DNA from: Bacteriovoracaceae bacterium
GTDB lineage: Bacteria > Bdellovibrionota > Bacteriovoracia > Bacteriovoracales > Bacteriovoracaceae
Assembly: GCA_016786485.1 (NCBI GenBank)
Contig: JAEUWD010000034.1
Location: 62,001 to 126,000, forward strand
DNA: 64,000 nucleotides
Reading direction: 5' to 3'
The translations under genes were made by a program, and so were the position numbers. The first letter of the stretch is position 1. The number at the start of each line of letters is the position of its first letter. Below the pieces are notes generated by a model. It was not told the DNA's origin. It saw only the letters and a program-made list of their open reading frames with translations, and searched no databases. Below are positions 1 through 64,000 of the stretch, one piece after another.

Positions 1-2
1 AC

Positions 3-86
3 GCGGCAACGGATTTAATGGCGCAAGCTCCGTCGTTCCCGGGTCAAGAGCAGTTAGATGAATTATCAATGAGATTCTTAGATTAA
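3..86 (+). CDS. C-terminal end of an unidentified protein (partial)
   Basis: An open frame enters from the left edge and ends at TAA 84-86, encoding about 27 residues that finish in LDELSMRFLD. The stop overlaps the stop of the convergent RDD gene by a few bases, typical of the tight packing here. The fragment is too short to identify. Its reality rests on the open frame and its position as the expected convergent neighbour. Confidence 0.45.
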   Translation, partial: AATDLMAQAPSFPGQEQLDELSMRFLD

Positions 87-724
87 GCCGCTTTTTTGAC
101 TTCGTCGGCTTCACTGTTCCAATCATATGAAACGACTGCTGGAGCAGCGGTTTGGTTGCGAGCAAAGATTAAATCATAGATATCCGCATCGTCCATGGTC
201 TTCGTCGCTGAGAATAAATCCGCCAGACCTAAACGATCTTTTCTGAAGAACGGAACTAAAAAACCTAAACCGAAAGTTAAGTAACAAGCCACATAACCGC
301 TCGCTCGCTTAAAAGCTTCAAGTAAGTTTGGATAAATATTTTTTCGTGCATTCGAGTCAGCGCGATTGATGAGTCGAGTTTTTGTATACATCCCACCGAA
401 AGTTTTTCCTTCGCCCAGATAAAAACAAATCACAAAGTAGCCATACAAAATCACAATAGAAGTAATCGGGTCTATTTTTGTGAGGCCATTGATCAATCCG
501 TCTTTAGTCTGTTTTGGTAATTGGATTAAAAACAATTTTACGAAACTAGAGTAGGAGCTATTCACTAAAATTTTAATGAAGGTGATAGCATAGATATCAA
601 CCGCGAAACTAGTGAAGCGTTTTTTTAGACTCGCAATCTGATTATCAGCATGAAAAGCTTGTACTGACTTGTTGCCAGCCTTGTCTTTTAAATAGTCGAC
701 TAAATTGATCGTGTTTGTGTCCAT
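83..724 (-). CDS. RDD family integral membrane protein
   Basis: A 213-residue membrane protein. A first hydrophobic segment starts near residue 35 with KRFTSFAVDIYAI, matching the R..D RDD hallmark (usually RF.A.LID). A second segment near 90-105 is followed by GEGKTFGGMYTKTRLI, the family's G.G.T.GK...G.R-type loop. A third lies at 143-160, then DRLGLADLFSATKTM, resembling the RR.LHD..A.T end of RDD domains. The N-terminal 30 residues and C-terminal 30 are soluble. ATG 724 follows GGAG. The role of RDD proteins is mostly unknown; some are linked to ion transport. It lies just downstream of mutS. Confidence 0.8.
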   Translation of the reverse strand: MDTNTINLVDYLKDKAGNKSVQAFHADNQIASLKKRFTSFAVDIYAITFIKILVNSSYSSFVKLFLIQLPKQTKDGLINGLTKIDPITSIVILYGYFVICFYLGEGKTFGGMYTKTRLINRADSNARKNIYPNLLEAFKRASGYVACYLTFGLGFLVPFFRKDRLGLADLFSATKTMDDADIYDLIFARNQTAAPAVVSYDWNSEADEVKKAA

Positions 725-768
725 TTCTCCACGTCCTTAGAGACTTATCGTGCAGAGCTTGAAAAGTC

Positions 769-3414
769 TTAATGGCGAATGAGATTTTGTTTTAAATCAT
801 CGAGTTTTTTTAAAGCGTCTAAAGGCGTAGTATTCATGATATCGATATCTTGTATACTTCGCTCGAGGTCTTTTAAATACTCAGGAACAACTGGCCCAGG
901 CGTTTCTTGCGCCAGGAAGTCGAGCTGCGAGCTGGTCTGGATAAGTGTATCGTGATTTGGGGTGGTTTTTTCCAGTCTTTTTAAGACCTGTTGTGAACGC
1001 TTGATGATCTCTTTTGGAAGGCCCGCCAGCTGAGCAACATAAATACCAAAACTCTGAGTCGCACCTTCTTCAATCAATGAATACAAGAATTGAACTTTGC
1101 CGTTTTCGTTAATTGTTTTTACCGTTAAATTTTTCGCCGTACGAATCGTACTCACCAGATCAATTAATTCGTGATAGTGAGTGGAGAAAAGGGTTAATGC
1201 CTTCGTTTTTTCATTGAGATATTCCACCAGTGCCCACGCAATACTTAAACCATCGAAGGTCGAAGTTCCGCGGCCGATCTCATCGAGAATAATGAGTGAA
1301 CGAGAGGTCGCGTGACGAATGATTTCTGCCGTCTCGGCCATCTCCACCATAAAAGTTGATTGGCCACGAATGATGTCATCACTCGCACCTAAACGACTGA
1401 ACATGAAATCACAAATTCCGACCATTGCCGAATCCGCCGGAACAAAAGAACCAATTTGTGCTAAAAATTGAATGATCGCCACTTCTCGCATAACGGTGGT
1501 TTTACCGGCCATGTTCGGGCCCGTAATTAATCCAAAATAAACATCGTCATTCAAATGAATATGATGAGTAACAAATTGTTCTTTAATATTCGATTTAATA
1601 AGTGGGTGCCAGGCACCTTTAACTTGGAAAATTTTTTTATCTGTTTCAAATTGTGGCTTCACTAATTTGTGTTCTTTTGCCATCCAGCTTAAAGCTTGGA
1701 GCGAATCACAGAGAGCGAGTGATTCATTAATTTGATGAATCGAAAAACTTAAGTCTTGAATATCAGCATTAAATTTATCAAAGATTTCTTTTTCTAAGCG
1801 ATAAAGATGATCTTTTGCCAGGAGAATCTCTTTTTCAAATTCAATCAGCTCTTCAGTCAAATAACGTTCGTTGTTCACCAGTGTTTGTCGACGTTCAAAA
1901 TGCTTTGGTACTTTTTTCAGATGTGATTTCGAGACTTCAATGAAAAAACCATTAATATTATTCGATTTAATTTTTAGATTAGTAATGCCCGTTTCTTGAC
2001 GGTACTTGGTTTCTAGGGTTGCCATTTCTTCCGCGACGTTTTGATTAATTTTTGAAAGGCGATCGCGTTTTTTATTATAACCAACTTTAATCAGATTGCC
2101 TTTATCCAGTGAAGCACCAATTTCATCATTGATAGCATTTAAAATTTCTTGAGCGAGCTTTTCAATTTCATTTTCATTATTAAGTGGAATTTCATTCCAA
2201 ATAAAAGAAGCTGGTAGTATTTGCTTCAGTTTACGATAAGAAATAATTCCTTGGGCCAGATTAATTAAATCACCGGCATTAGCTTTCTTAGCAGACACCT
2301 TCGCCATAATTCGTTCCATATCACGAATGTCTTTTAAAATGTCTCGAACTTCAGTATGAGTCTGATAAGAATTCAGAAAAAACTCAATAGCTTCATGACG
2401 TTTTTGAATAATCTTTAAATCCATTTGTGGACTTAAGAATAATTTTCTTAAGCCTCGACTCCCCATCGAAGTCAAAGTTTTATCAAAGTGTCCTAAGAGC
2501 GAGTCTTTATAATCATCTCGGTGAGGTGGGAGGATTTCCAAACCAATTAATGTTGAGTAGCTGACCTTTAAAAACTTTTGCTGATTAATCAAACGGAATG
2601 GCTGAATATGCGACATAACTTCTAGCGACTGAGTCGAATAGATATAATACGCCAGCGCTCCAACCGGCATCAGGATTTTTTGATCAAGTTTTAAAATTTG
2701 ATCGCGTTCATAGTTCGGGATCAGTTTTAAAATAAATTCTTTGGTATATTTTTCAACAAAATATTCTTGTGAGAGGTAAGTCTTTAATAATGATTCCCGC
2801 TCGAGGAATTCACTTAGTTTTGTGAATTTGTCCCATTGACCAAGATAAGAAATAAATTCTTTCGGAGCATAGAGCGCGATATGTTCAATCAGTTCTTCTT
2901 CTGTTGCTAAGTGGAGACCAAAGAAATCACCGGTGGTGAAATCCACAAAACATAAACTGAAATTATTATTTTCATAAATGGCCGATGCCATGAACTTATT
3001 TTCTGTTTTTTCAGCTTTATCTAAATCATACGGCATGGCCGGGCTGGCAATTTGTGTTACCGCACGTTTTACAATCCCTTTTGTAACCGTTTTGGGATCT
3101 TCCACTTGTTCGCAGATAGCAGCCTTCAAGCCTTGTGACGTAATTCGATCCACATAAGCATGGGCGGCGTGATGAGGAATGCCCGCCATCGGGATGGGAA
3201 TATCAGCAATCTTTCCACGGTGAGTAAGGGCAATATTTAAAATCTTAGAAGCAGCTTTGGCATCATCAAAAAAGAGTTCATAAAAGTCGCCCATCCGAAA
3301 AAGGAGTAGTGTCTCAGGGTAATTTTTTTTAATTTCATAATACTGCTCCATCATTGGCGTCAGTTTATGACCTTGTTTGAGAATATCTGCCAGAATTTTA
3401 ACTGTATTATTCAA
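769..3414 (-). CDS. mutS: DNA mismatch repair protein MutS
   Basis: An 881-residue mismatch-recognition ATPase acting with MutL. Domain I carries GDFYELFF, the Phe-x-Glu mismatch wedge. Connector, lever and clamp regions follow. The ATPase domain has Walker A GPNMAGKTT near residue 630, then the MutS signature (GQSTFMVEMAE), Walker B LIILDEIGRGTS, and STHYHE. The length is normal for MutS1. The start is a TTG at 3414 preceded closely by AGAGGGG; an internal Met pair (LTPMMEQYYE) is the alternative but lacks as good a ribosome site. It is divergent from lptC. Confidence 0.97.
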   Translation of the reverse strand: MNNTVKILADILKQGHKLTPMMEQYYEIKKNYPETLLLFRMGDFYELFFDDAKAASKILNIALTHRGKIADIPIPMAGIPHHAAHAYVDRITSQGLKAAICEQVEDPKTVTKGIVKRAVTQIASPAMPYDLDKAEKTENKFMASAIYENNNFSLCFVDFTTGDFFGLHLATEEELIEHIALYAPKEFISYLGQWDKFTKLSEFLERESLLKTYLSQEYFVEKYTKEFILKLIPNYERDQILKLDQKILMPVGALAYYIYSTQSLEVMSHIQPFRLINQQKFLKVSYSTLIGLEILPPHRDDYKDSLLGHFDKTLTSMGSRGLRKLFLSPQMDLKIIQKRHEAIEFFLNSYQTHTEVRDILKDIRDMERIMAKVSAKKANAGDLINLAQGIISYRKLKQILPASFIWNEIPLNNENEIEKLAQEILNAINDEIGASLDKGNLIKVGYNKKRDRLSKINQNVAEEMATLETKYRQETGITNLKIKSNNINGFFIEVSKSHLKKVPKHFERRQTLVNNERYLTEELIEFEKEILLAKDHLYRLEKEIFDKFNADIQDLSFSIHQINESLALCDSLQALSWMAKEHKLVKPQFETDKKIFQVKGAWHPLIKSNIKEQFVTHHIHLNDDVYFGLITGPNMAGKTTVMREVAIIQFLAQIGSFVPADSAMVGICDFMFSRLGASDDIIRGQSTFMVEMAETAEIIRHATSRSLIILDEIGRGTSTFDGLSIAWALVEYLNEKTKALTLFSTHYHELIDLVSTIRTAKNLTVKTINENGKVQFLYSLIEEGATQSFGIYVAQLAGLPKEIIKRSQQVLKRLEKTTPNHDTLIQTSSQLDFLAQETPGPVVPEYLKDLERSIQDIDIMNTTPLDALKKLDDLKQNLIRH

Positions 3415-3453
3415 AGCGCCCCTCTCTAGTGAGCAGAGAAGCTATCATGTGGC

Positions 3454-3483
3454 TACACTTAACGTCAAAAAACTGTGTATAAT
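3454..3483 (+). promoter_or_regulatory. Candidate sigma70 promoter of lptC, leaving almost no leader
   Basis: A perfect TATAAT lies at 3478-3483, with a weak -35 (TACACT, 3454-3459) 18 bases upstream. The lptC ATG is at 3492, only 8 bases after the -10 box, so transcription would begin at about 3490-3491 and the mRNA would be essentially leaderless. No Shine-Dalgarno sequence lies between the -10 and the ATG. Confidence 0.55.
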
Positions 3484-3491
3484 ACCTACGT

Positions 3492-4472
3492 ATGAGAAAT
3501 AAATTTAATATTTTGATGTTCTTTACTTTGTCCGCGGTTTTAGGGACCTATATTCTCTCGAGAAGCTTTAAAAATGAAGCGGGGCCTACAAGTGAGGAAA
3601 TCAAAAAACGCCTCGTTGAGTCAAAAACTGAGTTTGTTGAAATTAAATACTATTTATTTAAGAAGCATCCGGTATTAAAACTCAATGCGGACACGATGGA
3701 TATGACTGGCGAGAAGAAGTTTAGTTTTGATATGCCTCACGGGGCAATCTATGACGAGACTGGTGTGACGCCAATTTTTTTCAGCGCTGAAAGTGGAAAT
3801 TACTCTCAACAAAACCGTTTAATAGCTCTTGAAAATAACGTGCAACTGTCTCGTTTGGGAGCTGAATTTGAGGCCAAATCACTTAAGTACAGCGCCTATC
3901 GTGATAGTTTTTGGGCCTGGGGAAATATTCGTTCGTTGATTCTGGATGTGAAAAGTGGCGATAAATTAGAAATTACCGCAAATGAGGTCCAGGGTTGGCC
4001 ATCGAAAGAGGAATCTTCCTATAAAGGTAACGTCGTCGGTAAGTTATTGAAAAAACGTAAATACGAAACCGGCTTAGATTTTAAGGCGGATGTACTTAAA
4101 GTAAATATGTTGGATTCGCTGGTAACCATGCAAGGTAGCGTAAGGCTTGAAAAACAAAGGTTTAATGTGCAAGCCGGACGGGCCGAATTACTTTTGGAGA
4201 ACTTTAATAAAAAGCTCAAGTATTATGTCCTTTATGACGATATTAGATTGGAAGAGAAACTCACGTTGAGCGATGGCTCGACTTTAGTTAGGAAGGCCTT
4301 CTCTGAGAATTTAGAGGGTTATAACAATGAAGGGAAGATCGTACTTACCGGTGCCCCTCGAGTTATCCAAGGTAATGATGTGATTAAGGGATATAAGATC
4401 ACACTAAGAGAAAACGTGGAAGTGGTGGAAGTAGATGAAGCAAATTCTATTTTTACCATCCAGAAAAATTAG
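3492..4472 (+). CDS. lptC: LPS export protein LptC, apparently fused to an LptA-like domain
   Basis: A 326-residue protein with one N-terminal membrane anchor (residues 5-24), then beta-rich sequence. Residues 40-150 look like LptC (SAESGNYSQQNRLIALENNV). The rest, to about 320, has repeated OstA-type strands (KGNVVGKL, MQGSVRLEKQRFNVQAGRAE, KIVLTGAPRVIQGNDVIKGY), the last resembling LptA. LptC alone is usually near 190 residues, so an LptC-LptA fusion forming part of the periplasmic LPS bridge is inferred. lptB follows after 8 bases with no separate lptA between them. No upstream ribosome site is visible (see promoter entry). Confidence 0.8.
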   Translation: MRNKFNILMFFTLSAVLGTYILSRSFKNEAGPTSEEIKKRLVESKTEFVEIKYYLFKKHPVLKLNADTMDMTGEKKFSFDMPHGAIYDETGVTPIFFSAESGNYSQQNRLIALENNVQLSRLGAEFEAKSLKYSAYRDSFWAWGNIRSLILDVKSGDKLEITANEVQGWPSKEESSYKGNVVGKLLKKRKYETGLDFKADVLKVNMLDSLVTMQGSVRLEKQRFNVQAGRAELLLENFNKKLKYYVLYDDIRLEEKLTLSDGSTLVRKAFSENLEGYNNEGKIVLTGAPRVIQGNDVIKGYKITLRENVEVVEVDEANSIFTIQKN

Positions 4473-4480
4473 GAAGTTAG

Positions 4481-5206
4481 ATGGAAGCGCATTTAGAGGT
4501 TCGAAATTTGAAAAAAACTTTTAATGGCAGAAATGTCGTGAAGAGTGTGAGCTTAGACGTTCGTCAGGGTGAAGTGGTTGGTCTATTGGGGCCTAACGGT
4601 GCTGGTAAGACAACTTCGTTTTATATGATTGTTGGTTTGGTTCGTGCGGATGAAGGGAAGATTACTTTCACCAACGAAGAGATTACGACGTTACCCATTC
4701 ATGAGCGTGCACAAAAAGGGATTGGTTACTTACCACAGGAAGCGAGTGTCTTCCGTGAATTAACGGTTGAAGAAAATATTATGGCCGTTTTAGAAGTGAG
4801 AAATATTTCTGAAGCTGATCGTAAAAATATTCTAAGTAATTTGATAACCGATTTTGGTCTTTCACACATTGTGAAATCGAAAGGTCGCGAGTTATCAGGT
4901 GGTGAGAGACGTCGTGTGGAAATTGCACGAACACTGGCACTTGAGCCGAAGTTTGTTCTACTTGATGAACCGTTTGCAGGCGTTGACCCATTAGCGGTAA
5001 GTGATATTCAGGCGATTATTAGAAAGTTGAAAGAAAAAAATATTGGAGTTCTAATCACTGATCACAGTGTTCGTGAAACTTTGGGCATTGTTGATCGCGC
5101 GTACATTATGAATGCAGGAGAGTTGTTGGTAAGTGGAACGCCAAATGAAATTCTTGCAAGTAATGTCGCGAAGAAGTTTTACTTAGGTGAAGACTTTAAA
5201 ATGTAA
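4481..5206 (+). CDS. lptB: LPS export ABC transporter ATPase LptB
   Basis: A 241-residue cytoplasmic ABC ATPase that powers LPS extraction by LptFG. Walker A GPNGAGKTT is at 37-45, the Q-loop in GYLPQEASVFRELTVEENI, the signature LSGGE at 138-142, Walker B LLDEP at 160-164, and the switch His in ITDHSVRET. The sequence FAGVDPLAVSDIQ after Walker B is typical of LptB. AGGAAG precedes the ATG. It sits between the LptC-type gene and rpoN, the same order as in many proteobacteria. Confidence 0.96.
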   Translation: MEAHLEVRNLKKTFNGRNVVKSVSLDVRQGEVVGLLGPNGAGKTTSFYMIVGLVRADEGKITFTNEEITTLPIHERAQKGIGYLPQEASVFRELTVEENIMAVLEVRNISEADRKNILSNLITDFGLSHIVKSKGRELSGGERRRVEIARTLALEPKFVLLDEPFAGVDPLAVSDIQAIIRKLKEKNIGVLITDHSVRETLGIVDRAYIMNAGELLVSGTPNEILASNVAKKFYLGEDFKM

Positions 5207-5261
5207 TTCGTTAATTAGTAATAATAACTCAATGAGTGAGTCAATTGTTTAGGGAGTTGTT

Positions 5262-6725
5262 ATGGCCATGAAAATGAACATGAGTTTGAAGCAGACCCAA
5301 AGTCTGATGATGACTCCGCAGCTACAGCAAGCCATAAAGTTGTTAACACTTACCCACTTGGAAATGACCAACGTTATTGCCCAAGAGATGGTTGAGAATC
5401 CGATGCTCGAAGAAATGGGTGGCGAGTTAACCAAAGAAGAATTTCAAGAATCAACTGCTGCCGATATTCAAAATAAAGAAGCTACCGCTGAGAATTTCGA
5501 CGGGCCAAAGCTTATGAGCGAAGGTAGTCGTGATGATTTTGATTGGCAGAAATATGCTGAGTCCTACAATAACAACTCGTCGACTCCACCAAAATCAATG
5601 GCGGAATACACGAGTGGCGACGATATGCCAAATTACGAAAATATGGTGTCTCGTTCGGCCAATCTTTATGACCACTTAGAATGGCAATTAAAGATGGGAA
5701 ATCTACAACCAGATGAATGGGAACTTGCTATCGAGATCGTTCACAACTTAGATGAAGACGGCTACTTAAGTGAAAATTTCGAAGAAATTATTGCTAAACA
5801 TAAACTTGATCGTGAAGACGCTTTTGAAATCTTAAAAATGATTCAAAGTTTAGATCCTATTGGTTGTGGCGCGAGAAATCTACAAGAGTGCTTATTAGCG
5901 CAAGCTCAAGCACTAGAGATTCGAGCACCTTTAGTAGAACTCATTTTGAAGAACCACTTAAAAGATCTTGAGAAAAAAGATTACAAAAACATCTCTAAAG
6001 TGACTGGTATCAGTCTGGATAAAATTAAAGAAGCTGAAATTATTATTCAGGGCTTTAATCCAAAACCAGGTCGTCTGATTGGTGCCGATGATACTCAGTA
6101 TGTAGTACCAGATATTTATGTTAAAGAAGTGGGTGGCGAGTTCGTGATTAAACTTAATGACGATGGTGTTCCACGTTTGAAGATTTCGAATTTATACAAA
6201 TCGATTTTAGGCTCAGCTCAATCTGATAATGGGCAAGCCAAAGAATACATTCAAGACAAATTACGTGCAGCTATGTGGTTGATGAAATCAATTGAAAATC
6301 GTCAGAAGACAATTGAAAAAGTAGCGGAAGCTATCATTCGTTATCAACCAGATTTTTTCAGAAAAGGTCCGGCTTTTATGAGACCAATGATTCTGAAAGA
6401 CATTGCTAATGAAATCGGTATGCACGAATCAACTGTCTCTCGCGTAACAACGAACAAATTCATGCACACTCCATTAGGTGTTTTTGAGCTGAAATATTTC
6501 TTTAACACAGGTATCGGCGGTAAGAATGGTGGGATTGATATTGCTTCAGAAAGTTTGAAGCATAAAATCCGTGACCTGGTTGCTAAAGAGAACCCGAAGA
6601 AACCACTTTCGGATCAAAAGATTTCCGATTTATTAAGCACGAAAGATATTGTAGTCGCACGTCGTACGGTGGCCAAGTATCGCGAAATGCTAAATATTTT
6701 ACCTTCATCAAGAAGAAAACAATAG
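5262..6725 (+). CDS. rpoN: RNA polymerase sigma-54 factor RpoN
   Basis: A 487-residue alternative sigma factor. The N-terminal region I (residues 4-50) is Gln/Leu-rich (LKQTQSLMMTPQLQQAIKLL), the part that contacts activators. An acidic linker (about 60-130) is followed by the core-binding domain. The C-terminal domain carries the helix-turn-helix MHESTVSRVTTNKF and the RpoN box ARRTVAKYRE at 466-475, which reads the -24 promoter element. ATG follows AGGGAG. The lptB-rpoN-hpf order is a conserved Gram-negative arrangement. Confidence 0.97.
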   Translation: MAMKMNMSLKQTQSLMMTPQLQQAIKLLTLTHLEMTNVIAQEMVENPMLEEMGGELTKEEFQESTAADIQNKEATAENFDGPKLMSEGSRDDFDWQKYAESYNNNSSTPPKSMAEYTSGDDMPNYENMVSRSANLYDHLEWQLKMGNLQPDEWELAIEIVHNLDEDGYLSENFEEIIAKHKLDREDAFEILKMIQSLDPIGCGARNLQECLLAQAQALEIRAPLVELILKNHLKDLEKKDYKNISKVTGISLDKIKEAEIIIQGFNPKPGRLIGADDTQYVVPDIYVKEVGGEFVIKLNDDGVPRLKISNLYKSILGSAQSDNGQAKEYIQDKLRAAMWLMKSIENRQKTIEKVAEAIIRYQPDFFRKGPAFMRPMILKDIANEIGMHESTVSRVTTNKFMHTPLGVFELKYFFNTGIGGKNGGIDIASESLKHKIRDLVAKENPKKPLSDQKISDLLSTKDIVVARRTVAKYREMLNILPSSRRKQ

Positions 6726-6767
6726 AACTCGCAAGAGTTTGTAACCAGCAAAAAAGAGAGAGGACGT

Positions 6768-7154
6768 ATGCGTTTGAAGATTTCTTTTAAGCACATGGAA
6801 CACACACCGGATTTAGATGAATGGATTCACGCGAAAACGGAAAAATTAGACAAGTACATGGACGGTAATATTGATGTCCAATGGACTTGCTACGTTAACA
6901 GTGGCAAACACTTTGCTGAAATCAAATTGATTGGACCAAAATTTGAGTACCATGCAAAAGCTGATTCAGATTCCATGTACAAGACTCTCGATTTAGTGGT
7001 GGATAAAATTGAAACACAACTAAAGAAGAAAAAGTCGAAGTGGAAAGACCACGAAAACAAACACTTTACCAGCCCTAAAATTGAGCTGCGTAAAATGATG
7101 GAAGCTCAGGAAGAGAAAGCTCAAGAAGCTCGTTACAAAAAAGACGTCGCATAA
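6768..7154 (+). CDS. hpf: Ribosome hibernation promoting factor, short HPF/RaiA family
   Basis: A 128-residue protein of the S30AE family that binds the 30S decoding centre of idle ribosomes. It begins MRLKISFKHMEHTPDLDEWI and has the family's lysine-rich helix (VVDKIETQLKKKKSKWKDH). It lacks the long-HPF C-terminal dimerisation domain but has an extra Lys/Glu-rich tail of about 30 residues. The ATG follows GAGAGGA. It is the last gene before a strong terminator. Confidence 0.93.
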   Translation: MRLKISFKHMEHTPDLDEWIHAKTEKLDKYMDGNIDVQWTCYVNSGKHFAEIKLIGPKFEYHAKADSDSMYKTLDLVVDKIETQLKKKKSKWKDHENKHFTSPKIELRKMMEAQEEKAQEARYKKDVA

Positions 7155-7180
7155 AAAAAGGGCCTTCGGGCCCTTTTTTC
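7154..7180 (+). terminator. Rho-independent terminator after hpf
   Basis: GGGCC at 7160-7164 pairs with GGCCC at 7169-7173 across a TTCG tetraloop. It is preceded by an A-run and followed by six T residues (7174-7179). The A-run and T-run can extend the stem, so it may work in both directions. It begins on the last base of the hpf stop codon. Confidence 0.92.
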
Positions 7181-7216
7181 TTTACGAATCCCGCCTTTGA
7201 TCGCATAAGACTAACT

Positions 7217-7313
7217 CAAATGAATTCTTAATCTTGGAAGTAGGGTGTAAGTCCCTCGCTGTCCCGCAACTGTAAAGCCAGATACAAGTCGAATTCTTTA
7301 GACATTCCCGAGG
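7217..7313 (+). promoter_or_regulatory. Cobalamin (B12) riboswitch
   Basis: The leader of the TonB receptor gene contains the conserved cobalamin-aptamer string: GGGTGTAAGTCCCTCGC (from 7243), TGTCCCGCAACTGTAAA (7260-7276), and the B12 box AAAGCCAGATAC (7274-7285). The outer P1 helix is GAATTC 7222-7227 with GAATTC 7291-7296, extended by flanking A-T pairs. CCTCG at 7254-7258 is complementary to CGAGG at 7309-7313, which overlaps the ribosome site AGGAGG (7311-7316). Ligand-bound RNA could therefore mask translation initiation directly. That pairing is inferred. Confidence 0.9.
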
Positions 7314-7321
7314 AGGATACT

Positions 7322-9094
7322 TTGTCTTGGCTATTACTGTTGAGTCTTTCGGCTTACGCCCAGGTTTTAGAACCTATCATTATAGAGTCCTCAAAAAATG
7401 AAACCTTAAACAAAGATTCTCATTCACCTGTTTACATTTTAGATGAAAAAAAACTGCGTAATTCAAACCCGTATGTGCACGATGAAATTAAAAAAGTCAC
7501 CGGTGTCGATCTGGTACAAAATGGTAGTTACTCGGGTAATACGTCGATTTTTGTGAGAGGTTTAGATTCGAAATATACCGCCATTTATTTAAATGGTATT
7601 AAGCTTAATGACACAGTCGACCCGAATCGCCGTGTCGATATCAATTTCATTAACAGTTTAGATATCGAAAAGATCGAGTACATTAAGGGCTCTCAGAGCG
7701 TGTTATACGGCTCGGATGCTTTGGGTGGTATTATCAATATCATTACTAAAACGCAGTATAATCAGGGCCACTATAAGCTTAATGTCGGTAGTTATGGTTT
7801 TGTGCAAAATCAGGTTTCTCAATCGGGCTCGCAATCAAGAAGTGCGTATCAGTTTGGTATGCTTGCCGGCAGTGCCAATGGTATCAGCGCTACCACCAAA
7901 CAATTTGGTGGTAATGAGCGCGATGGTTTTGAGCAACAGGAAGGTTATTTTATTTTCGAAAATCATTTTACTGATTCACTGCTTTGGAAAACTTTTGTGA
8001 GAGCTTCACACGCCATTTCAGAAATCGATGAGGGTTTTGGGGCGAGCCGCGATGATGCCAATCGTGAACTTACAAAAAATGATTACCAGTTAGCTACTAG
8101 TTTAGAAAAAAAATTTTCCGATGACCAGAAGTGGTCACTTCACCTTAACTCTCAGGGGCAGCGTCGAGTGGATACTGATGAAATAGATGTCGCGGATGTG
8201 ACAAAAAATGTGGATACCTTCAAAGGTTATTACCATCAGTTGGAGAGTCGTTGGATGACCAAGAATCGCTCAGTGCTAGGTTTAAGTCTAGAAAACGAAC
8301 AAGCGGAAACTGACGATTTTTTAAAACAAGATAAAAGCACCAGTGCCGTTTTTTATCAACAAAGTCTTCAGTTTGAGCGTCATCACTTTGAAGGCGGTGT
8401 GCGTGTCCTTTATCATGAAACTTTTCATGATTATGCCGTTTATAATTTGGGTTACAAATTTCAATATTCGGAAAATTTAAAATTTGGTTCTCGTTATGGA
8501 ACATCTTTTAAAGCACCCAGTTTGTATGAACTCTATAGTTCCTTCGGTGATGAAAATTTGAACCCTGAAAAAGGTGAAACCGTGGATGCTTACGCTCATC
8601 TCACGACCAAAGTTTCTCAGCATCAACTAACCTATTTTTACTCGGAGATTGAACAGCAGATTCAATTCGTCGTTGCCAATTACCAAAACGTCGATGCCAT
8701 TCAACGTGCCCAAGGCGTGGAGCTCGAAAACTCACTTACGCTCGCAGATTCCTGGTCGAGTTATTGGAATTATACTTATACCGACGTTGAGTTGAACTCG
8801 GGTCGCGCGCTCAGACGCCCTCACCAAAAACATAATCTGGGAATTGAATATCATCACGAGCGATGGCGCACAGGTATTGAGTGGTTGTATCGAAGTAAGC
8901 GTCGTGATTCAGATTTTCCTGCAACTGTCGTGTTGCCGAGCTACTCACTTTATAACTTGTACGCAGGCTATAAATTCAAGCAGCAAGAATATTTGTTAGA
9001 GTTGAAAAATATTTTTGATAAGGAATACGAAAGCGCATTCGGTTATACCGCTATGCCGTTTACCGTTTATTTATCTACTCGTTGGAATTTTTAA
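7322..9094 (+). CDS. btuB: BtuB-like TonB-dependent vitamin B12 receptor
   Basis: A 590-residue outer-membrane receptor. A short signal peptide (cut after LSAYA) precedes the plug domain (residues about 20-140, with SIFVRGLDSKYTAIYLNGI and VLYGSDALGGIINIIT). A 22-strand-type barrel ends in a terminal aromatic (TRWNF), as outer-membrane proteins require. The start is TTG 7322, five bases after AGGAGG. B12 as substrate is supported by the cobalamin riboswitch in its leader. No btuCDF genes are adjacent. Its 3' end overlaps the convergent small gene by 20 bases. Confidence 0.92.
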   Translation: MSWLLLLSLSAYAQVLEPIIIESSKNETLNKDSHSPVYILDEKKLRNSNPYVHDEIKKVTGVDLVQNGSYSGNTSIFVRGLDSKYTAIYLNGIKLNDTVDPNRRVDINFINSLDIEKIEYIKGSQSVLYGSDALGGIINIITKTQYNQGHYKLNVGSYGFVQNQVSQSGSQSRSAYQFGMLAGSANGISATTKQFGGNERDGFEQQEGYFIFENHFTDSLLWKTFVRASHAISEIDEGFGASRDDANRELTKNDYQLATSLEKKFSDDQKWSLHLNSQGQRRVDTDEIDVADVTKNVDTFKGYYHQLESRWMTKNRSVLGLSLENEQAETDDFLKQDKSTSAVFYQQSLQFERHHFEGGVRVLYHETFHDYAVYNLGYKFQYSENLKFGSRYGTSFKAPSLYELYSSFGDENLNPEKGETVDAYAHLTTKVSQHQLTYFYSEIEQQIQFVVANYQNVDAIQRAQGVELENSLTLADSWSSYWNYTYTDVELNSGRALRRPHQKHNLGIEYHHERWRTGIEWLYRSKRRDSDFPATVVLPSYSLYNLYAGYKFKQQEYLLELKNIFDKEYESAFGYTAMPFTVYLSTRWNF

Positions 9095-9362
9095 AACAAC
9101 AAGAATCAGATTCTTCGGCTGCATCGTGATCATGAAGTTCAGCGTGGATACTTTTTGTGTACTCAGTTTTTTGTTCAGTATTTAAACCTAATTCGTGAGC
9201 AAGGCTATCGGTAACATTTGGAATAACGAGTTTTACCTCAATACCCAACGATTCAAGATGGGTAGCACGACGATAGGCAGTTTCTTCATCTTGCAGAGCA
9301 AAGGTCTCGATAACTTGTAGGGTTGTACAATCGACTAGTTGGATTTCCATCATATGATACAC
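9075..9362 (-). CDS. Conserved-looking 95-residue protein, possible metal-binding tail
   Basis: Not recognised. The N-terminal 60 residues look like a small alpha/beta fold (MEIQLVDCTTLQVIETFAL). The C-terminus is rich in His, Asp and Cys (ELHDHDAAEESDSCCF), which could bind metal. It has no signal peptide. ATG codons at 9362, 9353 and 9350 are all possible starts and none has a clear ribosome site. It converges on btuB with 20 bases of overlap; a link to B12 or cobalt is only a guess. Confidence 0.6.
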   Translation of the reverse strand: MYHMMEIQLVDCTTLQVIETFALQDEETAYRRATHLESLGIEVKLVIPNVTDSLAHELGLNTEQKTEYTKSIHAELHDHDAAEESDSCCFKNSNE

Positions 9363-9442
9363 TTAGCACAGGTTTTTGTTGAAAATATAGAGAAAATCAA
9401 TAAAATCCAAGAGTATTTCTTGTGGATAATGCGGAGGTGGTT

Positions 9443-9811
9443 ATGATTAAACAAGTTTTTTGGATAGATAAAGAGCGATTCGTTTGTGAGCTGGTTTCAT
9501 CAGCGCTTAAAACCAAGAATATTGCTTGTTATACCCACCAAGAGCCAGATAATTTTCAATTCCTTATCGAAGATATGCAGCCAGAAGCTTTGGTTGTCGA
9601 TTTGGCTACTATTAGTGAGAGTCCTAACGATTTCTTTAAGTCCCTTGCGAAAGGCCAGGTTTCATCGAAAACGCCATTAATCGTGCTTGGTTCAAACGAA
9701 GAGTACGAAAGCATTAAGGCCTTTGGACCGAATATTCGTGGGCATATCACCAAGCCGATTTCACCAATGGATATTGGCGATCAGATTAGCGTGATTCTTA
9801 AGAAAATCTAA
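9443..9811 (+). CDS. Single-domain response regulator (CheY-like receiver)
   Basis: A 122-residue stand-alone receiver domain. D9 is in the N-terminal acidic pocket (FWIDKE, one Asp instead of the usual pair), D53 is the likely phosphoacceptor (LVVDLA), and K104 is the conserved Lys (ITKPIS). There is no output domain. ATG 9443 is chosen because GGAGG lies at 9433-9437; an upstream in-frame GTG at 9422 has no such site. No histidine kinase is nearby, so the partner is unknown. It ends overlapping the convergent tRNA-binding gene by 4 bases. Confidence 0.82.
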   Translation: MIKQVFWIDKERFVCELVSSALKTKNIACYTHQEPDNFQFLIEDMQPEALVVDLATISESPNDFFKSLAKGQVSSKTPLIVLGSNEEYESIKAFGPNIRGHITKPISPMDIGDQISVILKKI

Positions 9812-10317
9812 TTATAGTGACGGTAGTAGTACTGATTATTTTGGAAATATGTTTTCGATAATAATTTGTAATCTTTTGATGGCTTAAATTCATCACCTGT
9901 TCTTACCACTTTAATTTCCCCAGAATTGGTATTTTCCCAAAGACCATCTACTTCACGAAACAAATGCCATGGAGTTGAGGAGAGTAGATCTGTTGGGATC
10001 TTTTCGAAAGCAGTAGCAAGGGCAATCGTTTCTGGTAAGTCGATGATTCCACCTTCTTGTGAAACGCTTAAATCTTTGGCAGAGCAAAGCATACCGTAAG
10101 ATTCAACGCCACGAAGGTCAGCTTTTTGAATATTGGTGCCACTAGGTAGTGTGCTACCCACTGAAGCATAAATAGTGTGCATATTTAAACGTACGTTGGC
10201 CGCGCCACAAACCACTTGAAAAGTTTCCTTTCCATCAGTTACCTTGCAAACTTTAAGTTTGTTGGCCTTAGGGTGTTCATTGGCTTCGACAATTTTAACG
10301 ACTTTAATAGAATTCAT
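9808..10317 (-). CDS. Stand-alone tRNA-binding-domain protein (PheT N-terminal / Trbp111 type)
   Basis: A 169-residue protein. Residues 1-105 form an OB-fold EMAPII-type tRNA-binding domain: VVKIVEANEHPKANKLKVCK, VVCGAANVRL, and KADLRGVESYGMLCSAKDL match the front end of phenylalanyl-tRNA synthetase beta chains. The remaining 60 residues (aromatic-rich, ending YYYRHYN) are not recognised. No other PheT domains follow, so this is a free-standing domain, perhaps a tRNA chaperone. It has no obvious operon partner. Confidence 0.85.
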   Translation of the reverse strand: MNSIKVVKIVEANEHPKANKLKVCKVTDGKETFQVVCGAANVRLNMHTIYASVGSTLPSGTNIQKADLRGVESYGMLCSAKDLSVSQEGGIIDLPETIALATAFEKIPTDLLSSTPWHLFREVDGLWENTNSGEIKVVRTGDEFKPSKDYKLLSKTYFQNNQYYYRHYN

Positions 10318-10355
10318 ACGAATCTTAAGTTACAATTTCCGTTAAGAGGGATCAA

Positions 10356-10457
10356 GTGAAAAAGCTAGATAGAGACAAGTTAATAACAGCAGCGGGTATC
10401 ATCTTAACCTTATTGTTTTTTGCCGTGACCGTTTACTTCCGTTCAGGGGCTTTTTGA
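10356..10457 (+). CDS. Small single-pass membrane protein, 33 residues
   Basis: GTG 10356 is preceded by AAGAGGG (10344-10350) at good spacing. The frame reads MKKLDRDKLITAAG, then about 17 hydrophobic residues (IILTLLFFAVTVYF), and ends RSGAF. A charged N-terminus, one membrane helix and a ribosome site make it plausible as a real small protein. It overlaps the 3' end of the convergent DnaA_N gene by 15 bases. Function unknown. Confidence 0.5.
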   Translation: MKKLDRDKLITAAGIILTLLFFAVTVYFRSGAF

Positions 10458-10823
10458 TTCATGCATCACTTGGCGATCGCTAGGTGAGATGAAAAAAGAG
10501 GTCAATTTCTTATCCTGCATTCCAATCAAAGTATCGACGAGGGCCTGATAGTGATTATTGATCCAATGGGATGTTAAGCGATTCTTTGTCTGGAGAATCA
10601 AAATATTATTTAAAACTACGATCGGCACAATATCCTTAAACCATTGATTAAAAATACTATCACCTAAGAAATCATAAAGTTGATTTGAAGTGATTGACCA
10701 AATTTGTGAAGCTTTTATAACGGGATTTTCGGTGGTTCGTTTGCTACTACTAAGGACTTGGCTAATCTGATTGGCAAGTTCGGTATTAATCGCTGCGGTC
10801 GTTTTATTTTTTTGCTTGAACAT
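10443..10823 (-). CDS. Stand-alone DnaA N-terminal (domain I)-like protein
   Basis: A 126-residue protein. Residues 41-101 resemble DnaA domain I, the part that self-associates and binds DnaB and regulators such as DiaA: W42 begins the first helix, then DFLGDSIFNQWFKDI (51-65), a strand pair (PIVVLNNILILQT) and NRLTSHWINNHYQALVDTLI. There is no AAA+ ATPase or DNA-binding domain. The N-terminal 40 residues are polar and the tail is short. It lies 56 bases downstream of hflX on the same strand. A regulator of initiation is possible but unproven. Confidence 0.7.
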   Translation of the reverse strand: MFKQKNKTTAAINTELANQISQVLSSSKRTTENPVIKASQIWSITSNQLYDFLGDSIFNQWFKDIVPIVVLNNILILQTKNRLTSHWINNHYQALVDTLIGMQDKKLTSFFISPSDRQVMHESKSP

Positions 10824-10879
10824 TCTGTACTCAAAAATTGTTACTGATAAAATTAATGAAAAGTATGAACTATGGCAAC

Positions 10880-12199
10880 TTATTTATCGTACTGTTTTAC
10901 ATCGTCCGGCGCTAAAATATATTTTTTTAGTCCCAGGCGATTAAAAATAAAATCTGGTGCACGAATTCGATAAAAAATTCCTGTTTCATGATTGACGGAC
11001 TTTAAAACGTTTGTTTGAGATAAAACTTTTGATGTCGCATCTCCCGCAGCGTATGGAATAAATAAATCATATGGAGCTTGTTTCGCTAAAAAATAATTAA
11101 TGATATGTTCGCGAAGAGCATCAATGTCTTGTGGATTAAGACTCGAAATAACAAAACTATTTGGGTATTGTTTTAAAAGAATTTTTTCTTTCAGTGGATC
11201 ATTCAATAAATCTTTTTTATTAAAAACGATCAGGCGTTCTTTATCTTTGATATGTAATTCATTCAAAACTTTATCTGTTACATCTAAATGTTTTTTGTAA
11301 TGGGGGTCAGAAGCATCACAAACGATGATTAAAAGGTCGGCATCAATCGCCGATTCGAGTGTTGTTCTAAAACCAGCAATAAGTGTGTTCGGTAAGTTTT
11401 GAATAAAACCTACTGTATCGATAAGAATCATCGGTGGTTTTGTATCCGGATTCAATGTTCGATAAGTTGAATCCAGTGTGGCGAACAATTTGTTTTCTTC
11501 TAGAACATGTACTTTACATAGACGATTCATCAGTGAAGATTTTCCAGCGTTGGTATAACCCACCAGTGCTGCAGTGACCGCTACATCTTGGCGTTTTTTC
11601 TTTTGTTCATTTCGACTAGTAGAAATATCTTCGAGTTGTCTTTTTAATAATTCAATTTTTTCGCGCACCATACGTCGGTCAAGCTCGATCTGTAATTCAC
11701 CTTCACCGCTTCGTACCCCTGTACTACCTTTTTGACGAGACAAGTGAGTCCAAAGAGTACTGAGTCGAGGTGCTAAATATTCAAGACGGGAGATTTCGAT
11801 TTGAATTTTGGCATCTCTGGTGTGAGCGTGTTGCGCAAAGATTTCTAAAATAATATTTACTCGGTCTGCAACTTCGAGACCGGTAATTTCACGGATGTTA
11901 CGAACTTGGCTGGGCTTTAACTCAAAATCGAAAACTAATAATTTTGAACCATCAGCTTTCGCTGCTTCCGCGATCTCTTCGATTTTTCCATGCCCAAGTA
12001 CTGTTGCTGGATCAATATCTTTTTTATTTTGAACAAATTCTTGCCCTGCTTCTAAACCAAGTGTTCGCAACAACTCACGAAGCTCAGCGAGCGAAGCTTT
12101 TGTTTCGCCCATGTCAGTGTGGCCATCAAGTTTTGGGGTTACTATCGAGACGAGCGTGGCTTTGTACTCGGTGGTAATTTTAAATTCATCAAAATTCAT
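10880..12199 (-). CDS. hflX: GTPase HflX
   Basis: A 439-residue ribosome-splitting GTPase. The N-terminal HflX domain (residues 15-130) includes ATVLGHGKIEEI and NIILEIFAQHAHTRDAKIQIE. A long coiled-coil linker with the family glycine-rich GSTGVRSGEGE motif follows. The G domain starts with LVGYTNAGKSSL (G1), has DTVGFIQNLP (G3) and FNKKD (G4). Its ATG overlaps the panC stop in an ATGA arrangement, so it is translationally coupled to the CoA operon. E. coli HflX also rescues stalled or heat-damaged ribosomes. Confidence 0.95.
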   Translation of the reverse strand: MNFDEFKITTEYKATLVSIVTPKLDGHTDMGETKASLAELRELLRTLGLEAGQEFVQNKKDIDPATVLGHGKIEEIAEAAKADGSKLLVFDFELKPSQVRNIREITGLEVADRVNIILEIFAQHAHTRDAKIQIEISRLEYLAPRLSTLWTHLSRQKGSTGVRSGEGELQIELDRRMVREKIELLKRQLEDISTSRNEQKKKRQDVAVTAALVGYTNAGKSSLMNRLCKVHVLEENKLFATLDSTYRTLNPDTKPPMILIDTVGFIQNLPNTLIAGFRTTLESAIDADLLIIVCDASDPHYKKHLDVTDKVLNELHIKDKERLIVFNKKDLLNDPLKEKILLKQYPNSFVISSLNPQDIDALREHIINYFLAKQAPYDLFIPYAAGDATSKVLSQTNVLKSVNHETGIFYRIRAPDFIFNRLGLKKYILAPDDVKQYDK

Positions 12200-13059
12200 T
12201 TAATTCTCACGGTGATGTTATCTAATAATCGGGTTTGATTTATTTGATATACTCCCAGAATAACAAAATTTTTGCAATTTTTCTCGGGCGGCATAAGTGT
12301 GACAGCATCTCTTATTTCAAGATAGTTAAAACGCGGATCGGCTTTTACCAGTTTTTGACTATGCTGCACCGTTTTTTCGTAGTGGTTCTTTAATAAATAA
12401 TCTTTTAACTCAACTAAGCTGTTGCGAAGCTTAAGCGCTTGAATCTTTTCATCCGAGTTTAAGTATTGATTGCGACTAGACATGGCCAAGCCACTTTTTT
12501 CTCGCCCAATAGGGATGGGGGAAATTTTTATCGGGAGTGCCAAGTCTTCTACCATTTTTTTGATAATGGTGAGTTGTTGGTAATCTTTTTCACCAAAATA
12601 AGCAATGTTCGGTTTGAAAAGGGTAAAGAGGCGATAAACCACAGTGCAAACACCATCGAAGTGACCAGGTCGCGATTTACCTTCGATGATAGAATTTAAA
12701 GGTGAAATCGAAATAGTGGTCATAAAGTTTTTAGGATAAATCACACTTTCTTCAGGTGAAAAAATCACAACGTGTTTGTTTTTAGTTAATTTCATTTTTG
12801 CTGCTAAATCAGAAATTTTAGCAATATCACTTTCTAGTGTACGTGGATACTTCTGAAAATCATCTTTAGGCCCAAACTGTTTTGGATTCACAAAAATAGT
12901 AATAACGGAAATATCATTTTCCTTAATCGATTTTTTTAATAACGAAAGATGAGCATTATGCAAATTGCCCATAGTCGGCACGAGGCCAACTGTTTTTTTC
13001 TTTTTGTTTTTTACCCAATCGCTGTATTCAGTTAAGGTATCGAAAAAATAGACTGCCAT
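12196..13059 (-). CDS. panC: Pantothenate synthetase PanC
   Basis: A 287-residue enzyme that joins pantoate to beta-alanine using ATP. VPTMGNLHNAHLSLLKKS carries the HIGH-like ATP motif. EGKSRPGHFDGVCTVVYRLF and FGEKDYQQL form the pantoate/ATP site, and SSRNQYL is the KMSKS-like region. The family's length is about 280. It overlaps coaBC by one base (TAATG) and hflX by four. No panD (beta-alanine source) is present in the window. Confidence 0.96.
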   Translation of the reverse strand: MAVYFFDTLTEYSDWVKNKKKKTVGLVPTMGNLHNAHLSLLKKSIKENDISVITIFVNPKQFGPKDDFQKYPRTLESDIAKISDLAAKMKLTKNKHVVIFSPEESVIYPKNFMTTISISPLNSIIEGKSRPGHFDGVCTVVYRLFTLFKPNIAYFGEKDYQQLTIIKKMVEDLALPIKISPIPIGREKSGLAMSSRNQYLNSDEKIQALKLRNSLVELKDYLLKNHYEKTVQHSQKLVKADPRFNYLEIRDAVTLMPPEKNCKNFVILGVYQINQTRLLDNITVRIK

Positions 13060-14270
13060 TAATGAATCCTTGAATAGATAGCGTTGGCCAGATCCATTTT
13101 TGATAAGTGTGATTGTGTAACCACTTCTCCTGATTGAATGAAGTAATATTGATTTTCTTTTTCTTCAAAGCCTTGGCGCTGACCTTGAATGCCATTATTC
13201 ACAAAATTTCCGATAAGAAGATCAACCGGTTTATCACTCCATTTTTTTAAGAAAATATTTTTATCGCCAGTGGTTTCAGCAGCAAACCCAACAACCTGTT
13301 GCTTGGTTTTTTCCTTAAGGACTCCTGCTAAAATATCCGGTGCTAATTTGAAATCAAGTCGACCATTCATCGTGTTTTTTTTGATTTTACTGTTCACAAA
13401 TTCGAATTCCATATCGCAGAGAGCGGCTGATGAAATATAAATATCACAAAGTGGAAATTCCGCTTTAACGATGTCTTGGACTTCTTGAGTGGTATTGATA
13501 CGAGTTAGTTTAAAATGTGGATGACTCGTCAATAGGTCTAAATCTTTGGTCGAGTTCTGAGCTGCAATACAATGAACGTCATAACCTTCTTGCAGATATT
13601 TTTTACTTAAGCAATGGCCCGTAATGCCGCTCGATGGGTTTGTCATATAACGAACAGGATCAACTGCTGCAAGTGTCGCTCCAGCAGTGATCAAAACTTT
13701 TTTCTGATTAAAATTAAAACGATGAGTTTCTGTCAGTTCGATGATTTCAGTCACCTTGGCCAATTTACCTAAGCCTTCGTCACCGCAGATCATTTCACCA
13801 GCTTGAGTGGGGTGAATATAAGTATGAGTTAATTGCGAAAGGTTTTTGAGATTGTTTTGAACAAAGACATTGCCATACATTTCGACATTCATGGCAGGAT
13901 AAAAATGTTTCGGTGTTGTGGCAGGTAAAGCCAAGAACACGCTGGTTAGCAGATCATGCGCGCTTCCACTAACTAATTTAGACAAAGTGTTCGCACTCAT
14001 TGGCGCCATTAAAAAAAGTTCAGTTTGTTTGGCGATTTCGATATGTAGAACATTTCCGTTCAAGGCTGCGTAAGCTTTCTGATTGAAATCATCTTCTGGT
14101 AAATAAACTTGTTTCGCACCCAAGTAACGATAGGTATTGGGTTGAATGAATTCTAAAGCACCTTTCGATAAAACTACTTGAACTTCATGACCCAACTTCG
14201 TTAGTTCGCGAACCAAGTCATATGTTTTATAGGCAGAAATGGAGCCGGTAACGGCGAGTGTGATTTTCAT
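13059..14270 (-). CDS. coaBC: Bifunctional CoaBC: PPC synthetase / PPC decarboxylase
   Basis: A 403-residue bifunctional enzyme. The N-terminal flavin decarboxylase (CoaC) has AVTGSISAYKTYDLVREL, the active His in VLHIEIAK, APMSANTLSKL, PAMNVEMY, and the Cys in CGDEGLGKLA. The C-terminal synthetase (CoaB, from about 187) has VLITAGATLAAVDPVRYMTN and SSGITG. These are steps two and three from pantothenate to CoA. It lies one base after coaX. Confidence 0.95.
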   Translation of the reverse strand: MKITLAVTGSISAYKTYDLVRELTKLGHEVQVVLSKGALEFIQPNTYRYLGAKQVYLPEDDFNQKAYAALNGNVLHIEIAKQTELFLMAPMSANTLSKLVSGSAHDLLTSVFLALPATTPKHFYPAMNVEMYGNVFVQNNLKNLSQLTHTYIHPTQAGEMICGDEGLGKLAKVTEIIELTETHRFNFNQKKVLITAGATLAAVDPVRYMTNPSSGITGHCLSKKYLQEGYDVHCIAAQNSTKDLDLLTSHPHFKLTRINTTQEVQDIVKAEFPLCDIYISSAALCDMEFEFVNSKIKKNTMNGRLDFKLAPDILAGVLKEKTKQQVVGFAAETTGDKNIFLKKWSDKPVDLLIGNFVNNGIQGQRQGFEEKENQYYFIQSGEVVTQSHLSKMDLANAIYSRIH

Positions 14271-14271
14271 C

Positions 14272-14964
14272 TTAGTTTTCTTTGGTTGTTTGTTGATAAA
14301 TAAAGAGGAGAGACTTGAAATTTAATTCTTTATCGAGAACGGCAGTCTTGAAGATTTGTGAAAATTGTTCGGCACTTCCGCCAGTCAAAATGATTTTAGC
14401 ATTTTCAAATTGTGGCTGTGCCATGAAAGCTTCGTAAGTTAATTTGAGCGAACCTAAAATGGCTTCGTTTGTGCTATGAGGTAGTTGATTATGCTGATTT
14501 AAATAAGATTGGAAATCTCTGGCCGTTAGCGCCGGAAGGTTTTTTCCTTTTTGAAAACTCTCAAGCATCAATTCGAGCCCTGGATAAATATATCCGCCTT
14601 GAAAACCTTGTGGTGTGACCAAATCCACCGTTACGAAAGTTCCAGCATCGATCAAGAGAATATTTTCATTGAAATGGTGAAAGCAATAATAAGCTTGCGC
14701 CACTCGATCCGCACCCACCGTCGTTGTGTAGTGGAGTGGCATATCGAGAAATATTTTTTCTTGAATGAAATCTTTAATATTGATGATGTTGTTTTTATTT
14801 TCGTTAAGTGGGATGAAAGATTTTAATTCGATATTGGCGACGTCAGAAATAATGACATCAAAATCAACATTGGATTTGAAAGCTGTTTCTTTGTTCGGGA
14901 GTTCAAAAAACTTTGATTTGCAATTCGTATTCCCGCTATCAATCGTTAATAAATAATTTTTCAT
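14272..14964 (-). CDS. coaX: Type III pantothenate kinase CoaX
   Basis: A 230-residue ASKHA-fold kinase that phosphorylates pantothenate. Motifs in order: LTIDSGNTNCKSKFFE (phosphate 1), GADRVAQAYYCFH, NILLIDAGTFVTVDLV (phosphate 2), GGYIYPGLELML, and LPHSTNEAILGS. It is slightly shorter than the usual 250 or so residues. Its start lies 26 bases inside panB, so the two are coupled. Type III enzymes are generally not inhibited by CoA. Confidence 0.93.
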   Translation of the reverse strand: MKNYLLTIDSGNTNCKSKFFELPNKETAFKSNVDFDVIISDVANIELKSFIPLNENKNNIINIKDFIQEKIFLDMPLHYTTTVGADRVAQAYYCFHHFNENILLIDAGTFVTVDLVTPQGFQGGYIYPGLELMLESFQKGKNLPALTARDFQSYLNQHNQLPHSTNEAILGSLKLTYEAFMAQPQFENAKIILTGGSAEQFSQIFKTAVLDKELNFKSLLFIYQQTTKEN

Positions 14965-15766
14965 CTTTATTTAAACCTAAATTGAGGATTTGCGCGGACA
15001 AGTAGCTATCAATCGCACCTTTTTTCAGTTGATAAAAATTTGAAATAGGGTCACAGAAACTAGGTGGCGTGTCCTTGCCAATTTTCAATAGGTCGTTAAG
15101 CACTAGCACTTGTCCATCTGTTTTTGTGCCAGAACCAATTCCGATGGTGGGGATATTTAAATTTTCGGTAATTTGTTGGGCAATTTTTTTCTCAACACAT
15201 TCAAGCACAACAGCAAAACAACCAGCATCTTCAAGAGCTTTTGCTTCTTGAATTAATTTATCGGCTGAATTTTTATCTTTGCCGTGAGTATAGTAACCAC
15301 CTAATTCGTGCACAGACTGAGGAGTTAAACCAATATGACCCATAACGGGGATGCCAGTTTCAACTAAACGTTGAATGATTTGTAATTGAAAAGGATAGGC
15401 TCCTTCTAATTTAATCGCTTCAACGGCAGAAGTTTTGAATAATTTTGTCGCGCAGTTAATACCATCTTCGAAAGTTGAATAACTTCCAAAAGGTAAATCT
15501 GCAATAACGAATTTATCTGGAGCACCTCGCTTCACTGCTGAAGAAAAAATAATCATTTCTTCTAAGGTGACTTCGATGGTGGTTTTGTAACCAAGAACAA
15601 CATTTCCCACACTGTCGCCAACCAGAATCATATCGAGAATCGTTTCGTTTAAAAGCTGAGCTGTTTGATAATCGTAACAAGTTAGCATTTGCAGCGCACG
15701 CTGTTCATTAACTAGCTTGTGTTTCCGAATGATGCGAGTGTTTAATTTTTTGTTCATAATTTTCAC
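14939..15766 (-). CDS. panB: Ketopantoate hydroxymethyltransferase PanB
   Basis: A 275-residue TIM-barrel enzyme that makes ketopantoate from 2-ketoisovalerate. LTCYDYQTAQLLNE, MILVGDSVGNVVLGYKTT (metal-binding Asp), IKLEGAYPFQ, PVMGHIGLTPQSV, and IGIGSGTKTDGQVLVLNDLL are all family signatures. The frame can begin at GTG 15766, directly abutting the upstream stop, or at ATG 15757; coupling to the IlvC-like gene is likely either way. Confidence 0.95.
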   Translation of the reverse strand: MKIMNKKLNTRIIRKHKLVNEQRALQMLTCYDYQTAQLLNETILDMILVGDSVGNVVLGYKTTIEVTLEEMIIFSSAVKRGAPDKFVIADLPFGSYSTFEDGINCATKLFKTSAVEAIKLEGAYPFQLQIIQRLVETGIPVMGHIGLTPQSVHELGGYYTHGKDKNSADKLIQEAKALEDAGCFAVVLECVEKKIAQQITENLNIPTIGIGSGTKTDGQVLVLNDLLKIGKDTPPSFCDPISNFYQLKKGAIDSYLSAQILNLGLNKDEKLFIND

Positions 15767-16702
15767 TTAAAACAAAGTCGATTTTAATTCGTTATGGGTC
15801 TGAGTTAATTCCTGATCGGCCCAGAAATTCTCGATTTGTTTTTTAATAGTATTATAGTCTAATTTCTTCAATTTATCTTGAAATTTTCCTTGCTCAATTT
15901 CTTGCCAAATTTGATCTATTTTCTGCTCGAAATCGTCGTCAACCAGATGAGAAACGGATAAATGAGCTCCGAGCAATGCATTAGGACTAATTAAGTTGAA
16001 AAAATCTTTTGGACCAATTTTTATGAGTGTATCGACGATTAATTTTACTTCGTACCATGCTTCAAAATAAGCCAGTTCTTTATCAATGTTATGACTTCTT
16101 AACTTTTTATAAACACTATTGGAAGCGTATGGAATTAATGCGCAAAGTAATGTTTGCTCAGAGAAAAGATCGGCCATGGTTTCATTCTTGAAAGTGGTGG
16201 GATATGGACCAGAAGTAATACCTAAGCCAGCTGCCAATAATTGAATAAAATCCGAAGTTTGTTTTTTCTGAGTGGCATTGATTAATTCCAAACTCGAAAC
16301 AGCACCTAGCTTTCCTTTGGTCTCATATTGGTATCTTAATTCGCTCGCAATCGCCTTTGGTGCAAAGAGTGCGTGGTAAAATTGCGGAAATTTTTCTTGT
16401 AGCTTGTGTTCCATCATCGAAAAACCATGAGCGTAGAGCAGTGTCGCGCCGGTTTTAATGTTCGCAGCATTTTTTTGCAAAATTTCTAAATGTGTGTGAT
16501 CAGGAGTCAGAATCGCGATGTAGTCGTGATTCATTTTTTCAGCTGAGTTAAGTGTAATCGATTTGATTCCCCAGCTACTCAAAAGGGCTTGATGCTGCTC
16601 AGGTTTTCGAACGGCCACCATCACGTCCCAACCCGAATCTTTCAGGTTGAGGGTCCAGGCCTTAGCTTGGTTTCCCATTCCGATAATTAGAAGTTTTTTC
16701 AT
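15767..16702 (-). CDS. Ketol-acid reductoisomerase (IlvC)-like protein of the pantothenate operon; probable ketopantoate reductase
   Basis: A 311-residue class I KARI-type protein starting at ATG 16702 after GAGG; an upstream in-frame extension lacks a ribosome site. The Rossmann start is IIGMGNQAKAW. H92 (YAHGFSM), K116 (APKA), the Mg-binding pairs D178/E182 (DLFSEQ) and E214/E218 (FEAWYE), and S239 match class I KARI residues in kind and spacing. The second glycine-loop region reads NQAKA rather than the common SQGHA. It is first in ilvC-like - panB - coaX - coaBC - panC, and no panE is present. KARI enzymes are known to reduce ketopantoate, so that role is inferred; ordinary valine/isoleucine synthesis is the alternative. 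Confidence 0.82.
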   Translation of the reverse strand: MKKLLIIGMGNQAKAWTLNLKDSGWDVMVAVRKPEQHQALLSSWGIKSITLNSAEKMNHDYIAILTPDHTHLEILQKNAANIKTGATLLYAHGFSMMEHKLQEKFPQFYHALFAPKAIASELRYQYETKGKLGAVSSLELINATQKKQTSDFIQLLAAGLGITSGPYPTTFKNETMADLFSEQTLLCALIPYASNSVYKKLRSHNIDKELAYFEAWYEVKLIVDTLIKIGPKDFFNLISPNALLGAHLSVSHLVDDDFEQKIDQIWQEIEQGKFQDKLKKLDYNTIKKQIENFWADQELTQTHNELKSTLF

Positions 16703-16798
16703 AGCGCCTCGAATTGTTGCATAGCTACCATGACGAAGGTGGGTTATCAATGTAGCATATACAGATAACTAGTTTGTTGCGCGACGCGCTGTGTGGTT

Positions 16799-17005
16799 AT
16801 GAAAAAAGAGCTTATCGTTAAATGTTCTCACTGTGAAAAGGAATTTTCCTATTACACTTCGAAATTCCGCCCCTTTTGTAGTGAAAGATGTAAAATGGTC
16901 GATCTTGGTCGTTGGTTGAGCGAGGAATATGCTATCCCCGTCGTTAAAAAAACGGTCGAAGATGCTGAAACACCAACGATAGAAGAAGAAAATGAAAACG
17001 AGTAA
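16799..17005 (+). CDS. yacG: DNA gyrase inhibitor YacG (zinc-binding)
   Basis: A 68-residue protein with a Cys4 zinc site: [10 protein letters not shown] (C-x2-C) and [21 protein letters not shown] (C-x3-C), both YacG signatures, followed by an acidic tail. E. coli YacG binds GyrB and blocks DNA binding. ATG 16799 is used; an in-frame GTG two codons upstream (16793) is possible. No strong ribosome site is seen. It overlaps the next gene by 14 bases. Confidence 0.9.
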
Positions 17006-17825
17006 AGAATTAAATTGGGTAATTGATTTAGCAGAGCAGAGTGGTGAGATTCTCCTCAAGTATTCTTCACAAATTGAATCGCTCGAGCGACATCATAAAG
17101 CAGGTCAGGGTTTTGCGACTCAAGCTGACGAAGAGTCAGAAAGATTTCTGATTAAGGAAATTTCTAAAGTCTATCCCACCGATCAATTCTTGGCGGAAGA
17201 ATCTTTTTTTAAGTCGGGAAAAAAAGAATATTCAGAATGCAAAAATGGTCGAGTGTGGTTTATCGATCCACTTGATGGCACCAATAATTTTGTGAATGGA
17301 ATTCCTTATTATTCTGTTTGCATTGGTTTGGTTGAAGATTCGGTTGTGAAGTTAGGTGTTGTTTATAATCCGTTTACTGGAGATTGCTATTTTGCCGAAA
17401 AAGGGAAGGGCGCTTATTACGAAAATAAGTTACGTGAAATCCCGATGCGAAAAATCAGTAAGGCCAAAAATCTGACTAAAATGAGTGAGTCGATGGTTTC
17501 GCTGGGAATTATTTCCAGTCGAAAACTCGATGTTAAAAGTGATTACCAAAAACTGGTAACGATGATGAAAATCATTCGGGCCGCTCGCAAATTTGGAAGT
17601 GCAGCACTGGATATGTGCATGGTGGCTTCTGGCCAGCTCGATGCTTACATCGAAACTTCGCTTAAGCCTTGGGATGTGGCGGCAGCATCGCTGATTTTGA
17701 CTGAATCTGAGGTGATAATAACCGACTTAGATTGTTTGGATTATAATGTCTTTAAACCAGGGGTGTTTGCAGCCAGAGAGCCTCTTTATTCCGAAATAAA
17801 AAACTTTCTCCTGGCCGAAAAATAG
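16992..17825 (+). CDS. Inositol-monophosphatase family phosphatase (SuhB type)
   Basis: A 277-residue Mg-dependent, Li-sensitive-fold phosphatase. Metal ligands are in [22 protein letters not shown] and [32 protein letters not shown] is also typical. It could act on inositol phosphates, adenosine 3',5'-bisphosphate, or, like SuhB, also in rRNA transcription; sequence alone does not decide. It overlaps yacG by 14 bases, suggesting coupling. Confidence 0.9.
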
Positions 17826-17832
17826 TTATAAT
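17804..17832 (+). promoter_or_regulatory. Candidate promoter before the coiled-coil membrane protein
   Basis: TATAAT at 17827-17832, just after the phosphatase stop, has a weak -35 (CTTTCT, 17804-17809) 17 bases upstream. It would start transcription near 17839, about 35 bases before the GTG at 17874. Confidence 0.4.
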
Positions 17833-17873
17833 TTAACCTAGAGCTAAATTTCAACTTCCATGGAGGGAATGTT

Positions 17874-18839
17874 GTGGATATTTTAAATTATTTTAATCTG
17901 CATACCCGTGAATTTCTTTATATCGAATCCGGACTTTTAATCCTCTTGTTTATTTTGATTATGTTCTATTGGATGTACTACAAGAAAAAATTCCAATCGT
18001 TCAAACATCAAATTCCGGCGGGTGTGGTCAAGACTTATTTGGATTCAGTTATCCAAAATTCTCATTCCCTAAAGTCATCACTTTTTCGAGGTGAAGTTGA
18101 TCCTTCAATCATGCCCATTTCCAGCTTACCTGACTCAATTGAAATTCATACTGGTGGTGCTGGCGGTTCAGCTCAATTAAATCAAAAAAATGCAGAGATT
18201 GCTTCGTTACAAGCGGCTGTCGCTGATAAAAAGAATTTGATTAAGGAACTTGAAAATCGTTTGGCCAATATTCCAACGGGTGAAACAGGAATTGATCCAA
18301 AAGTCTTGGCTGATTTACAAAAGCAATTAGCTGCAGCTAATGCCGAAATTGAAAGATTAAAAGCTCTACTGGCCCAGAAAAATGCTGCTCCTGCCGCTGC
18401 TGGTGGGGTTCCGCAAAGCCAATACGATGAACTAAAAAAACAAAAAGAAGAATTAGAAGAAAAGCTTAAAGAATATGAAGTGATTGAAGATGATCTTGCT
18501 AACCTGAAAAGACTTAAGCAAGAAAATGATCAGTTACGTAAGTCACTTGGCCAAGCTGGTGATTCAGCACAGACCGTCAGTGGTGGTAACGATGCTGATG
18601 CTATGACGACAATTGTGTCTGGTGGCAGTGATGGTGATGACGCTAATACGCTAGTTTCTGGCGGTGGTTCGGGGGATGATGCGATTAATATGGTGGCCGG
18701 TGAAGCTGAAGATACAGGCCCAGTGACTACTGATGTCGCTGATGCAGCACCAGCTGCAGCGGACGCTGCTGAAGGTGCTGACGCTGATAAGAAAACTCCG
18801 GAAGATTTATTAAGCGAATTTGAAAAGATGTTGGGGTAA
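17874..18839 (+). CDS. Single-pass membrane protein with coiled coil and acidic repeat tail
   Basis: Not recognised as a named family. GTG 17874 follows GGAGGG at 17862-17867. The 321 residues contain one transmembrane helix (about 18-36, LLILLFILIMFYWMYY), then a cytoplasmic-type basic stretch. A coiled coil runs over 105-225 (Glu/Lys/Leu heptads). A Gly/Asp-rich tail has three degenerate repeats of VSGG.(D/G)DD/A, then an Ala-rich stretch. The last residues, PEDLLSEFEKMLG, form a short amphipathic helix that could be a docking peptide. It is three bases upstream of the HEAT-repeat gene, so they probably act together. Confidence 0.85.
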   Translation: MDILNYFNLHTREFLYIESGLLILLFILIMFYWMYYKKKFQSFKHQIPAGVVKTYLDSVIQNSHSLKSSLFRGEVDPSIMPISSLPDSIEIHTGGAGGSAQLNQKNAEIASLQAAVADKKNLIKELENRLANIPTGETGIDPKVLADLQKQLAAANAEIERLKALLAQKNAAPAAAGGVPQSQYDELKKQKEELEEKLKEYEVIEDDLANLKRLKQENDQLRKSLGQAGDSAQTVSGGNDADAMTTIVSGGSDGDDANTLVSGGGSGDDAINMVAGEAEDTGPVTTDVADAAPAAADAAEGADADKKTPEDLLSEFEKMLG

Positions 18840-18842
18840 GGC

Positions 18843-19640
18843 ATGTTTAAATTGGTGTTGATAGGATTATCATTTTTATTATTTGTAGCAACCAGTTACT
18901 CCGCTCCAAAGCCGGCAGCGAAAGCGGTAGCAGCAAAAAGTAAAGTTTCTGATATTCAAAAAATCAAAGGTCCCGAAGAGCTGGATAAAGTTCTACAATC
19001 AGAATTAAACGCGTCGGAATTAAAAGTTTTAAAAGAAAAAGTGATTCATTTTTCAAATAAGTCGGTACCCACTTTAATCAAAGCTATGAAGAGTGATGCT
19101 TATCCAGAAAAAAATCGTTGGATGGCGACATTCCTTCTTGGGCGAATTATGGGTGATAAGTCTTCAGCCTTTATTGCACGCTTTGCTGAACATCCAAACT
19201 GGGTTATGCGTCTTGCCAGTTTAAAAACGCTACTTGCTTTGAAACAAGATAAGTACAAATCCATTTATGTAAAATCACTTTCTGATAAATCTTTAATCGT
19301 CCGTGTTCAAGCTTTAGATAATATCAATCATTTAAAAATCAAAGATGCCTCTTCGCATGTTTGGGCAATGTTGTATGATAAGTCGAATTACTCAGGCCAA
19401 GGCAAGCAGCTAAAACGAACCAACATCATTAAAGAAGTGATAAAGACTATTGGTGACTTAGAGTTCAAGAAAGCTGAAGCTCCTTTGTTGTCGATGATTC
19501 AAAACAAAAAATACCAAGATATTCATAACGAGATTGATTACTCACTTTCAAAAATTCATGGCAAGAAATCTCCGGTCGGAAATCTTTCTAAGAAGCAACA
19601 CTTCTGGTCTCGAATTGCTTTAAATAATAAAACGATTTAA
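18843..19640 (+). CDS. Secreted HEAT-repeat protein
   Basis: A 265-residue protein with a Sec signal peptide (residues 1-20, ending SYSA) and then helical pairs of HEAT/PBS-lyase type (residues 75-235: NRWMATFLLGRIMGD, NWVMRLASLKTLLAL, SLIVRVQALDNINHL, FKKAEAPLLSMIQNK). Such solenoids bind other proteins. Probably periplasmic. It is co-transcribed with the upstream coiled-coil membrane protein. Its end overlaps the convergent lipoprotein gene by four bases. Confidence 0.85.
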   Translation: MFKLVLIGLSFLLFVATSYSAPKPAAKAVAAKSKVSDIQKIKGPEELDKVLQSELNASELKVLKEKVIHFSNKSVPTLIKAMKSDAYPEKNRWMATFLLGRIMGDKSSAFIARFAEHPNWVMRLASLKTLLALKQDKYKSIYVKSLSDKSLIVRVQALDNINHLKIKDASSHVWAMLYDKSNYSGQGKQLKRTNIIKEVIKTIGDLEFKKAEAPLLSMIQNKKYQDIHNEIDYSLSKIHGKKSPVGNLSKKQHFWSRIALNNKTI

Positions 19641-20158
19641 AAATTACTGAGTTGTTCTTTTTCGCGGGCCTTATCAATGGCTTGTAGTTTGTTATCAATT
19701 GAGATGATTCGATCAAGTCGATAAAGAATAGTTTTTTCAAGAATTCCATCAGTTCGCATTTCTTTCCAACCTTGTAGGAAATCTTGTTCGACTAATTGAC
19801 GTTTATAGACACTAACTTTGCTAACTTCGCGTCCACCTTGTGAGCCCTTAACCACGTTTATGACCAACATGAATTTCGCCGATTTTACAGCATCGCTACT
19901 TCCGAAGGAATCAGTGAAATTGACCTGTAGTGTATTATCCATCCAACGGGTTTTAATATAACCAGCTTCTTGATTCTGTTGAGCTATGTCGTATTTTTTC
20001 ATGACTTGAATAACGGCTTGCCATGATTGATTGTAGTTTGCGTCAAATACCTCAGATGGTATTTCCATTTCCTCTGTGACTTCACGAAATTTCTCGTAAG
20101 AGCCGCAACCGAGAAGCGTGCCCAAAAAAACGATGCTTAGTAGCTTACTTTTCATCAT
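19637..20158 (-). CDS. Lipoprotein, possibly BamC/NlpB-like
   Basis: About 173 residues starting at the double ATG 20158/20155. A lipobox (FLGTLLGC) puts the lipidated Cys about 17-18 residues in. The mature part has SWQAVIQVMKKYDIAQQNQ followed by AGYIKTRWMD, a pattern seen in BamC-type domains (helix, then a strand ending I.T.W). That similarity is weak. It diverges from kdsD across about 50 bases. No clear ribosome site. Confidence 0.75.
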   Translation of the reverse strand: MMKSKLLSIVFLGTLLGCGSYEKFREVTEEMEIPSEVFDANYNQSWQAVIQVMKKYDIAQQNQEAGYIKTRWMDNTLQVNFTDSFGSSDAVKSAKFMLVINVVKGSQGGREVSKVSVYKRQLVEQDFLQGWKEMRTDGILEKTILYRLDRIISIDNKLQAIDKAREKEQLSNF

Positions 20159-20207
20159 GATTAATGATATCAATGATTTGATTAAAAAGAAATAATAGGA
20201 ACAAACT

Positions 20208-21194
20208 ATGGGTCATTTATCATTGGTTAAAGATGTCTTACGTGATGAAGCGAGAGCGATTGAGCGAATTATTGGATCACTGACAGATGAAAATATCGAA
20301 AAAGTCGCCAATGTCTTTCGAGATTTAAAATCAACCGGTGGAAGTTTGATTATTACCGGAGTTGGTAAATCTGGAAATATCGCTCAGAAAATTGCCTCGA
20401 CCTTTTCTTCACTTGGTTTGCCTTCGTTCTTTTTGCATCCGATCGAAGCTTTACACGGAGATCTGGGGCGTGTGACCAGCCAAGACGCTGTGATTATTTT
20501 AAGTAAATCAGGTTCAACCGAAGAAATTTTAAAACTGCTTCCATATCTTTGTATTCCAAAAGAAAAGGCCATCGCTATTTTAGGTAATACCGATTCTCCG
20601 ATCGCGCAACGTTGTGGAATCATTTTTGATTGTTCGGTTGAAAAAGAAGCTTGTATGCACAACCAAGCACCGACCACCAGCTCAACCGTAGCGTTAGCGA
20701 TGGGCGATGCCTTGGCCGTTTTGTATGAATCAGTTATTGGTGTGACAAAAGAGAAGTTTGCGCGCAACCATCCAGGTGGTTTATTAGGGAAAACGTTGTC
20801 ATTAAAAGTTTCTGATATGTTAATTGCGAAAGATGATTGTCCTTCGGTTACGGCCAATCAAACTCTGAAAGATGCCATCATTGCGATGACAAAAAAACCG
20901 ATTGGCATGTGTGCCGTTTTAGACGGTGATACGCTAAAAGGAATTATTGTGGAAGGTGACGTTCGTCGCTCTCTAACCAAAGATGATAATGCTATCTCAT
21001 TTAAAATTAGCGACATCATGAATGCTAAGCCGATCGTTGGTGATACAAACATGTTAGCTTATGAAGCGCTACAATTAATGGAAAGCGGGCAGCGTGCTGT
21101 TTCCGTTTTACCAATTGTTGAAAGCAAAAAATTTTTGGGAGCTATTCGATTACACGACTTATTGAAAATGGGTTTCGTTTCCAGTAAAAAATAA
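20208..21194 (+). CDS. kdsD: D-arabinose 5-phosphate isomerase KdsD
   Basis: A 328-residue enzyme, the same length as E. coli KdsD, making arabinose-5-phosphate for Kdo of LPS. The SIS isomerase domain (1-180) has TGVGKSGNIAQKIASTFSS, HPIEALHGDLGRV and LSKSGSTEEI. Two CBS domains follow (about 205-325). ATG is weakly preceded by AGGAAC. Its 3' end overlaps lnt, on the other strand, by 53 bases. Confidence 0.95.
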   Translation: MGHLSLVKDVLRDEARAIERIIGSLTDENIEKVANVFRDLKSTGGSLIITGVGKSGNIAQKIASTFSSLGLPSFFLHPIEALHGDLGRVTSQDAVIILSKSGSTEEILKLLPYLCIPKEKAIAILGNTDSPIAQRCGIIFDCSVEKEACMHNQAPTTSSTVALAMGDALAVLYESVIGVTKEKFARNHPGGLLGKTLSLKVSDMLIAKDDCPSVTANQTLKDAIIAMTKKPIGMCAVLDGDTLKGIIVEGDVRRSLTKDDNAISFKISDIMNAKPIVGDTNMLAYEALQLMESGQRAVSVLPIVESKKFLGAIRLHDLLKMGFVSSKK

Positions 21195-22752
21195 AATAAA
21201 AAATCACAATCATACAAAACAGCATTAGTAATGATGAAACGCCTAGAATTTCATAAAAAGTTCGGTGACGTTTAGCAAACTTGAAAACTAAATCAAGATT
21301 TTTAAATTCTCCCGTATTCAAACGTTCGCTTTCAGTACTATCAGGATAAATAATTGAAGTAATACCAGTGTTGGTTGAGCGAATGATCGGAATATTAAAT
21401 TCTACCGAACGCCACTTTGCCAAAAACAAATGTTGTCTCGGCTCGGGAGCTTCATACCAAGAGTCATTGGTCAGATTGAGGATAAAGTCTGTGGTAAGAG
21501 GATTATTCATTAAGTATTCACGAATAAATTTTGATTCGAGAAGTTCATAACAAATAGGAGTAATGAAGCGATATTTTTGGCGAGTTTCAAATAGAGTATA
21601 GTTCTCGCCAGTTTTGAAGAATGCCATGTTTGGAATATACTTTTGAATATAAATATTGAGTGGTCCAAACGGTAATGTCTCACCAAACGGAATCAATTTC
21701 ATTTTGTGATAAACGTTTAGTAATTTGCCTTGATCGCTAAAGTGAAAAGCTGTGTTGTACTCACGTTCAAACCAATCAAACTGTGAAGTTTTTTGATCGT
21801 AACCACCAGTCACAAATTCGCTTTCATTATTGGCGATAACTTGTCTGAAAATTTCCGGCATCGGATAATTTTTTTCTTTTAAAGCTTCCGAACTGATCGA
21901 ATAGGGATAAGAAGTTTCCGACCAAATAACGATAGCGGGTTTAGTATACTTCTCGACTTGATATGGACGAGAGCTTAATTCGAGAAAAGAATCGAGAACT
22001 TCTGTCACTGAACGTTCAACGCCTTTTTCAGATTCAATTTTTAAATAATTTCCGATATTTGCTTGTGAAATTCGAATCGGTAGACTTTCTGTTTTCGGTA
22101 AATTCGGAAGAGTTATCACAAAATTTAAAATAATTAAAACCCCAATCCATGCGTAAGAATATATAAATTTTTTCTTGGCCTTGAAATATTCGATAACTAA
22201 GAGAACTAACCAGAAGCTTAGAAACGAATAAATCAAACTTCCAAAAATCGGAGCAAGTCCTAGGTATTTACCAATGGCGATCCAAGGATGTCCTAGGTGT
22301 CCTGGAAAAAGCTGTGGCGTAAATTCTTGGATAAGCGTTAACCAAAGTGCTTTAAAGAGCGGAACAAACTCTTCTTGTTTAAGCATGAATTGAATTTGTC
22401 GCATGAACTTCTCAAACGGTCTTTGCATCACGAGATAAACCCAATAATAAGGCATGCAGATGAAGGCAAAAAGTCCGCCTAATAAAAGAGCTATAAAAAG
22501 TGGTAACTCACCAAAAACTTCCAACGTCTTAGGAATCCAAAAATAACCTGAATAGGTATGGCCAACAAAAAAGGCGAGCAGAAAATAAATTTGTTTTTTT
22601 ATAGAACCTTCGTAACGATCAAGAAAATAAAGTAAAATTCCAGTTCCCAGAATCGGGGTAATAAGGAAACTTTCATTAAAAAAATTAGGGAACCCAAAAG
22701 AATAGAGAATGCCACCAAAAAGGGTTAAGGAAATTTCTTTAAAAAGCTTCAT
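21142..22752 (-). CDS. lnt: Apolipoprotein N-acyltransferase Lnt
   Basis: A 536-residue inner-membrane enzyme that adds the third acyl chain to lipoproteins. Six or so N-terminal transmembrane helices are followed by a periplasmic nitrilase domain and a last helix. The nitrilase triad is visible: Glu in VIWSETSYPY, Lys in YHKMKLIPFGE, and Cys in PICYELLES; TNDSWY and STNTGI also match. Many predicted lipoproteins in this window are substrates. Its last 18 codons overlap the convergent kdsD gene. Confidence 0.93.
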   Translation of the reverse strand: MKLFKEISLTLFGGILYSFGFPNFFNESFLITPILGTGILLYFLDRYEGSIKKQIYFLLAFFVGHTYSGYFWIPKTLEVFGELPLFIALLLGGLFAFICMPYYWVYLVMQRPFEKFMRQIQFMLKQEEFVPLFKALWLTLIQEFTPQLFPGHLGHPWIAIGKYLGLAPIFGSLIYSFLSFWLVLLVIEYFKAKKKFIYSYAWIGVLIILNFVITLPNLPKTESLPIRISQANIGNYLKIESEKGVERSVTEVLDSFLELSSRPYQVEKYTKPAIVIWSETSYPYSISSEALKEKNYPMPEIFRQVIANNESEFVTGGYDQKTSQFDWFEREYNTAFHFSDQGKLLNVYHKMKLIPFGETLPFGPLNIYIQKYIPNMAFFKTGENYTLFETRQKYRFITPICYELLESKFIREYLMNNPLTTDFILNLTNDSWYEAPEPRQHLFLAKWRSVEFNIPIIRSTNTGITSIIYPDSTESERLNTGEFKNLDLVFKFAKRHRTFYEILGVSSLLMLFCMIVIFYFIFYWKRNPFSISRVIE

Positions 22753-22770
22753 CCCTTAAGGATAAGGCGA

Positions 22771-23820
22771 TTATTTTTTCTTGGCCAGTGCGCGGCCTTT
22801 CTTTTCTTCTTTTGAAAGTTCATTAACTCGAGCTGCCATTGCTAATGCCATTGTTGCATCAACTTTACCACCAGCTAATGTCTTATCTTCAAGTGATTTT
22901 ACTTTCACCGATGAAGCGATAATCGAGTTCTTAATTTGTTCATATGAAAGTTCGGGATAATTTGCCTTAATTAAAGCTGCCACTCCAGTTACAAAAGCTG
23001 TTGCTTGGCTAGTTCCAGTCATTGCTGCTGCTTTACCACCAGGGATTGAAGAGATAATTCTTAAACCAGGTGCTGCAACGTCTACTGATAATTTACCCCA
23101 GTTTGATGAAGCGATAACATTTACATCTTCGTCGTGAGCATTAACCGAGATGATGTTATCTAAACCGTAACTTGCTGGGTAGTAAGCATATTTCTTATCA
23201 TCGATATTACTTTTTTCGTTACCTGCTGCTGCTACGACTAAGATACCTTTTTCTTCAGCTTTTCTAAGGATTCTTAATTCTTCAAGTGAAGGTTCTGGTC
23301 CACCACCAGAGTAGTTAATCATATCTACAGTTTGGTCTACTGCGAATTCTAAAGCACGAATTGTTGAATTTAAGTTAGCTTGTCCAGAAGCTTGAGGATT
23401 GTAATATTTTAAAATAAGTAATTTTGCTTCTGGGAAAACACTCTTGATGATTCCTGCTACGTGAGTTCCGTGGCCATGAGAATCAGCTGGGGTAAGTGAT
23501 GGTTTTGACATTGAGAAATCAACACCATAGTTTGATTCAGAAACTTTACCGTTAATAACGTGAATATTATCTCTTAAATGAGGGTGATTATAATCGATAC
23601 CGGTATCAATAACCGCGATAACCACGTCCTTTTTCTTTTCAAAATTCTTCCAAGCCCCTGAAAGGTTGATAGAAGATGAGTTGGTATTAGTAATACCCCA
23701 GTTGCTAAATGTGTGATTAAGTAATTCCATTTTATAACCAAATGGAAAACGGCTATTCGCCGAAGCGACACTTGAAAGGAAGAGGAGCATCATCAGAGAG
23801 AGCGTTTTCAAGTTTTTCAT
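22771..23820 (-). CDS. Secreted subtilisin-like serine protease (S8 family)
   Basis: A 349-residue exported protease. The signal peptide is residues 1-21 (ending SVASA). The catalytic triad is D72 (AVIDTGIDYNHP), H117 (SHGHGTHVAG) and S271 (MTGTSQATA); the oxyanion Asn is in VVAAAGNE. Only about 45 residues lie between the signal peptide and the catalytic core, so there is no full I9 propeptide. The tail ends in a basic KKGRALAKKK. Secreted subtilases are abundant in predatory Bdellovibrionota, which is suggestive only. Confidence 0.94.
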   Translation of the reverse strand: MKNLKTLSLMMLLFLSSVASANSRFPFGYKMELLNHTFSNWGITNTNSSSINLSGAWKNFEKKKDVVIAVIDTGIDYNHPHLRDNIHVINGKVSESNYGVDFSMSKPSLTPADSHGHGTHVAGIIKSVFPEAKLLILKYYNPQASGQANLNSTIRALEFAVDQTVDMINYSGGGPEPSLEELRILRKAEEKGILVVAAAGNEKSNIDDKKYAYYPASYGLDNIISVNAHDEDVNVIASSNWGKLSVDVAAPGLRIISSIPGGKAAAMTGTSQATAFVTGVAALIKANYPELSYEQIKNSIIASSVKVKSLEDKTLAGGKVDATMALAMAARVNELSKEEKKGRALAKKK

Positions 23821-23966
23821 TTATATCCCTTTATTTTAAATGGCCAAGAAGGCTAAAAGTTACCTCTTAATAAGCAAAACCGAGGCCAGTTCAGACACCC
23901 GTATTTACTCGATAACGGCAGTAAAATGACTAGTTTTTTGACGGCCCCAGTGAAGCGACTAAAAAG

Positions 23967-23995
23967 TCGACAATTCAGACTCATAACGCTATATA
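23967..23995 (+). promoter_or_regulatory. Candidate sigma70 promoter for the trypsin-fold lipoprotein
   Basis: TCGACA at 23967-23972 and TATATA at 23990-23995 are 17 bases apart, giving a start near 24002. The rest of the 23821-24095 gap shows no gene or hairpin that I can support. Confidence 0.4.
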
Positions 23996-24095
23996 TGCGA
24001 GTTAATAATAAAAGCACTGCTAAGTCCTCAATATTTAGTGAGATATTGCACGTAGTTTGACAGAAGAGGAGACAGTTTCCTATGATGATCAGTCT

Positions 24096-25508
24096 ATGAA
24101 ATGGCTTATCTTAATAATGACTTTTGGACTGTTGAGCGCTTGTAATCAAGAGCAAAAAGCTGAACGCCAAACACCGCCGGTGACTGATGGTAGCGAGATT
24201 CCCCCTGAAATTCGTGAGTATTTAAACAAACAAAAAATTCTTTGTAACGAAGGTGATGAGTGTCATAGTTCTGTGGCCAAAGTCGTGGTTTTAAAAAATC
24301 AACCACCTGTCACTTTGACTCAAAAATTAGAAGCCAATTTTTGTACAGGTGTTTTAGTTGGTCCCGATCTGATGCTGACTTCAGCGACATGTTTAGGCAC
24401 AGATGTTTTAAAGAAAATCAAAAAATGTGATGAATATGTTTATTTCACTTTTTCGTCTCGCTCTGCGGGTGAAGAAGTGCATTTCAAGTGTGCCAAGCTA
24501 GTCGATAATACAGCATGGGATAAATTAGAAATTCCTGAAAACGCTCTTTGGCGTAACGATTTTGCACTCATTCAATTGGCCGGAACACCTGAACGGCAAG
24601 AAGTGAAATTGGCCGTTGATGGTATCGATGATATTGAATATTACACTTGGAAAATTAATCAGAAAGATCAGTTCAATGGTAAGATGGTGCGCGAGGAATG
24701 TGAGCATCTTTTTAATTCTTACATGAACCCTTTTGCGACTTCAGCATTTTCGCCTTACGTGCCGTTTGCCAACTGCACATTCAATGTTGAATCGGAAGGT
24801 AATACGGGAGCTCCAATTTTTAATTCAGCTGATGAGTTAGTGGCCATTTACTCTCGCGCCTTCCCAAAAGATCGTATCGATTCACTTATCAGAAATAAGC
24901 GCCTGATTAAAAATGAAATTGCACCATTGGTTCATGCGACCAATATTGGCTGCTTGAAGCTGACGAGTTTAGATGTCGACCAATCTGAATGTAAAAAACT
25001 ATTGGAATTAAGCACGTTAAAAAATCTCGAGAATGATTTAGTTCATGGCGAACAAAACTTTGCAGAGTTTCGCCAAAACGTTAAAGCAGACCTTGAAACT
25101 TATATCAAATATTTTGATACAAAAGTCGAATTAGTTTTTGCTCGTTTCCAAGATAATCCTTTTATTTTTTGGTATGAATTAAGAGCTATTCCAAGATGTT
25201 TTAGGGACCCGGAGAAGTGGATTGATAGTAAGCCACTTAAGAATTTTTTCTTAAAGTGGTTATTAAGAAAATCATTCCCATATCACTACGCACACCCAAC
25301 ATGGAAATTAGCTATTCCATTTGATCGCTATTTAAAGCCACAACCTATCGTTGAAAGAATAGATTCTGATGTAAATTATCTGGCGATTTTCTCACCATAT
25401 AATTTAAAGAAAAATGGTAGTTCTGATGTCTTGTTAACAGTACCAAAAGTGGCAGGAAATTCAGAAGATCTAAGTCAGAGACTTGTGGATATTAAGGCTT
25501 GCGAATAA
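24096..25508 (+). CDS. Lipoprotein with a trypsin-like fold lacking catalytic residues
   Basis: 470 residues from ATG 24096, chosen because the signal peptide follows at once (MKWLILIMTFGLLSAC, lipid Cys 16); a TTG 39 bases upstream extends the frame. Residues 55-260 follow the S1 protease plan: FCTGVLVGPDLMLTSATCL, NDFALIQLAG, and SEGNTGAPIF. The catalytic His is T98, Asp is kept (D155), and the nucleophile position is T237 (GNTGAP for GDSGGP). It is thus probably a binding protein, not a protease. The C-terminal 200 residues are not recognised. Confidence 0.82.
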   Translation: MKWLILIMTFGLLSACNQEQKAERQTPPVTDGSEIPPEIREYLNKQKILCNEGDECHSSVAKVVVLKNQPPVTLTQKLEANFCTGVLVGPDLMLTSATCLGTDVLKKIKKCDEYVYFTFSSRSAGEEVHFKCAKLVDNTAWDKLEIPENALWRNDFALIQLAGTPERQEVKLAVDGIDDIEYYTWKINQKDQFNGKMVREECEHLFNSYMNPFATSAFSPYVPFANCTFNVESEGNTGAPIFNSADELVAIYSRAFPKDRIDSLIRNKRLIKNEIAPLVHATNIGCLKLTSLDVDQSECKKLLELSTLKNLENDLVHGEQNFAEFRQNVKADLETYIKYFDTKVELVFARFQDNPFIFWYELRAIPRCFRDPEKWIDSKPLKNFFLKWLLRKSFPYHYAHPTWKLAIPFDRYLKPQPIVERIDSDVNYLAIFSPYNLKKNGSSDVLLTVPKVAGNSEDLSQRLVDIKACE

Positions 25509-25514
25509 TCCGAT

Positions 25515-26558
25515 TTATTGTTTTGTTTGATTGAGATCTTTCCAGCTTTTTCCTGCACGGTTTGAGCGAGTTCTTTGCCAAGTATCTACCGCTTGATTGT
25601 GTTCTTTGTATGTGGCAGTAAAGACGTGAGTCCCATCATTTTTACTCACAAAATAAAGATAATTATGCGGTTCTGGATCAAGCGTGGCTTCAATCGCCGC
25701 ACGTGAAGGATTACAAATCGGTCCAAGTGGTAAGCCTAAAATTTTGTAAGTGTTGTAACTGGTAGCTTCGAGTAAATCTTTTTTTCTTAAGTTCCCGTTA
25801 AACTTCCCATCCCGGTGGTAAATGCCGTAAATGGTGGTGGGGTCAGCTTGCAGGCGCATCTTTTTCTTTAAGCGATTATGATAAATTCCAGCAATCGTTC
25901 GACGTTCGAAAGTCGCACCAGTTTCTTTCTCAACAATCGAAGCTAGTGTAATAATTTGGTGTGGATTGAGATTAGGATAAGCCAATGTCAGAGATTTTGT
26001 GGCCCGTTTAAATTGTTCCACCATGGTTGAAACAATCAATTCCGCCGGTGTTTCAGGAGCAAAACGATAGGTTTCGGGATATAGATACCCCTCGGTTGAA
26101 TCGCCGGTTAGATTATATTTTTTTAAGATTTTTTCGCTTTTCGCAGCTTGAACAAAATCACTAGCATTTTTAACAAAACCTTTGGCGGCCAAGATCTCTG
26201 AGATTTCATAAAGGTTTTTTCCTTCGGGGATAGTGATGGATAGAAGCACTGGAAGCCCTGAAATCAAAGCTTCATGCACGTCGAGAAGATTAGCGCCTTT
26301 CTGAATTTCGTAAGTGCCCGCTTTAAACTTGGTTAACGAATTTTTGAATTTGCTGTAGTAATGGAAAAGTCTTGGGTTTGAAATCAAATTATCTTTGTAG
26401 AGACGGTAATTAATTTGCGCAAAGGTATCACCAGTTTTGATTTGAAAAAAAGTGTTTTGTGTAGGCACACCTTTTGTCATGAGATAATAAATATGCATCC
26501 CGCTTAGTAGTAATCCGATAATAGGAGGAAGAATGAGAAAATAGACGAGCTTTTTCAT
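25515..26558 (-). CDS. mltG: Endolytic murein transglycosylase MltG
   Basis: A 347-residue inner-membrane protein with one N-terminal helix (residues 5-27), a LysM-like region (QIKTGDTFAQINYRLY, IPEGKNLYEISEIL), and the YceG catalytic domain. The catalytic Glu is in LASIVEKETG; MRLQADPTTIYG, SYNTYKILGLPLGPICNP and NYLYFVSKNDGTHVF are family signatures. It ends nascent glycan strands. ruvX follows the same strand upstream; mltG-ruvX neighbourhoods are common. Confidence 0.95.
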   Translation of the reverse strand: MKKLVYFLILPPIIGLLLSGMHIYYLMTKGVPTQNTFFQIKTGDTFAQINYRLYKDNLISNPRLFHYYSKFKNSLTKFKAGTYEIQKGANLLDVHEALISGLPVLLSITIPEGKNLYEISEILAAKGFVKNASDFVQAAKSEKILKKYNLTGDSTEGYLYPETYRFAPETPAELIVSTMVEQFKRATKSLTLAYPNLNPHQIITLASIVEKETGATFERRTIAGIYHNRLKKKMRLQADPTTIYGIYHRDGKFNGNLRKKDLLEATSYNTYKILGLPLGPICNPSRAAIEATLDPEPHNYLYFVSKNDGTHVFTATYKEHNQAVDTWQRTRSNRAGKSWKDLNQTKQ

Positions 26559-26590
26559 CTGATTAACCTTTTTTAAGTAATACTTATATT

Positions 26591-27055
26591 TTAAGAGTTT
26601 TTGATAAAATCTTCTAGAATTATTGTGGCCGAAACCTCATCAATTTTCTTCATGTCGATTTTAAAATTATAACGAGGGGAATTAAGCATTCTTTCTTTGG
26701 CTTCAAAAGTGGTAAGCGTCTCATCTTGCTCATAAGTTTGAATTTTAATAGTGCTAGAAAGCTTTTTGTAAAAGGCTTTCATTTTTTGTGTCATTTTGGA
26801 TTCTTTACCATCCGTGAAACGAGGAATTCCAAAAACAAGAACTTCGATATTCTCACTTTCGATAATTTTCTTTATATCTTCTATGACTTGTTTTTCACTT
26901 TTAAAAATGATGGTTCCGTAAGCGACAGGATAGGGGTCTTTACCAGGTGTGAAAGTCGCTAAACCTATAACCTTTGTTCCATAATCGATAGATAAGATGG
27001 TCATACCATTAAATTTTTTGAAGGCTGGGTATTCGGAGAATTCCATAGTTTCCAT
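26591..27055 (-). CDS. ruvX: YqgF/RuvX RNase H-fold nuclease
   Basis: A 154-residue protein of the YqgF family, linked to 16S rRNA 5' processing and Holliday-junction resolution. The RNase H-like core begins ILSIDYGTKVIGLA (catalytic Asp), with VLVFGIPRFTDGKESKMTQK and QDETLTTFEAKERM, then a final acidic helix (KIDEVSATIILEDF). The start is unclear: ATG 27055, or the later ATG directly before TILSIDYG, which is nearer the usual family length; neither has a good ribosome site. Confidence 0.88.
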   Translation of the reverse strand: METMEFSEYPAFKKFNGMTILSIDYGTKVIGLATFTPGKDPYPVAYGTIIFKSEKQVIEDIKKIIESENIEVLVFGIPRFTDGKESKMTQKMKAFYKKLSSTIKIQTYEQDETLTTFEAKERMLNSPRYNFKIDMKKIDEVSATIILEDFIKNS

Positions 27056-27095
27056 GGGGGTTAGTATGTAAAAAGAATAAATCTTTTAAGAACTC

Positions 27096-27123
27096 TTGAC
27101 AACAATTCTATGGCAGGTAAGAT
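27096..27123 (+). promoter_or_regulatory. Promoter of rho
   Basis: A consensus TTGACA at 27096-27101 and TAAGAT at 27118-27123, separated by 16 bases. It gives a leader of about 75 bases before the rho ATG at 27207. Rho genes are commonly autoregulated by termination in the leader, but I see no specific element here. Confidence 0.7.
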
Positions 27124-27206
27124 GGGAGACAGATTATTCATCATAATTGATCGATAAAACATTCCAAGGGAAATTCCGGATATTCAAGCAAACAGGAGAT
27201 TCACTA

Positions 27207-28454
27207 ATGCATTTGAATGAGCTTAGAGAAAAGAACATTAAAGAACTAACAACGATGGCCGATCAATCAGGGATTGAGAACGCATCGGGAATGAAAAAAC
27301 ACGAAGTGATTTTTTCTCTTCTTACAAAAAGTGCTGAAAAAGGCGAAGATATTTTTGGAGAAGGTGTTCTTGAGATTCTCCCTGACGGTTTCGGTTTCTT
27401 ACGTTCTCCTGGTTATAACTATCTCCCTGGTGCCGATGATGTTTACGTAAGTCCAAGTCAAATTCGAAGATTCGGTCTAAGAACTGGTGATACAGTTGCT
27501 GGAGAAATTCGCCCTCCAAAAGATGGCGAGAGATATTTCGCACTTTTAAAAGTTAACGAAATTAACTTCATGGGTCCTGAGCAACATAAGCAAACGGTTC
27601 TTTTCGATAACTTAACTCCGCTTTATCCTGAGAAAAAAATCAACCTTGAATTTAAGCCAACTAATTATTCAACTCGTATTATCGATATGTTTGTTCCACA
27701 AGGTTTCGGTCAACGTTGTTTGATCGTTGCACCTCCAAAAGCTGGTAAAACGGTTTTATTACAAGATATGGCAAATGCGATTTCACACAATCATCCAGAT
27801 GCAAAATTAATTGTTTTATTGATTGATGAAAGACCAGAAGAAGTTACAGATATGAGACGTAACGTTCAGGCGGAAGTTGTTTCTTCAACTTTCGATGAAC
27901 CTGCAAGTCGTCACGTTCAAGTAGCGGAAATGGTACTTGAAAAGTCGAAACGTTTAGTTGAAGCAGGTAAGGACGTTGTTGTTCTTCTCGATTCAATCAC
28001 ACGTTTGGCCCGCGCTTACAACACAGTTGTTCCACCATCAGGAAAGATTTTATCAGGTGGGGTTGACTCAAATGCACTTCATAAACCAAAAAGATTTTTC
28101 GGTGCTGCTCGAAATATCGAAAATGGTGGTTCATTAACTATTATCGCAACTTCATTGATTGATACTGGTTCACGTATGGATGAAGTTATTTTCGAAGAAT
28201 TTAAAGGTACAGGTAACTCTGAAATTCAACTTGATCGTAAGTTAATGGAAAAGAGAATTTTCCCTTGTTTGGATATTAACAAGTCATCAACTCGTAAAGA
28301 AGACTTGTTAATGCAACCAGCGAATTTACAACGAGTATTCGTACTACGAAGAGTATTACATCCAATGAGCACCATTGATTCAATGGAATTTATTATGGAC
28401 CGAGTAACCAAGAGTAAAACGAACGCTGAATTTCTTGATTCAATGAACGGTTAA
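27207..28454 (+). CDS. rho: Transcription termination factor Rho
   Basis: A 415-residue hexameric RNA helicase. ATG 27207 follows CAGGAGA and gives the typical [15 protein letters not shown] start; a TTG 60 bases upstream extends the frame but lacks a site. The N-terminal helix bundle and cold-shock RNA-binding domain ([20 protein letters not shown]) precede the ATPase: P-loop [21 protein letters not shown], the Q-loop/R-loop region, and FKGTGNSEI. Length and motifs are fully normal. Confidence 0.98.
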
Positions 28455-28455
28455 A

Positions 28456-29577
28456 ATGTTTATTAAAAAGTTCGCTCTGATTTTTGCCAAACAATATACG
28501 TCATTAGGTGGACAAGCGGTGATCGAAGGCGTCATGATGCGTTCTCCAAACGCATTTGTGGTCGCGGTTCGTAAAGCTGATGGCAAAATCCGTCTTCGAA
28601 AAGATCAGTGGTTTGGCCTTTCAAAAAAATATCCTTTCTTTAAAAAACCCTTTTTACGTGGTGTTCTTATGTTGGTCGAATCCATGGCCAACGGGATCGT
28701 GGCGCTTAATTATTCAGCTAATATCGCCATGGCAGAGGAAATGAAAGAAAAAGCGCTTAAAAGTGGTATGTCAGAAGCGGATTTGCAAAAAAAGATGAAA
28801 GCCGCTGAAAAGGTTAGCTTCTCAACTTTTTTAACTATCGCGAGTTCGTTTATTTTAGGCATGGGTCTATTCGTTTTTCTCCCTCATACATTAACGGCTT
28901 GGTTATCGAGTTTTTTTGATTTGCAATGGAGTTTAGACGGTTTCGCTTTTCATGCTTTTGATGGCTTGATCAAGGCAATGATTTTTATTCTTTATATTTT
29001 TTTAATCGGTTTCTTGCCGGATATTCGAAAAGTTTTTCAGTATCATGGTGCCGAACATAAATCGATTTCGACTTTTGAAGCGGAAGAAACACTTGAAGTA
29101 AGTAATGCTAAAAAATACACCACACTTCATCCACGTTGTGGGACCTCATTTATTTTCTTTTTATTATTAGTTTCAATAGTTTTATTCTCAGCTATTTTTA
29201 GTTTAGTTTCGTTTCCGGCTGAGTATTCTAATATCTTAAAACATTTTTTTGCTATTATTTTTAAAGTTTTCTTAATGTTTCCTATTGCAGGAATTTCTTA
29301 TGAACTGATTAAAATCGCAGGTAAATACCCATCGAACCCTGTTCTGAGATTGATTGGTTTCCCAGGCTTAATGCTGCAAAAATTAACCACGAAGGAGCCC
29401 ACCGACTCTCAGTTGGAGGTGGCACTGGCTTCAATTAAAACCGTGCTTTATTTAGAAAAAAAATATTCACTGAATGAAGCTAAAGAAAAAGTTTTAAAGT
29501 TAGAAGAAACAGAAATTACTTCAGTGAATGAAATTGATCAGCAAAGTGATCTCTTAAAAGAATTTTTGGAAGTGTAA
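28456..29577 (+). CDS. DUF1385 (YqhQ-like) membrane protein
   Basis: A 373-residue membrane protein of the DUF1385 family, thought to be metal-dependent. GGQAVIEGVMMRSP at residues 18-31 and YHGAEHKSISTFE followed by HPRCGTSF are the family's conserved, possibly metal-binding parts. About four transmembrane helices lie between and after them. An extra 60-residue Glu-rich tail follows. It sits one base after rho and one before prfA; DUF1385 genes commonly neighbour prfA-prmC. Confidence 0.9.
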   Translation: MFIKKFALIFAKQYTSLGGQAVIEGVMMRSPNAFVVAVRKADGKIRLRKDQWFGLSKKYPFFKKPFLRGVLMLVESMANGIVALNYSANIAMAEEMKEKALKSGMSEADLQKKMKAAEKVSFSTFLTIASSFILGMGLFVFLPHTLTAWLSSFFDLQWSLDGFAFHAFDGLIKAMIFILYIFLIGFLPDIRKVFQYHGAEHKSISTFEAEETLEVSNAKKYTTLHPRCGTSFIFFLLLVSIVLFSAIFSLVSFPAEYSNILKHFFAIIFKVFLMFPIAGISYELIKIAGKYPSNPVLRLIGFPGLMLQKLTTKEPTDSQLEVALASIKTVLYLEKKYSLNEAKEKVLKLEETEITSVNEIDQQSDLLKEFLEV

Positions 29578-29578
29578 C

Positions 29579-30643
29579 GTGTTTCATAAACTAGATGCCG
29601 TTGTAAAAAGATTTGAAGTTATCACCGAGCGTTTGGCGGACCCGACCATTTATGAACGTCAAAAAGAATTTCAAGAGATGAGCAAAGAACGCTCTCACTT
29701 GGAAGAAATCGTTGTCAGCTACAAAGAATACAAAAAAATTAAAGAAGAACTAGCGCAAGCTAAAGATATGATTATTAATGAAACTGATGAAGATTTGCGT
29801 TCGATGGCCAAGGAAGAAATTCCGGGTCATGAAGCAGCGATCGAAGCTCTCGAGCAAAAACTAAAACTACTTTTACTACCCAAAGATCCACTCGACGCTA
29901 AAAACTGTATGGTTGAAATTCGCGCTGCCGCAGGCGGTGACGAAGCTTCAATATTTGTAGCGGATGTCTTTAGAATGTATCAGAACTACTTTAAGACCTT
30001 AGGCTTTGGTTACGATATTGTCTCTGTGAGCCGTGGTGACCAAGGGTTAAAAGAAATTATTCTTAACGTGACTGGTGATCGTGTTTATTCACGTATGAAA
30101 TACGAGTCAGGCGTTCATCGTGTTCAGCGTGTTCCAAAAACTGAAGCTCAAGGCCGTGTCCATACTTCGACTATTACTGTTGCCGTATTACCAGAAGCCG
30201 ACGAAGTGGAATTCGAATTAGATATGAACGAAGTCCGTATCGATGTTTATCGTTCAGGCGGTTCTGGTGGGCAGTCTGTTAACACGACGGACTCTGCCGT
30301 TCGTGTCACTCACATTCCAACAGGTACAGTGGTTGCTATCCAAGATGAAAAATCACAACACAAAAACAAAGATAAAGCTCTTCGAATTTTGACGACTAGA
30401 ATTTACGATAAGATGGTTCAAGAAGCAGCGGCGACAGAGTCAGCTAAGCGTAAAGGTATGGTTGGTACAGGTGATCGCTCAGAGCGAATTCGTACTTACA
30501 ATTATCCACAAGGCCGTGTGACTGATCATCGTATTGGTTTAACACTTTATAATTTAGAGAATATTATTGAAGGCGACGTTGCTCCACTTACTAACGCTCT
30601 GATTGCACACAATCAGGCCATCCTGCTGAAAGGCGATGAATAA
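29579..30643 (+). CDS. prfA: Peptide chain release factor 1
   Basis: A 354-residue RF1 reading UAA and UAG. The GGQ motif is in YRSGGSGGQSVNTTDSA. The codon-recognition tripeptide P-x-T appears as PKT in VHRVQRVPKTEAQGRVHTS (PAT in E. coli). There is no in-frame TGA as used for RF2 autoregulation. It starts with GTG 29579, six bases after GGAAG in the end of the DUF1385 gene. PrmC, which methylates the GGQ glutamine, is next and overlaps by eight bases. Confidence 0.97.
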   Translation: MFHKLDAVVKRFEVITERLADPTIYERQKEFQEMSKERSHLEEIVVSYKEYKKIKEELAQAKDMIINETDEDLRSMAKEEIPGHEAAIEALEQKLKLLLLPKDPLDAKNCMVEIRAAAGGDEASIFVADVFRMYQNYFKTLGFGYDIVSVSRGDQGLKEIILNVTGDRVYSRMKYESGVHRVQRVPKTEAQGRVHTSTITVAVLPEADEVEFELDMNEVRIDVYRSGGSGGQSVNTTDSAVRVTHIPTGTVVAIQDEKSQHKNKDKALRILTTRIYDKMVQEAAATESAKRKGMVGTGDRSERIRTYNYPQGRVTDHRIGLTLYNLENIIEGDVAPLTNALIAHNQAILLKGDE

Positions 30644-31433
30644 TCCTTATATTGTCCCAGTGAAATTTTTTTTCAAAAAGCATGAGAAGCACTTAGCAGA
30701 TTCCTATCCGGGTATTACGCTGGAACGTTTGCTACAAGAAACAAGCGACTGGAAAGAAGATTGGAAAATCATCGAGGCCCAATTATTAAAAGCTATTCCA
30801 CTGCAATATATTTCACAGAAAGCTTATTTTTATAAGTCAGTTTTTTTTGTGAATGAGAATGTCCTTATCCCACGCAGTGAAACAGAAATCTTGGTTGAGA
30901 CCGTGGCCAAACATGTTAAGAAAAAAGCGGCGATGATTTTAGATCTTGGCACTGGCTCCGGTGCGATTATTCTTTCGTTGAAAAAAGAATGTCCTCAGAT
31001 TGTCGCATGGGCAAGTGATATTGATCCGAAAGCGCTTGCTGTTGCCAAGTTAAACGGCACAGAATTAGCTTTAGACGTACAATGGGTGCAAGCGGATAGG
31101 TTTGATTATGCTTTTCCTAAAATGGACGTTATCGTTACCAATCCGCCTTATATTATGCAAAAACGAGACTTAGCGACAGTGCATGCGCAAGTTGCCAAGT
31201 ATGAACCGCATACAGCACTTTTTCTAAGCGACGAGACTTATGACAAGTGGTACCTAGAATTGTTTCAAGGTGCATTAAAACTTCTCAATCCGAACGGCTT
31301 ATTCTTTATGGAGGGCCATGAAGATCACTTACCACGCTTAAAGCAATTGGCAGAATCATTAGGGGCGGCTAACGTATTGTTAATAAAAGATTATACGCAA
31401 CGGTTCCGGTTTTTAACTTTTGAGGTAAAATAA
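30636..31433 (+). CDS. prmC: Release factor glutamine methyltransferase PrmC
   Basis: A 265-residue SAM-dependent methyltransferase that modifies the GGQ of release factors. IPRSETEILVE and ILDLGTGSGAIILSL (SAM motif I) are followed by the catalytic NPPY in VIVTNPPYIM. The N-terminal helical domain (residues 20-70) binds the release factor. Overlap with prfA indicates translational coupling. Confidence 0.95.
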   Translation: MNNPYIVPVKFFFKKHEKHLADSYPGITLERLLQETSDWKEDWKIIEAQLLKAIPLQYISQKAYFYKSVFFVNENVLIPRSETEILVETVAKHVKKKAAMILDLGTGSGAIILSLKKECPQIVAWASDIDPKALAVAKLNGTELALDVQWVQADRFDYAFPKMDVIVTNPPYIMQKRDLATVHAQVAKYEPHTALFLSDETYDKWYLELFQGALKLLNPNGLFFMEGHEDHLPRLKQLAESLGAANVLLIKDYTQRFRFLTFEVK

Positions 31434-31436
31434 GTC

Positions 31437-32702
31437 ATGGATAAAATTATTATTAATGGGCCTTGCAAATTAAAAGGTTCAGTTCAAATTTCTTCTTCTA
31501 AAAATGCTTGTTTACCCATTTTGACTTCAACTTTATTGTTCGAAGGTCCGATTCATTTTGATTCGCTACCCGAGCTTGATGATATCGAAACACTTTGTCA
31601 GTTGCTTGAAACGATGGGCGCTAAAATTATAAAAAAAGATAATGCGACAATCATTGATGCAAGTAAGATCAATAAGCCTTTCGCAGACTATGAACTGGTT
31701 CGTAAAATGCGGGCTTCGATATTAGTTCTTGGTCCATTATTAGGACGTTTTGGTAAAGCTGAAGTTTCGCTTCCAGGTGGATGTGCCATTGGTACACGTC
31801 CGATTGATATTCACTTAGATGGTCTGACAAAAATGGGCGCTTCGATCACAATTGAACAAGGTTACGTCAAGGCAACCGTGAACAAACTCAAAGGGTGTCA
31901 GATTCATTTACCTTTCCCTTCAGTCGGCGCGACTGAAAATCTGATGATGGCCGCTGTTTACGCTGAAGGTGAAACGGTTATTACTAATAGTGCGATGGAG
32001 CCTGAGATTTGGGCCTTGGGTGATTTTCTTCAGCGCAATGGCGTTCAGATTGAAGGTCATGGGACAAGTAAAATTACAATTATTGGAACAAAGACAACAT
32101 TAACTGCTGATAAGAAACCCTTAAAAGTGATGAGCGATCGAATTGAGGCGCTGACTTATATAATCGCAGGCATCATGACCAATTCAGAAGTTTTAGTCGA
32201 AAATTGTGAACCAACTCATTTCACAGCAGTTTTGGATTTGCTCGATAGCATTGGTTGTTACTTAATTCGAAACAAAAACAGTGTTCAAGTTTTACCAAGT
32301 AAAAGAACACTTAAAAAATTTCAACTCTCAACTGGTCCTTACCCACAAATCCCGACTGATGTTCAGGCCCAATTAGTAGCACTCGCATTAGTCATCAAGG
32401 GTGAAAGCCAAATTACTGAAACCATTTTTGAAAATCGTTTCATGCACGTTCCTGAACTGATTCGTATGGGAGCCTCAATTACGATTAAGGATAATAGTGT
32501 TTTCATACAAGGCGGTGGTGTTTTAAAAGGTGCACCGGTTATGTGTACTGACTTACGCGCGAGTGCTGCGCTGGTGTTGGCCGCGCTTTGTTCTGAAGGA
32601 ACAAGTACTATCAATCGTGTTTATCACTTAGATCGTGGCTATGACAAAATGGAAGAAAAATTACGAGGACTTCAAGCCAATTGTAAACGAGTTAGTGAGT
32701 AG
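31437..32702 (+). CDS. murA: UDP-N-acetylglucosamine 1-carboxyvinyltransferase MurA
   Basis: A 421-residue enzyme for the first committed step of peptidoglycan synthesis. The substrate loop carries the active Cys in LPGGCAIGTRPIDIHL, so fosfomycin sensitivity is expected. SSKNACLPIL near the start, GATENLMMAA, and RASAALVLAALCSEG are family motifs. It follows prmC after three bases. Confidence 0.97.
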   Translation: MDKIIINGPCKLKGSVQISSSKNACLPILTSTLLFEGPIHFDSLPELDDIETLCQLLETMGAKIIKKDNATIIDASKINKPFADYELVRKMRASILVLGPLLGRFGKAEVSLPGGCAIGTRPIDIHLDGLTKMGASITIEQGYVKATVNKLKGCQIHLPFPSVGATENLMMAAVYAEGETVITNSAMEPEIWALGDFLQRNGVQIEGHGTSKITIIGTKTTLTADKKPLKVMSDRIEALTYIIAGIMTNSEVLVENCEPTHFTAVLDLLDSIGCYLIRNKNSVQVLPSKRTLKKFQLSTGPYPQIPTDVQAQLVALALVIKGESQITETIFENRFMHVPELIRMGASITIKDNSVFIQGGGVLKGAPVMCTDLRASAALVLAALCSEGTSTINRVYHLDRGYDKMEEKLRGLQANCKRVSE

Positions 32703-32708
32703 GTAGAT

Positions 32709-33083
32709 ATGTTTGAAGAAGATTGTTTATTTTGTAAAATTGTAAGAGGGGAAATCCCCGCCAAAAAAGTTTTTGAAACGAAAGACGTCATTGCTTTTAA
32801 TGATATTTATCCTCAAGCAGTCGAACATTATCTATTCATTCATCGTGAACACACCAAAAATGCCAATAGTATGGTGGCGCAAAAACCAGAACATTTGACT
32901 GCTATTTTTAAGGCCATTCGAGAATTTACTCAGCAGACTTACTTAGAAACTTCGGGCTTTAGAGTTGTCACAAATATCGGCGCCAATGCCGGACAGACTG
33001 TTTTTCATACGCATTTTCATGTTTTAGGTGGAGAAAAACTAGGTACTTTCGGGAGCAACTCAACTAAGAGTTCAATCCATTAA
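32709..33083 (+). CDS. HIT family hydrolase (HinT-like)
   Basis: A 124-residue protein. The start CLFCKIVRGEIPAKKV has the C-x2-C metal pair common to HinT-like proteins, and HTHFHVLGG is the histidine triad. HinT enzymes cleave AMP-lysine-type phosphoramidates. It is likely the last gene of the rho-murA operon. Its end overlaps the convergent hypothetical gene by 20 bases. Confidence 0.94.
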   Translation: MFEEDCLFCKIVRGEIPAKKVFETKDVIAFNDIYPQAVEHYLFIHREHTKNANSMVAQKPEHLTAIFKAIREFTQQTYLETSGFRVVTNIGANAGQTVFHTHFHVLGGEKLGTFGSNSTKSSIH

Positions 33084-33810
33084 TCAAACTTGAAAGTAAT
33101 GTTTTCTGTAATGGGCTGAACTTAATAATTTCTGCCATCACAAGAATGGGTGAGTTTTGAATTTGGATCGCTAATACGAGGCGATTATTTTGCGTATTGA
33201 ATTCAATAACATTCAAGCCTGGAGCAAAAGATTTTTTATGTTTTTTAATAATCTCAGCTTCAATATTTGAACTGTTTTGAATTTCTGGAAGTTTTGAACC
33301 TTGCACCGTCAGAAACTGAAGCTCTGGTTTCGCGTCTTCAGCTGTTTCTTTTAAACCTTGGAAAATAAGTTTTAATGATGTCGCATGAAGATTGTATTTA
33401 ATAAATTGCCATAATTCAGTACAGAAAGCGTGACGATCTTTAAGCCAAAGTTGGCGTAAGTTTTTTTCAATCGCAAAAAGATTATCTAAAGACTCTAAAT
33501 TATTTCGAAGTGACCAACGCGTGCTAACTTTATCCAAAATTGACCAAAGTGAATTGAAATCAAGATTTTCGATATCCAATGCCGATGAATAGGTCGTCAC
33601 TTGATCGACCGGGTAACGGTTTTTATTATTGTTGAGAAAATTGATCATTTGCTCATCCATATTTTCGTTCGAAATCAAAAGAGCATCAAAATTATCTTCC
33701 GAAAAATTATCCAACGAAGCCGTTTTGGTCTCAAAGTTTTTCTGAACAGGGTTTAGTTGGATATTAAGGATAGATAAATCAGTTTTCTGCAGGGCCAAAT
33801 TTGCAATCAT
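33064..33810 (-). CDS. Hypothetical protein, 248 residues
   Basis: Not recognised. It has no signal peptide or membrane helix. The first 80 residues (NFDALLISNENMDEQMINFLN, PVDQVTTYSS) could be a degenerate receiver-like alpha/beta domain. The middle is helical with many Trp and Leu. The last 60 residues alternate strand-forming hydrophobics (NRLVLAIQIQNSPILVMAEI). It is monocistronic, divergent from a secreted-protein gene across 81 bases. Confidence 0.7.
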   Translation of the reverse strand: MIANLALQKTDLSILNIQLNPVQKNFETKTASLDNFSEDNFDALLISNENMDEQMINFLNNNKNRYPVDQVTTYSSALDIENLDFNSLWSILDKVSTRWSLRNNLESLDNLFAIEKNLRQLWLKDRHAFCTELWQFIKYNLHATSLKLIFQGLKETAEDAKPELQFLTVQGSKLPEIQNSSNIEAEIIKKHKKSFAPGLNVIEFNTQNNRLVLAIQIQNSPILVMAEIIKFSPLQKTLLSSLINGLNS

Positions 33811-33891
33811 AAACGTCCTATTAGTGGATTAATTTGCTTTATTTTAACAATTCAGAATCTAAGTTACAATGCTCAATATAGGGAAAAAAAC

Positions 33892-34509
33892 GTGAAACTT
33901 ATCTTCTTTTTATTTAGTTTAGCCGCTCTAGCACAGGATGAGCGCTATTTTCGTAAGATTTACACTGGGGAATTAAAAGAATTCCAAGGGGAAGCTAAGG
34001 AATACAAATACGTTTTCTCAAGCCCGGCCTATCAGCTCGATCTCAACGACGATGGCTATTTTGAATCCATTCTCATTTCTAAAAAAGATAATATCGATTT
34101 CCTGGAAGTGCGTGATTATGAAGGACGTCAGGTGTTCGAACACCGTCTTTATGCCTATGGTGGAGACGCCCATCTCTATCGCTTGAAGAAAGTGAAGTTA
34201 TCCAATCATGCGACGGCCTTGATTCTTTTCTTCTACGAAGGCGCGAGACACACACATCAGTTTGAAGCTACCGCACGCCTGTATTTCCTCACGCTGGATG
34301 ATAAGAAACTCGATTCTCTACGTCTTTTCTATGGGCCTAATTACTGGCATGAATTTGAAAAATTTCGCGAAACCTTTTGGCAGCGGGATTTGAATGTGAA
34401 TGTGGTGGATTATAATGAAGACGGAACCAAAGAAGTTTCAGTTACCTATAACCATATTAGTCGTGTGTATTTTTATCGAGGGCAAGGAACTTGGCTTAAT
34501 TTTAAATAA
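33892..34509 (+). CDS. Secreted protein with two Ca-binding-like loops
   Basis: A 205-residue protein starting at GTG 33892, after AGGG. A short signal peptide ends LAALA. Two loops, DLNDDGYFES (about 54-63) and DYNEDGTKEVS (about 177-187), resemble the D.N.DG.E Ca-binding loops of FG-GAP/VCBS and dockerin-type proteins. It is rich in Tyr and Phe. Function unknown. A TACAAT box lies upstream near 33865. Confidence 0.8.
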   Translation: MKLIFFLFSLAALAQDERYFRKIYTGELKEFQGEAKEYKYVFSSPAYQLDLNDDGYFESILISKKDNIDFLEVRDYEGRQVFEHRLYAYGGDAHLYRLKKVKLSNHATALILFFYEGARHTHQFEATARLYFLTLDDKKLDSLRLFYGPNYWHEFEKFRETFWQRDLNVNVVDYNEDGTKEVSVTYNHISRVYFYRGQGTWLNFK

Positions 34510-34512
34510 TAG

Positions 34513-34950
34513 CTAAGCCGCTTTCTTGTACTTTTCTTCAGTTGTTTTCTGTGTTTTCTTATTATTTTTGTTATCGCCAAAGAGAGGCTTAACATTTTGA
34601 TATTGAGCCAGAATCTCTTCATGTTGAGATTTCTCAGCTTGTTCTTGATCTTCAAGTTTCTTCATAAAGAAATTCCAAGTCGCAAAGGGTGCGCATAAAA
34701 CAATAAGTAATGAAACGAGAACCGAGAAAGACATGTGTGAAGTCTTTACGCTTTTTACTACAGGAGCAGCCACTGTTGAAGCGGACATAAATTGATAAGA
34801 GGCTTTAATTCCGAGTTCCTTATTCTTCTCAACCGCTTGTCTTGGGATTTCCACGAAAGCTTCCACCGCCGGGGCACGACCTACATTTTTAGCGAACCCA
34901 GTGCTCATAGTTGATAAGAGTAGTAGGACAATCCAAGCTGTTTTGTTCAT
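34513..34950 (-). CDS. Exported or membrane protein, 145 residues
   Basis: Not recognised. It has a signal peptide (cut after GFA, residue 20), a 50-residue periplasmic part, a second hydrophobic helix (about 72-92, FSVLVSLLIVLCAPFATW), and a charged, Lys/Glu-rich cytoplasmic tail ending KYKKAA. It is divergent from the TPR gene at 35078; the 127-base gap must hold both promoters, though none stands out. Confidence 0.75.
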   Translation of the reverse strand: MNKTAWIVLLLLSTMSTGFAKNVGRAPAVEAFVEIPRQAVEKNKELGIKASYQFMSASTVAAPVVKSVKTSHMSFSVLVSLLIVLCAPFATWNFFMKKLEDQEQAEKSQHEEILAQYQNVKPLFGDNKNNKKTQKTTEEKYKKAA

Positions 34951-35077
34951 TTAAACCTCACTATAAGTGATATCGGCAAATATGACTAAGATCTAAAATG
35001 ATTTTTTAAACTCACTAAAGTTCATTGAATTATCACCGATAAGCCTTAAGCATTGGATAACTCTAGGAAGAGTAATT

Positions 35078-35794
35078 ATGAAGCTATTTTTTATGACATG
35101 CATCTTCACTATGGCCTTCGCTTACGCGTTTGCCACTCACTTTAACATCATTGGGATGTTACAAGAACGCTCTGAAGTTGTAACAAACTTCGAAGTAAGA
35201 GCGCTAGAGCTGAGTAAAGAGAACCGTGCTCTAAAAGTTACGATCAACGACCTGAAATATAAGTTAAAAGAAATGGAAGCTCAAAATAGTTTCTTAAAAT
35301 TGAAGCAAGGGACAGCTAAGCGAACAATTGCTAGTGAAGAAGTTGTTTCTATCGAGAGCAAGGGCGGAAAAGATTACGTTCAATACGAAGTTTATCAATG
35401 GTCACCAGAAAAACTTTTAGCAATTGGTGATAAAGAATTTCAATACAATAACTTTGAAAAATCTGCACAGTTTTTTAATGAATTAATTAAGCGTTTTCCA
35501 GCTCACCAAAAAGTAAACGATAGAGTTCTTTTTGAAGCGGGAATTGCTGCTTACGAATCTAAAAAATACTACAACTGGGCGGATGAACATTTGACTAAAG
35601 TTGTGAAAGATTATCCTAAGTCTAAATTTTATCGTGGCGCTAAGTTGTGGCTTGCTCTGTCTAAATTAAAGCAAGGTCAAGAAAAGTACTTTTATGAAAC
35701 AGTAGAAGAATTTCGTATGAAATATCGTAACACTGAAGAATGGAAAATATTGAGTAAACACTATGAAGAATTTACGACTAAATACAAAAATTAA
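35078..35794 (+). CDS. Exported coiled-coil/TPR protein (YbgF/CpoB-like)
   Basis: A 238-residue protein. A signal peptide or anchor (residues 1-20) precedes a coiled coil (30-78). From about 108, TPR-type repeats read LLAIGDKEFQYNNFEKSAQFFNELIKRFP, then DRVLFEAGIAAYESKKY, then YRGAKLWLALSKLKQG. That plan matches YbgF/CpoB of the Tol-Pal system, but no tol or pal genes are adjacent. It overlaps the FecR-domain gene by 32 bases. Confidence 0.82.
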   Translation: MKLFFMTCIFTMAFAYAFATHFNIIGMLQERSEVVTNFEVRALELSKENRALKVTINDLKYKLKEMEAQNSFLKLKQGTAKRTIASEEVVSIESKGGKDYVQYEVYQWSPEKLLAIGDKEFQYNNFEKSAQFFNELIKRFPAHQKVNDRVLFEAGIAAYESKKYYNWADEHLTKVVKDYPKSKFYRGAKLWLALSKLKQGQEKYFYETVEEFRMKYRNTEEWKILSKHYEEFTTKYKN

Positions 35795-36980
35795 ATCGAT
35801 CCTACTTTTCGTTTTCATGTTAGCAGTAGTCAATACCGCTTACTCGAAAGCGGTTGTTCGAGTGGTCGCAGTTCAAGGTTCAGTTTTTGGTGTTAACGAA
35901 GGTATTACTTTCGCCATTAACAGCGGCGATTTTATTGAAGATCTTTCCGAAATTATGACGGAAGAACAAGCTCAGGTTACATATGTTGATTTTTATGATC
36001 ACACCTATCATATGGCCGGTTCAACCCATGTTAAAATTATGAATAAAATGACTGAATTACGTTCAGGCCATTTGTGGATTAAATCAGATAATAAATCAGA
36101 TGAATTTTCAGTTCAAACTTCGAATTCTAATGCCATCTATTCAAAAGGTGAATTCATTGTTTCTTACGATAACAATGCAGGGAAATCGCAAATCTTAGTT
36201 GTGAATGGTAATTTACAATACTCAAACTTACTTGAAGCTCACATGAAATATGAAATTGGCGCAGGTCAGTTCTCATTTGTGGATCAAAAATATGAGGAAG
36301 GTCTCCCTCGTAGTCCAACCGTTGTTGGTTTTGATTCATTCAAACATGCGATGGGTTACTTCAACGGTATCAGACCGAATGATAAAGGTTTTGAAGACGT
36401 GATGAAAGTTCAAGTTGCTGAAGATAAGCCATCCTATGCAGCTCGTAAGATCGCCTCAGTTGATGAGAAGCCTGCAAAGAAAGCGTCGAAGTCAGTCACA
36501 AAAGGTAAAATTATTTTCCTTTCAGCTTTAAACAACAATCAAAATACGAAAGCCAGAACTCCGGCTTCTGTAAAAAATGCTGAAGAGAAGTATTATAAAA
36601 AATTATTAGCAAAACCAGATATGAGAGATTTATCGTATCCAGGTCATCCTACAAAATCTCATTCGCCAGCAACTTCGAAGGCCAACGTTCGTGTTTTTGG
36701 AATGGATGAAATGGATGGCCATGCTCCAGCTTTCCCAGCGGCGACAATTCCAGCTCCAGTTGTGATGCCAGAGCCAGTGGTTGCACCAGTCGCAAAAGTG
36801 GAAGCTCCTAAATCCGAACCAAGTCGTGTTCCTTCTTCAAATATGGTAAGTCCTGAAACGAAGACTTTTGAGAAGTCATTAGATAAGGAAATGGATGAGC
36901 AAAAGAGACATCCAGAGGAACTTAATCAGTTAATCGACGAGTTAAAAAACTTCCGCGAAGATTTCAATAAATATTATTAA
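35763..36980 (+). CDS. Exported FecR-domain protein
   Basis: A 405-residue protein. A signal peptide (about 1-28, ending NTAYS) is followed by a FecR-type domain (residues 30-170: VVRVVAVQGSVFGVN, INSGDFIEDLSEI, TELRSGHLWIKS, SVQTSNSNAIYSKGEF, ILVVNGNLQY). Next is a basic linker, a Pro/Ala-rich stretch (about 320-355) and an acidic helical tail. FecR domains bind periplasmic or surface partners. Its start lies inside the TPR gene, so both are probably made and used together. Confidence 0.85.
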   Translation: MKNLRLNTKIKSILLFVFMLAVVNTAYSKAVVRVVAVQGSVFGVNEGITFAINSGDFIEDLSEIMTEEQAQVTYVDFYDHTYHMAGSTHVKIMNKMTELRSGHLWIKSDNKSDEFSVQTSNSNAIYSKGEFIVSYDNNAGKSQILVVNGNLQYSNLLEAHMKYEIGAGQFSFVDQKYEEGLPRSPTVVGFDSFKHAMGYFNGIRPNDKGFEDVMKVQVAEDKPSYAARKIASVDEKPAKKASKSVTKGKIIFLSALNNNQNTKARTPASVKNAEEKYYKKLLAKPDMRDLSYPGHPTKSHSPATSKANVRVFGMDEMDGHAPAFPAATIPAPVVMPEPVVAPVAKVEAPKSEPSRVPSSNMVSPETKTFEKSLDKEMDEQKRHPEELNQLIDELKNFREDFNKYY

Positions 36981-37000
36981 TCTGTCATTTATCAGTTTGC

Positions 37001-37064
37001 TAGGTGTTAATAGATCGTCACCTAACAAAAAATATTCTGGCCCATCGATAAGAGGGCCAGAATA
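37001..37064. terminator. Two hairpins between the FecR-domain gene and guaB
   Basis: A weaker stem pairs TAGGTG 37001-37006 with CACCTA 37019-37024. A strong one pairs TATTCTGGCCC 37033-37043 with GGGCCAGAATA 37054-37064, 11 perfect pairs around a 10-base loop. Neither is followed by a long T-run, so termination is plausible but not certain. No purine-riboswitch motifs were seen. Confidence 0.55.
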
Positions 37065-37115
37065 ACTATTTACTAGTCATCTTTTTGGCCATAATTTTAT
37101 CTAAAAGGCTGGAAA

Positions 37116-38579
37116 ATGGCGGAAAAATCTAAATTGGCACTGACCTATGATGATGTTCTTTTAAAACCTGGTTATTCAGAAGTCTTACCTCACGAAACCG
37201 AACTTAAAACATACTTTTCACGACGAATTAAAATGAATATCCCAATCGTTTCATCGGCGATGGATACAGTTACTGAATCTCGTGCGGCCATTATCATGGC
37301 GCAAGAAGGTGGGATTGGTGTTATTCATAAAAATCTCTCGATCCATGAACAAGCTTTCGAGGTTGAAAAAGTAAAAAAATATGAAGCCGGCATGATTATG
37401 GACCCGATTACAGTCGGGCCAGATGAGCCATTGCAAACGGTGGTTGAATTGACTGCCAAATATAAAATCTCAGGTGTTCCAGTTGTCGACGAAAATAAAA
37501 AAATTCTAGGTATTATCACTAATCGCGATATGCGCTTTGAAACGAATTTCACGCAAAAAGTAAAAGATGTGATGACATCAAAAAACCTGGTAACCACGGC
37601 CGAAGGGACAGATTTCGAAGCGGCAAAAAAGATTTTACAAAAGCACCGTATTGAAAAATTACCAGTGGTAGATAAGAAAGGCATTCTTAAGGGCTTAATT
37701 ACTATCAAAGATATCGAGCGTTCAATTGCTTATCCAAAATCAAACAAAGATCAACATGGTCGCCTGCGTGTCGCAGCTGCGGTTGGGGTTAGCGATACAG
37801 AATTTGAAAGAGCGACAGCACTTGTGAAAGCTGGTGTTGATTGTCTGGTGATCGATACTGCCCATGGGCACTCAAAAGGTGTTCTTGCGATGGTAGCGCG
37901 TTGTAAAAAACAATTTAAAAATATTGATATCGTCGCTGGTAATGTCGCTACCGCTGAAGGTTGTGCTGCACTCATTGCTGAAGGTGTAGATGGAATTAAA
38001 ATCGGTATTGGTCCAGGTTCCATTTGTACCACACGAATTATTGCTGGTATTGGTGTTCCTCAGTTGCAAGCACTGATGGACTGTCGCAAAATCTGTGACA
38101 AAGCCGGCATTCCGTTTATTGCGGATGGTGGGATTAAATTTTCAGGAGATATCGTGAAAGCACTCGCCGCTGGAGCTAGTACCGTTATGATTGGTTCACT
38201 TTTTGCGGGAACGGATGAGTCTCCTGGTGAAATGTTTACCTCGCAAGGCCGTGCTTACAAAATGTATCGTGGCATGGGATCAATCGGTGCGATGGTACAA
38301 GGTTCAAAAGATCGTTATGGCCAAGGTGGTGTCGAAGATAATATTAAGCTGGTACCAGAAGGCATCGAAGGTCAGGTTCCGTATCGTGGATCGCTTTCAA
38401 GCAACATTTATCAATTGCTTGGTGGTTTGCGTGCAGGGATGGGATATGTTGGCGCCAAAAATTTAAAAGAACTTAAAACGAAAGCAGACTTTGTGCAAAT
38501 TTCTCAAGCTTCGCTGAAAGAAAGTCATCCACATGATGTGACGATTACCAAGGAAACTCCAAATTACAGGCTGACTTAA
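37116..38579 (+). CDS. guaB: IMP dehydrogenase GuaB
   Basis: A 487-residue enzyme converting IMP to XMP with NAD. The catalytic Cys is in [10 protein letters not shown]. Two CBS domains (residues about 95-205) are inserted in the barrel after [27 protein letters not shown] and the flap region [10 protein letters not shown] are present. Length is normal. guaA follows after two bases. Confidence 0.97.
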
Positions 38580-38581
38580 AT

Positions 38582-40129
38582 ATGAAAGAAAAAATTTGGA
38601 TAGTTGATTTTGGTTCACAATATACCCAGCTCATCACCAGACGTACTCGCGAATTGGGTTTTTCGAATAAAATTTTTATTTTAGAAGATGCGCTCGCTCG
38701 CATGCAAAAAGGTGAATACCCCGAAGCGGTTATTTTATCCGGTGGCCCGCAATCAGTTTTTGAAGATACGACAGATTTTTCTCCACTTTTTTCTAATAAA
38801 AAAATTCCTGTGCTTGGCATCTGTTACGGCATGCAAATCATGGGGCAGTTTTTTGGTGGAAAGGTTGAACGAGGTACACAAGGTGAGTACGGTAAAGCTG
38901 AAGTCACCTTTGAAAAGATAGCGCAATTTAAAAAATTAAAAAATAAATTTCAAGCTTGGATGAGTCACTTTGATCATGTGACCAAAGTTCCCAAAGATTT
39001 TTCAGTCATTGGGAAAAGTGCTAACAATCTGATTGCAGGAATGATGCATAATGAACGTCCGCTCATGGCCTTCCAATTTCACCCTGAAGTTGAACATACT
39101 GAGCAAGGACGAGAAATTCTTAGTGCTTTTTTTGAATTAGCAGGGTTAAAAAAAGATTGGTCGACCAATGCGATGCTCGAACTTTGTGCTCAAGAGTTTA
39201 AAAATCTCAATGATGCCAAAGTGCTTTGTGCTTTTTCAGGTGGAGTCGATTCTTTAGTGGCGGCGATGCTCGCGCATCGAGAAATTGGAAAAAATCTTTT
39301 TTGTTTTTTCGTCGATCATGGATTACTTCGCCCACAAGATCATCATCATATTGAATTACTTAAAGAACATACACCATTACAAATTGAAGTTATTGATGCC
39401 AAAGATATTTTTTATTCAAAACTTTTCGGTGTCAAAGATCCGGAAGAGAAAAGAAAAATTATTGGGAAAACTTTTATCGAAGTCTTCGAACAAAAGGTGA
39501 ACGAATACACAAAAAAGAAGAAAATAAATTTCGAATATTTGCTTCAGGGAACACTTTATCCCGATGTTATTGAGTCGGTGAGTCCGCATAAAAAAGGTGG
39601 AAAATCGGTCACGATAAAATCTCACCACAATGTAGGTGGTTTACCAGAGCGCATGAAATTAAAATTGGTGGAGCCTCTGCGCATGTTATTTAAAGATGAA
39701 GTTCGTCAGATGGGAGTACAGTTAGGATTAAAAAGCGAGTGGGTTAATCGTCACCCGTTCCCAGGTCCAGGCATTGGTATTCGTGTCTTAGGTGAACTCA
39801 GTGAAGCATCCATTAAAAAAGTTCAACTTTCAGATCAGATTCTTTTTGAAGAATTAACTAAACAATCTTTATATCAAAAATGTTGGCAAGCCTTTACAGT
39901 GCTGCTTCCTGTCAAAACGGTTGGTGTCAAAGGCGATGCGAGAGCGTACGAAGAAGTCATTTGTTTGCGCATGGTCAATAGTCAGGACGGGATGACCGCG
40001 GACTGGAGCCAGATGCCGATGTCGTTTTTAGCGCATGTGTCGAGTCGAATTTGTAACGAAGTACCGGGAATTACTAGGGTGGTTTACGACATTACTTCAA
40101 AACCGCCTGGCACGATCGAGTGGGAATAA
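38582..40129 (+). CDS. guaA: GMP synthase (glutamine-hydrolysing) GuaA
   Basis: A 515-residue enzyme completing GMP synthesis. The class I amidotransferase domain has the Cys in LGICYGMQIMG and His/Glu in FQFHPEVEHT. The ATP-pyrophosphatase domain has FSGGVDSLVAA. The C-terminal dimerisation domain ends DITSKPPGTIEWE, as in other GuaA proteins. Confidence 0.97.
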   Translation: MKEKIWIVDFGSQYTQLITRRTRELGFSNKIFILEDALARMQKGEYPEAVILSGGPQSVFEDTTDFSPLFSNKKIPVLGICYGMQIMGQFFGGKVERGTQGEYGKAEVTFEKIAQFKKLKNKFQAWMSHFDHVTKVPKDFSVIGKSANNLIAGMMHNERPLMAFQFHPEVEHTEQGREILSAFFELAGLKKDWSTNAMLELCAQEFKNLNDAKVLCAFSGGVDSLVAAMLAHREIGKNLFCFFVDHGLLRPQDHHHIELLKEHTPLQIEVIDAKDIFYSKLFGVKDPEEKRKIIGKTFIEVFEQKVNEYTKKKKINFEYLLQGTLYPDVIESVSPHKKGGKSVTIKSHHNVGGLPERMKLKLVEPLRMLFKDEVRQMGVQLGLKSEWVNRHPFPGPGIGIRVLGELSEASIKKVQLSDQILFEELTKQSLYQKCWQAFTVLLPVKTVGVKGDARAYEEVICLRMVNSQDGMTADWSQMPMSFLAHVSSRICNEVPGITRVVYDITSKPPGTIEWE

Positions 40130-40203
40130 AAATTTCTTAATCGGGCCTAATTTTTTTACAATTTCAACCTTTCATGCGATATGTTTTTCAGAGAGAGAAC
40201 GTC

Positions 40204-43200
40204 ATGAATTTATTTGAAACACATCCAAAAAGTTTTGTTCATTTGCACTTGCATACACAGTATTCATTGCTGGATGGTGCCATTCGTTTAGACGATCTTT
40301 TTAAGCGCTGTAAAGAGCTTGGCATGCCGGCGGTGGCAAGTACTGATCACGGTAACATGTTCGGTGCTATCGATTTTTATACCAAAGCAAAAAAATATGG
40401 CATCAAGCCGCTGATAGGTTCTGAAATTTATTTCACACCAGGCTCACGTTTTGATCGTCGTTCTCCAAAAAATACCAAAGCTCTCGATTCACAAGATGAG
40501 ATGGAAGGTAAACACCATATTCATCACTTGGTTTTAATTTGTAAAAACCAAACGGGTTATAAAAATCTTTGTCAGATGTTAACCAAAGCATATCTCGAAG
40601 GTTTTTATTATAAGCCTCGTATCGATATGGAAGTTTTGAAAGAGTATAGTGAAGGTCTCATCGCGACGACAGCATGTTTGAAAGGTGAGGTGGCTTATAA
40701 CTTCTTCACTGGCCAAGATAACAAAGCCCACGAAGCTATTCAGCGTCTCTCAGAAATTTTTAAAGATGATTTTTATCTGGAAGTGCAAGAGAACGGTCTG
40801 GCTGAACAAAAAGAAGTTAATAAAAAAATTATTGAATATGCAAAAGCTAACAATCTGCAATTAGTTGCGACCAATGATTGTCACTATCTCGAAAGAGAAG
40901 ACGCGGCTGCTCAGGAAGTTTTACTCTGCGTTCAAACGGGGAAAACTTTCCAAGATGAAAAACGCATGAGGTTGACCACGAATGAATTTTTCGTGAAGTC
41001 ACCAGAACAAATGCGTGAAGCTTTCTCTTATCTCGAAGAAGCGTGTGATAACACTTTAAAAATTGCAGATAAATGTAATCTTGAATTTAAGTGGACTGAT
41101 GAAAAGGGAAATCCAATCTATCATTTACCGGATTTTCCAATTGATACGGGTGAAACCATCAATCAGTTTTTTGCTCGTTCAGCGGCCGAAGGGATGGAAG
41201 CACGTTTTGTGGGCCCACACTTTAGAAAGCTAAGCCAGCAAGCCAATTGGGAAAGTGACATTAAGCCTCAGTACACAAAGCGTTTAACTTCAGAAATTGA
41301 AATGATTAGTCGCATGGGATTCACAGGGTACTTCCTGATCGTATCGGACTTCATTCGTTGGGCGAAGAAAAATGATATTCCTGTTGGTCCAGGTCGTGGT
41401 TCTGGTGCGGGTTCGCTGGTCGCTTATGCCTTAGATATTACCAATATTGATCCTATTCCCTATAACCTACTCTTTGAGCGTTTCATCAATCCTGAGCGGG
41501 TGTCATTACCAGACTTTGATGTCGACTTTTGTCAGGATCGTCGAAATGAAGTTATAAATTACGTCACTCAAAAATACGGCGAAGAACGTGTAGGTCAAAT
41601 TATTACCTTTGGTAAGTTACAAGCGAAAGCCGTTATACGTGATGTCTGTCGCGTTTTCGGTTTGCCATATTCTGAAACTGATTATCTGGCGAAATTAATT
41701 CCTGAAGAACTTGGGATGACACTTAAAAAAGCATTAGAGATCGAGCCGAAGCTGACTGAGATGATGGCAGCTGATGCGAAAATAAAAAGAATTATTGAAA
41801 TTTCTCAGCGTCTTGAAGGTCTCCTTCGTCACGCTTCGATTCACGCTGCAGGTGTTATCATTACGAACGAACCGCTAGTCAGCTATTGTCCACTTTATCG
41901 TGGAAAAGATAATGAACGAGTCGTGCAATTTGATAAAGATTTTTCAGAGAAAATTGGTCTCGTAAAATTCGACTTCCTTGGTTTAAAAACCTTAACGGTC
42001 ATTCAAAATGCGGTGAATTTTATTCGCCGAGATTTTGATCCGAACTTCGATATTGAATCTATTGATATGGAAGATCGTAAAGTTTTTGATAATATTTCAG
42101 ACGGAAATACCACAGGCGTTTTCCAGCTCGAGTCGGCTGGGATGAAAGATCTTTGTAAACGTATTGCTCCAGACACAGTGGATGATATCACTGCTATCAA
42201 CGCTCTCTATCGTCCAGGTCCATTAGGTTCAGGTATGGTGGATGACTTCATCGAAGTTAAGCATGGCCGTAAAGAAATGGTTTTCCCATTTAATGAACTC
42301 GCACCAGTTCTAAAAGATACCTACGGTATTATTGTTTACCAAGAGCAAGTTATGAACATCGCGCGTATCGTAGCGGGATATTCACTTGGACAAGCGGATA
42401 TGCTTCGTCGAGCGATGGGTAAGAAAAAAGCCGACGAGATGGCCAAGCATCGAGAAATTTTCTTAGCAGGTGCAGAGAAAAAAGGTTTTGATTTAAAAAA
42501 AGCCGGTGATTTATACGACTTGATGGCGATGTTTGCTGAATACGGATTCAACAAGTCTCATGCGGTAGCTTACGCCGTGATTGCTTATCAAACAGCGTAT
42601 CTGAAAACCTATTATCCGGCTCATTTCTTTGCTGCTCTTCTTGGAACAGAAATTAGCAACATGGAAAAAGTCACAACTTATATTAGTGATGCTAAAGATC
42701 ACGGCATCGAAATTCTTCCACCTGATATCAATGAATCTTTATGGTTATTCAACGTTGTTGGTAAAACAATTCGTTTCGGTATGGGAGCGGTGAAGAACGT
42801 TGGTGAAGGCGCTGTGGCTGAACTCATAAAAGAACGAACAGAAAATGGTCCATTCAAAGGGTTTGTTGATTTCACCGAAAGAGTCAATCTAAAAGCTATT
42901 AATAAACGTGTTCTCGAATCACTCATCAAAGTGGGTGCGTTTGACACATGTGAAAAAATGAATCGCAAAACATTACTCGAAAATCTTGAAACGATTGTGG
43001 CCTTTGCTCAAAAACGCCAAGAAGAAAAATTATCAGGTCAATCAAGTCTTTTTGATTTGGGTGGACCAGCTGAAAAAAGTTCTACGGTGGATCAATTGCA
43101 TTTAACTGAACACTCAGATTTTGATGGCCGCGAAAAACTTCGTTACGAATATGAATTAATGGGAATTTATGTTTCGGGTCACCCGCTCGATCGATATTCA

Positions 43201-43794
43201 CAAGTCATGTCACAATTAGCTTCGATGAATTTACTGCAAGTGAAACAGCTTGAAGGTAAAGGTAAGCGTGATTTTGTATTGGCCGGTATGATGTCGAACC
43301 TGAAAACTTTTATTTCGAAAAAAGGCGATAAGATGGCCTTCGTGACGTTGGAAGATTTGGGGGCCAAAATTGAATGTATTGTATTTCCGAGGACATATGC
43401 TGAATATTCTGCGATGCTAGAAACGGATGAGCCAGTTATCATGAGCGGTACGGTAAATTTGGATGAAGACCCTCGTAAGTTTTTCCCAAATAAAATCTCA
43501 AAAATGAGTGAGCAAGCGGAAGAAAAAGTTCGAGCGGTGAGAATTCGTGTTTTTGAACAAAATCTTAATTCATACTCTTTTAGTAAATTAAAGCAGCTTT
43601 TATTAAGCTATCGTGGTTCAGTTCCGGCACACCTCATCATCGAAAATGATATCGGTAAGGCCAGACTTAATCTTGGTAACGATTTCTTGGTGAGTCCGTC
43701 TCCACAAATGGCGGCACAAATCAATGAATTGTTCCGCGATAACGCAGTCAGCTTTATTGTTGCTGAAAACTCGGCTCCACTACAACACGCCTAA
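40204..43794 (+). CDS. dnaE: DNA polymerase III alpha subunit DnaE
   Basis: A 1196-residue replicative polymerase. The PHP domain starts HLHLHTQYSLLDG (residues 13-25) and keeps STDHGNMFGA. The polymerase core has GPGRGSGAGSLVAYAL and the catalytic Asp pair in PDFDVDF (about 436-442). AEYGFNKSHAVAYAVIAYQ marks the fingers/tandem HhH region; an OB domain follows near 1000. ATG 40204 follows GAGAGA; an ATG 30 bases upstream lacks a site. Confidence 0.97.
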   Translation: MNLFETHPKSFVHLHLHTQYSLLDGAIRLDDLFKRCKELGMPAVASTDHGNMFGAIDFYTKAKKYGIKPLIGSEIYFTPGSRFDRRSPKNTKALDSQDEMEGKHHIHHLVLICKNQTGYKNLCQMLTKAYLEGFYYKPRIDMEVLKEYSEGLIATTACLKGEVAYNFFTGQDNKAHEAIQRLSEIFKDDFYLEVQENGLAEQKEVNKKIIEYAKANNLQLVATNDCHYLEREDAAAQEVLLCVQTGKTFQDEKRMRLTTNEFFVKSPEQMREAFSYLEEACDNTLKIADKCNLEFKWTDEKGNPIYHLPDFPIDTGETINQFFARSAAEGMEARFVGPHFRKLSQQANWESDIKPQYTKRLTSEIEMISRMGFTGYFLIVSDFIRWAKKNDIPVGPGRGSGAGSLVAYALDITNIDPIPYNLLFERFINPERVSLPDFDVDFCQDRRNEVINYVTQKYGEERVGQIITFGKLQAKAVIRDVCRVFGLPYSETDYLAKLIPEELGMTLKKALEIEPKLTEMMAADAKIKRIIEISQRLEGLLRHASIHAAGVIITNEPLVSYCPLYRGKDNERVVQFDKDFSEKIGLVKFDFLGLKTLTVIQNAVNFIRRDFDPNFDIESIDMEDRKVFDNISDGNTTGVFQLESAGMKDLCKRIAPDTVDDITAINALYRPGPLGSGMVDDFIEVKHGRKEMVFPFNELAPVLKDTYGIIVYQEQVMNIARIVAGYSLGQADMLRRAMGKKKADEMAKHREIFLAGAEKKGFDLKKAGDLYDLMAMFAEYGFNKSHAVAYAVIAYQTAYLKTYYPAHFFAALLGTEISNMEKVTTYISDAKDHGIEILPPDINESLWLFNVVGKTIRFGMGAVKNVGEGAVAELIKERTENGPFKGFVDFTERVNLKAINKRVLESLIKVGAFDTCEKMNRKTLLENLETIVAFAQKRQEEKLSGQSSLFDLGGPAEKSSTVDQLHLTEHSDFDGREKLRYEYELMGIYVSGHPLDRYSQVMSQLASMNLLQVKQLEGKGKRDFVLAGMMSNLKTFISKKGDKMAFVTLEDLGAKIECIVFPRTYAEYSAMLETDEPVIMSGTVNLDEDPRKFFPNKISKMSEQAEEKVRAVRIRVFEQNLNSYSFSKLKQLLLSYRGSVPAHLIIENDIGKARLNLGNDFLVSPSPQMAAQINELFRDNAVSFIVAENSAPLQHA

Positions 43795-43839
43795 GATCTG
43801 TGTTAAACTATTCAAGTTATTAAATTAAGAGGAAATTCT

Positions 43840-45270
43840 ATGTTCAGAGTTTTATTATGTTTATTCGCCATCACATCAACCCAAGTGTGGGGGAAGGCCG
43901 AAACCGTTAAAGGTGATGGAAAGTTTTGGGCACAAGATGGTGATGGTCTCTCATTCATCAAACAACAACTTTTAAATGAAGCTTTTCGTGATGTTATTAG
44001 TCGCGAATTAAATAATATGTCACTGAATAGTGAGGAATTTTGGACCAAGTTTGATCAGAAATTTAATGAAGAAGTTTATTTTAAAATCAAAGAAAACTTA
44101 GATAAAAAATATGGACTAGCTTCAGCAAGCGATGAAGATGGCGATGAAATTGTTGAACGTAAAAAAATAACGGCCGAGCAACAAAAAGAATATGATAAAA
44201 AATTACGAAGTGAATCGCTGGACGAAAAAAGAAAGTTTGGTGGTTTAGCGCGAGTTATACAATCTTATTCAATTAAAAAAATTACTCGCTCACCTCAGTA
44301 TCCTGAATCACGCTTCATTACGATTGAGGCCACCGTTGACCGTGTGACATTGAATAAAATCTATTACGATTTCATGCGCGAGCAATTGCCAAAAGAAATC
44401 AACAAGCTTTTTCTTTATACTGAATATCATTTAAGAAATACTTCATGGGCGGATTTAGGCGTTGAAAAAGAAACTGATTTCACTTCGGTTTTAAATGATC
44501 ATTGGAAAAAATGGTTTGATGAAAATAAAGCCGAAAACATGAACGATGTGGAATTAGTAGGCGAGAGTTTGCAGAAAAAGGTCGCTGCTCACTTTAATAT
44601 TCCGATTGAAAATTTAACCAAAGAAATACTTTCTGAATTCAAAGATTCACTTTTGATTAAAGTTAATCTTTTTATTGAAAAACTGGCGCACCAAGAACTC
44701 TTCCGTGAGTACGAGTACAGTTTTGAAATGGATATCGTATTAATGGATCTTTCAACCAATACCGTTCTCTACAAAGACACGATTGAAAAGCAAACCAAAA
44801 CTTATCGCGATATTTCTTATTCAGATCTAAAAAACGTTGTGGCCAATCATGTTTATCGTATTCCAATGGCGAAATTCACTGATCTCAAGAAAACGATAGG
44901 TAAAGCTTCAAAAGTTGATAGTGTTGATCGACTAACAGTGGAGAACTTTTCAAACATGGAAGAAGTTTTCCAATTTATGGAACTTTTAAAGAATAAAGGG
45001 ATTAAAATTAAAATGAATCCAGTTCTTAAATCATTTAATTCGGATAAAGCTGATGTTGTGGTATTTTACCAAGGCGGGAATACTGTACTAAATACCTTTA
45101 TTACTAGCTTGAAAAACTTTTCCGGTTCTAATCAATTTGATTTTGAATTCTTTCCAGAGCAAAATAATAGAGTCAAGCTACTTCAACGCAAAGCTAAGAG
45201 AGAAAAAGCTAGCGATGAGGTAACAATGAGAAGACGCTTTATGTTGGAAAAAGAAAAAGTGAATCAATAA
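43840..45270 (+). CDS. Secreted protein of unknown function, partner of the next lipoprotein
   Basis: Not recognised. 476 residues: a signal peptide (1-18, ending VWG), then a mixed helical, Lys/Glu-rich sequence. Residues 150-180 (ARVIQSYSIKKITRSPQYPESRFITIEATVDRVTL is split by strands) and the region to 345 look like repeated alpha-beta units. The last 100 residues (MEEVFQFMELLKNKGIKIKM, FNSDKADVVVFYQG) resemble a small ligand-binding or FlgT/LPP20-like module. ATG follows AGAGGA. The next gene begins 11 bases later, so both are likely one complex. Confidence 0.8.
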   Translation: MFRVLLCLFAITSTQVWGKAETVKGDGKFWAQDGDGLSFIKQQLLNEAFRDVISRELNNMSLNSEEFWTKFDQKFNEEVYFKIKENLDKKYGLASASDEDGDEIVERKKITAEQQKEYDKKLRSESLDEKRKFGGLARVIQSYSIKKITRSPQYPESRFITIEATVDRVTLNKIYYDFMREQLPKEINKLFLYTEYHLRNTSWADLGVEKETDFTSVLNDHWKKWFDENKAENMNDVELVGESLQKKVAAHFNIPIENLTKEILSEFKDSLLIKVNLFIEKLAHQELFREYEYSFEMDIVLMDLSTNTVLYKDTIEKQTKTYRDISYSDLKNVVANHVYRIPMAKFTDLKKTIGKASKVDSVDRLTVENFSNMEEVFQFMELLKNKGIKIKMNPVLKSFNSDKADVVVFYQGGNTVLNTFITSLKNFSGSNQFDFEFFPEQNNRVKLLQRKAKREKASDEVTMRRRFMLEKEKVNQ

Positions 45271-45281
45271 TTAGGAAGTGC

Positions 45282-46217
45282 ATGGTTCGAAGTTGCTTAG
45301 TTTTTATTCTTGTCTGTTTAACTTCGTGTGCACTATTAGAGCAGACACAACCAAAACGTCGTTCAAGTTTTGGTACCTCAGCAAATCCTTATCCAAAAGA
45401 TAAAGACTATAATAATCCAGTTAAGAAAAAAATCGTGCTACTGCCGTTCTTTAATGAGTCACCGTTTGGTGGTGAAGATATCGCTGTGGTTGCGACGGAA
45501 GAATTTCGTCGTGAAATCATGAAAACCAGAGACTTTGTGGTTGAAAGTGGTGGTCCAACCCTGATAGGAAATTCGAAAGAAATTTATTCGGGTGGTGGTG
45601 TAAAGCTTGGTCAACTTGCTCGCAAAGCGCGTCTAACAGGACTTAACTTGGTTGTGTACGGTCGAATTGTAAAGGCCCGCGTTCGTCAAAAGACAGATGA
45701 AATTGGGCTGGTTCGTAAAACAAAATCTTTTGCTGATTCAGAATTAGAATTACGTATTTTCGATGTTCATTCAAATAAAGAAATTTATAACGGGCGTGAA
45801 AACGGTGATATTAGCGATGATACAATGAGATTCTACCTAGATGAAAATGAATCGAATCTGAATTATCGCCAGGATATTCTACGTTACTCAGTTCGAGTGG
45901 CGGTGAGACGTTTTATTTCGAAGGTAGTTGAAGTCGGCGACAAAATGGATTGGACAGGTCGCGTGGCCAAAATCTTATCGAATAAAATTTATCTCAATGC
46001 TGGTCGTGAATCAGGTATCAACATCGGTGATATTCTAAAAGTTATTACAGAAGGTACTGAAATTTATGACCCAGAAACTGGTGCACTTATTGGTATGTCA
46101 AAAGGTCACGTGAAAGGTACGCTAGAAGTCGTCGACTTCTTCGGGCCGGATGGCGCTATCGCTATTCTGCATTCAGGTGGAACAGTGACTGAAGGCGACT
46201 TCGTTCAACTTTATTAA
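45282..46217 (+). CDS. Lipoprotein with CsgG/FlgT-like domains
   Basis: A 311-residue lipoprotein; the lipobox LTSC puts the lipid on C16. The front half has KKIVLLPFFNESPFGGEDIA and LNLVVYGRIVKARVR, like the nucleotide-free alpha/beta domain of CsgG/TolB-like outer-membrane proteins. The last 90 residues (GRVAKILSNKIYLNAGRESGINIGDILKV, DPETGALIG) match the C-terminal domain of FlgT-type proteins. A flagellar or secretion-linked outer-membrane role is possible. AGGAAG precedes the ATG. Confidence 0.82.
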   Translation: MVRSCLVFILVCLTSCALLEQTQPKRRSSFGTSANPYPKDKDYNNPVKKKIVLLPFFNESPFGGEDIAVVATEEFRREIMKTRDFVVESGGPTLIGNSKEIYSGGGVKLGQLARKARLTGLNLVVYGRIVKARVRQKTDEIGLVRKTKSFADSELELRIFDVHSNKEIYNGRENGDISDDTMRFYLDENESNLNYRQDILRYSVRVAVRRFISKVVEVGDKMDWTGRVAKILSNKIYLNAGRESGINIGDILKVITEGTEIYDPETGALIGMSKGHVKGTLEVVDFFGPDGAIAILHSGGTVTEGDFVQLY

Positions 46218-46915
46218 GTATATTTAGGTCGTGTTACGTATTCGATCGGATCAACAATCTTCGCTTTTTCAAATCCACGCAAGCGTAGGGCACATGAATC
46301 ACAAATTCCACAAGCTTTGTCTTCACGCGCGTAGCATGACCAAGTTAATGCGAGTGGTGCCTTAAGTTCTAGCGCTTTTTTAATCACTTGTTCTTTACTC
46401 ATGTGAATAATAGGAGTCATAACTTCGATGTCGCCGTCTTTCGTTCCTTCTTTAATGAGTAAATTGTAAGCCTTGTAGTAAGACTCACGGCAATCAGGAT
46501 AGCCTGATGAATCTTCTTCGACTGCACCAATATAGATTTTTTTTGCTTTAAGAATTTCGGCCCAGGAAACAGCAAGGGCCACTATGTGAGTGTTTCTGAA
46601 TGGGACATAGCTTGATGGAATTTCGTCCGAATCACCGTGATAGTCAGTCACCGCAATTTTTTGATCGGTTAATGAACTACCACCGACTTCTTTTAAGAAG
46701 CCCATATCGACCACTTTTCTTAAATGCTTTGGTACTTTAAAGTGATCTGCAATTTTATGAAAACAATCCAGTTCTTTTTTTTCTGTTTTTTGACCATAGT
46801 TCAGGTGCAAAAAAGCTAATTGTGAATATTGTTCATTGGCAATAGCTGCTGTTGTGAGCGAATCCATTCCGCCACTTACTAAACAAATCGCTAATTCAGA
46901 TTTTTTCCCGCTCAT
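46214..46915 (-). CDS. queC: 7-cyano-7-deazaguanine synthase QueC
   Basis: A 233-residue enzyme of queuosine precursor synthesis. The ATP-binding SGGMDS is at 14-19. The zinc site is the Cys cluster in CYAREDKACGICDSCALR near the C-terminus. PSSYVPFRNTHIVALAVSWAE is also typical. queD, queE and queF are not in the window. It lies three bases after the phosphohexomutase gene. Confidence 0.96.
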   Translation of the reverse strand: MSGKKSELAICLVSGGMDSLTTAAIANEQYSQLAFLHLNYGQKTEKKELDCFHKIADHFKVPKHLRKVVDMGFLKEVGGSSLTDQKIAVTDYHGDSDEIPSSYVPFRNTHIVALAVSWAEILKAKKIYIGAVEEDSSGYPDCRESYYKAYNLLIKEGTKDGDIEVMTPIIHMSKEQVIKKALELKAPLALTWSCYAREDKACGICDSCALRLRGFEKAKIVDPIEYVTRPKYT

Positions 46916-46918
46916 ATT

Positions 46919-48682
46919 TTATGCCTCATCCGCAAATTTTTTAATAAAAGTATTTAATTGGTCTTCAAGCTCCATCGCCTGGCTTTTTCTTTCCTGAAGA
47001 TTTCCATTTACTGTTTTTATCATGAAATAAAATTTAATTTTTGGTTCAGTGCCTGAAGGTCGTGCGTAAAACTTAGAACCCGAAGCAAACTCGATACATA
47101 CCAGATTACTTTTGGTGAATTCAAATTTCTTCTTTGTTTTATTTCTCCAATCCAACTCTTCGCAAGACTGATAGTCTTTAAATTTAGTAATGGTTTGACC
47201 CACCATTTGGGTTTTATCATAAGCTCGGAGCTTATTCATAATTCGTCCGATTTTTTGTTCACCTTCGATCCCCAAAAAATCTAAGCTTAAAACGGTATCG
47301 TGATGATAACCAAACTTTTCATAAATTTCTTCGAGGGCATTTATCAATGTCATTTTCTTTTCTTTAAAGAAAAGTGCCATCTCAGTCATCTGAATCACGG
47401 CGCAAACCGCATCTTTGTCACGAACTTCGTTATGCCCCATGAAGCCATAAGATTCTTCGCTAGCAAAAATAAAATCGTAATCAATGTTGGCATCTTCGCG
47501 ATCTTTTAATTTCTTCGCCATCCACTTAAAGCCAGTTAGCGTATCTTCCATCTTGCCACCAAAGTGTTCAACGATTTCATCTTGCAAAGTTGAAGTCACA
47601 ACACTTTTTAAGACCAGACTATTTTTTTTGATTTTTTTGAGTTTCGCTTTTTCGCTCATCTGGTAATAAACAAAGAGTGAAGCAATTTGATTTCCGGTTA
47701 AGAAAATAACTTCGCCTTGGTGCTTAACCGCGACACCGAGACGATCAGTATCGGGATCAGTTCCCATCGCTAAATCAGCTTTTTTATCGAGCATCAACTG
47801 CACGGCCATGGCGAGTGCTGCAGGATACTCAGGGTTAGGACTTTTTACCGTTGGAAAATTTCCATTCGGTTTGGCTTGTTCTTCTACTACGAAGAAATTT
47901 TTGAATCCCACCAGTTCAGCCAAAGTTTGGCATGGTTTTAGTCCGGTTCCATGAATCGGTGAATAAACAATGCGAACATTCTCGCCCTGTTTTTTGCAAA
48001 GCTCTGGATGAATTAAACTTTTCTGAATCACGGCATAGTAACTATCGAACATTTCTTTTTCGACATATTGAATGGTTTTTTTCTTCAGTGCACTTTCAAA
48101 ATCAATCCACTTAATTTCATTCCAATTGGTGATGTTGTTATAAGCAGCGATAATATCTTTATCCACAGGCGGAGTAATTTGCGCGCCGTCTGACCAGTAA
48201 GCTTTAAAGCCGTTGTATTCAATCGGGTTATGGCTAGCGGTAATCATAATACCGGCACCCGCTTGATAATAACGAACGCTATAAGAGAGTAGTGGCACAG
48301 GATTCAGTTCTCTAAAAAGAATGGCGGTAACGTTATTAGCGGCCAAAACCGAACAAACTTCGTGAGCGAAATATTCAGAGTTATTGCGTGAGTCGTAACA
48401 AACACAAATTTTATGCATTTTTGGATCGGAGTACTCATTTTTTAAAACATTGACCATGGCCTGGGTGGCCTTACGAACCGTGTATTGGTTGATTCGGTTG
48501 ATTCCCATGCCCATAATGCTGCGAAGGCCAGCAGTTCCGAAATCTAGGTCTTTATAAAAGCGCTCTGTCAGCTCTTTGTGATTCTTTTTTTCCAGTAATT
48601 CATGAATTTCTGCCTTGGCCTTAGCATCGATATTTGGGTCGTCTACCCAGGCTTGGACTTTTTTTAAGATTTCTGTTTGCAT
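46919..48682 (-). CDS. Phosphoglucomutase / phosphopentomutase-type alpha-D-phosphohexomutase
   Basis: A 587-residue mutase. The phosphoserine is S150 in TASHNP, the Mg loop is DPDTD at 309-313, the sugar loop FASEESYGF is present, and RPSGTEPKIKFY binds phosphate near the C-terminus. The N-terminal lead and length fit PGM2-like enzymes rather than the 450-residue GlmM/ManB type. It would interconvert glucose-1-P and -6-P or ribose-1-P and -5-P; the latter would suit nucleoside salvage, but sequence does not decide. Confidence 0.92.
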   Translation of the reverse strand: MQTEILKKVQAWVDDPNIDAKAKAEIHELLEKKNHKELTERFYKDLDFGTAGLRSIMGMGINRINQYTVRKATQAMVNVLKNEYSDPKMHKICVCYDSRNNSEYFAHEVCSVLAANNVTAILFRELNPVPLLSYSVRYYQAGAGIMITASHNPIEYNGFKAYWSDGAQITPPVDKDIIAAYNNITNWNEIKWIDFESALKKKTIQYVEKEMFDSYYAVIQKSLIHPELCKKQGENVRIVYSPIHGTGLKPCQTLAELVGFKNFFVVEEQAKPNGNFPTVKSPNPEYPAALAMAVQLMLDKKADLAMGTDPDTDRLGVAVKHQGEVIFLTGNQIASLFVYYQMSEKAKLKKIKKNSLVLKSVVTSTLQDEIVEHFGGKMEDTLTGFKWMAKKLKDREDANIDYDFIFASEESYGFMGHNEVRDKDAVCAVIQMTEMALFFKEKKMTLINALEEIYEKFGYHHDTVLSLDFLGIEGEQKIGRIMNKLRAYDKTQMVGQTITKFKDYQSCEELDWRNKTKKKFEFTKSNLVCIEFASGSKFYARPSGTEPKIKFYFMIKTVNGNLQERKSQAMELEDQLNTFIKKFADEA

Positions 48683-48722
48683 AAATTCCTTAAAAATAAC
48701 TTATACGGCCTTTTAGTTATTA

Positions 48723-48751
48723 TTGCTACCCGATAGGAAATTGATTATAAA
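48723..48751 (+). promoter_or_regulatory. Candidate promoter of the ferredoxin gene, giving a leaderless transcript
   Basis: TTGCTA at 48723-48728 and TATAAA at 48746-48751 are 17 bases apart. The ferredoxin ATG is at 48757, five bases after the -10 box, so the transcript would begin on or beside the start codon. AGGAAA at 48735-48740 is too far upstream to be a ribosome site. Confidence 0.5.
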
Positions 48752-48756
48752 TAGTC

Positions 48757-49005
48757 ATGGCAAATATAAATGTGAAACATAAGCAAAACGTTGCAGGATC
48801 TTGGTACTGTACAGATCCTGATGATGATGATGGTGAAGGCTGTATCGCTTGCTCGGTGTGTTATATGGGCGCACCAGAGTTTTTTGCGGAAGATGATAAC
48901 GGCAATGCTTATGTAAAGAAGCAACCTCGAACACCTGACGAAATCAGTCTGTGCCAGGAACAACTGGAAGCCTGTCCAGTTAACTCAATTGGCAGTAACG
49001 GTTAA
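48757..49005 (+). CDS. Ferredoxin, single [4Fe-4S] type
   Basis: An 82-residue acidic electron carrier. Cys29, Cys32 and Cys35 (GCIACSVC) and Cys73 before Pro (EACPVNSIG) form one [4Fe-4S] site. Two further Cys, 18 and 66, could form a disulfide. An Asp-rich loop (DPDDDDGEG) precedes the cluster motif. The partner enzyme is not evident from neighbours. No alternative Met exists before the cluster, so the ATG is secure. Confidence 0.92.
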   Translation: MANINVKHKQNVAGSWYCTDPDDDDGEGCIACSVCYMGAPEFFAEDDNGNAYVKKQPRTPDEISLCQEQLEACPVNSIGSNG

Positions 49006-49081
49006 TCTAAAGTATCCCTCCCAAATATCCGAAAATCCTTTATCATAAATATATATTACTTAATTTACTAAAAAGGATTTT

Positions 49082-50422
49082 ATGGAAACCACATCTCCAA
49101 CTACGTTGCAACTTGTTGGTACGATTATGTTCGTACTCGCAGTTTTGCACACTTTCTTAGTTAAGAAATTTGCTCACATTGCACACAAGTACCCACAAGG
49201 TTCGGTCGGCGAAAACTTTTTTCATTTCATGGCCGAAGTTGAAGTGGTCTTTGGTTTTTGGGCGGGTCTTTTTATTTTGTTTATGTATTTTCAATCTTTC
49301 CTACACTCAATCGCAGAGGGCTTCGGTCATGCCATGTCACATGCTGCACATGAATCAGTTGTTTATTTGGAAAGTTTAAATTTTACTGAACCGGCTTTCG
49401 TTTTTGTTATTATGGCGATGGCAGGAACAAGACCAATTATTAAGCTTTCAGAAAAAATGATTGTGGCCGTTTCAAAACTGATACCTATTCCAGGCCGGAT
49501 GGCATTTTATATATCGACATTAGTCATGGGCCCTTTGCTTGGATCGTTTATAACTGAGCCAGCTGCGATGACGGTTACTGCCATTATTTTATTAAAGAAT
49601 TTTTACTCAAAAGAAATGAGCCTGAAATTTAAGTACGCTACGATAGGGCTACTTTTTGTAAACGTTTCTATTGGTGGAACATTGACATATTTTGCAGCAC
49701 CACCAGTTCTGATGGTGGCGCAAAAATGGGGTTTTGATCAGGATTTCTTTTTTATGATAAAAACTTTTGGCTATAAAGCGGCGATTGTTGTTTTTTTGTC
49801 TGCGATTGGTACTGCCATTTATTTTAAAAAAGAGTTACAAGGTGCATTTGAGTTAAGAAAAGATAATAACGAAAAAATGTTACCTCCATGGTGGGTTACT
49901 TTTTTTCATGTCTTCTTTTTATTTTTAGTCGTATTTCATTCTCATCACATGGTGGCGTTCTTAGGTTTATTCTTATTTTTCTTGGGCTTCACCAAGGTGA
50001 CCGATGAATATCAAGATTCAGTAAAATTAAAAGAATCGCTGCTCGTTGGGTTTTTCCTAGGTGGATTGGTGACCTTGGGAGCACAACAACAGTGGTGGTT
50101 GCAACCATTAATTACAAGTATGGATTCAATAGCACTATTCTTAGGCGCTACCGGGTTAACAGCTATTACGGACAACGCAGCTTTAACGTATTTAGGTTCG
50201 TTAGTTGAAGGCTTAAGTGATACTTCGAAATACTATCTTGTTGCCGGTGCAGTCACTGGTGGTGGTTTGACGGTTATTGCTAATGCTCCAAACCCAGCAG
50301 GTTATGGAATTTTGAAAGATTCATTTGGTAGCGAAGGAGTTAGTCCACTAGGCTTACTAGTTGCGGGAATTGCTCCGACTTTACTTGCGCTTTTGGCCTT
50401 TCACTTTTTGCCGAATCTTTAA
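49082..50422 (+). CDS. Putative Na+/H+ antiporter (DUF1504 / Na_H_antiport_3 type)
   Basis: A 446-residue inner-membrane protein with 10-12 predicted helices. GSFITEPAAMTVTAIIL and LTAITDNAALTYLGSL hold paired acidic and polar residues within helices, as in ion transporters; VIANAPNPAGYGIL near the end is family-like. A histidine-rich stretch (GFGHAMSHAAHES) lies in an early loop. ATG follows AAGGA. The last four bases overlap the convergent ilvE stop. Confidence 0.85.
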   Translation: METTSPTTLQLVGTIMFVLAVLHTFLVKKFAHIAHKYPQGSVGENFFHFMAEVEVVFGFWAGLFILFMYFQSFLHSIAEGFGHAMSHAAHESVVYLESLNFTEPAFVFVIMAMAGTRPIIKLSEKMIVAVSKLIPIPGRMAFYISTLVMGPLLGSFITEPAAMTVTAIILLKNFYSKEMSLKFKYATIGLLFVNVSIGGTLTYFAAPPVLMVAQKWGFDQDFFFMIKTFGYKAAIVVFLSAIGTAIYFKKELQGAFELRKDNNEKMLPPWWVTFFHVFFLFLVVFHSHHMVAFLGLFLFFLGFTKVTDEYQDSVKLKESLLVGFFLGGLVTLGAQQQWWLQPLITSMDSIALFLGATGLTAITDNAALTYLGSLVEGLSDTSKYYLVAGAVTGGGLTVIANAPNPAGYGILKDSFGSEGVSPLGLLVAGIAPTLLALLAFHFLPNL

Positions 50423-51495
50423 AAATCAATTTTAGGTATTTTATGTATCCAAGTCGGGACTGGAGAAATCTCCAGTCCTGCTTGGATTCTTAATAATTTA
50501 TCTTTCAGAATTAAACTTATTTTTCCTTCATCATCAGCCAACTTATAGACCGTGCCATTTTCTTCATGAAATGAACCAATCGGCACGATAACTGAAGCCG
50601 TTCCACAAACAAAAGCTTCCGTACATTTTTTTTCTTTTACTAGTTTTAATAATTCATTAATCGGAAGTTTTTCTTCGACTGTTTTGTAACCAAGGCTTCG
50701 GGCAAGTTCCAAAATCGAATCGCGTGTGACACCTTCGAGGATAGTGTTGGTTAACTGTGGCGTATGTAATTCACCATTAATAATGGCAAAGAAATTCATT
50801 CCCGACATTTCTTCGATATACTTCTTTTCAGCGGCATCTAACCATAAAACTTGATTACAGCCTGCTTCTTTGCACTTGATAGAACTTAAAAGTCCGGCGG
50901 CATAGTTACCACCTGTCTTAGCAAAACCTGTTCCTCCAGCAGCAGCACGAGATGAAGTTCTTTCGACAAAAACTTTGATGCTATCTGAACTAAAATAAGC
51001 TCCGGATGGAGAGGCAATAATAGTGAAAAGGTAATTATTCGAAACGGCAATTCCCAAACCAACTTCATTCGCAAACATAAAAGGTCTTAAATAAAGCGAC
51101 TCACCCAAACGGCGGGGAATGATTTGGCGTGAGTAAGCGGCCATGAGTGCAACCCCTTCGACAAATTTTTCTTCAGGAAAATTTGGCATCGCCATACGAT
51201 CAGCGGAACGGTTAAAACGTTGCGCATTTTTTTCTGGTCGAAAAAGAAAGAGTTCATCTTTTTCGTTCTTATAAGCTTTAAGGCCTTCAAAAATTTCTTG
51301 GCCGTAGTGGAGAACTTTTGATGATGGATCAATTTCAAATTTACGATAAGGACCTAAATGTAAATCACCCCAAGCGCCGTCCTTGTATTCGCAAGTTAAC
51401 ATAATCGGCATCATGAACTTACCAAAACCAATATCGCTATTAAGTTCTAATTTTTTTACCAAGTTAATAATGTTTGGTTCAATAATTGTTTTCAT
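50419..51495 (-). CDS. ilvE: Branched-chain amino acid aminotransferase IlvE
   Basis: A 358-residue fold-type IV PLP enzyme. ATG 51495 follows AGGA; a longer frame upstream has no site. FEIDPSSKVLHYGQEIFEGLKAY, the PLP Lys within FAKTGGNYAAGL, QVLWLDAAEKKYIEEMSGMNFF and VCGTASVIVPIGS are signatures. It links 2-ketoisovalerate to valine; 2-ketoisovalerate is also the PanB substrate. Confidence 0.94.
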   Translation of the reverse strand: MKTIIEPNIINLVKKLELNSDIGFGKFMMPIMLTCEYKDGAWGDLHLGPYRKFEIDPSSKVLHYGQEIFEGLKAYKNEKDELFLFRPEKNAQRFNRSADRMAMPNFPEEKFVEGVALMAAYSRQIIPRRLGESLYLRPFMFANEVGLGIAVSNNYLFTIIASPSGAYFSSDSIKVFVERTSSRAAAGGTGFAKTGGNYAAGLLSSIKCKEAGCNQVLWLDAAEKKYIEEMSGMNFFAIINGELHTPQLTNTILEGVTRDSILELARSLGYKTVEEKLPINELLKLVKEKKCTEAFVCGTASVIVPIGSFHEENGTVYKLADDEGKISLILKDKLLRIQAGLEISPVPTWIHKIPKIDF

Positions 51496-51540
51496 CGGAA
51501 TCCTGTTAAGGTATTTTGGCATGATTAAAACGAGATTTAT

Positions 51541-52074
51541 ATGATAAAAAGTATTTGTGTTTTTTGCGGCGCCAGCACTGGAAATAATAAAGATCACCAA
51601 GCTGCGGCGATTGAACTAGGGAGTTTTCTAGCTGAGAAAGATATCACATTAATTTATGGCGGAGCTTCCATTGGTTTGATGGGAATGATCGCAGATCGCG
51701 TCTTGGCCAAGAAAGGGAAAGTCATAGGTGTTATCCCTACCGTTATAAAAGACCTGGAAATCGCGCATGATGGTCTGACAGAGTTGGTAGAAGTAGGCTC
51801 GATGCATGAACGTAAACAAGTCATGTATGACCGCGCAGAAGCCTTTATAGCGCTGCCTGGGGGCTTGGGAACTTTAGATGAATTTTGTGAAGTTGCGACC
51901 TGGATGCAACTCGGCCTCCATAAAAAACCAATCATTCTTTATAACTCGAACGGTTTTTACGATTATTTCATCAGTCATCTCGATAAATGTGTGCAAGAAG
52001 GCTATCTTTCAGTCAAAGATCGTAAGCTATATACTGTCATAAATACCACCAAGGATTTATTGAAATTCCTGTAA
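51541..52074 (+). CDS. LOG family protein (nucleoside-5'-monophosphate phosphoribohydrolase type)
   Basis: A 177-residue Rossmann-like protein. SICVFCGASTGNN at the start, MHERKQVMYDRAEAFIALPGG, and the signature PGGLGTLDE with the following LGLHKKPIILYN identify it. Family members release the base from AMP or cytokinin nucleotides. ATG 51541 has no strong ribosome site; the gene is divergent from ilvE across 45 bases. Confidence 0.92.
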   Translation: MIKSICVFCGASTGNNKDHQAAAIELGSFLAEKDITLIYGGASIGLMGMIADRVLAKKGKVIGVIPTVIKDLEIAHDGLTELVEVGSMHERKQVMYDRAEAFIALPGGLGTLDEFCEVATWMQLGLHKKPIILYNSNGFYDYFISHLDKCVQEGYLSVKDRKLYTVINTTKDLLKFL

Positions 52075-52152
52075 AAATTGCGCGTTGCGCATGTAATTTT
52101 TTCAGGGGTTCTTGGCCATAAACTAATTCTCTTTTTTAGTTTTCCTAATACT

Positions 52153-52181
52153 TTGACATCGACGTTTGGCCGACATTACAT
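52153..52181 (+). promoter_or_regulatory. Promoter of the phosphohydrolase operon
   Basis: Consensus TTGACA at 52153-52158 and TTACAT at 52176-52181, with 17 bases between, starting transcription about 25 bases upstream of the ATG at 52214. It is the only good promoter seen before three tightly packed genes. Confidence 0.65.
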
Positions 52182-52213
52182 AGATGCATTCAATCGAACG
52201 GGGGATGAACGAG

Positions 52214-53356
52214 ATGAGCAAAATGAAACTTTTAGCAGTTTTGTATTTGGTATTGGGTTCTTATCAGGCTTATTCGGCCAGTGTTTTTCTTTTTGATTTT
52301 GATAATACAGTAGTTGCGGATAATGCGATTGGAGGAACATTTAATACTCCATACATCCTTTATCCTGTGTCACGCCCAACCAATTATTTCACCATGGATA
52401 AAGTAACGACCGAGATGTTACACAAGCCTATTGAAATTTCGCCAGCAGATTATTGGGATTTGAAGCAACAGGGTCTTTTAGCTGTCAGTGATTCTCGTCC
52501 AGGTGCCGTTGGAAAACCTTATAAGTTAGTTGATGGTCGCGAATTCTATCCTGGTCTTTATAAAATTGATCCGAAAATGACGTATGTAAATTTTGACGAT
52601 GTGCTTGAAGCTTTCAAGCTTTCTGAAAAAGTTAAGCCAGGCGGATTTAAAGGTCCAGCTTTTGAATTTTTACAATTTGTTTTAAGTCGCGAAGATCTTG
52701 CGAAGACGACCGGGATTATTACGGCACGTCCCGTTTCGATCGAAAAATGGAAAGAGTTCTTTCAATACCTCATCAAGAAAAAATATATTAAGCATGAACC
52801 CAATTATGAATTATTTAGAAGTTTATCGAACCACAAAGATCAAATTTACGGCCAATTTGGTGACAGTATAGCTGCTAAAAAAGCTGAAGCGATCGAAGAA
52901 ATCGTTATGTGGACATCGGAAGTTTATCCAGAACAAACAGATAAAGAAATTTGGTTGAGCAATGGACGTGATAAAGGTCAGCTTAATAGTGTTTACTATT
53001 TTGAAGATGAACCAAAATATCTCGATTCAGTTGTGAGCCGAATGGAGAAATTATCAAGTGGTCGCGCTAGTAATGTAAAAATGGGTGTTTATAACGTTGG
53101 TATTTATCCAGATATGGCTTTCAAGCGTATCGAGCATAAAAGTGGTAATGTGATTATTGAAAATCATGTTTTCCTTCCACAGTATTTCATCATCGATAAT
53201 GGCTTTAAAAGAAAAGCCGTTGATGGTGTGATTAAGCCAGAAGAGTTTTTAGCTGAAGGATACTTATCTCCAGCAGAAATTGAAAAAATTCAAAAAATCT
53301 ATCAACAGATGACTTGTAACAAACTGTTATCTCATGAAACGGTGGTGAAGTTATGA
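52214..53356 (+). CDS. Exported HAD-like phosphatase
   Basis: 380 residues from ATG 52214, eight bases after GGGGGA; upstream in-frame Mets also exist. The signal peptide ends QAYSA. Immediately after it comes HAD motif I, FLFDFDNTVV (D28, D30), then a long insert. IITARP (about 165) suits motif II and YYFEDEPKYLD (about 255) the acidic motif IV. The last 120 residues are not recognised. First gene of a three-gene exported phosphohydrolase operon; it overlaps the next by four bases (ATGA). Confidence 0.82.
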   Translation: MSKMKLLAVLYLVLGSYQAYSASVFLFDFDNTVVADNAIGGTFNTPYILYPVSRPTNYFTMDKVTTEMLHKPIEISPADYWDLKQQGLLAVSDSRPGAVGKPYKLVDGREFYPGLYKIDPKMTYVNFDDVLEAFKLSEKVKPGGFKGPAFEFLQFVLSREDLAKTTGIITARPVSIEKWKEFFQYLIKKKYIKHEPNYELFRSLSNHKDQIYGQFGDSIAAKKAEAIEEIVMWTSEVYPEQTDKEIWLSNGRDKGQLNSVYYFEDEPKYLDSVVSRMEKLSSGRASNVKMGVYNVGIYPDMAFKRIEHKSGNVIIENHVFLPQYFIIDNGFKRKAVDGVIKPEEFLAEGYLSPAEIEKIQKIYQQMTCNKLLSHETVVKL

Positions 53357-55878
53357 AAATTATTTTAGCCCTCATTTTCTCGACTTCAGCTTTTGCTAAA
53401 GTAAACGCTGAATGTGATAACTTTCTAAAAAATGAATTATCTAAAGTTGTTGAAAAACATATTGAAAAATACTTTGATATTCCTTCGATCGACGAATTAA
53501 GAAATAACAAAGAACTTATTGAAGCTTCTCCAAAACTTATTTCTGAAAGTGTTGATGCTAGCGTAAGTAAAATTGCAGTGAAGCCAGCGGTTCAGTCGAA
53601 TTTAAAGTCGCACTATGCTGATATCCTTACAAAGCACTTTAAAAAAGATTTCAATATCCCAACATTGAATGACTTCGTGGTACTAGCAAAAACTTCAATT
53701 GAAAATTTCCGTAAACTCAATCCAGATATGCCAGCTGATACGCGTAAGTTTAAAGAATATATCTTTAACTTAGTAAAAGACGATGCTGAAATTCAGCAAA
53801 TCCTTGATGATAACCTGAATTCATTTTTAAAAGTGTTCATTAAGAAGCATTACCGACTTCCAGTAGGTCCTTTAAAGTTAGAATTTGCGGAAACAATGGG
53901 TGTTTCTAAGCCAGAGTTAAAAATCTTTTATCCTGACCTAGCAAAAACTCCAGCTGAACAAGCCGCTTTTTATTTCAAACAAATTAATAAAAATGTTGAT
54001 GAGTTCGCAGCAGTTAGGAAAGACATTCTTAACAAATACTCAGGCTTAGCAAAACTTAAGCTTGAGTTACCAGAACAAGAAAGATTGGCGAAATATTTAG
54101 AAATCTCAAATGATGAATTAGGTTATTTTTTTGGTGAAGGTCGCTTCTTTAAAGATGCTGAAGACATTCGAAACCAAGCGATGGAAATGTATCCTGAACG
54201 TTTCGTAAAAGTTAAAGATACACTTTATTTTACAGACGCGAAAAGACAGCTCTACTTTGATGAAGTTAAAAGTAAGCGTGTTCATATCATTACCTCAGCA
54301 GTTGCTGGTGCAGCCGTTCACGAAGCTCTTGGCGGATTAATTTCTTATAAGAATGCTCGTAATGGTACGCTTGCCGTTCTTGCGATGGAAAAAATGATTA
54401 CTTATTTAGATGATGCTCTTTATCGTCTTGATATGAATGAATTGTTTATCGTTGATGCTTCGTATGCTGTTTTACCTGATGTTAATATTATCGACGGTCA
54501 GATTACAGCGAAACAAATTAACGGTTTAACTGGTTTCCAAAGAGTGGGGCCACGTTTTGGTTACAATATTATGCCATCAACTAAAATTGCCGTTGAGACC
54601 GTTCGCACGGCAGAAAATGGTAAAAGACCACTTCAATACTTATTGACTGGTACAATCACTGGTGAAAACTACTATACAGCAGGTCTTGGTCGTACGATTC
54701 AAATGAGAACCAATACAATTGCTCAATATGATCACACCATTGGTGCGGTCGTTGTTGAAATCGATGATTCAGTTGCTAGTAAGTTAGGCGCAAAAACGTA
54801 TCCACAGGTTCACGTTCGCCACATTAAGTATGATAAGCAACTTGGCGGTTTTGTTGATAAAGGTAAATTATATAAAAACGATGGAACAATCGTTGATTTA
54901 CCAAAAAGCCGAGCTCTTGTTTTTGGTGATGTTCACGGAACAAAAATGCGCGAAAAACTTGGTCCAGCTATGAAGAATGCCATCATGTCACATGAATTTG
55001 ATTACATGATGATTCATGACGGATTTGATGGAAGTTCAATTCCTCACCACAGTTATAAAAATAAAGTAGCGATGAATAAAATGGCCCAAGGTAATAAATT
55101 ATCTTTATTAGATGAAGTGGCTCAGTTTATTGCTCTTTATGATTCAATGTTAAGTTTAAAACCAGATTTCCAAATGGTTTTCGCCCCTTCAAACCACGAT
55201 TTTTGGGTAAGCCGCTTTGCAACTGAAAGCTGGTACCAAGACGATACAATGAACTATCACGTAGCAGACTTTGTTAAAGAAGCTCTACGCGCAGGTGTTC
55301 ACCCGTTAGAATATTTCTATAAGTATGGTGATCGCGTTGGTATTGCTCAAGGTCAGTTCCCAGAAAGAGTGCGTTTCTTGAAGCACGGTGAACCATTCAA
55401 GTTAACTAATGGTAAGAAAGGTGCTGCTCTTAAAGAAATGCATTTGGGTTACCATGGTGATAACGGCATGTGGGGTAGAACAGTAAGCTTAAAGAGTTTA
55501 CAACAAGCTGCTGTGAGCGCGATCGTAGGTCACGGTCACCCAGTGCAAATGCGTGTATCTAACGGTAATCGAGATACGATTATGTTAGGTGCGATGACAA
55601 CTGATGCTGAATACGCTGCCAATTCATTTAGCAACGTAGGAGCATCGTACGCACTTGTTGATGCAAACTTAAACGCACAAGTTTTCCAAAACGGATATCT
55701 ACTTGATACATTCATGTTAAATGATGAGATGGTATATAAGCCGGTTCTATATCCTTCGCAATATCCAAAAGTTATGGAAGAGTTCGAAATGAACAAGAGC
55801 TATGACTTGGATAATGGCGGTGGTGCTGACCAGTATCGTGACGTTAAAGTTGAATCAACAGAAAATATCAAGAAATAA
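53353..55878 (+). CDS. Large exported metallophosphoesterase
   Basis: An 841-residue protein with a signal peptide (1-15). Residues 20-280 are helical and not recognised; 280-510 are mixed. From about 520 the calcineurin-like motifs appear in order: FGDVHG (523-528), IHDGFD (for GD..D), PSNHDFW (for GNHD, about 613), and VGHGHP (GH.H, about 727). It should hydrolyse phosphate esters, perhaps nucleic acid or nucleotides. The motifs are variant but metal ligands are mostly kept. Coupled to the HAD gene upstream. Confidence 0.85.
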   Translation: MKIILALIFSTSAFAKVNAECDNFLKNELSKVVEKHIEKYFDIPSIDELRNNKELIEASPKLISESVDASVSKIAVKPAVQSNLKSHYADILTKHFKKDFNIPTLNDFVVLAKTSIENFRKLNPDMPADTRKFKEYIFNLVKDDAEIQQILDDNLNSFLKVFIKKHYRLPVGPLKLEFAETMGVSKPELKIFYPDLAKTPAEQAAFYFKQINKNVDEFAAVRKDILNKYSGLAKLKLELPEQERLAKYLEISNDELGYFFGEGRFFKDAEDIRNQAMEMYPERFVKVKDTLYFTDAKRQLYFDEVKSKRVHIITSAVAGAAVHEALGGLISYKNARNGTLAVLAMEKMITYLDDALYRLDMNELFIVDASYAVLPDVNIIDGQITAKQINGLTGFQRVGPRFGYNIMPSTKIAVETVRTAENGKRPLQYLLTGTITGENYYTAGLGRTIQMRTNTIAQYDHTIGAVVVEIDDSVASKLGAKTYPQVHVRHIKYDKQLGGFVDKGKLYKNDGTIVDLPKSRALVFGDVHGTKMREKLGPAMKNAIMSHEFDYMMIHDGFDGSSIPHHSYKNKVAMNKMAQGNKLSLLDEVAQFIALYDSMLSLKPDFQMVFAPSNHDFWVSRFATESWYQDDTMNYHVADFVKEALRAGVHPLEYFYKYGDRVGIAQGQFPERVRFLKHGEPFKLTNGKKGAALKEMHLGYHGDNGMWGRTVSLKSLQQAAVSAIVGHGHPVQMRVSNGNRDTIMLGAMTTDAEYAANSFSNVGASYALVDANLNAQVFQNGYLLDTFMLNDEMVYKPVLYPSQYPKVMEEFEMNKSYDLDNGGGADQYRDVKVESTENIKK

Positions 55879-55903
55879 GTTTTTTACTTAGTCGAGGTAT
55901 AGC

Positions 55904-57469
55904 ATGAAGATTTTGTGGCTGGGATTTATTCTCTCAATCACGTGCGCATATCCTTACACTCAAGATAAAGTTTATAAGATTACAATTCTTCATACCAACG
56001 ATCATCATGGACGTTTCTGGGAAAACAAAGACGGCGAATTGGGCCTTGCTCCTCGCTTAACTTTAATCGAGCAAATTCGTGCTGAAGTTAAAAAAGCTGG
56101 TGGTCACACGCTGTTGCTGGACGCGGGTGATGTGAACACTGGTATCCCTCAATCAGATATGTTGGAAGCGGAGCCTGATTTTAAAGGCATGAAGGTTTTG
56201 GATTACGACGTGATGGCCATCGGAAATCACGAATTTGATCAGCCACTGGATATTATTTTTAAGCAACAAAAGTGGGCAGGTTTTCCCTTTGTGTCTGCTA
56301 ATATTTTTTATCAGAACAAAGATGAACGACCATTTCAATCTCACATTTTTAAAAAAATTGAAGAGCTTAATATCGGAATTATGGGGTTAACAACTAAAGA
56401 CACTCCCATGAAAACCAATCCTAAAAATGTGCGTGGCTTAGTTTTCAAAGATCCAATTGAAGTGGCCAAAAAATTAGTTCCAGAAATTAGAAAACAAGCT
56501 GATGTCATGATAGCGCTAACTCACATGGGTCATTATCCAAACGAATCACATGGAGTTGATGCTCCAGGCGATGTCACTCTCGCACGACAAGTGAATGGAA
56601 TTGATATTATCGTCGGTGGGCACACTCAGAAGCCCTTGTTTGAAGCCGATATTCAAAACGGTACGATCATCGTGCAAGCCTATGAGTGGGGAAAATACTT
56701 AGGGCGAATTGATTTGGAGTTTTTGAACGGAAAATTAACGCTTAAAAAGTATGAGCTACTTCCCATTAACCTTAAAAAGAAAGAAACGGTGAATGGTAAA
56801 GAGGTCGTAACTTATATGGGAACACCGATTAAGCCTGATGTTAAGTTATTGGCGATGCTGGCACCTTATAAAGCTGCTGGTGATAAAACATTGATGGTAA
56901 AGATTGCTGAGAGCGAAGAAACATTTATTGGTGAACGCCATGTGGTGCGTACGCAAGAAACCAATCTTGGGAATATGATTGCACATGCTTATAAAATTTT
57001 TTTCAATGCTGATTTGGCGCTGGTGAATTCAGGTGGTATTCGTTCATCGATAGCTCCTGGTGTTATTAATATGGAAACACTGCTGACGGTTTTGCCTTTC
57101 GGGGGAGAAATTGTGACGATTGAAATGAGTGGCAAAGAATTAACCGAATATCTAAAAAAAGTCGTTTTTGCACCAACAATTGGAACAGGTGGCTTTCCGC
57201 AGTTTTCAGGATTAAAGGTCTCAGGCTCTCTTAAAGATAAATCATTTCATAGTTTATCTATTAATGATAAACCATTGAACTCAGAACATATTTATAAAAT
57301 TGTCATGCCAGAGTTTGTTGCAAAAGGCGGCGATAATTATCCCGTATTAAGTACCTACAAGAAATATGGTTATACCGATGCTGATATTTTTAAGAAATTT
57401 CTATCAGATAAAAAGAAGATTAAAAAAGGTGAGTTTGCAGTTGCAGATTACTTAGACATTAAAAAATAA
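55904..57469 (+). CDS. Exported 5'-nucleotidase / UDP-sugar hydrolase (UshA-like)
   Basis: A 521-residue protein. The signal peptide ends about residue 18. The metal-binding domain has ILHTNDHHGR, LLDAGDVNTG, AIGNHEFD, LTHMGH and VGGHTQKP. The C-terminal substrate domain (from about 335) has ETNLGNMIAHAY and LVNSGGIRSSI. It would release nucleosides and phosphate in the periplasm or outside. Third gene of the operon, 25 bases after the large metallophosphoesterase. Confidence 0.93.
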   Translation: MKILWLGFILSITCAYPYTQDKVYKITILHTNDHHGRFWENKDGELGLAPRLTLIEQIRAEVKKAGGHTLLLDAGDVNTGIPQSDMLEAEPDFKGMKVLDYDVMAIGNHEFDQPLDIIFKQQKWAGFPFVSANIFYQNKDERPFQSHIFKKIEELNIGIMGLTTKDTPMKTNPKNVRGLVFKDPIEVAKKLVPEIRKQADVMIALTHMGHYPNESHGVDAPGDVTLARQVNGIDIIVGGHTQKPLFEADIQNGTIIVQAYEWGKYLGRIDLEFLNGKLTLKKYELLPINLKKKETVNGKEVVTYMGTPIKPDVKLLAMLAPYKAAGDKTLMVKIAESEETFIGERHVVRTQETNLGNMIAHAYKIFFNADLALVNSGGIRSSIAPGVINMETLLTVLPFGGEIVTIEMSGKELTEYLKKVVFAPTIGTGGFPQFSGLKVSGSLKDKSFHSLSINDKPLNSEHIYKIVMPEFVAKGGDNYPVLSTYKKYGYTDADIFKKFLSDKKKIKKGEFAVADYLDIKK

Positions 57470-57593
57470 ATGAATCTAGATTTCTTAATTTTTTTCCCTC
57501 ATCATCATAATAGTTCGAGCATGGGTCATAAACTTGGGCATGAACCCAAGAAGAAAACAAAAGTATAATCAATTTGATTATGAATTTAAGCAT
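57459..57593 (-). CDS. Very small exported protein, 44 residues
   Basis: The frame from ATG 57593 gives a signal peptide (MLKFIIKLIILLFSSWVHA) and a 25-residue mature part (QVYDPCSNYYDDEGKKL...). It starts ten bases after the previous stop, so reinitiation is possible, and no ribosome site is visible. It overlaps the convergent 5'-nucleotidase by 11 bases. It may be a remnant of a longer secreted gene. Confidence 0.4.
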   Translation of the reverse strand: MLKFIIKLIILLFSSWVHAQVYDPCSNYYDDEGKKLRNLDSFIF

Positions 57594-57603
57594 GCTGTTA
57601 ATT

Positions 57604-57924
57604 TTATAGGTAGACAACACTTCCAGTATAACTGCCATCTTTTCGTTCTTCGCCTGTAAATTCATCATCGTTTGTACAGTTTGCAGAAAAGACTACTTTG
57701 CTACGTGCTTTTAAAGAATCTAGGGCATTATATACCCAATCAATGCACTCTTCTTTATTTTTAAATGTCATATTAAATGATCCGGTTGTTTCGCTTGAAC
57801 TTAGATAAGTTGTATTACCAATTTTTTTATCTCTTACTTCGATAAATGGCTTAGTAATGACAACATTCTCCGCATAAGCAGATAGTGAAGTTGAGGCTAT
57901 AAATACTAGCAATAATTTTTTCAT
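57604..57924 (-). CDS. Small secreted protein, 106 residues
   Basis: Signal peptide MKKLLLVFIASTSLSAYA, then an 88-residue mature domain with two Cys (EECIDW, SANCTND) that could form a disulfide. GGAG precedes the ATG by about eight bases. Not recognised. Member of the small-secreted-protein cluster. Confidence 0.75.
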   Translation of the reverse strand: MKKLLLVFIASTSLSAYAENVVITKPFIEVRDKKIGNTTYLSSSETTGSFNMTFKNKEECIDWVYNALDSLKARSKVVFSANCTNDDEFTGEERKDGSYTGSVVYL

Positions 57925-57961
57925 AATTTGCTCCTTTAATTTCAGATATTCCTAATTTGGA

Positions 57962-58201
57962 CTACGGTTTTGTTACGAGAACACAAAATGCCTCAGTTGA
58001 GCCACCATTGTCTACTGAAGTTAAGTCCGTTACAGTTGTAAATCCTTCTTGCTTGGCTTTCTCTATAACGAGGTTAATCGCTTCAGATTTTGTTTTGTTT
58101 TCATCTGACCATCGACCGTTTTCTGTGCAGACAACTTTTGATTCCGTTGCATTGGCCACTGAGAAAATAATTAATAAACCTGTTGTTAATAAAAATTTCA
58201 T
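57962..58201 (-). CDS. Small secreted protein, 79 residues
   Basis: Signal peptide of about 19 residues (ending VANA), mature part of 60 with two Cys (VVCTENG, AFCVLV) and a helix (SEAINLVIEKAKQEGF). The design, one helix between two Cys-bearing strands, resembles the neighbouring 106-residue protein. AGAGG precedes the ATG. Function unknown. Confidence 0.75.
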   Translation of the reverse strand: MKFLLTTGLLIIFSVANATESKVVCTENGRWSDENKTKSEAINLVIEKAKQEGFTTVTDLTSVDNGGSTEAFCVLVTKP

Positions 58202-58275
58202 AATTTGTTTACCTCTTCTTGAGTTTTCATTTTTAGTTTTTAGTTTCTTTCATCAATTCTCAATTGTATCAAAGA

Positions 58276-58890
58276 CTAGAAGTTACAATCCGGCATGCCC
58301 TCAATTGCCAATTCGAGTGAACTTTTAAAGGGAACAGAAGTGTCCAACGAGGCATCGTATTGAGTCAATAAAGAGTCGATCTCGCTGTTTAACTTAACCA
58401 ATTTCCAAGGATCATTTGTGGTCGTCATACGATCTTTTATATCCTGAATGGTATTTAAGACTTTTTTATTTGATTCTGCTACGATAACTTTATTCTTAGA
58501 ACTACTGTTTTCAGGGAATTTTTTTTCCCAAATTACTTTCGTTGCTGGCTTGAAAACAAGAGAGTATTGAATTTTTTTGGATTTTCGATTATTAACCTCA
58601 GCAGACTTCAAGACAAAATCTGCTCTAGTCGATACAATCTTGTATCCTTTTGATTCTTCAATGTAGTTTTGCAATTCAATTGGTATCTTTTTAGTTATTA
58701 TTGTTTTTATAGTCTTAAAACATAAAGTGACGCCGTTAAAAAAGTATAGGTTCTCTTTCCTACACGTATCAAGATTATCACTTCGATAACTTATATATAC
58801 AGTATCTGAGGTACTATCTTGTAAAAAACACGAAGCGAAACTTGAGTGGGCCGTTGCTATTAGTAATCCAAACAAAATAGTGAATTTCAT
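58276..58890 (-). CDS. Secreted protein, 204 residues
   Basis: Signal peptide (1-19, ending SFA), mature part beginning with Cys but without a proper lipobox spacing (SSFASCF), so lipidation is uncertain. Four further Cys, strands in the first half, then helices rich in Lys and Asp. The ATG follows AAAGGAAAA. Not recognised; the longest of the cluster. Confidence 0.72.
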   Translation of the reverse strand: MKFTILFGLLIATAHSSFASCFLQDSTSDTVYISYRSDNLDTCRKENLYFFNGVTLCFKTIKTIITKKIPIELQNYIEESKGYKIVSTRADFVLKSAEVNNRKSKKIQYSLVFKPATKVIWEKKFPENSSSKNKVIVAESNKKVLNTIQDIKDRMTTTNDPWKLVKLNSEIDSLLTQYDASLDTSVPFKSSLELAIEGMPDCNF

Positions 58891-58976
58891 GGTTTTCCTT
58901 TAACGACTTAAGAGTCATTTGTAATTAGTATTTTCTCGTTCTGTCATTTTTATCAAATCGCAGGTCATATAAATGA

Positions 58977-59318
58977 TTAGAACTTAGTCACAAAACATTT
59001 TCCGGCGACATTTCTTCCTGACGGTGGCTCAATATTAAATTGAGGCCAAATATATAGAAAAGCGCGTCCGTTTTCAGATTTTGGCTCAACTTTTAATCCT
59101 ATGAGTTGTGCACCCATTGCAATGTTTAATTTGAAAGTAGAAGTATTTAAGTAGCCAGTACTGCAACTCGAGTCAATAAGATTGTCGTAAAAGCCATTGC
59201 TTATGCGGTCTAGGTCGTCTGGTGAAGTATAGTGGCCAGGTCTTAGATCCTGACCATAGCCGCCTGCAAAAGCTGAGACAGATCCAAGTGCCAATAATCC
59301 AACTAATAATTTTCTCAT
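58977..59318 (-). CDS. Small secreted protein, 113 residues
   Basis: ATG 59318 is chosen because AGGAGT lies six bases upstream and a signal peptide (MRKLLVGLLALGSVSAFA) follows; the open frame runs on upstream without support. Mature part starts GGYGQDLRPGHY and has two Cys. Its leader and signal peptide resemble those of the gene at 59792-60109, while mature parts do not. Function unknown. Confidence 0.75.
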   Translation of the reverse strand: MRKLLVGLLALGSVSAFAGGYGQDLRPGHYTSPDDLDRISNGFYDNLIDSSCSTGYLNTSTFKLNIAMGAQLIGLKVEPKSENGRAFLYIWPQFNIEPPSGRNVAGKCFVTKF

Positions 59319-59418
59319 AAATACTCCTGAGTTTTTACTTAATATTTTCATTTCATGACTTGCGCCGCATTCTTCGTTATTACGCGCAGTCATTGCACCA
59401 AAATTTAGAGCTTTAGAC

Positions 59419-59667
59419 TTATGGGGTTGCAATTTCTTTATTGAAATCGACCACTCCCATTTCTTCAAAAGTAATAACCTTCTCATCAAAATAAACATCT
59501 TTGAGCTTCTTTCGTTCAATATGGAACTTACCACCAACTCCTTTGTGAACTACATAAACCTCTTTATCAACTTCAATACTGCCTAGCTTATCGAAGTTTA
59601 GCTTAGTCTCTCCTTGAGCAAATACATTAAGTGACATGGCAAAAAGTAATCCAATCAAAAATTTCAT
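59419..59667 (-). CDS. Small secreted protein, 82 residues
   Basis: Signal peptide MKFLIGLLFAMSLNVFA, then 65 strand-rich residues without Cys (LGSIEVDKEVYVVHKG, FEEMGVVDF). The site before the ATG is weak (GTGAGAA). A 17-base near-palindrome lies 20-40 bases upstream. Not recognised. Confidence 0.7.
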   Translation of the reverse strand: MKFLIGLLFAMSLNVFAQGETKLNFDKLGSIEVDKEVYVVHKGVGGKFHIERKKLKDVYFDEKVITFEEMGVVDFNKEIATP

Positions 59668-59688
59668 AATATTCTCACGTTTTAAACG

Positions 59689-59739
59689 AATGGTTTAAAT
59701 CCATTCATTGTTTATATTTTCTTTGTTTTAGCGAACAAA
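59689..59739 (-). repeat. Conserved upstream block with palindrome (copy B)
   Basis: AATGG at 59689-59693 and CCATT at 59701-59705 flank TTTAAAT, forming a near-perfect 17-base palindrome. On minus it is preceded by AAAACAAAGAAA and a TATAAA box. The whole block is repeated, with changes, at 60142-60190 before another small secreted gene. It could be promoter plus operator. Confidence 0.55.
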
Positions 59740-59791
59740 CCCATCTTACTCACTATTTCTTTACATTAAAATCTATGCCTCGTTCGATAAC

Positions 59792-60109
59792 CTAGAGTTT
59801 GTTGTTATCTCTTTCACAATTTTTTTTATCTGAAATGGCAACAGAGTTATCAGCTATTACAACATCATAATCACATACCTTCATCTCTCCTTTGTAAGGA
59901 GCATAGACTTGCAAAGAAAAGTGGGCTCTCTGCTGAGTCCCAAATGCACGATATTTTATACCGACAAAACTCATAGAATTCTTATTAATAAACTCGTTAA
60001 ATTCGTTGGAGTTTAATATTTGACTCATGCTACTAGACACTCTCGTACTAAAATCAGCGAAGGCTGAAAGTGAACACAGAGCTACTACTCCGATCAATAA
60101 TTTTTTCAT
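59792..60109 (-). CDS. Small secreted protein, 105 residues
   Basis: Signal peptide MKKLLIGVVALCSLSAFA, mature part of about 87 residues with a helical start (VSSSMSQILNSNEFNEFIN) then strands, and two Cys near the end (KVCDYDVV, KNCERD). The ribosome site is CAGGAG. Leader and signal peptide are similar to the gene at 58977. Function unknown. Confidence 0.75.
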   Translation of the reverse strand: MKKLLIGVVALCSLSAFADFSTRVSSSMSQILNSNEFNEFINKNSMSFVGIKYRAFGTQQRAHFSLQVYAPYKGEMKVCDYDVVIADNSVAISDKKNCERDNNKL

Positions 60110-60141
60110 AAATTCTCCTGGAGCTATCGCTCATTTACTTA

Positions 60142-60190
60142 ATGGTTAAAACCATCATGTTGTTAATATTTCTTTGTTTTATAAGCAAAT
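60142..60190 (-). repeat. Conserved upstream block with palindrome (copy A)
   Basis: ATGGTT (60142-60147) and AACCAT (60150-60155) form a perfect inverted repeat with a two-base centre. On minus it is preceded by AAAACAAAGAAA and TATTAA. It matches copy B at 59689-59739. It lies 33-80 bases upstream of the ATG at 60109. Confidence 0.55.
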
Positions 60191-60209
60191 CTATCAATAT
60201 TTGTAATTA

Positions 60210-60665
60210 CTAATCCTCTAAAATGCAATTAAGGTTTAATTTAATAAGTTCACTTTTAAATGAGTTTACTTTTTTCTTGAACTCAACATTAGCAAGGAAT
60301 TCACCTTTTACATCTGAGTTTAAGACACGTAGGTGGTCGTTAAAATTATCGGCTAGAAGACCTTGTGCTAGTACTTGTTCTGATTGGATTACAATTGGTT
60401 TATGGAGGTTGAATCTTACTAAAATTTGTCCGTTTTGATCTTGGATAATCGTTTGTCCATATTTGCCCACAAGACTTGTGCTAATTCGATCTTCATAATG
60501 AGAAAAGGGTTTAGTAAAAATTCCATTGTCTCGACTTTTTACAAATTGTGCTGCTTCAGAACGTTTGATGAAATATTTTTTACCACTTGTATCCTGACAA
60601 TTTAATAAGTCTGCATGAGCAGAAAGTATCCCCGTAATCATTAATGCAATAAATAATTTTTTCAT
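60210..60665 (-). CDS. Small secreted protein, 151 residues
   Basis: ATG 60665 follows AGGAG; an ATG 45 bases upstream has no site. Signal peptide MKKLFIALMITGILSAHA. The mature part has two Cys (LLNCQDT near the start, LNCILED at the end) that could close the domain, and strands in the middle (TIIQDQNGQILVRFNLH). A short palindrome, GTTTTcAAAAC at 60682-60692, lies just upstream. Not recognised; first of the minus-strand cluster. Confidence 0.75.
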   Translation of the reverse strand: MKKLFIALMITGILSAHADLLNCQDTSGKKYFIKRSEAAQFVKSRDNGIFTKPFSHYEDRISTSLVGKYGQTIIQDQNGQILVRFNLHKPIVIQSEQVLAQGLLADNFNDHLRVLNSDVKGEFLANVEFKKKVNSFKSELIKLNLNCILED

Positions 60666-60808
60666 AAGTTCTCCTTGTTCTGTTTTCAAAACGATTTTCA
60701 TTGAATCCATAATGATGTGTTTCGTATAGATTGCACAGACTTTGTATTGTAAATTTTACATGATATTAAAATAATGAGGATGTTTCTAAGTAAGATAATT
60801 TTAGGGTG

Positions 60809-60828
60809 CAATCGGGAGGGAGCGATTG
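60809..60828 (-). terminator. Weak hairpin downstream of tRNA-Val
   Basis: CAATCG 60809-60814 pairs with CGATTG 60823-60828 around an eight-base loop, a few bases beyond the tRNA 3' end on minus. No clear T-run follows, so it may be processing-related only. The rest of 60666-60835 shows no gene. Confidence 0.35.
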
Positions 60829-60835
60829 TGTAGAG

Positions 60836-60911
60836 TGGTGGTCAGTACAAGGATTGAACTTGTGACCTCCTGCGTGTCGAGCAGGCGCTCTCCCAGCTGA
60901 GCTAACTGACC
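60836..60911 (-). tRNA. tRNA-Val(GAC)
   Basis: A full cloverleaf on minus: acceptor GGTCAGT/ACTGACC, D-arm AGCTC...GAGC, anticodon stem CCTGC/GCAGG with loop TCGACAC (anticodon GAC), variable loop, T-arm ACAAG-TTCAATC-CTTGT, and encoded ACCA end at 60839-60836. The loop has C, not the near-universal U, at position 33. Confidence 0.95.
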
Positions 60912-60924
60912 ACTGAGATATTTA

Positions 60925-60954
60925 CTTATAGCACTAGAAATATCAGCTCGGCAA
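60925..60954 (-). promoter_or_regulatory. Promoter of tRNA-Val
   Basis: On minus, TTGCCG (60954-60949) and TATAAG (60930-60925) are separated by 18 bases, ending 13 bases before the first base of the tRNA. This fits a sigma70 stable-RNA promoter with a very short 5' extension. Confidence 0.6.
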
Positions 60955-60986
60955 TATAGCCGATTATCATCAAGGGTGATAAGTTA

Positions 60987-62636
60987 GTGCATATGCAAAA
61001 ATATCGTCTTAATAGAAGCTTTCTGGCTTGGCTAAGCTTACATTTTTTTGAATTCGTGCCGTATTATATCGGCGCCTTTTTGTGCCTATATCTGCTTCAT
61101 TATTTTCAGGGACAAATTCCTTTGATGGCCAAAGAGCTTGGCGATCTTTTTTTACAAAAACGTCTCGATGATTTTCCGTTGTCATATTTTGGCTGGCTGG
61201 CCTTGGCCATTATTGTTTTTCGAACTTTATCACGCTTACTCTTTTTTTATCCCGCACGTATTCAGCAAAAGCTTTTGCGTATAGAAATTCTTGGTCGCTT
61301 AGAACGAGCGCATCCATCGACTTATCAATCGGAGAGTGATGGACAAATTTATCAAATTATTTTTAATGACTTTAACCGCCTGCGCGGATTGGTTGGATTT
61401 GGTTTATTGCAAATTGGGAATATCATCATTGCTTTTACGGTTTTTATTCCGAAGATTAATAGTTTTCATCATTCCTTACTCATCGCTTTTTCGCCCATGG
61501 TTTTTGGAGTGATTGTTTTTTCACTGATCATTTATGTTTTTCAAAAGCATGTTCGTAAGAGTGCGGACATTCAAGGTGATGTCCAAAATTTCTTAATAGA
61601 AAATTACGATGCAAAACAAACCATTAAGAATTTCCATAGCGAAAAAAGCTTTTTAAAACTCTTTTCGGATATTTCCGCCAAAGAACTTCATCACTTTTAT
61701 ATTGGAAGCTTTGGTCAGACCTTATCCACACCTCTGATGAAATTATGTTTTGGCGTTTCGTTGTTATGGGGTGCTTATTTGATTAAATTCAATGCTCTTG
61801 GCGCCACAGCTATTATCTTTTTTTCAGGTTTTTTATTTTTGATCATGGAGCCGATCAGTTATCTATCTTGGATTGGAGTTATTACTTCACAAGCCTTAGT
61901 TGGTTGGAAACGCGTGAAGGAATTGTTAGCAAAGATTGACGATAAGAACGTAAAAATCGAAGATCTCATTAAATTTGAAAATGATAAATTACATTTGCCA
62001 TTTATCCTTTGGAATAAAGTGCTACCGTTGAATTTCTTTAAGCATAAATTAACTGTTATTACAGGGGAAACGGGTTCGGGAAAAACATATTTGCTAAAAT
62101 CTTTGGCGGATCAATTGTATCTGCACAAAAAAAAATTCTCGCTCGTTATGCAAGAGCCGTATTTTTATAATGACACATTGCTGGCTAATTTATTTTATGG
62201 CAAAAATCCCAGTGAACAAGAACGTGAAGAAGCGTGGACGTTAATTCAAATTTTTGGATTGGACCATCTGGAAGCTACCCGCGAAGAAATTCTCAAATTA
62301 GAAATTGGAGAAAACGGTAAACGTCTTTCTGGTGGCCAAGCCAAACGCTTAGCTTTAATTCGTAGTCTGTTAAGTGAAAGTCAGTATCTGTTGTGGGACG
62401 ATCCTTTTTCTTCGGTTGATATTATTATGGAAAATCAAATCGTCAAAAAATTGAAGTCACAAAATTATTTAGCAAATAAGACGATTGTTTTAACCAGCCA
62501 TCGGCTATCTACCATTAAGTACTGTGATGATGTTTATTTAATCTCTAAAGACGGTCTCGAAGAAAGCGGTGATGTGAAGAATTTATTAAAAACAAAAAGT
62601 AAAGTGAGTAGCTACTTTGAAAAACAATTGGTTTAA
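60987..62636 (+). CDS. ABC exporter half-transporter with degenerate Walker B (first subunit)
   Basis: 549 residues: a six-helix exporter membrane domain (1-310) and an ATPase domain. Walker A TGETGSGKT begins near 359, signature LSGGQAKR near 447. Walker B reads LLWDDPFSSVD, with Asp at the catalytic Glu position. Such a change is typical of one subunit in heterodimeric exporters. GTG 60987 follows AAGGG; ATG 60993 is possible. The substrate is unknown. It overlaps the next ABC gene by 20 bases. Confidence 0.9.
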   Translation: MHMQKYRLNRSFLAWLSLHFFEFVPYYIGAFLCLYLLHYFQGQIPLMAKELGDLFLQKRLDDFPLSYFGWLALAIIVFRTLSRLLFFYPARIQQKLLRIEILGRLERAHPSTYQSESDGQIYQIIFNDFNRLRGLVGFGLLQIGNIIIAFTVFIPKINSFHHSLLIAFSPMVFGVIVFSLIIYVFQKHVRKSADIQGDVQNFLIENYDAKQTIKNFHSEKSFLKLFSDISAKELHHFYIGSFGQTLSTPLMKLCFGVSLLWGAYLIKFNALGATAIIFFSGFLFLIMEPISYLSWIGVITSQALVGWKRVKELLAKIDDKNVKIEDLIKFENDKLHLPFILWNKVLPLNFFKHKLTVITGETGSGKTYLLKSLADQLYLHKKKFSLVMQEPYFYNDTLLANLFYGKNPSEQEREEAWTLIQIFGLDHLEATREEILKLEIGENGKRLSGGQAKRLALIRSLLSESQYLLWDDPFSSVDIIMENQIVKKLKSQNYLANKTIVLTSHRLSTIKYCDDVYLISKDGLEESGDVKNLLKTKSKVSSYFEKQLV

Positions 62637-64000
62637 ATATATTTATCTCAAAGAGCATCATGTTCTGATTGTACTGATTTTAATCAGCGTGTGTCTCTCG
62701 GCCGTCGTGGGGCTTTATACGCCAGTGGCGATTTCGAATTTGTTTAATAGTTATTCAGTTGATGCGGATTTTAATGCTGCCCTTAAATTTTTAGGTATGC
62801 TTTTTCTTTGTGAGTACCTCATTCGTGTTGGCTACCAAATTGTAACCAATAAATATGTTCAGCACTTACTGCAAAGTGTGCGAGTCGAAGCCTATAAGAG
62901 TTGGATCTTGTGTTATGAATCTTATCGTACCGATAGCACGCATAAAAATCGTTATCCACAAGGCGAAGTCTTAGCACGAATTATGAATGACTCTGAAGCT
63001 GTTCGAGAATTGGTAACTTCAGGCGCTTTCAGTGTTTTTATTGATCTGGCCTTCATCGTTTCTTGTCTGCTCAGTTTTTTGAAACTCAATTCGATTGCGG
63101 GTGGCTTTTTAATTGTGGCCGAAATTTTAGCTTCGATCTTCCTCGTTTGGGGAAGTCGTTATATAGCTATTATTTTCTCTGAAGTTCGCAGACTCACAGG
63201 CATGATGTCACGCGTACTGGCTGATGTGACGGGTGGCTTAAAACAAATTTTCTATACCCCGAACGCAGAGTACACTACAAAGAGAAGTGAAAAAATCTTT
63301 GATGATTTCTTGCGTACGCAACTTGTCGCTAACATTTGGGATGCGAGCTACTATTCGATGGCCGAATCACTCTTTCCTATCTTGCTCGCGCTCCTAATGA
63401 TTATTTTTCCCTATTCACATATTACTGAAGTGGCGATTTTCGCGGCCATCTTAGATTTGATCCAGCGTTCAATTTCACCGATTAAAGATGTGGCGGGAAA
63501 GATTACTAGTATTCAACGAGCAAAAACGGGTGTGATGCGTATGATTGAATTCTCCAACGATCTAAAATCACAACCGATTTCTTCTCTCGATACAAAAGTT
63601 AAAAATATTAATTTCAAAGAACTCGAAGTGTTTGTGAAACATTTTGTTTACCAAAATCAAAGTAATTTTGCTTTGGAGGATATTTCTTTCGAAGCGCAAC
63701 GTGGAGAGCTTGTGGGGATCGTTGGAATGTCGGGGAGCGGAAAATCCACCTTATTAAAAATTCTTTCGCTCCAAATTATTCCTGAAAATTTGAAAATTAT
63801 TGTCAGTGACACAGAAAATAGGAAAATTATTTTCGATGGTGACTTGGCCAAACTGGATGAACTTAAATCACATGTCAGCTTAGTTTCACAAGATTCGCAT
63901 ATTTTTAGTACGAGTTTGGAATTTAATATTACTCTGCAAGAGAATGCTGCAGGTTTTGCTGAATTTTGGAAATCCTTGGAAGAATCTATTCCTTATTTAA
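62617..64000 (+). CDS. ABC exporter half-transporter, second subunit (partial, runs off the window)
   Basis: The frame from TTG 62617 (MKNNWFKYIY...) stays open to the window end, 461 codons. The membrane domain has about six helices (first at LIVLILISVCLSAVVGL). The ATPase part has Walker A GMSGSGKSTLLK near 370 and a Q-loop VSQDSHIFSTSLEFNI near 425. The signature and Walker B lie beyond the window. With its 20-base overlap with the previous gene it is presumably the catalytic partner in a heterodimer. Confidence 0.88.
   Translation, partial: MKNNWFKYIYLKEHHVLIVLILISVCLSAVVGLYTPVAISNLFNSYSVDADFNAALKFLGMLFLCEYLIRVGYQIVTNKYVQHLLQSVRVEAYKSWILCYESYRTDSTHKNRYPQGEVLARIMNDSEAVRELVTSGAFSVFIDLAFIVSCLLSFLKLNSIAGGFLIVAEILASIFLVWGSRYIAIIFSEVRRLTGMMSRVLADVTGGLKQIFYTPNAEYTTKRSEKIFDDFLRTQLVANIWDASYYSMAESLFPILLALLMIIFPYSHITEVAIFAAILDLIQRSISPIKDVAGKITSIQRAKTGVMRMIEFSNDLKSQPISSLDTKVKNINFKELEVFVKHFVYQNQSNFALEDISFEAQRGELVGIVGMSGSGKSTLLKILSLQIIPENLKIIVSDTENRKIIFDGDLAKLDELKSHVSLVSQDSHIFSTSLEFNITLQENAAGFAEFWKSLEESIPYL

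Follow-up and report, generated by a model that had tools for sequence, protein, structure and literature searches.

A gene of the ketol-acid reductoisomerase (KARI) family in a predatory bacterium very probably encodes a dedicated ketopantoate reductase (EC 1.1.1.169) of KARI descent, a reading that draws its support from genome context. The gene lies in a window of 64,000 nucleotides (the whole stretch of DNA that was analyzed) from genome G000 (2.98 Mb, 98% complete). This genome belongs to family f1, which we infer to be the Bacteriovoracaceae, a family of predatory bacteria. A dedicated, panB-linked KARI appears to be new; the side activity of KARIs on ketopantoate is already known.

A KARI-family gene heads a pantothenate operon

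The KARI gene is followed on the minus strand by genes of pantothenate and coenzyme A synthesis:

15767..16702, minus strand: KARI-family gene, candidate dedicated ketopantoate reductase (intact open reading frame from ATG to TAA, 311 aa)
14939..15766, minus strand: panB, ketopantoate hydroxymethyltransferase (TIGR00222, 269.3 bits, cut-off 207.55; also Pfam)
14272..14964, minus strand: coaX, type III pantothenate kinase (TIGR00671, 75 bits, cut-off 58.2)
13059..14270, minus strand: coaBC, phosphopantothenoylcysteine synthetase/decarboxylase (TIGR00521, 275.5 bits, cut-off 219.7)
12196..13059, minus strand: panC, pantoate--beta-alanine ligase (TIGR00018, 263.8 bits, cut-off 212.75)
10880..12199, minus strand: hflX-like GTPase (named by eye from sequence)

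Two start codons are candidates for panB, a GTG at 15766, right after the KARI stop codon, and an ATG 9 nt further on, at 15757. coaX overlaps panB, and panC shares 1 nt with coaBC. The hflX-like gene, which ends the overlapping run and stands outside the pathway, overlaps panC by 4 nt; an hflX-like homologue also follows panC in several relatives. A divergent YacG gene starts upstream of the KARI gene. Scanning for promoters and terminators gave no excess over shuffled sequence.

A sequence-only reading of this DNA had placed an ilvC-like gene at the head, followed by panB, coaX, coaBC, and panC, an order that the curated models and Pfam bear out. It had also reported panE and panD as missing from the operon. 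This is confirmed, and PanD (aspartate decarboxylase) was moreover not found anywhere in G000 in a genome-wide search, despite the presence of panB and panC. Across the family, PanD was detected in 60 of 129 genomes. The order coaX, coaBC, panC downstream of panB is conserved in most of the loci whose neighborhood was read, and panB lies directly downstream of the KARI gene in 77 of 80 loci from named relatives (the best 80 of 136 relatives).

The protein is a divergent KARI with a complete catalytic set

The 311-aa product matches both KARI_N (82.2 bits, cut-off 20.6) and KARI_C (77.5 bits, cut-off 29.1) in Pfam, which together cover it, in agreement with its earlier description as a short KARI homologue. 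The E values (4e-23 and 1.7e-21), together with the conserved gene order, exclude chance as the source of this observation. The AlphaFold2 model has a mean pLDDT of 97.3, and KARI structures are its top matches. The seven catalytic residues named in the sequence-only reading (H92, K116, D178, E182, E214, E218, and S239, in protein numbering) are all present; the two domains and this set of catalytic and metal residues (H, K, D, E, E, E, and S) place the protein in the KARI superfamily. The score for ApbA, the PanE family domain, was below the cut-off (12.4 versus 22.2 bits), and Pfam found neither ApbA_C nor DUF2520 (PF10728, PanG) in the protein.

The protein nonetheless falls short of the curated ilvC equivalog models (TIGR00465, 157.7 versus 226.15; NF004017, 164.9 versus 336), whereas the canonical IlvC proteins of G062 and G120, used as a control, exceed both cut-offs. 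It is 23 to 28% identical to 11 canonical IlvC rows. Ketol-acid reductoisomerase was the nearest curated name for the divergent KARI genes in every case. A plasmid search with the window KARI gave KARIs about 29 to 33% identical to it among the 15 of 110 records listed.

The sequence could in principle be a decaying ilvC remnant that sits beside panB by chance. The loss of IlvD around the KARI fits such decay, but the pattern of conservation makes it an extremely improbable account. In an alignment of 49 family sequences, whose other members are 32 to 51% identical to the window protein, 23 columns are invariant; these include H92, K116, E182, E214, and S239, and D178 and E218 fall in columns that are at least 90% conserved. 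Among 48 family rows, 47 or all 48 retain the expected residue at each catalytic or metal position, the exceptions being a single N at position 178 and a single N at position 218. The old, separate group that these proteins form in the tree (see below) also argues against a remnant.

We looked in the family KARIs for lost metal ligands as a sign of lost isomerase activity and found none. All KARI catalytic residues being kept, acetolactate chemistry is compatible with the sequence, and the isomerase activity may be retained in the window KARI. Twelve positions distinguish the family from canonical IlvC (48 versus 11 rows). Eight of these (95, 118, 120, 177, 181, 216, 241, and 243) lie no more than four residues from a catalytic residue, as does position 112. 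The family's commonest letter and the canonical letter are, respectively, I and P at 118, S and H at 120, A and T at 177, S and G at 181, W and L at 216, N and T at 241, and L and E at 243. These changes beside catalytic residues hint at altered specificity, a hint rather than a proof because conserved positions cluster there anyway.

Metabolic context in the window genome

A whole-genome profile search of G000 found no second KARI; a second weak match, on contig C41, was rejected, as its open reading frame reads as an adenosylhomocysteinase. Genome-wide searches likewise found no PanE (ApbA_C), no PanG (DUF2520), and no IlvD/EDD (PF00920). The sequence-only reading had proposed to look for a second full ilvC and for panE or panG, and none of the three was detected. 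It had also named an observation that would speak against it, a panE elsewhere in the genome combined with the lack of another ilvC; the genome does lack another ilvC, and no panE was found, so that this combination does not occur. In G000, which has both panB and panC, the window KARI is thus the only candidate found for reducing ketopantoate.

G000 carries an acetolactate-synthase-like gene (L226:53-3126 on contig C65; NF006187, 818 bits, cut-off 509) adjoining an aldehyde-dehydrogenase-like gene, and acetolactate might be made in this organism. Together with the seven retained catalytic residues and the predicted KARI fold, this gene is what favors a true bifunctional KARI, one that would still convert acetolactate to dihydroxyisovalerate and would reduce ketopantoate only secondarily, like the enzymes of Buchnera and Bacillus subtilis. 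We consider this unlikely. IlvD is absent from G000 and from 104 of the 105 genomes that carry a divergent KARI, which makes dihydroxyisovalerate a dead end: the KARI product cannot become ketoisovalerate. With IlvD, PanE, PanG, and any other KARI lacking, G000 has no valine pathway for the window KARI to serve. The scores below the ilvC cut-offs, which the canonical proteins pass, and a genome that keeps a separate IlvC (G120, below) also count against bifunctionality.

For a dedicated ketopantoate reductase, the route would start from 2-ketoisovalerate, probably obtained by deamination of valine, presumably from prey, by an IlvE-like aminotransferase. G000 has an aminotransferase that closely resembles IlvE (225.3 bits, below the ilvE cut-off of 245.55), and a second aminotransferase match is L105. 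PanB would hydroxymethylate 2-ketoisovalerate to ketopantoate, and the KARI-like enzyme would reduce the 2-keto group of ketopantoate to give D-pantoate at the old KARI active site. It would probably use NADPH and Mg2+ and carry out the reductive half of the KARI cycle alone; substrate, cofactor, and metal are all predicted. PanC, CoaX, and CoaBC would then lead from D-pantoate toward phosphopantetheine.

The divergent KARI accompanies panB across the family

KARI_C gave 110 matches in 107 of the 129 family genomes. Five of these matches, three canonical IlvC and two of another type (L056 and L057), are left out of the family counts because their scores, sequence, and neighborhood differ. The canonical matches (E < 1e-54) come from G062, G120, and G121. 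IlvD was found in these three and in one further family genome, G122, which is 68% complete and has no canonical IlvC match. The two matches of another type (L056:3830-4834, on contig C26 of G061, and L057:3598-4605, on contig C42 of G069) represent a different KARI paralogue, located after a D-2-hydroxyacid-dehydrogenase-like gene and near genes of sugar-nucleotide type. In both, the catalytic K is replaced by R and the metal-site E218 by A, and in L057 E214 is also replaced by M.

The divergent KARI occurs in 105 of 129 family genomes, one per genome. All 105 have panB, and the divergent KARI is missing from all 11 genomes that lack panB. In 102 of the 105, the next gene downstream on the same strand is panB, and 9 to 143 bases separate the matched domains of the two; in G059, G060, and G061 the divergent KARI lies away from panB. 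Among the carriers, PanE is absent from 102 (G004, G042, and G058 also have an ApbA_C protein), and PanG is absent from all 105. Fisher tests gave 9e-10 and 3e-12, values that ignore common descent, so that the genomes do not each count as independent evidence.

The enzyme might instead reduce another 2-keto or ketol acid, with its adjacency to panB reflecting some other function. KARIs are described as promiscuous reductases in PMC4353338, and the three carriers with the gene away from panB fit this idea. It is hard to reconcile with the complete co-occurrence with panB, with the lack of any other detected known ketopantoate reductase in 102 of 105 carriers, and with the replacement of the gene by PanG-type genes in the same slot (below), and we regard another substrate as very unlikely.

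PanG-type genes alternate with the divergent KARI

Thirteen of the 118 panB genomes lack a divergent KARI. In 10 of them, a DUF2520 (PanG-type) gene lies directly upstream of panB (the match in G066 is just under the Pfam cut-off, and the domain check covered 8 of the 10 proteins). No genome has both a divergent KARI and a PanG-type gene. This alternation in the slot before panB is the strongest single argument for the function of the divergent KARI as a ketopantoate reductase. The PanG-type loci (L043 to L049 and L051 to L053) have the order panG-panB-panC-coaBC-coaX, with coaBC often split into two open reading frames; the different order suggests that the whole operon is of other origin.

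The remaining three genomes with panB and no divergent KARI are G020, G083, and G122 (75, 59, and 68% complete, respectively). The slot before panB is visibly empty in G020, and no KARI, PanE, or PanG was found in this incomplete genome. Its panB (L042:4005-4790) has no coaX beside it, and an aminotransferase-like gene upstream reads away from it.

Both types of KARI are present in G120, a canonical IlvC (488.8 bits, over the cut-off) together with IlvD on contig C92 and a divergent KARI (166.4 bits, under the cut-off) before panB on contig C193. The specialization toward pantoate suggested in the sequence-only reading is supported by this separate IlvC, by the family-wide link to panB, and by the alternation with PanG-type genes.

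panB-linked KARIs group together beyond the family

IlvD was detected in 8 of 368 genomes of the phylum. Outside f1, at least 11 of 40 listed KARI matches, in eight families, adjoin panB (nine by position relative to the listed panB matches, plus G301 and G302 by reading of the loci). In a tree of 81 rows, a branch with support of 100/97 separates 56 rows from 25, with canonical IlvC among the 25. The 56 comprise 48 rows of f1, among them the three KARIs located away from panB, together with 7 panB-linked rows from six other families; the last is L210 (f17), on a contig that stops too early to show whether panB follows. One of the seven panB-linked rows, L216, has a changed catalytic residue (H to T). 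A constrained topology that joined the f1 group, L210 included, to the canonical rows was rejected (p-AU, 0.00026), the groups having been named after the tree was seen. KARIs located apart from panB were seen in families f13, f14, f15, and f28 (L206 to L209, L213, L215, and L221 to L224); they come from genomes without detected IlvD and fall on the canonical side.

The tree is unrooted, and the panB-linked KARIs would form one clade if the root lies among ordinary KARIs; attraction between long branches is possible. We lean slightly toward the view that they are a single ancient clade, found in nine families of the phylum, whose members specialize in ketopantoate reduction and make up a further enzyme family for this step beside PanE and PanG. 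Isomerization of acetolactate would have been lost or much weakened through the near-catalytic changes, with every metal ligand kept because reduction alone would still need them.

Relation to known ketopantoate reductases

The side activity of KARIs on ketopantoate invoked in the sequence-only reading is established in several bacteria. PMC4306246 describes weak reduction of ketopantoate by ordinary IlvC in Salmonella and Escherichia coli and the rescue of an E. coli ilvC panE mutant by the ilvC gene of Buchnera; PMC11487621 describes B. subtilis IlvC as a third ketopantoate reductase next to two others. The window KARI would share its reaction and ancestry with these enzymes, and panE is absent from both Buchnera and G000. 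Theirs is, however, the IlvC of branched-chain amino acid synthesis, while the window KARI belongs to a pantothenate operon in a genome without IlvD. Class I IlvC (EC 1.1.1.86) in general has the predicted fold, both domains, and all catalytic residues in common with the window KARI, which differs in its low identity, its scores below the curated cut-offs, its near-catalytic changes, its link to panB, and the lack of IlvD.

PanG, first described in Francisella, belongs to a separate protein family defined by DUF2520, and the window KARI resembles it in the proposed reaction and in the slot before panB, which DUF2520 proteins fill in ten family genomes. DUF2520 proteins of the PanG kind include a ketopantoate reductase shown in Francisella (PMC4572677). 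The name PanG is also given to YkpB in PMC11487621, where YkpB is placed in one family with PanE, and that protein is therefore probably other than the Francisella one. PanE/ApbA would likewise share the proposed reaction, and PMC4353338 assigns both it and KARI to the 6PGDH superfamily; the window protein differs from it in its ApbA score below the cut-off, and ApbA_C was not found in G000.

No report of a dedicated panB-linked KARI or of such a clade was found in the open-licence literature searched. A term search of two recent papers on amino acid loss in these predators (PMC12724312 and PMC11988736) yielded no passages on IlvC or pantothenate. In a metabolic model of Bdellovibrio, from the same phylum, valine and pantothenate are among the required supplies (PMC7529429).

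Implications for the predatory family

The curated name ketol-acid reductoisomerase suggests valine and isoleucine synthesis in predators that lack IlvD, and it makes the ketopantoate reductase step wrongly appear unfilled. If our reading is true, pantoate would be made by a recruited KARI in most of one predator family. Retention of the KARI across dozens of genera without the remainder of its old pathway would amount to a natural experiment, in which one can ask which parts of a two-metal isomerase site reduction alone needs. G120, with both enzyme types, would allow their direct comparison within one genome.

What the first reader, a model, noticed from the sequence alone, without database searches (positions are those of the whole stretch)
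57459..60665. Cluster of small secreted proteins with conserved leaders and signal peptides but unrelated mature parts
Seven or eight consecutive minus-strand genes encode exported proteins of 44-204 residues. The genes at 58977 and 59792 share 5' leaders (AAAT.CTCCTG then TACTTAAT in plus reading) and near-identical signal peptides, yet mature parts look unrelated. That pattern suggests duplication with rapid divergence or module swapping, as in effector or prey-interaction proteins. None matches a family I know.
Basis: partly seen in the sequence, partly recalled or inferred. Interest (0 to 1): 0.62.

Follow-up and report, generated by a model that had tools for sequence, protein, structure and literature searches.

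The report
Shared export leader, swapped secreted proteins
A group of mostly uncultured relatives of predatory bacteria uses one standard stretch of DNA, a structured control region plus an export signal, in front of more than a hundred small disulfide-type exported proteins that are otherwise mostly unrelated to each other and to any known family, which points to a way of plugging new proteins into a ready-made export cassette.

Summary
Upstream of the genes at 60109, 59667 and 59318 (minus strand) lies one leader: an A-rich box, a hairpin, an AA(C/T)CATTA core at fixed spacing, SD and ATG, then a near-fixed signal peptide. The genome (Bacteriovoracaceae) holds 6 clear copies in two clusters; one relative holds 50, its congener 7. 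A leader+signal-peptide model hits 109 of 115 family genomes (weakly in many) and also other families of the phylum. Among 154 such genes the mature parts fall into 128 clusters (phmmer E<0.01); 116 scanned proteins match no known family convincingly. They look like real exported proteins: 148 of 154 have an even cysteine number, mostly 2 or 4, and homologous pairs with unsaturated dS give dN/dS 0.15-0.21 (one recent duplicate pair 0.74). Genes with 82-91% identical upstream DNA mostly have mature parts at chance similarity, so leader and cargo evolve separately. Arrays are co-oriented with 150-210 nt gaps; in several genera a covarying hairpin follows the stop codon. Two arrays are absent at the orthologous site of a congener. 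Best reading: a standard expression/export cassette with exchangeable cargo. Its target (prey, competitors or self) is untested; structure predictions were uninformative.

The parts
60210..60665 (-). g1: exported protein, 151 aa, 2 Cys near the two ends of the mature part; weak leader match, ~170 nt downstream of tRNA-Val
   Evidence: (28.3 bits); AlphaFold uninformative
60110..60184 (-). leader of g2: A-rich box ACAAAGAAATATTAACA, H1 hairpin (about 60160-60138, ATGGTTTTAACCAT), AACCATTA core, H2 GAGC-GATA-GCTC (60132-60121), SD AGGAG
59792..60109 (-). g2: exported protein, 105 aa, signal peptide MKKLLIGVVALCSLSAFA, 2 Cys in mature part; stop codon is the TAG of CTAG
   Evidence: (65.5 bits); only marginal homologues in 129 family genomes
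59668..59790 (-). leader of g3, including TTGTTC-N16-TATAAA promoter-like spacing and H1 hairpin GAATGG-ATTTAAA-CCATTC (about 59709-59685); ~100 nt alike to a C17 leader
59419..59667 (-). g3: exported protein, 82 aa, signal peptide MKFLIGLLFAMSLNVFA, no Cys
   Evidence: 42.6 bits
59319..59393 (-). leader of g4: strong hairpin ATGACTGCGC..GCGCAAGTCAT (about 59393-59355), AATATTAAGTAAAAACT core, SD AGGAG
58977..59318 (-). g4: exported protein, 113 aa, signal peptide MRKLLVGLLALGSVSAFA, 2 Cys in mature part
   Evidence: 54.2 bits
58902..58919 (-). palindrome AATGACTCTTAAGTCGTT upstream of g5 (similar position to H1, different sequence)
   Evidence: direct reading; not detected by model R1
58276..58890 (-). 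g5: exported protein, 204 aa; shares a C...KGY...AD...P[DN]C pattern with module genes of other genera; stop is the TAG of TTCTAG
   Evidence: AlphaFold low confidence
57962..58201 (-). g6: exported protein, 79 aa, 2 Cys; no leader match
57604..57924 (-). g7: exported protein, 106 aa, 2 Cys; SD and MKKLL-type signal peptide detected by the model (positions 40-127), only ~37 nt after g6
   Evidence: 37.7 bits
57459..57590 (-). g8: 43-aa ORF with a signal-peptide-like start; doubtful gene, overlaps the 3' end of the + strand 5'-nucleotidase gene
60836..60911 (-). tRNA-Val (GAC), same strand, upstream end of the cluster

Best explanation
The cluster is a small array of 'leader cassettes'. Each full gene consists of (i) a shared leader that sets transcription and/or mRNA stability and translation (A-rich box, hairpin H1, AAYCATTA core at fixed spacing, sometimes a second hairpin before the SD), (ii) a shared Sec signal peptide, and (iii) a private mature protein, usually with one or two disulfides, that is exported to the periplasm or beyond. 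Shown: shared leader and signal peptide, their common DNA ancestry, fixed spacing, a covarying stop-side hairpin (HA) and a conserved H1 hairpin position, co-oriented arrays with regular gaps, lack of relation between most mature parts, even-cysteine signature, presence/absence of arrays between congeners. Inferred: that the leader works as one expression unit, that new cargo is acquired by recombination between leaders or stop-side elements and by horizontal transfer, and that the repertoire faces other cells. I think a prey- or competitor-facing secreted repertoire is the likeliest use (about 0.5), an orphan-immunity or self-protection repertoire next (about 0.2).
For: Leader+signal-peptide model: E 1e-22 to 1e-14 in many genomes, 109/115 family genomes at E<=0.001, many of these weak; 6 strong copies in the own genome; 50 in G018 vs 7 in its congener G073. 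154 genes give 128 mature clusters; no convincing family among 116 proteins in Pfam, NCBIfam, PHROGs, PADLOC. Signal-peptide codon identity 0.535 vs 0.369 expected, control 0.477 vs 0.464; Ser13 is AGY in 23/25, P 4e-9. Upstream 82-91% identical with mature similarity within the shuffled range in 37 of the top 40 pairs. Even cysteine number in 148/154 vs 44% odd in cytoplasmic and 14% odd in other exported proteins; DsbA family present. dN/dS 0.21 and 0.15 for two homologous mature pairs. Neighbours co-oriented 53 of 53, gaps mostly 150-210 nt. Stop-side CTAG in 82/146 vs 4-9% background and hairpin HA with 87% paired cells vs 62% shuffled, max 69%. H1 window more stable than shuffles, t -10. 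Empty orthologous sites for two arrays.
Against: No expression, secretion or phenotype data. The promoter and transcript ends are not known, so 'leader RNA' versus 'promoter DNA' is undecided for H1 and the core; H2 does not covary in a fixed register. In the window itself only g2, g3 and g4 carry the full leader; g5, g6 and g8 do not match the model, and HA is absent from the window's intergenic regions. No direct case of one cargo replaced by another between identical flanks in two strains was available (no congener of the window's genome is held). Low-scoring members of the gene set may be ordinary exported genes, and profile training and testing overlap for part of the set.
Confidence: 0.7

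Rival explanations
1. Whole-gene duplication followed by very rapid divergence of the mature part under diversifying selection, with leader and signal peptide kept by purifying selection.
For: The g5-type family spans genera with little more than C, KGY, AD and PNC kept; a few module pairs show weak mature similarity; one recent duplicate pair (dS 0.09) gives dN/dS 0.74.
Against: The two alignable mature pairs from different genomes with unsaturated dS have dN/dS 0.21 and 0.15; upstream DNA of up to 91% identity sits next to mature parts at chance similarity, which would need an implausible rate contrast.
Confidence: 0.2
2. An acquired interbacterial-defence-like array: orphan immunity proteins against exported toxins, gathered as co-oriented small genes with conserved intergenic motifs (works like rAID).
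For: Co-oriented short genes with conserved intergenic elements, the layout given for rAID in PMC12247911; tyrosine recombinases or resolvases beside some arrays; export fits toxins acting in the periplasm.
Against: No recombinase beside the window or C17 clusters; no known immunity family among 116 proteins; the shared part includes the coding sequence of the signal peptide, which is not part of the rAID description read here.
Confidence: 0.15
3. Convergence: unrelated exported genes in AT-rich genomes look alike because signal peptides and A-rich leaders are simple sequences.
For: Many weak model matches are ordinary SD + signal peptide starts (below ~30 bits).
Against: Fixed spacing of conserved blocks (though the core was the anchor), clade restriction of the signal-peptide DNA pattern in 84,980 species, excess codon identity and serine codon class, 82-91% identical 180-nt upstream regions.
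Confidence: 0.05

Closest known systems
rAID (recombinase-associated acquired interbacterial defence) arrays of Bacteroidales
   Same: Co-oriented short genes, conserved intergenic sequence motifs, diverse products (description in PMC12247911).
   Different: No obligatory recombinase, conserved region extends through the signal-peptide coding sequence, products are exported and mostly have 2 or 4 cysteines, no immunity family found.
Integron cassette arrays (general knowledge)
   Same: Arrays of small, mostly unknown, co-oriented genes separated by structured repeats.
   Different: No integron integrase or attC-like site recognised by eye (no dedicated search); each gene has its own leader and start, and the repeat includes the start of the coding sequence.
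Conserved-signal/variable-mature secreted families such as conotoxins and fungal effectors (general knowledge)
   Same: Conserved signal peptide, variable disulfide-containing mature part, lineage-specific expansion.
   Different: Bacterial Sec-type signal, shared non-coding leader with conserved hairpins, mature parts mostly not shown to be related at all.
ompA-type stabilising 5' UTR (general knowledge)
   Same: A hairpin near the presumed 5' end, sometimes a second before the SD, is the same general layout.
   Different: Shared among many different genes; transcription start not mapped here.

Membership tests
[quoted passage not shown]
   53 of 53 adjacent pairs co-oriented, gaps mostly 150-210 nt; window genes all minus strand
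rAID / acquired interbacterial defence | conserved intergenic sequence motifs | tested here: met
   leader alignment A2, HA hairpin, CTAG
rAID / acquired interbacterial defence | associated tyrosine recombinase | tested here: not met
   none beside the window or C17 cluster; three integrases beside one G018 module locus
rAID / acquired interbacterial defence | products are immunity proteins | tested here: inconclusive
   no immunity family among 116 proteins, but orphan families would be missed
Integron cassette array | attC sites / integron integrase | not tested
   no dedicated attC search was run; element sequences only read by eye; no integrase seen near the window
Known structured RNA family (Rfam) | match above gathering score | tested here: not met
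   only tRNAs in the window region and seven array loci
Known protein family for the mature parts | match above curated cut-off | tested here: not met
   window proteins: none; 116 proteins: scattered single weak hits, best Pfam E 3e-4 (SH3_3, one protein)
Disulfide-bonded exported proteins | even number of cysteines in the mature part | tested here: met
   148 of 154 vs controls; DsbA family present
Predation effector | secreted into or acting on prey | not testable with these tools
   needs proteomics and mutants

The most novel reading that the evidence does not exclude
A bacterial 'secreted-protein cassette system': a self-contained, structured leader plus signal peptide that captures and exchanges unrelated small disulfide proteins by recombination at the leader and stop-side elements, generating lineage-specific secreted repertoires in a clade of predatory bacteria.
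Probability: 0.4. Interest if true: 0.85.

Novelty: new variant of a known kind. Interest (0 to 1): 0.7.

Why it matters
If right, it explains how one bacterial clade keeps producing orphan secreted proteins: a fixed expression and export start is reused while the cargo changes. It gives a sequence handle (leader model, signal peptide) to list the repertoire in every genome of the phylum, and makes the question of whether these are prey-directed, defensive or self-protective directly testable. The covarying stop-side hairpin is a candidate new RNA element.

Tried and rejected
Exact core-motif scan of genome contigs found nothing (too strict). Fixed-register H2 pairing did not clearly exceed shuffles, so H2 is not claimed as covarying. 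A KGY...AD motif as a unifying fold was found in only 6 of 121. A first hairpin finder was faulty and was replaced. MAFFT did not keep the HA arms in register, so pairs were counted by script on both anchors. Global nucleotide identity of mature parts is uninformative (random pairs 0.71), so local protein scores against shuffles were used. tRNA association (5 of 68 clusters within 1.5 kb) is only suggestive: my expectation of about 0.6 rests on an assumed tRNA density. A weak TraT profile match for the g5 family (E 0.54) was not pursued. AlphaFold models were too poor to search. Literature searches found no description of this system; subscription papers are mostly not held.

Full report
What is in the window. 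Eight co-oriented minus-strand ORFs at 60665-57459 lie between a 5'-nucleotidase gene (55904-57469) and, upstream, a tRNA-Val and an ABC transporter gene. Seven are convincing small exported proteins; the eighth (57590-57459) is doubtful. A second cluster in the genome, on contig C17, shares it.

The leader. Aligned copies show an A-rich box (AAAGAAA..ATAAACA), a hairpin (H1), an AA(C/T)CATTA core and TNAATGA, at fixed spacing, then SD and ATG (the core was used as the anchor, so its own invariance is partly built in). The H1 window is more stable than dinucleotide shuffles (mean MFE -3.25 vs -1.37, t -10) and is formed by different sequences at about the same place: GGTTT/AAACC, GTTAT/ATAAC, GGC/GCC, GCAAGC/GCTTGC, and AATGG/CCATT in this genome. 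In other genera a further hairpin (HA) follows the stop codon of the preceding gene; its inner five pairs, not used for anchoring, are paired in 87% of cells vs 62% in shuffles (maximum 69%), with up to four pair types per position. The stop codon itself often is, or lies just before, a CTAG (82 of 146; background 4-9%). No Rfam family matches. Whether the A-rich box and core act as promoter DNA or leader RNA is open.

Distribution. A sequence profile of leader plus signal peptide matches 109 of 115 genomes of the family at E<=0.001, many weakly, six loci strongly in the own genome, and 44 of 291 genomes of the phylum at E<=1e-7, including other families. A DNA pattern for the signal peptide hit 14 stretches in 84,980 species, titled Bacteriovoracaceae, Bacteriovoracia, Halobacteriovoraceae or Oligoflexia, and one Pseudobdellovibrionaceae. 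G018 has 50 loci at E<=1e-5, its congener G073 seven.

Leader and cargo are decoupled. 118 mature parts fall into 104 clusters, 154 into 128, 169 into 138 with other families added. The alignment consensus of 116 proteins is MKKLLIGLxxLxSxSSFA followed by nothing. Pairs with 82-91% identical upstream 180 nt have mature similarity within the shuffled range in 37 of the top 40 cases. Signal-peptide codons are more alike than codon usage predicts (0.535 vs 0.369; mature control 0.477 vs 0.464) and Ser13 is AGY in 23 of 25 (P 4e-9), so the DNA is shared by descent or conversion. Conversely, some mature parts have relatives in other genera and families.

The cargo is real. 148 of 154 mature parts have an even number of cysteines, 87 exactly two and 45 exactly four, against 44% odd in cytoplasmic and 14% odd in other exported proteins of the same loci; DsbA-family genes are present. 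Two homologous pairs from different genomes with unsaturated dS give dN/dS 0.21 and 0.15; a recent duplicate pair (dS 0.09) gives 0.74. No convincing family was found. g2 and g5 have only marginal relatives in 129 family genomes.

Arrays and mobility. Neighbouring module genes are co-oriented in 53 of 53 cases, with gaps mostly of 150-210 nt. Two G018 arrays lie between genes whose orthologues are adjacent in G073; for the first array one flank rests on position, because the neighbouring large genes gave no BLAST match. Some module genes neighbour integrases, resolvases or conjugation genes, but not those of the window.

Interpretation. The data support a reusable leader-and-export cassette with exchangeable cargo. 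How the exchange happens is inferred: homologous recombination between leaders and stop-side elements, plus horizontal transfer. The clade's predatory habit makes a prey- or competitor-facing role attractive, but there is no functional evidence. The nearest known layout is rAID (PMC12247911); the window fails its recombinase criterion, and its products are not known immunity proteins.

Noticed in passing
L038 (G018:C19) 312-3450: Three tandem tyrosine recombinases (Phage_integrase), as in recombinase-in-trio elements, beside two module genes.
   Followed up: partly
L043 (G015:C67) 5897-12000 and L108 (G073:C19) 5366-11001: Orthologous integrative element (recombinase, TraG-like coupling protein) in two genera, each flanked by module genes with different cargo.
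   Followed up: partly
L040 (G018:C15:138000-146000) about 4107-4190: A leader without a coding sequence, followed directly by a terminator-like hairpin and T run; looks like a relict cassette.
   Followed up: no
L035 8560-8670: A leader with a truncated start (short ORF MKKILIKLVSARE) directly followed by a second SD and complete signal peptide.
   Followed up: no
L039 (G018:C12) 1597-8697: Four tandem large exported proteins next to module genes; the first is a BspA-type leucine-rich repeat protein.
   Followed up: no
L034 1-110 and L149 end: AAAGATA tandem repeats at contig ends beside module genes.
   Followed up: no
L005 6007-6936 (own genome, contig C17): A 309-aa exported protein, larger than usual, with a leader alike to that of g3.
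   Followed up: partly
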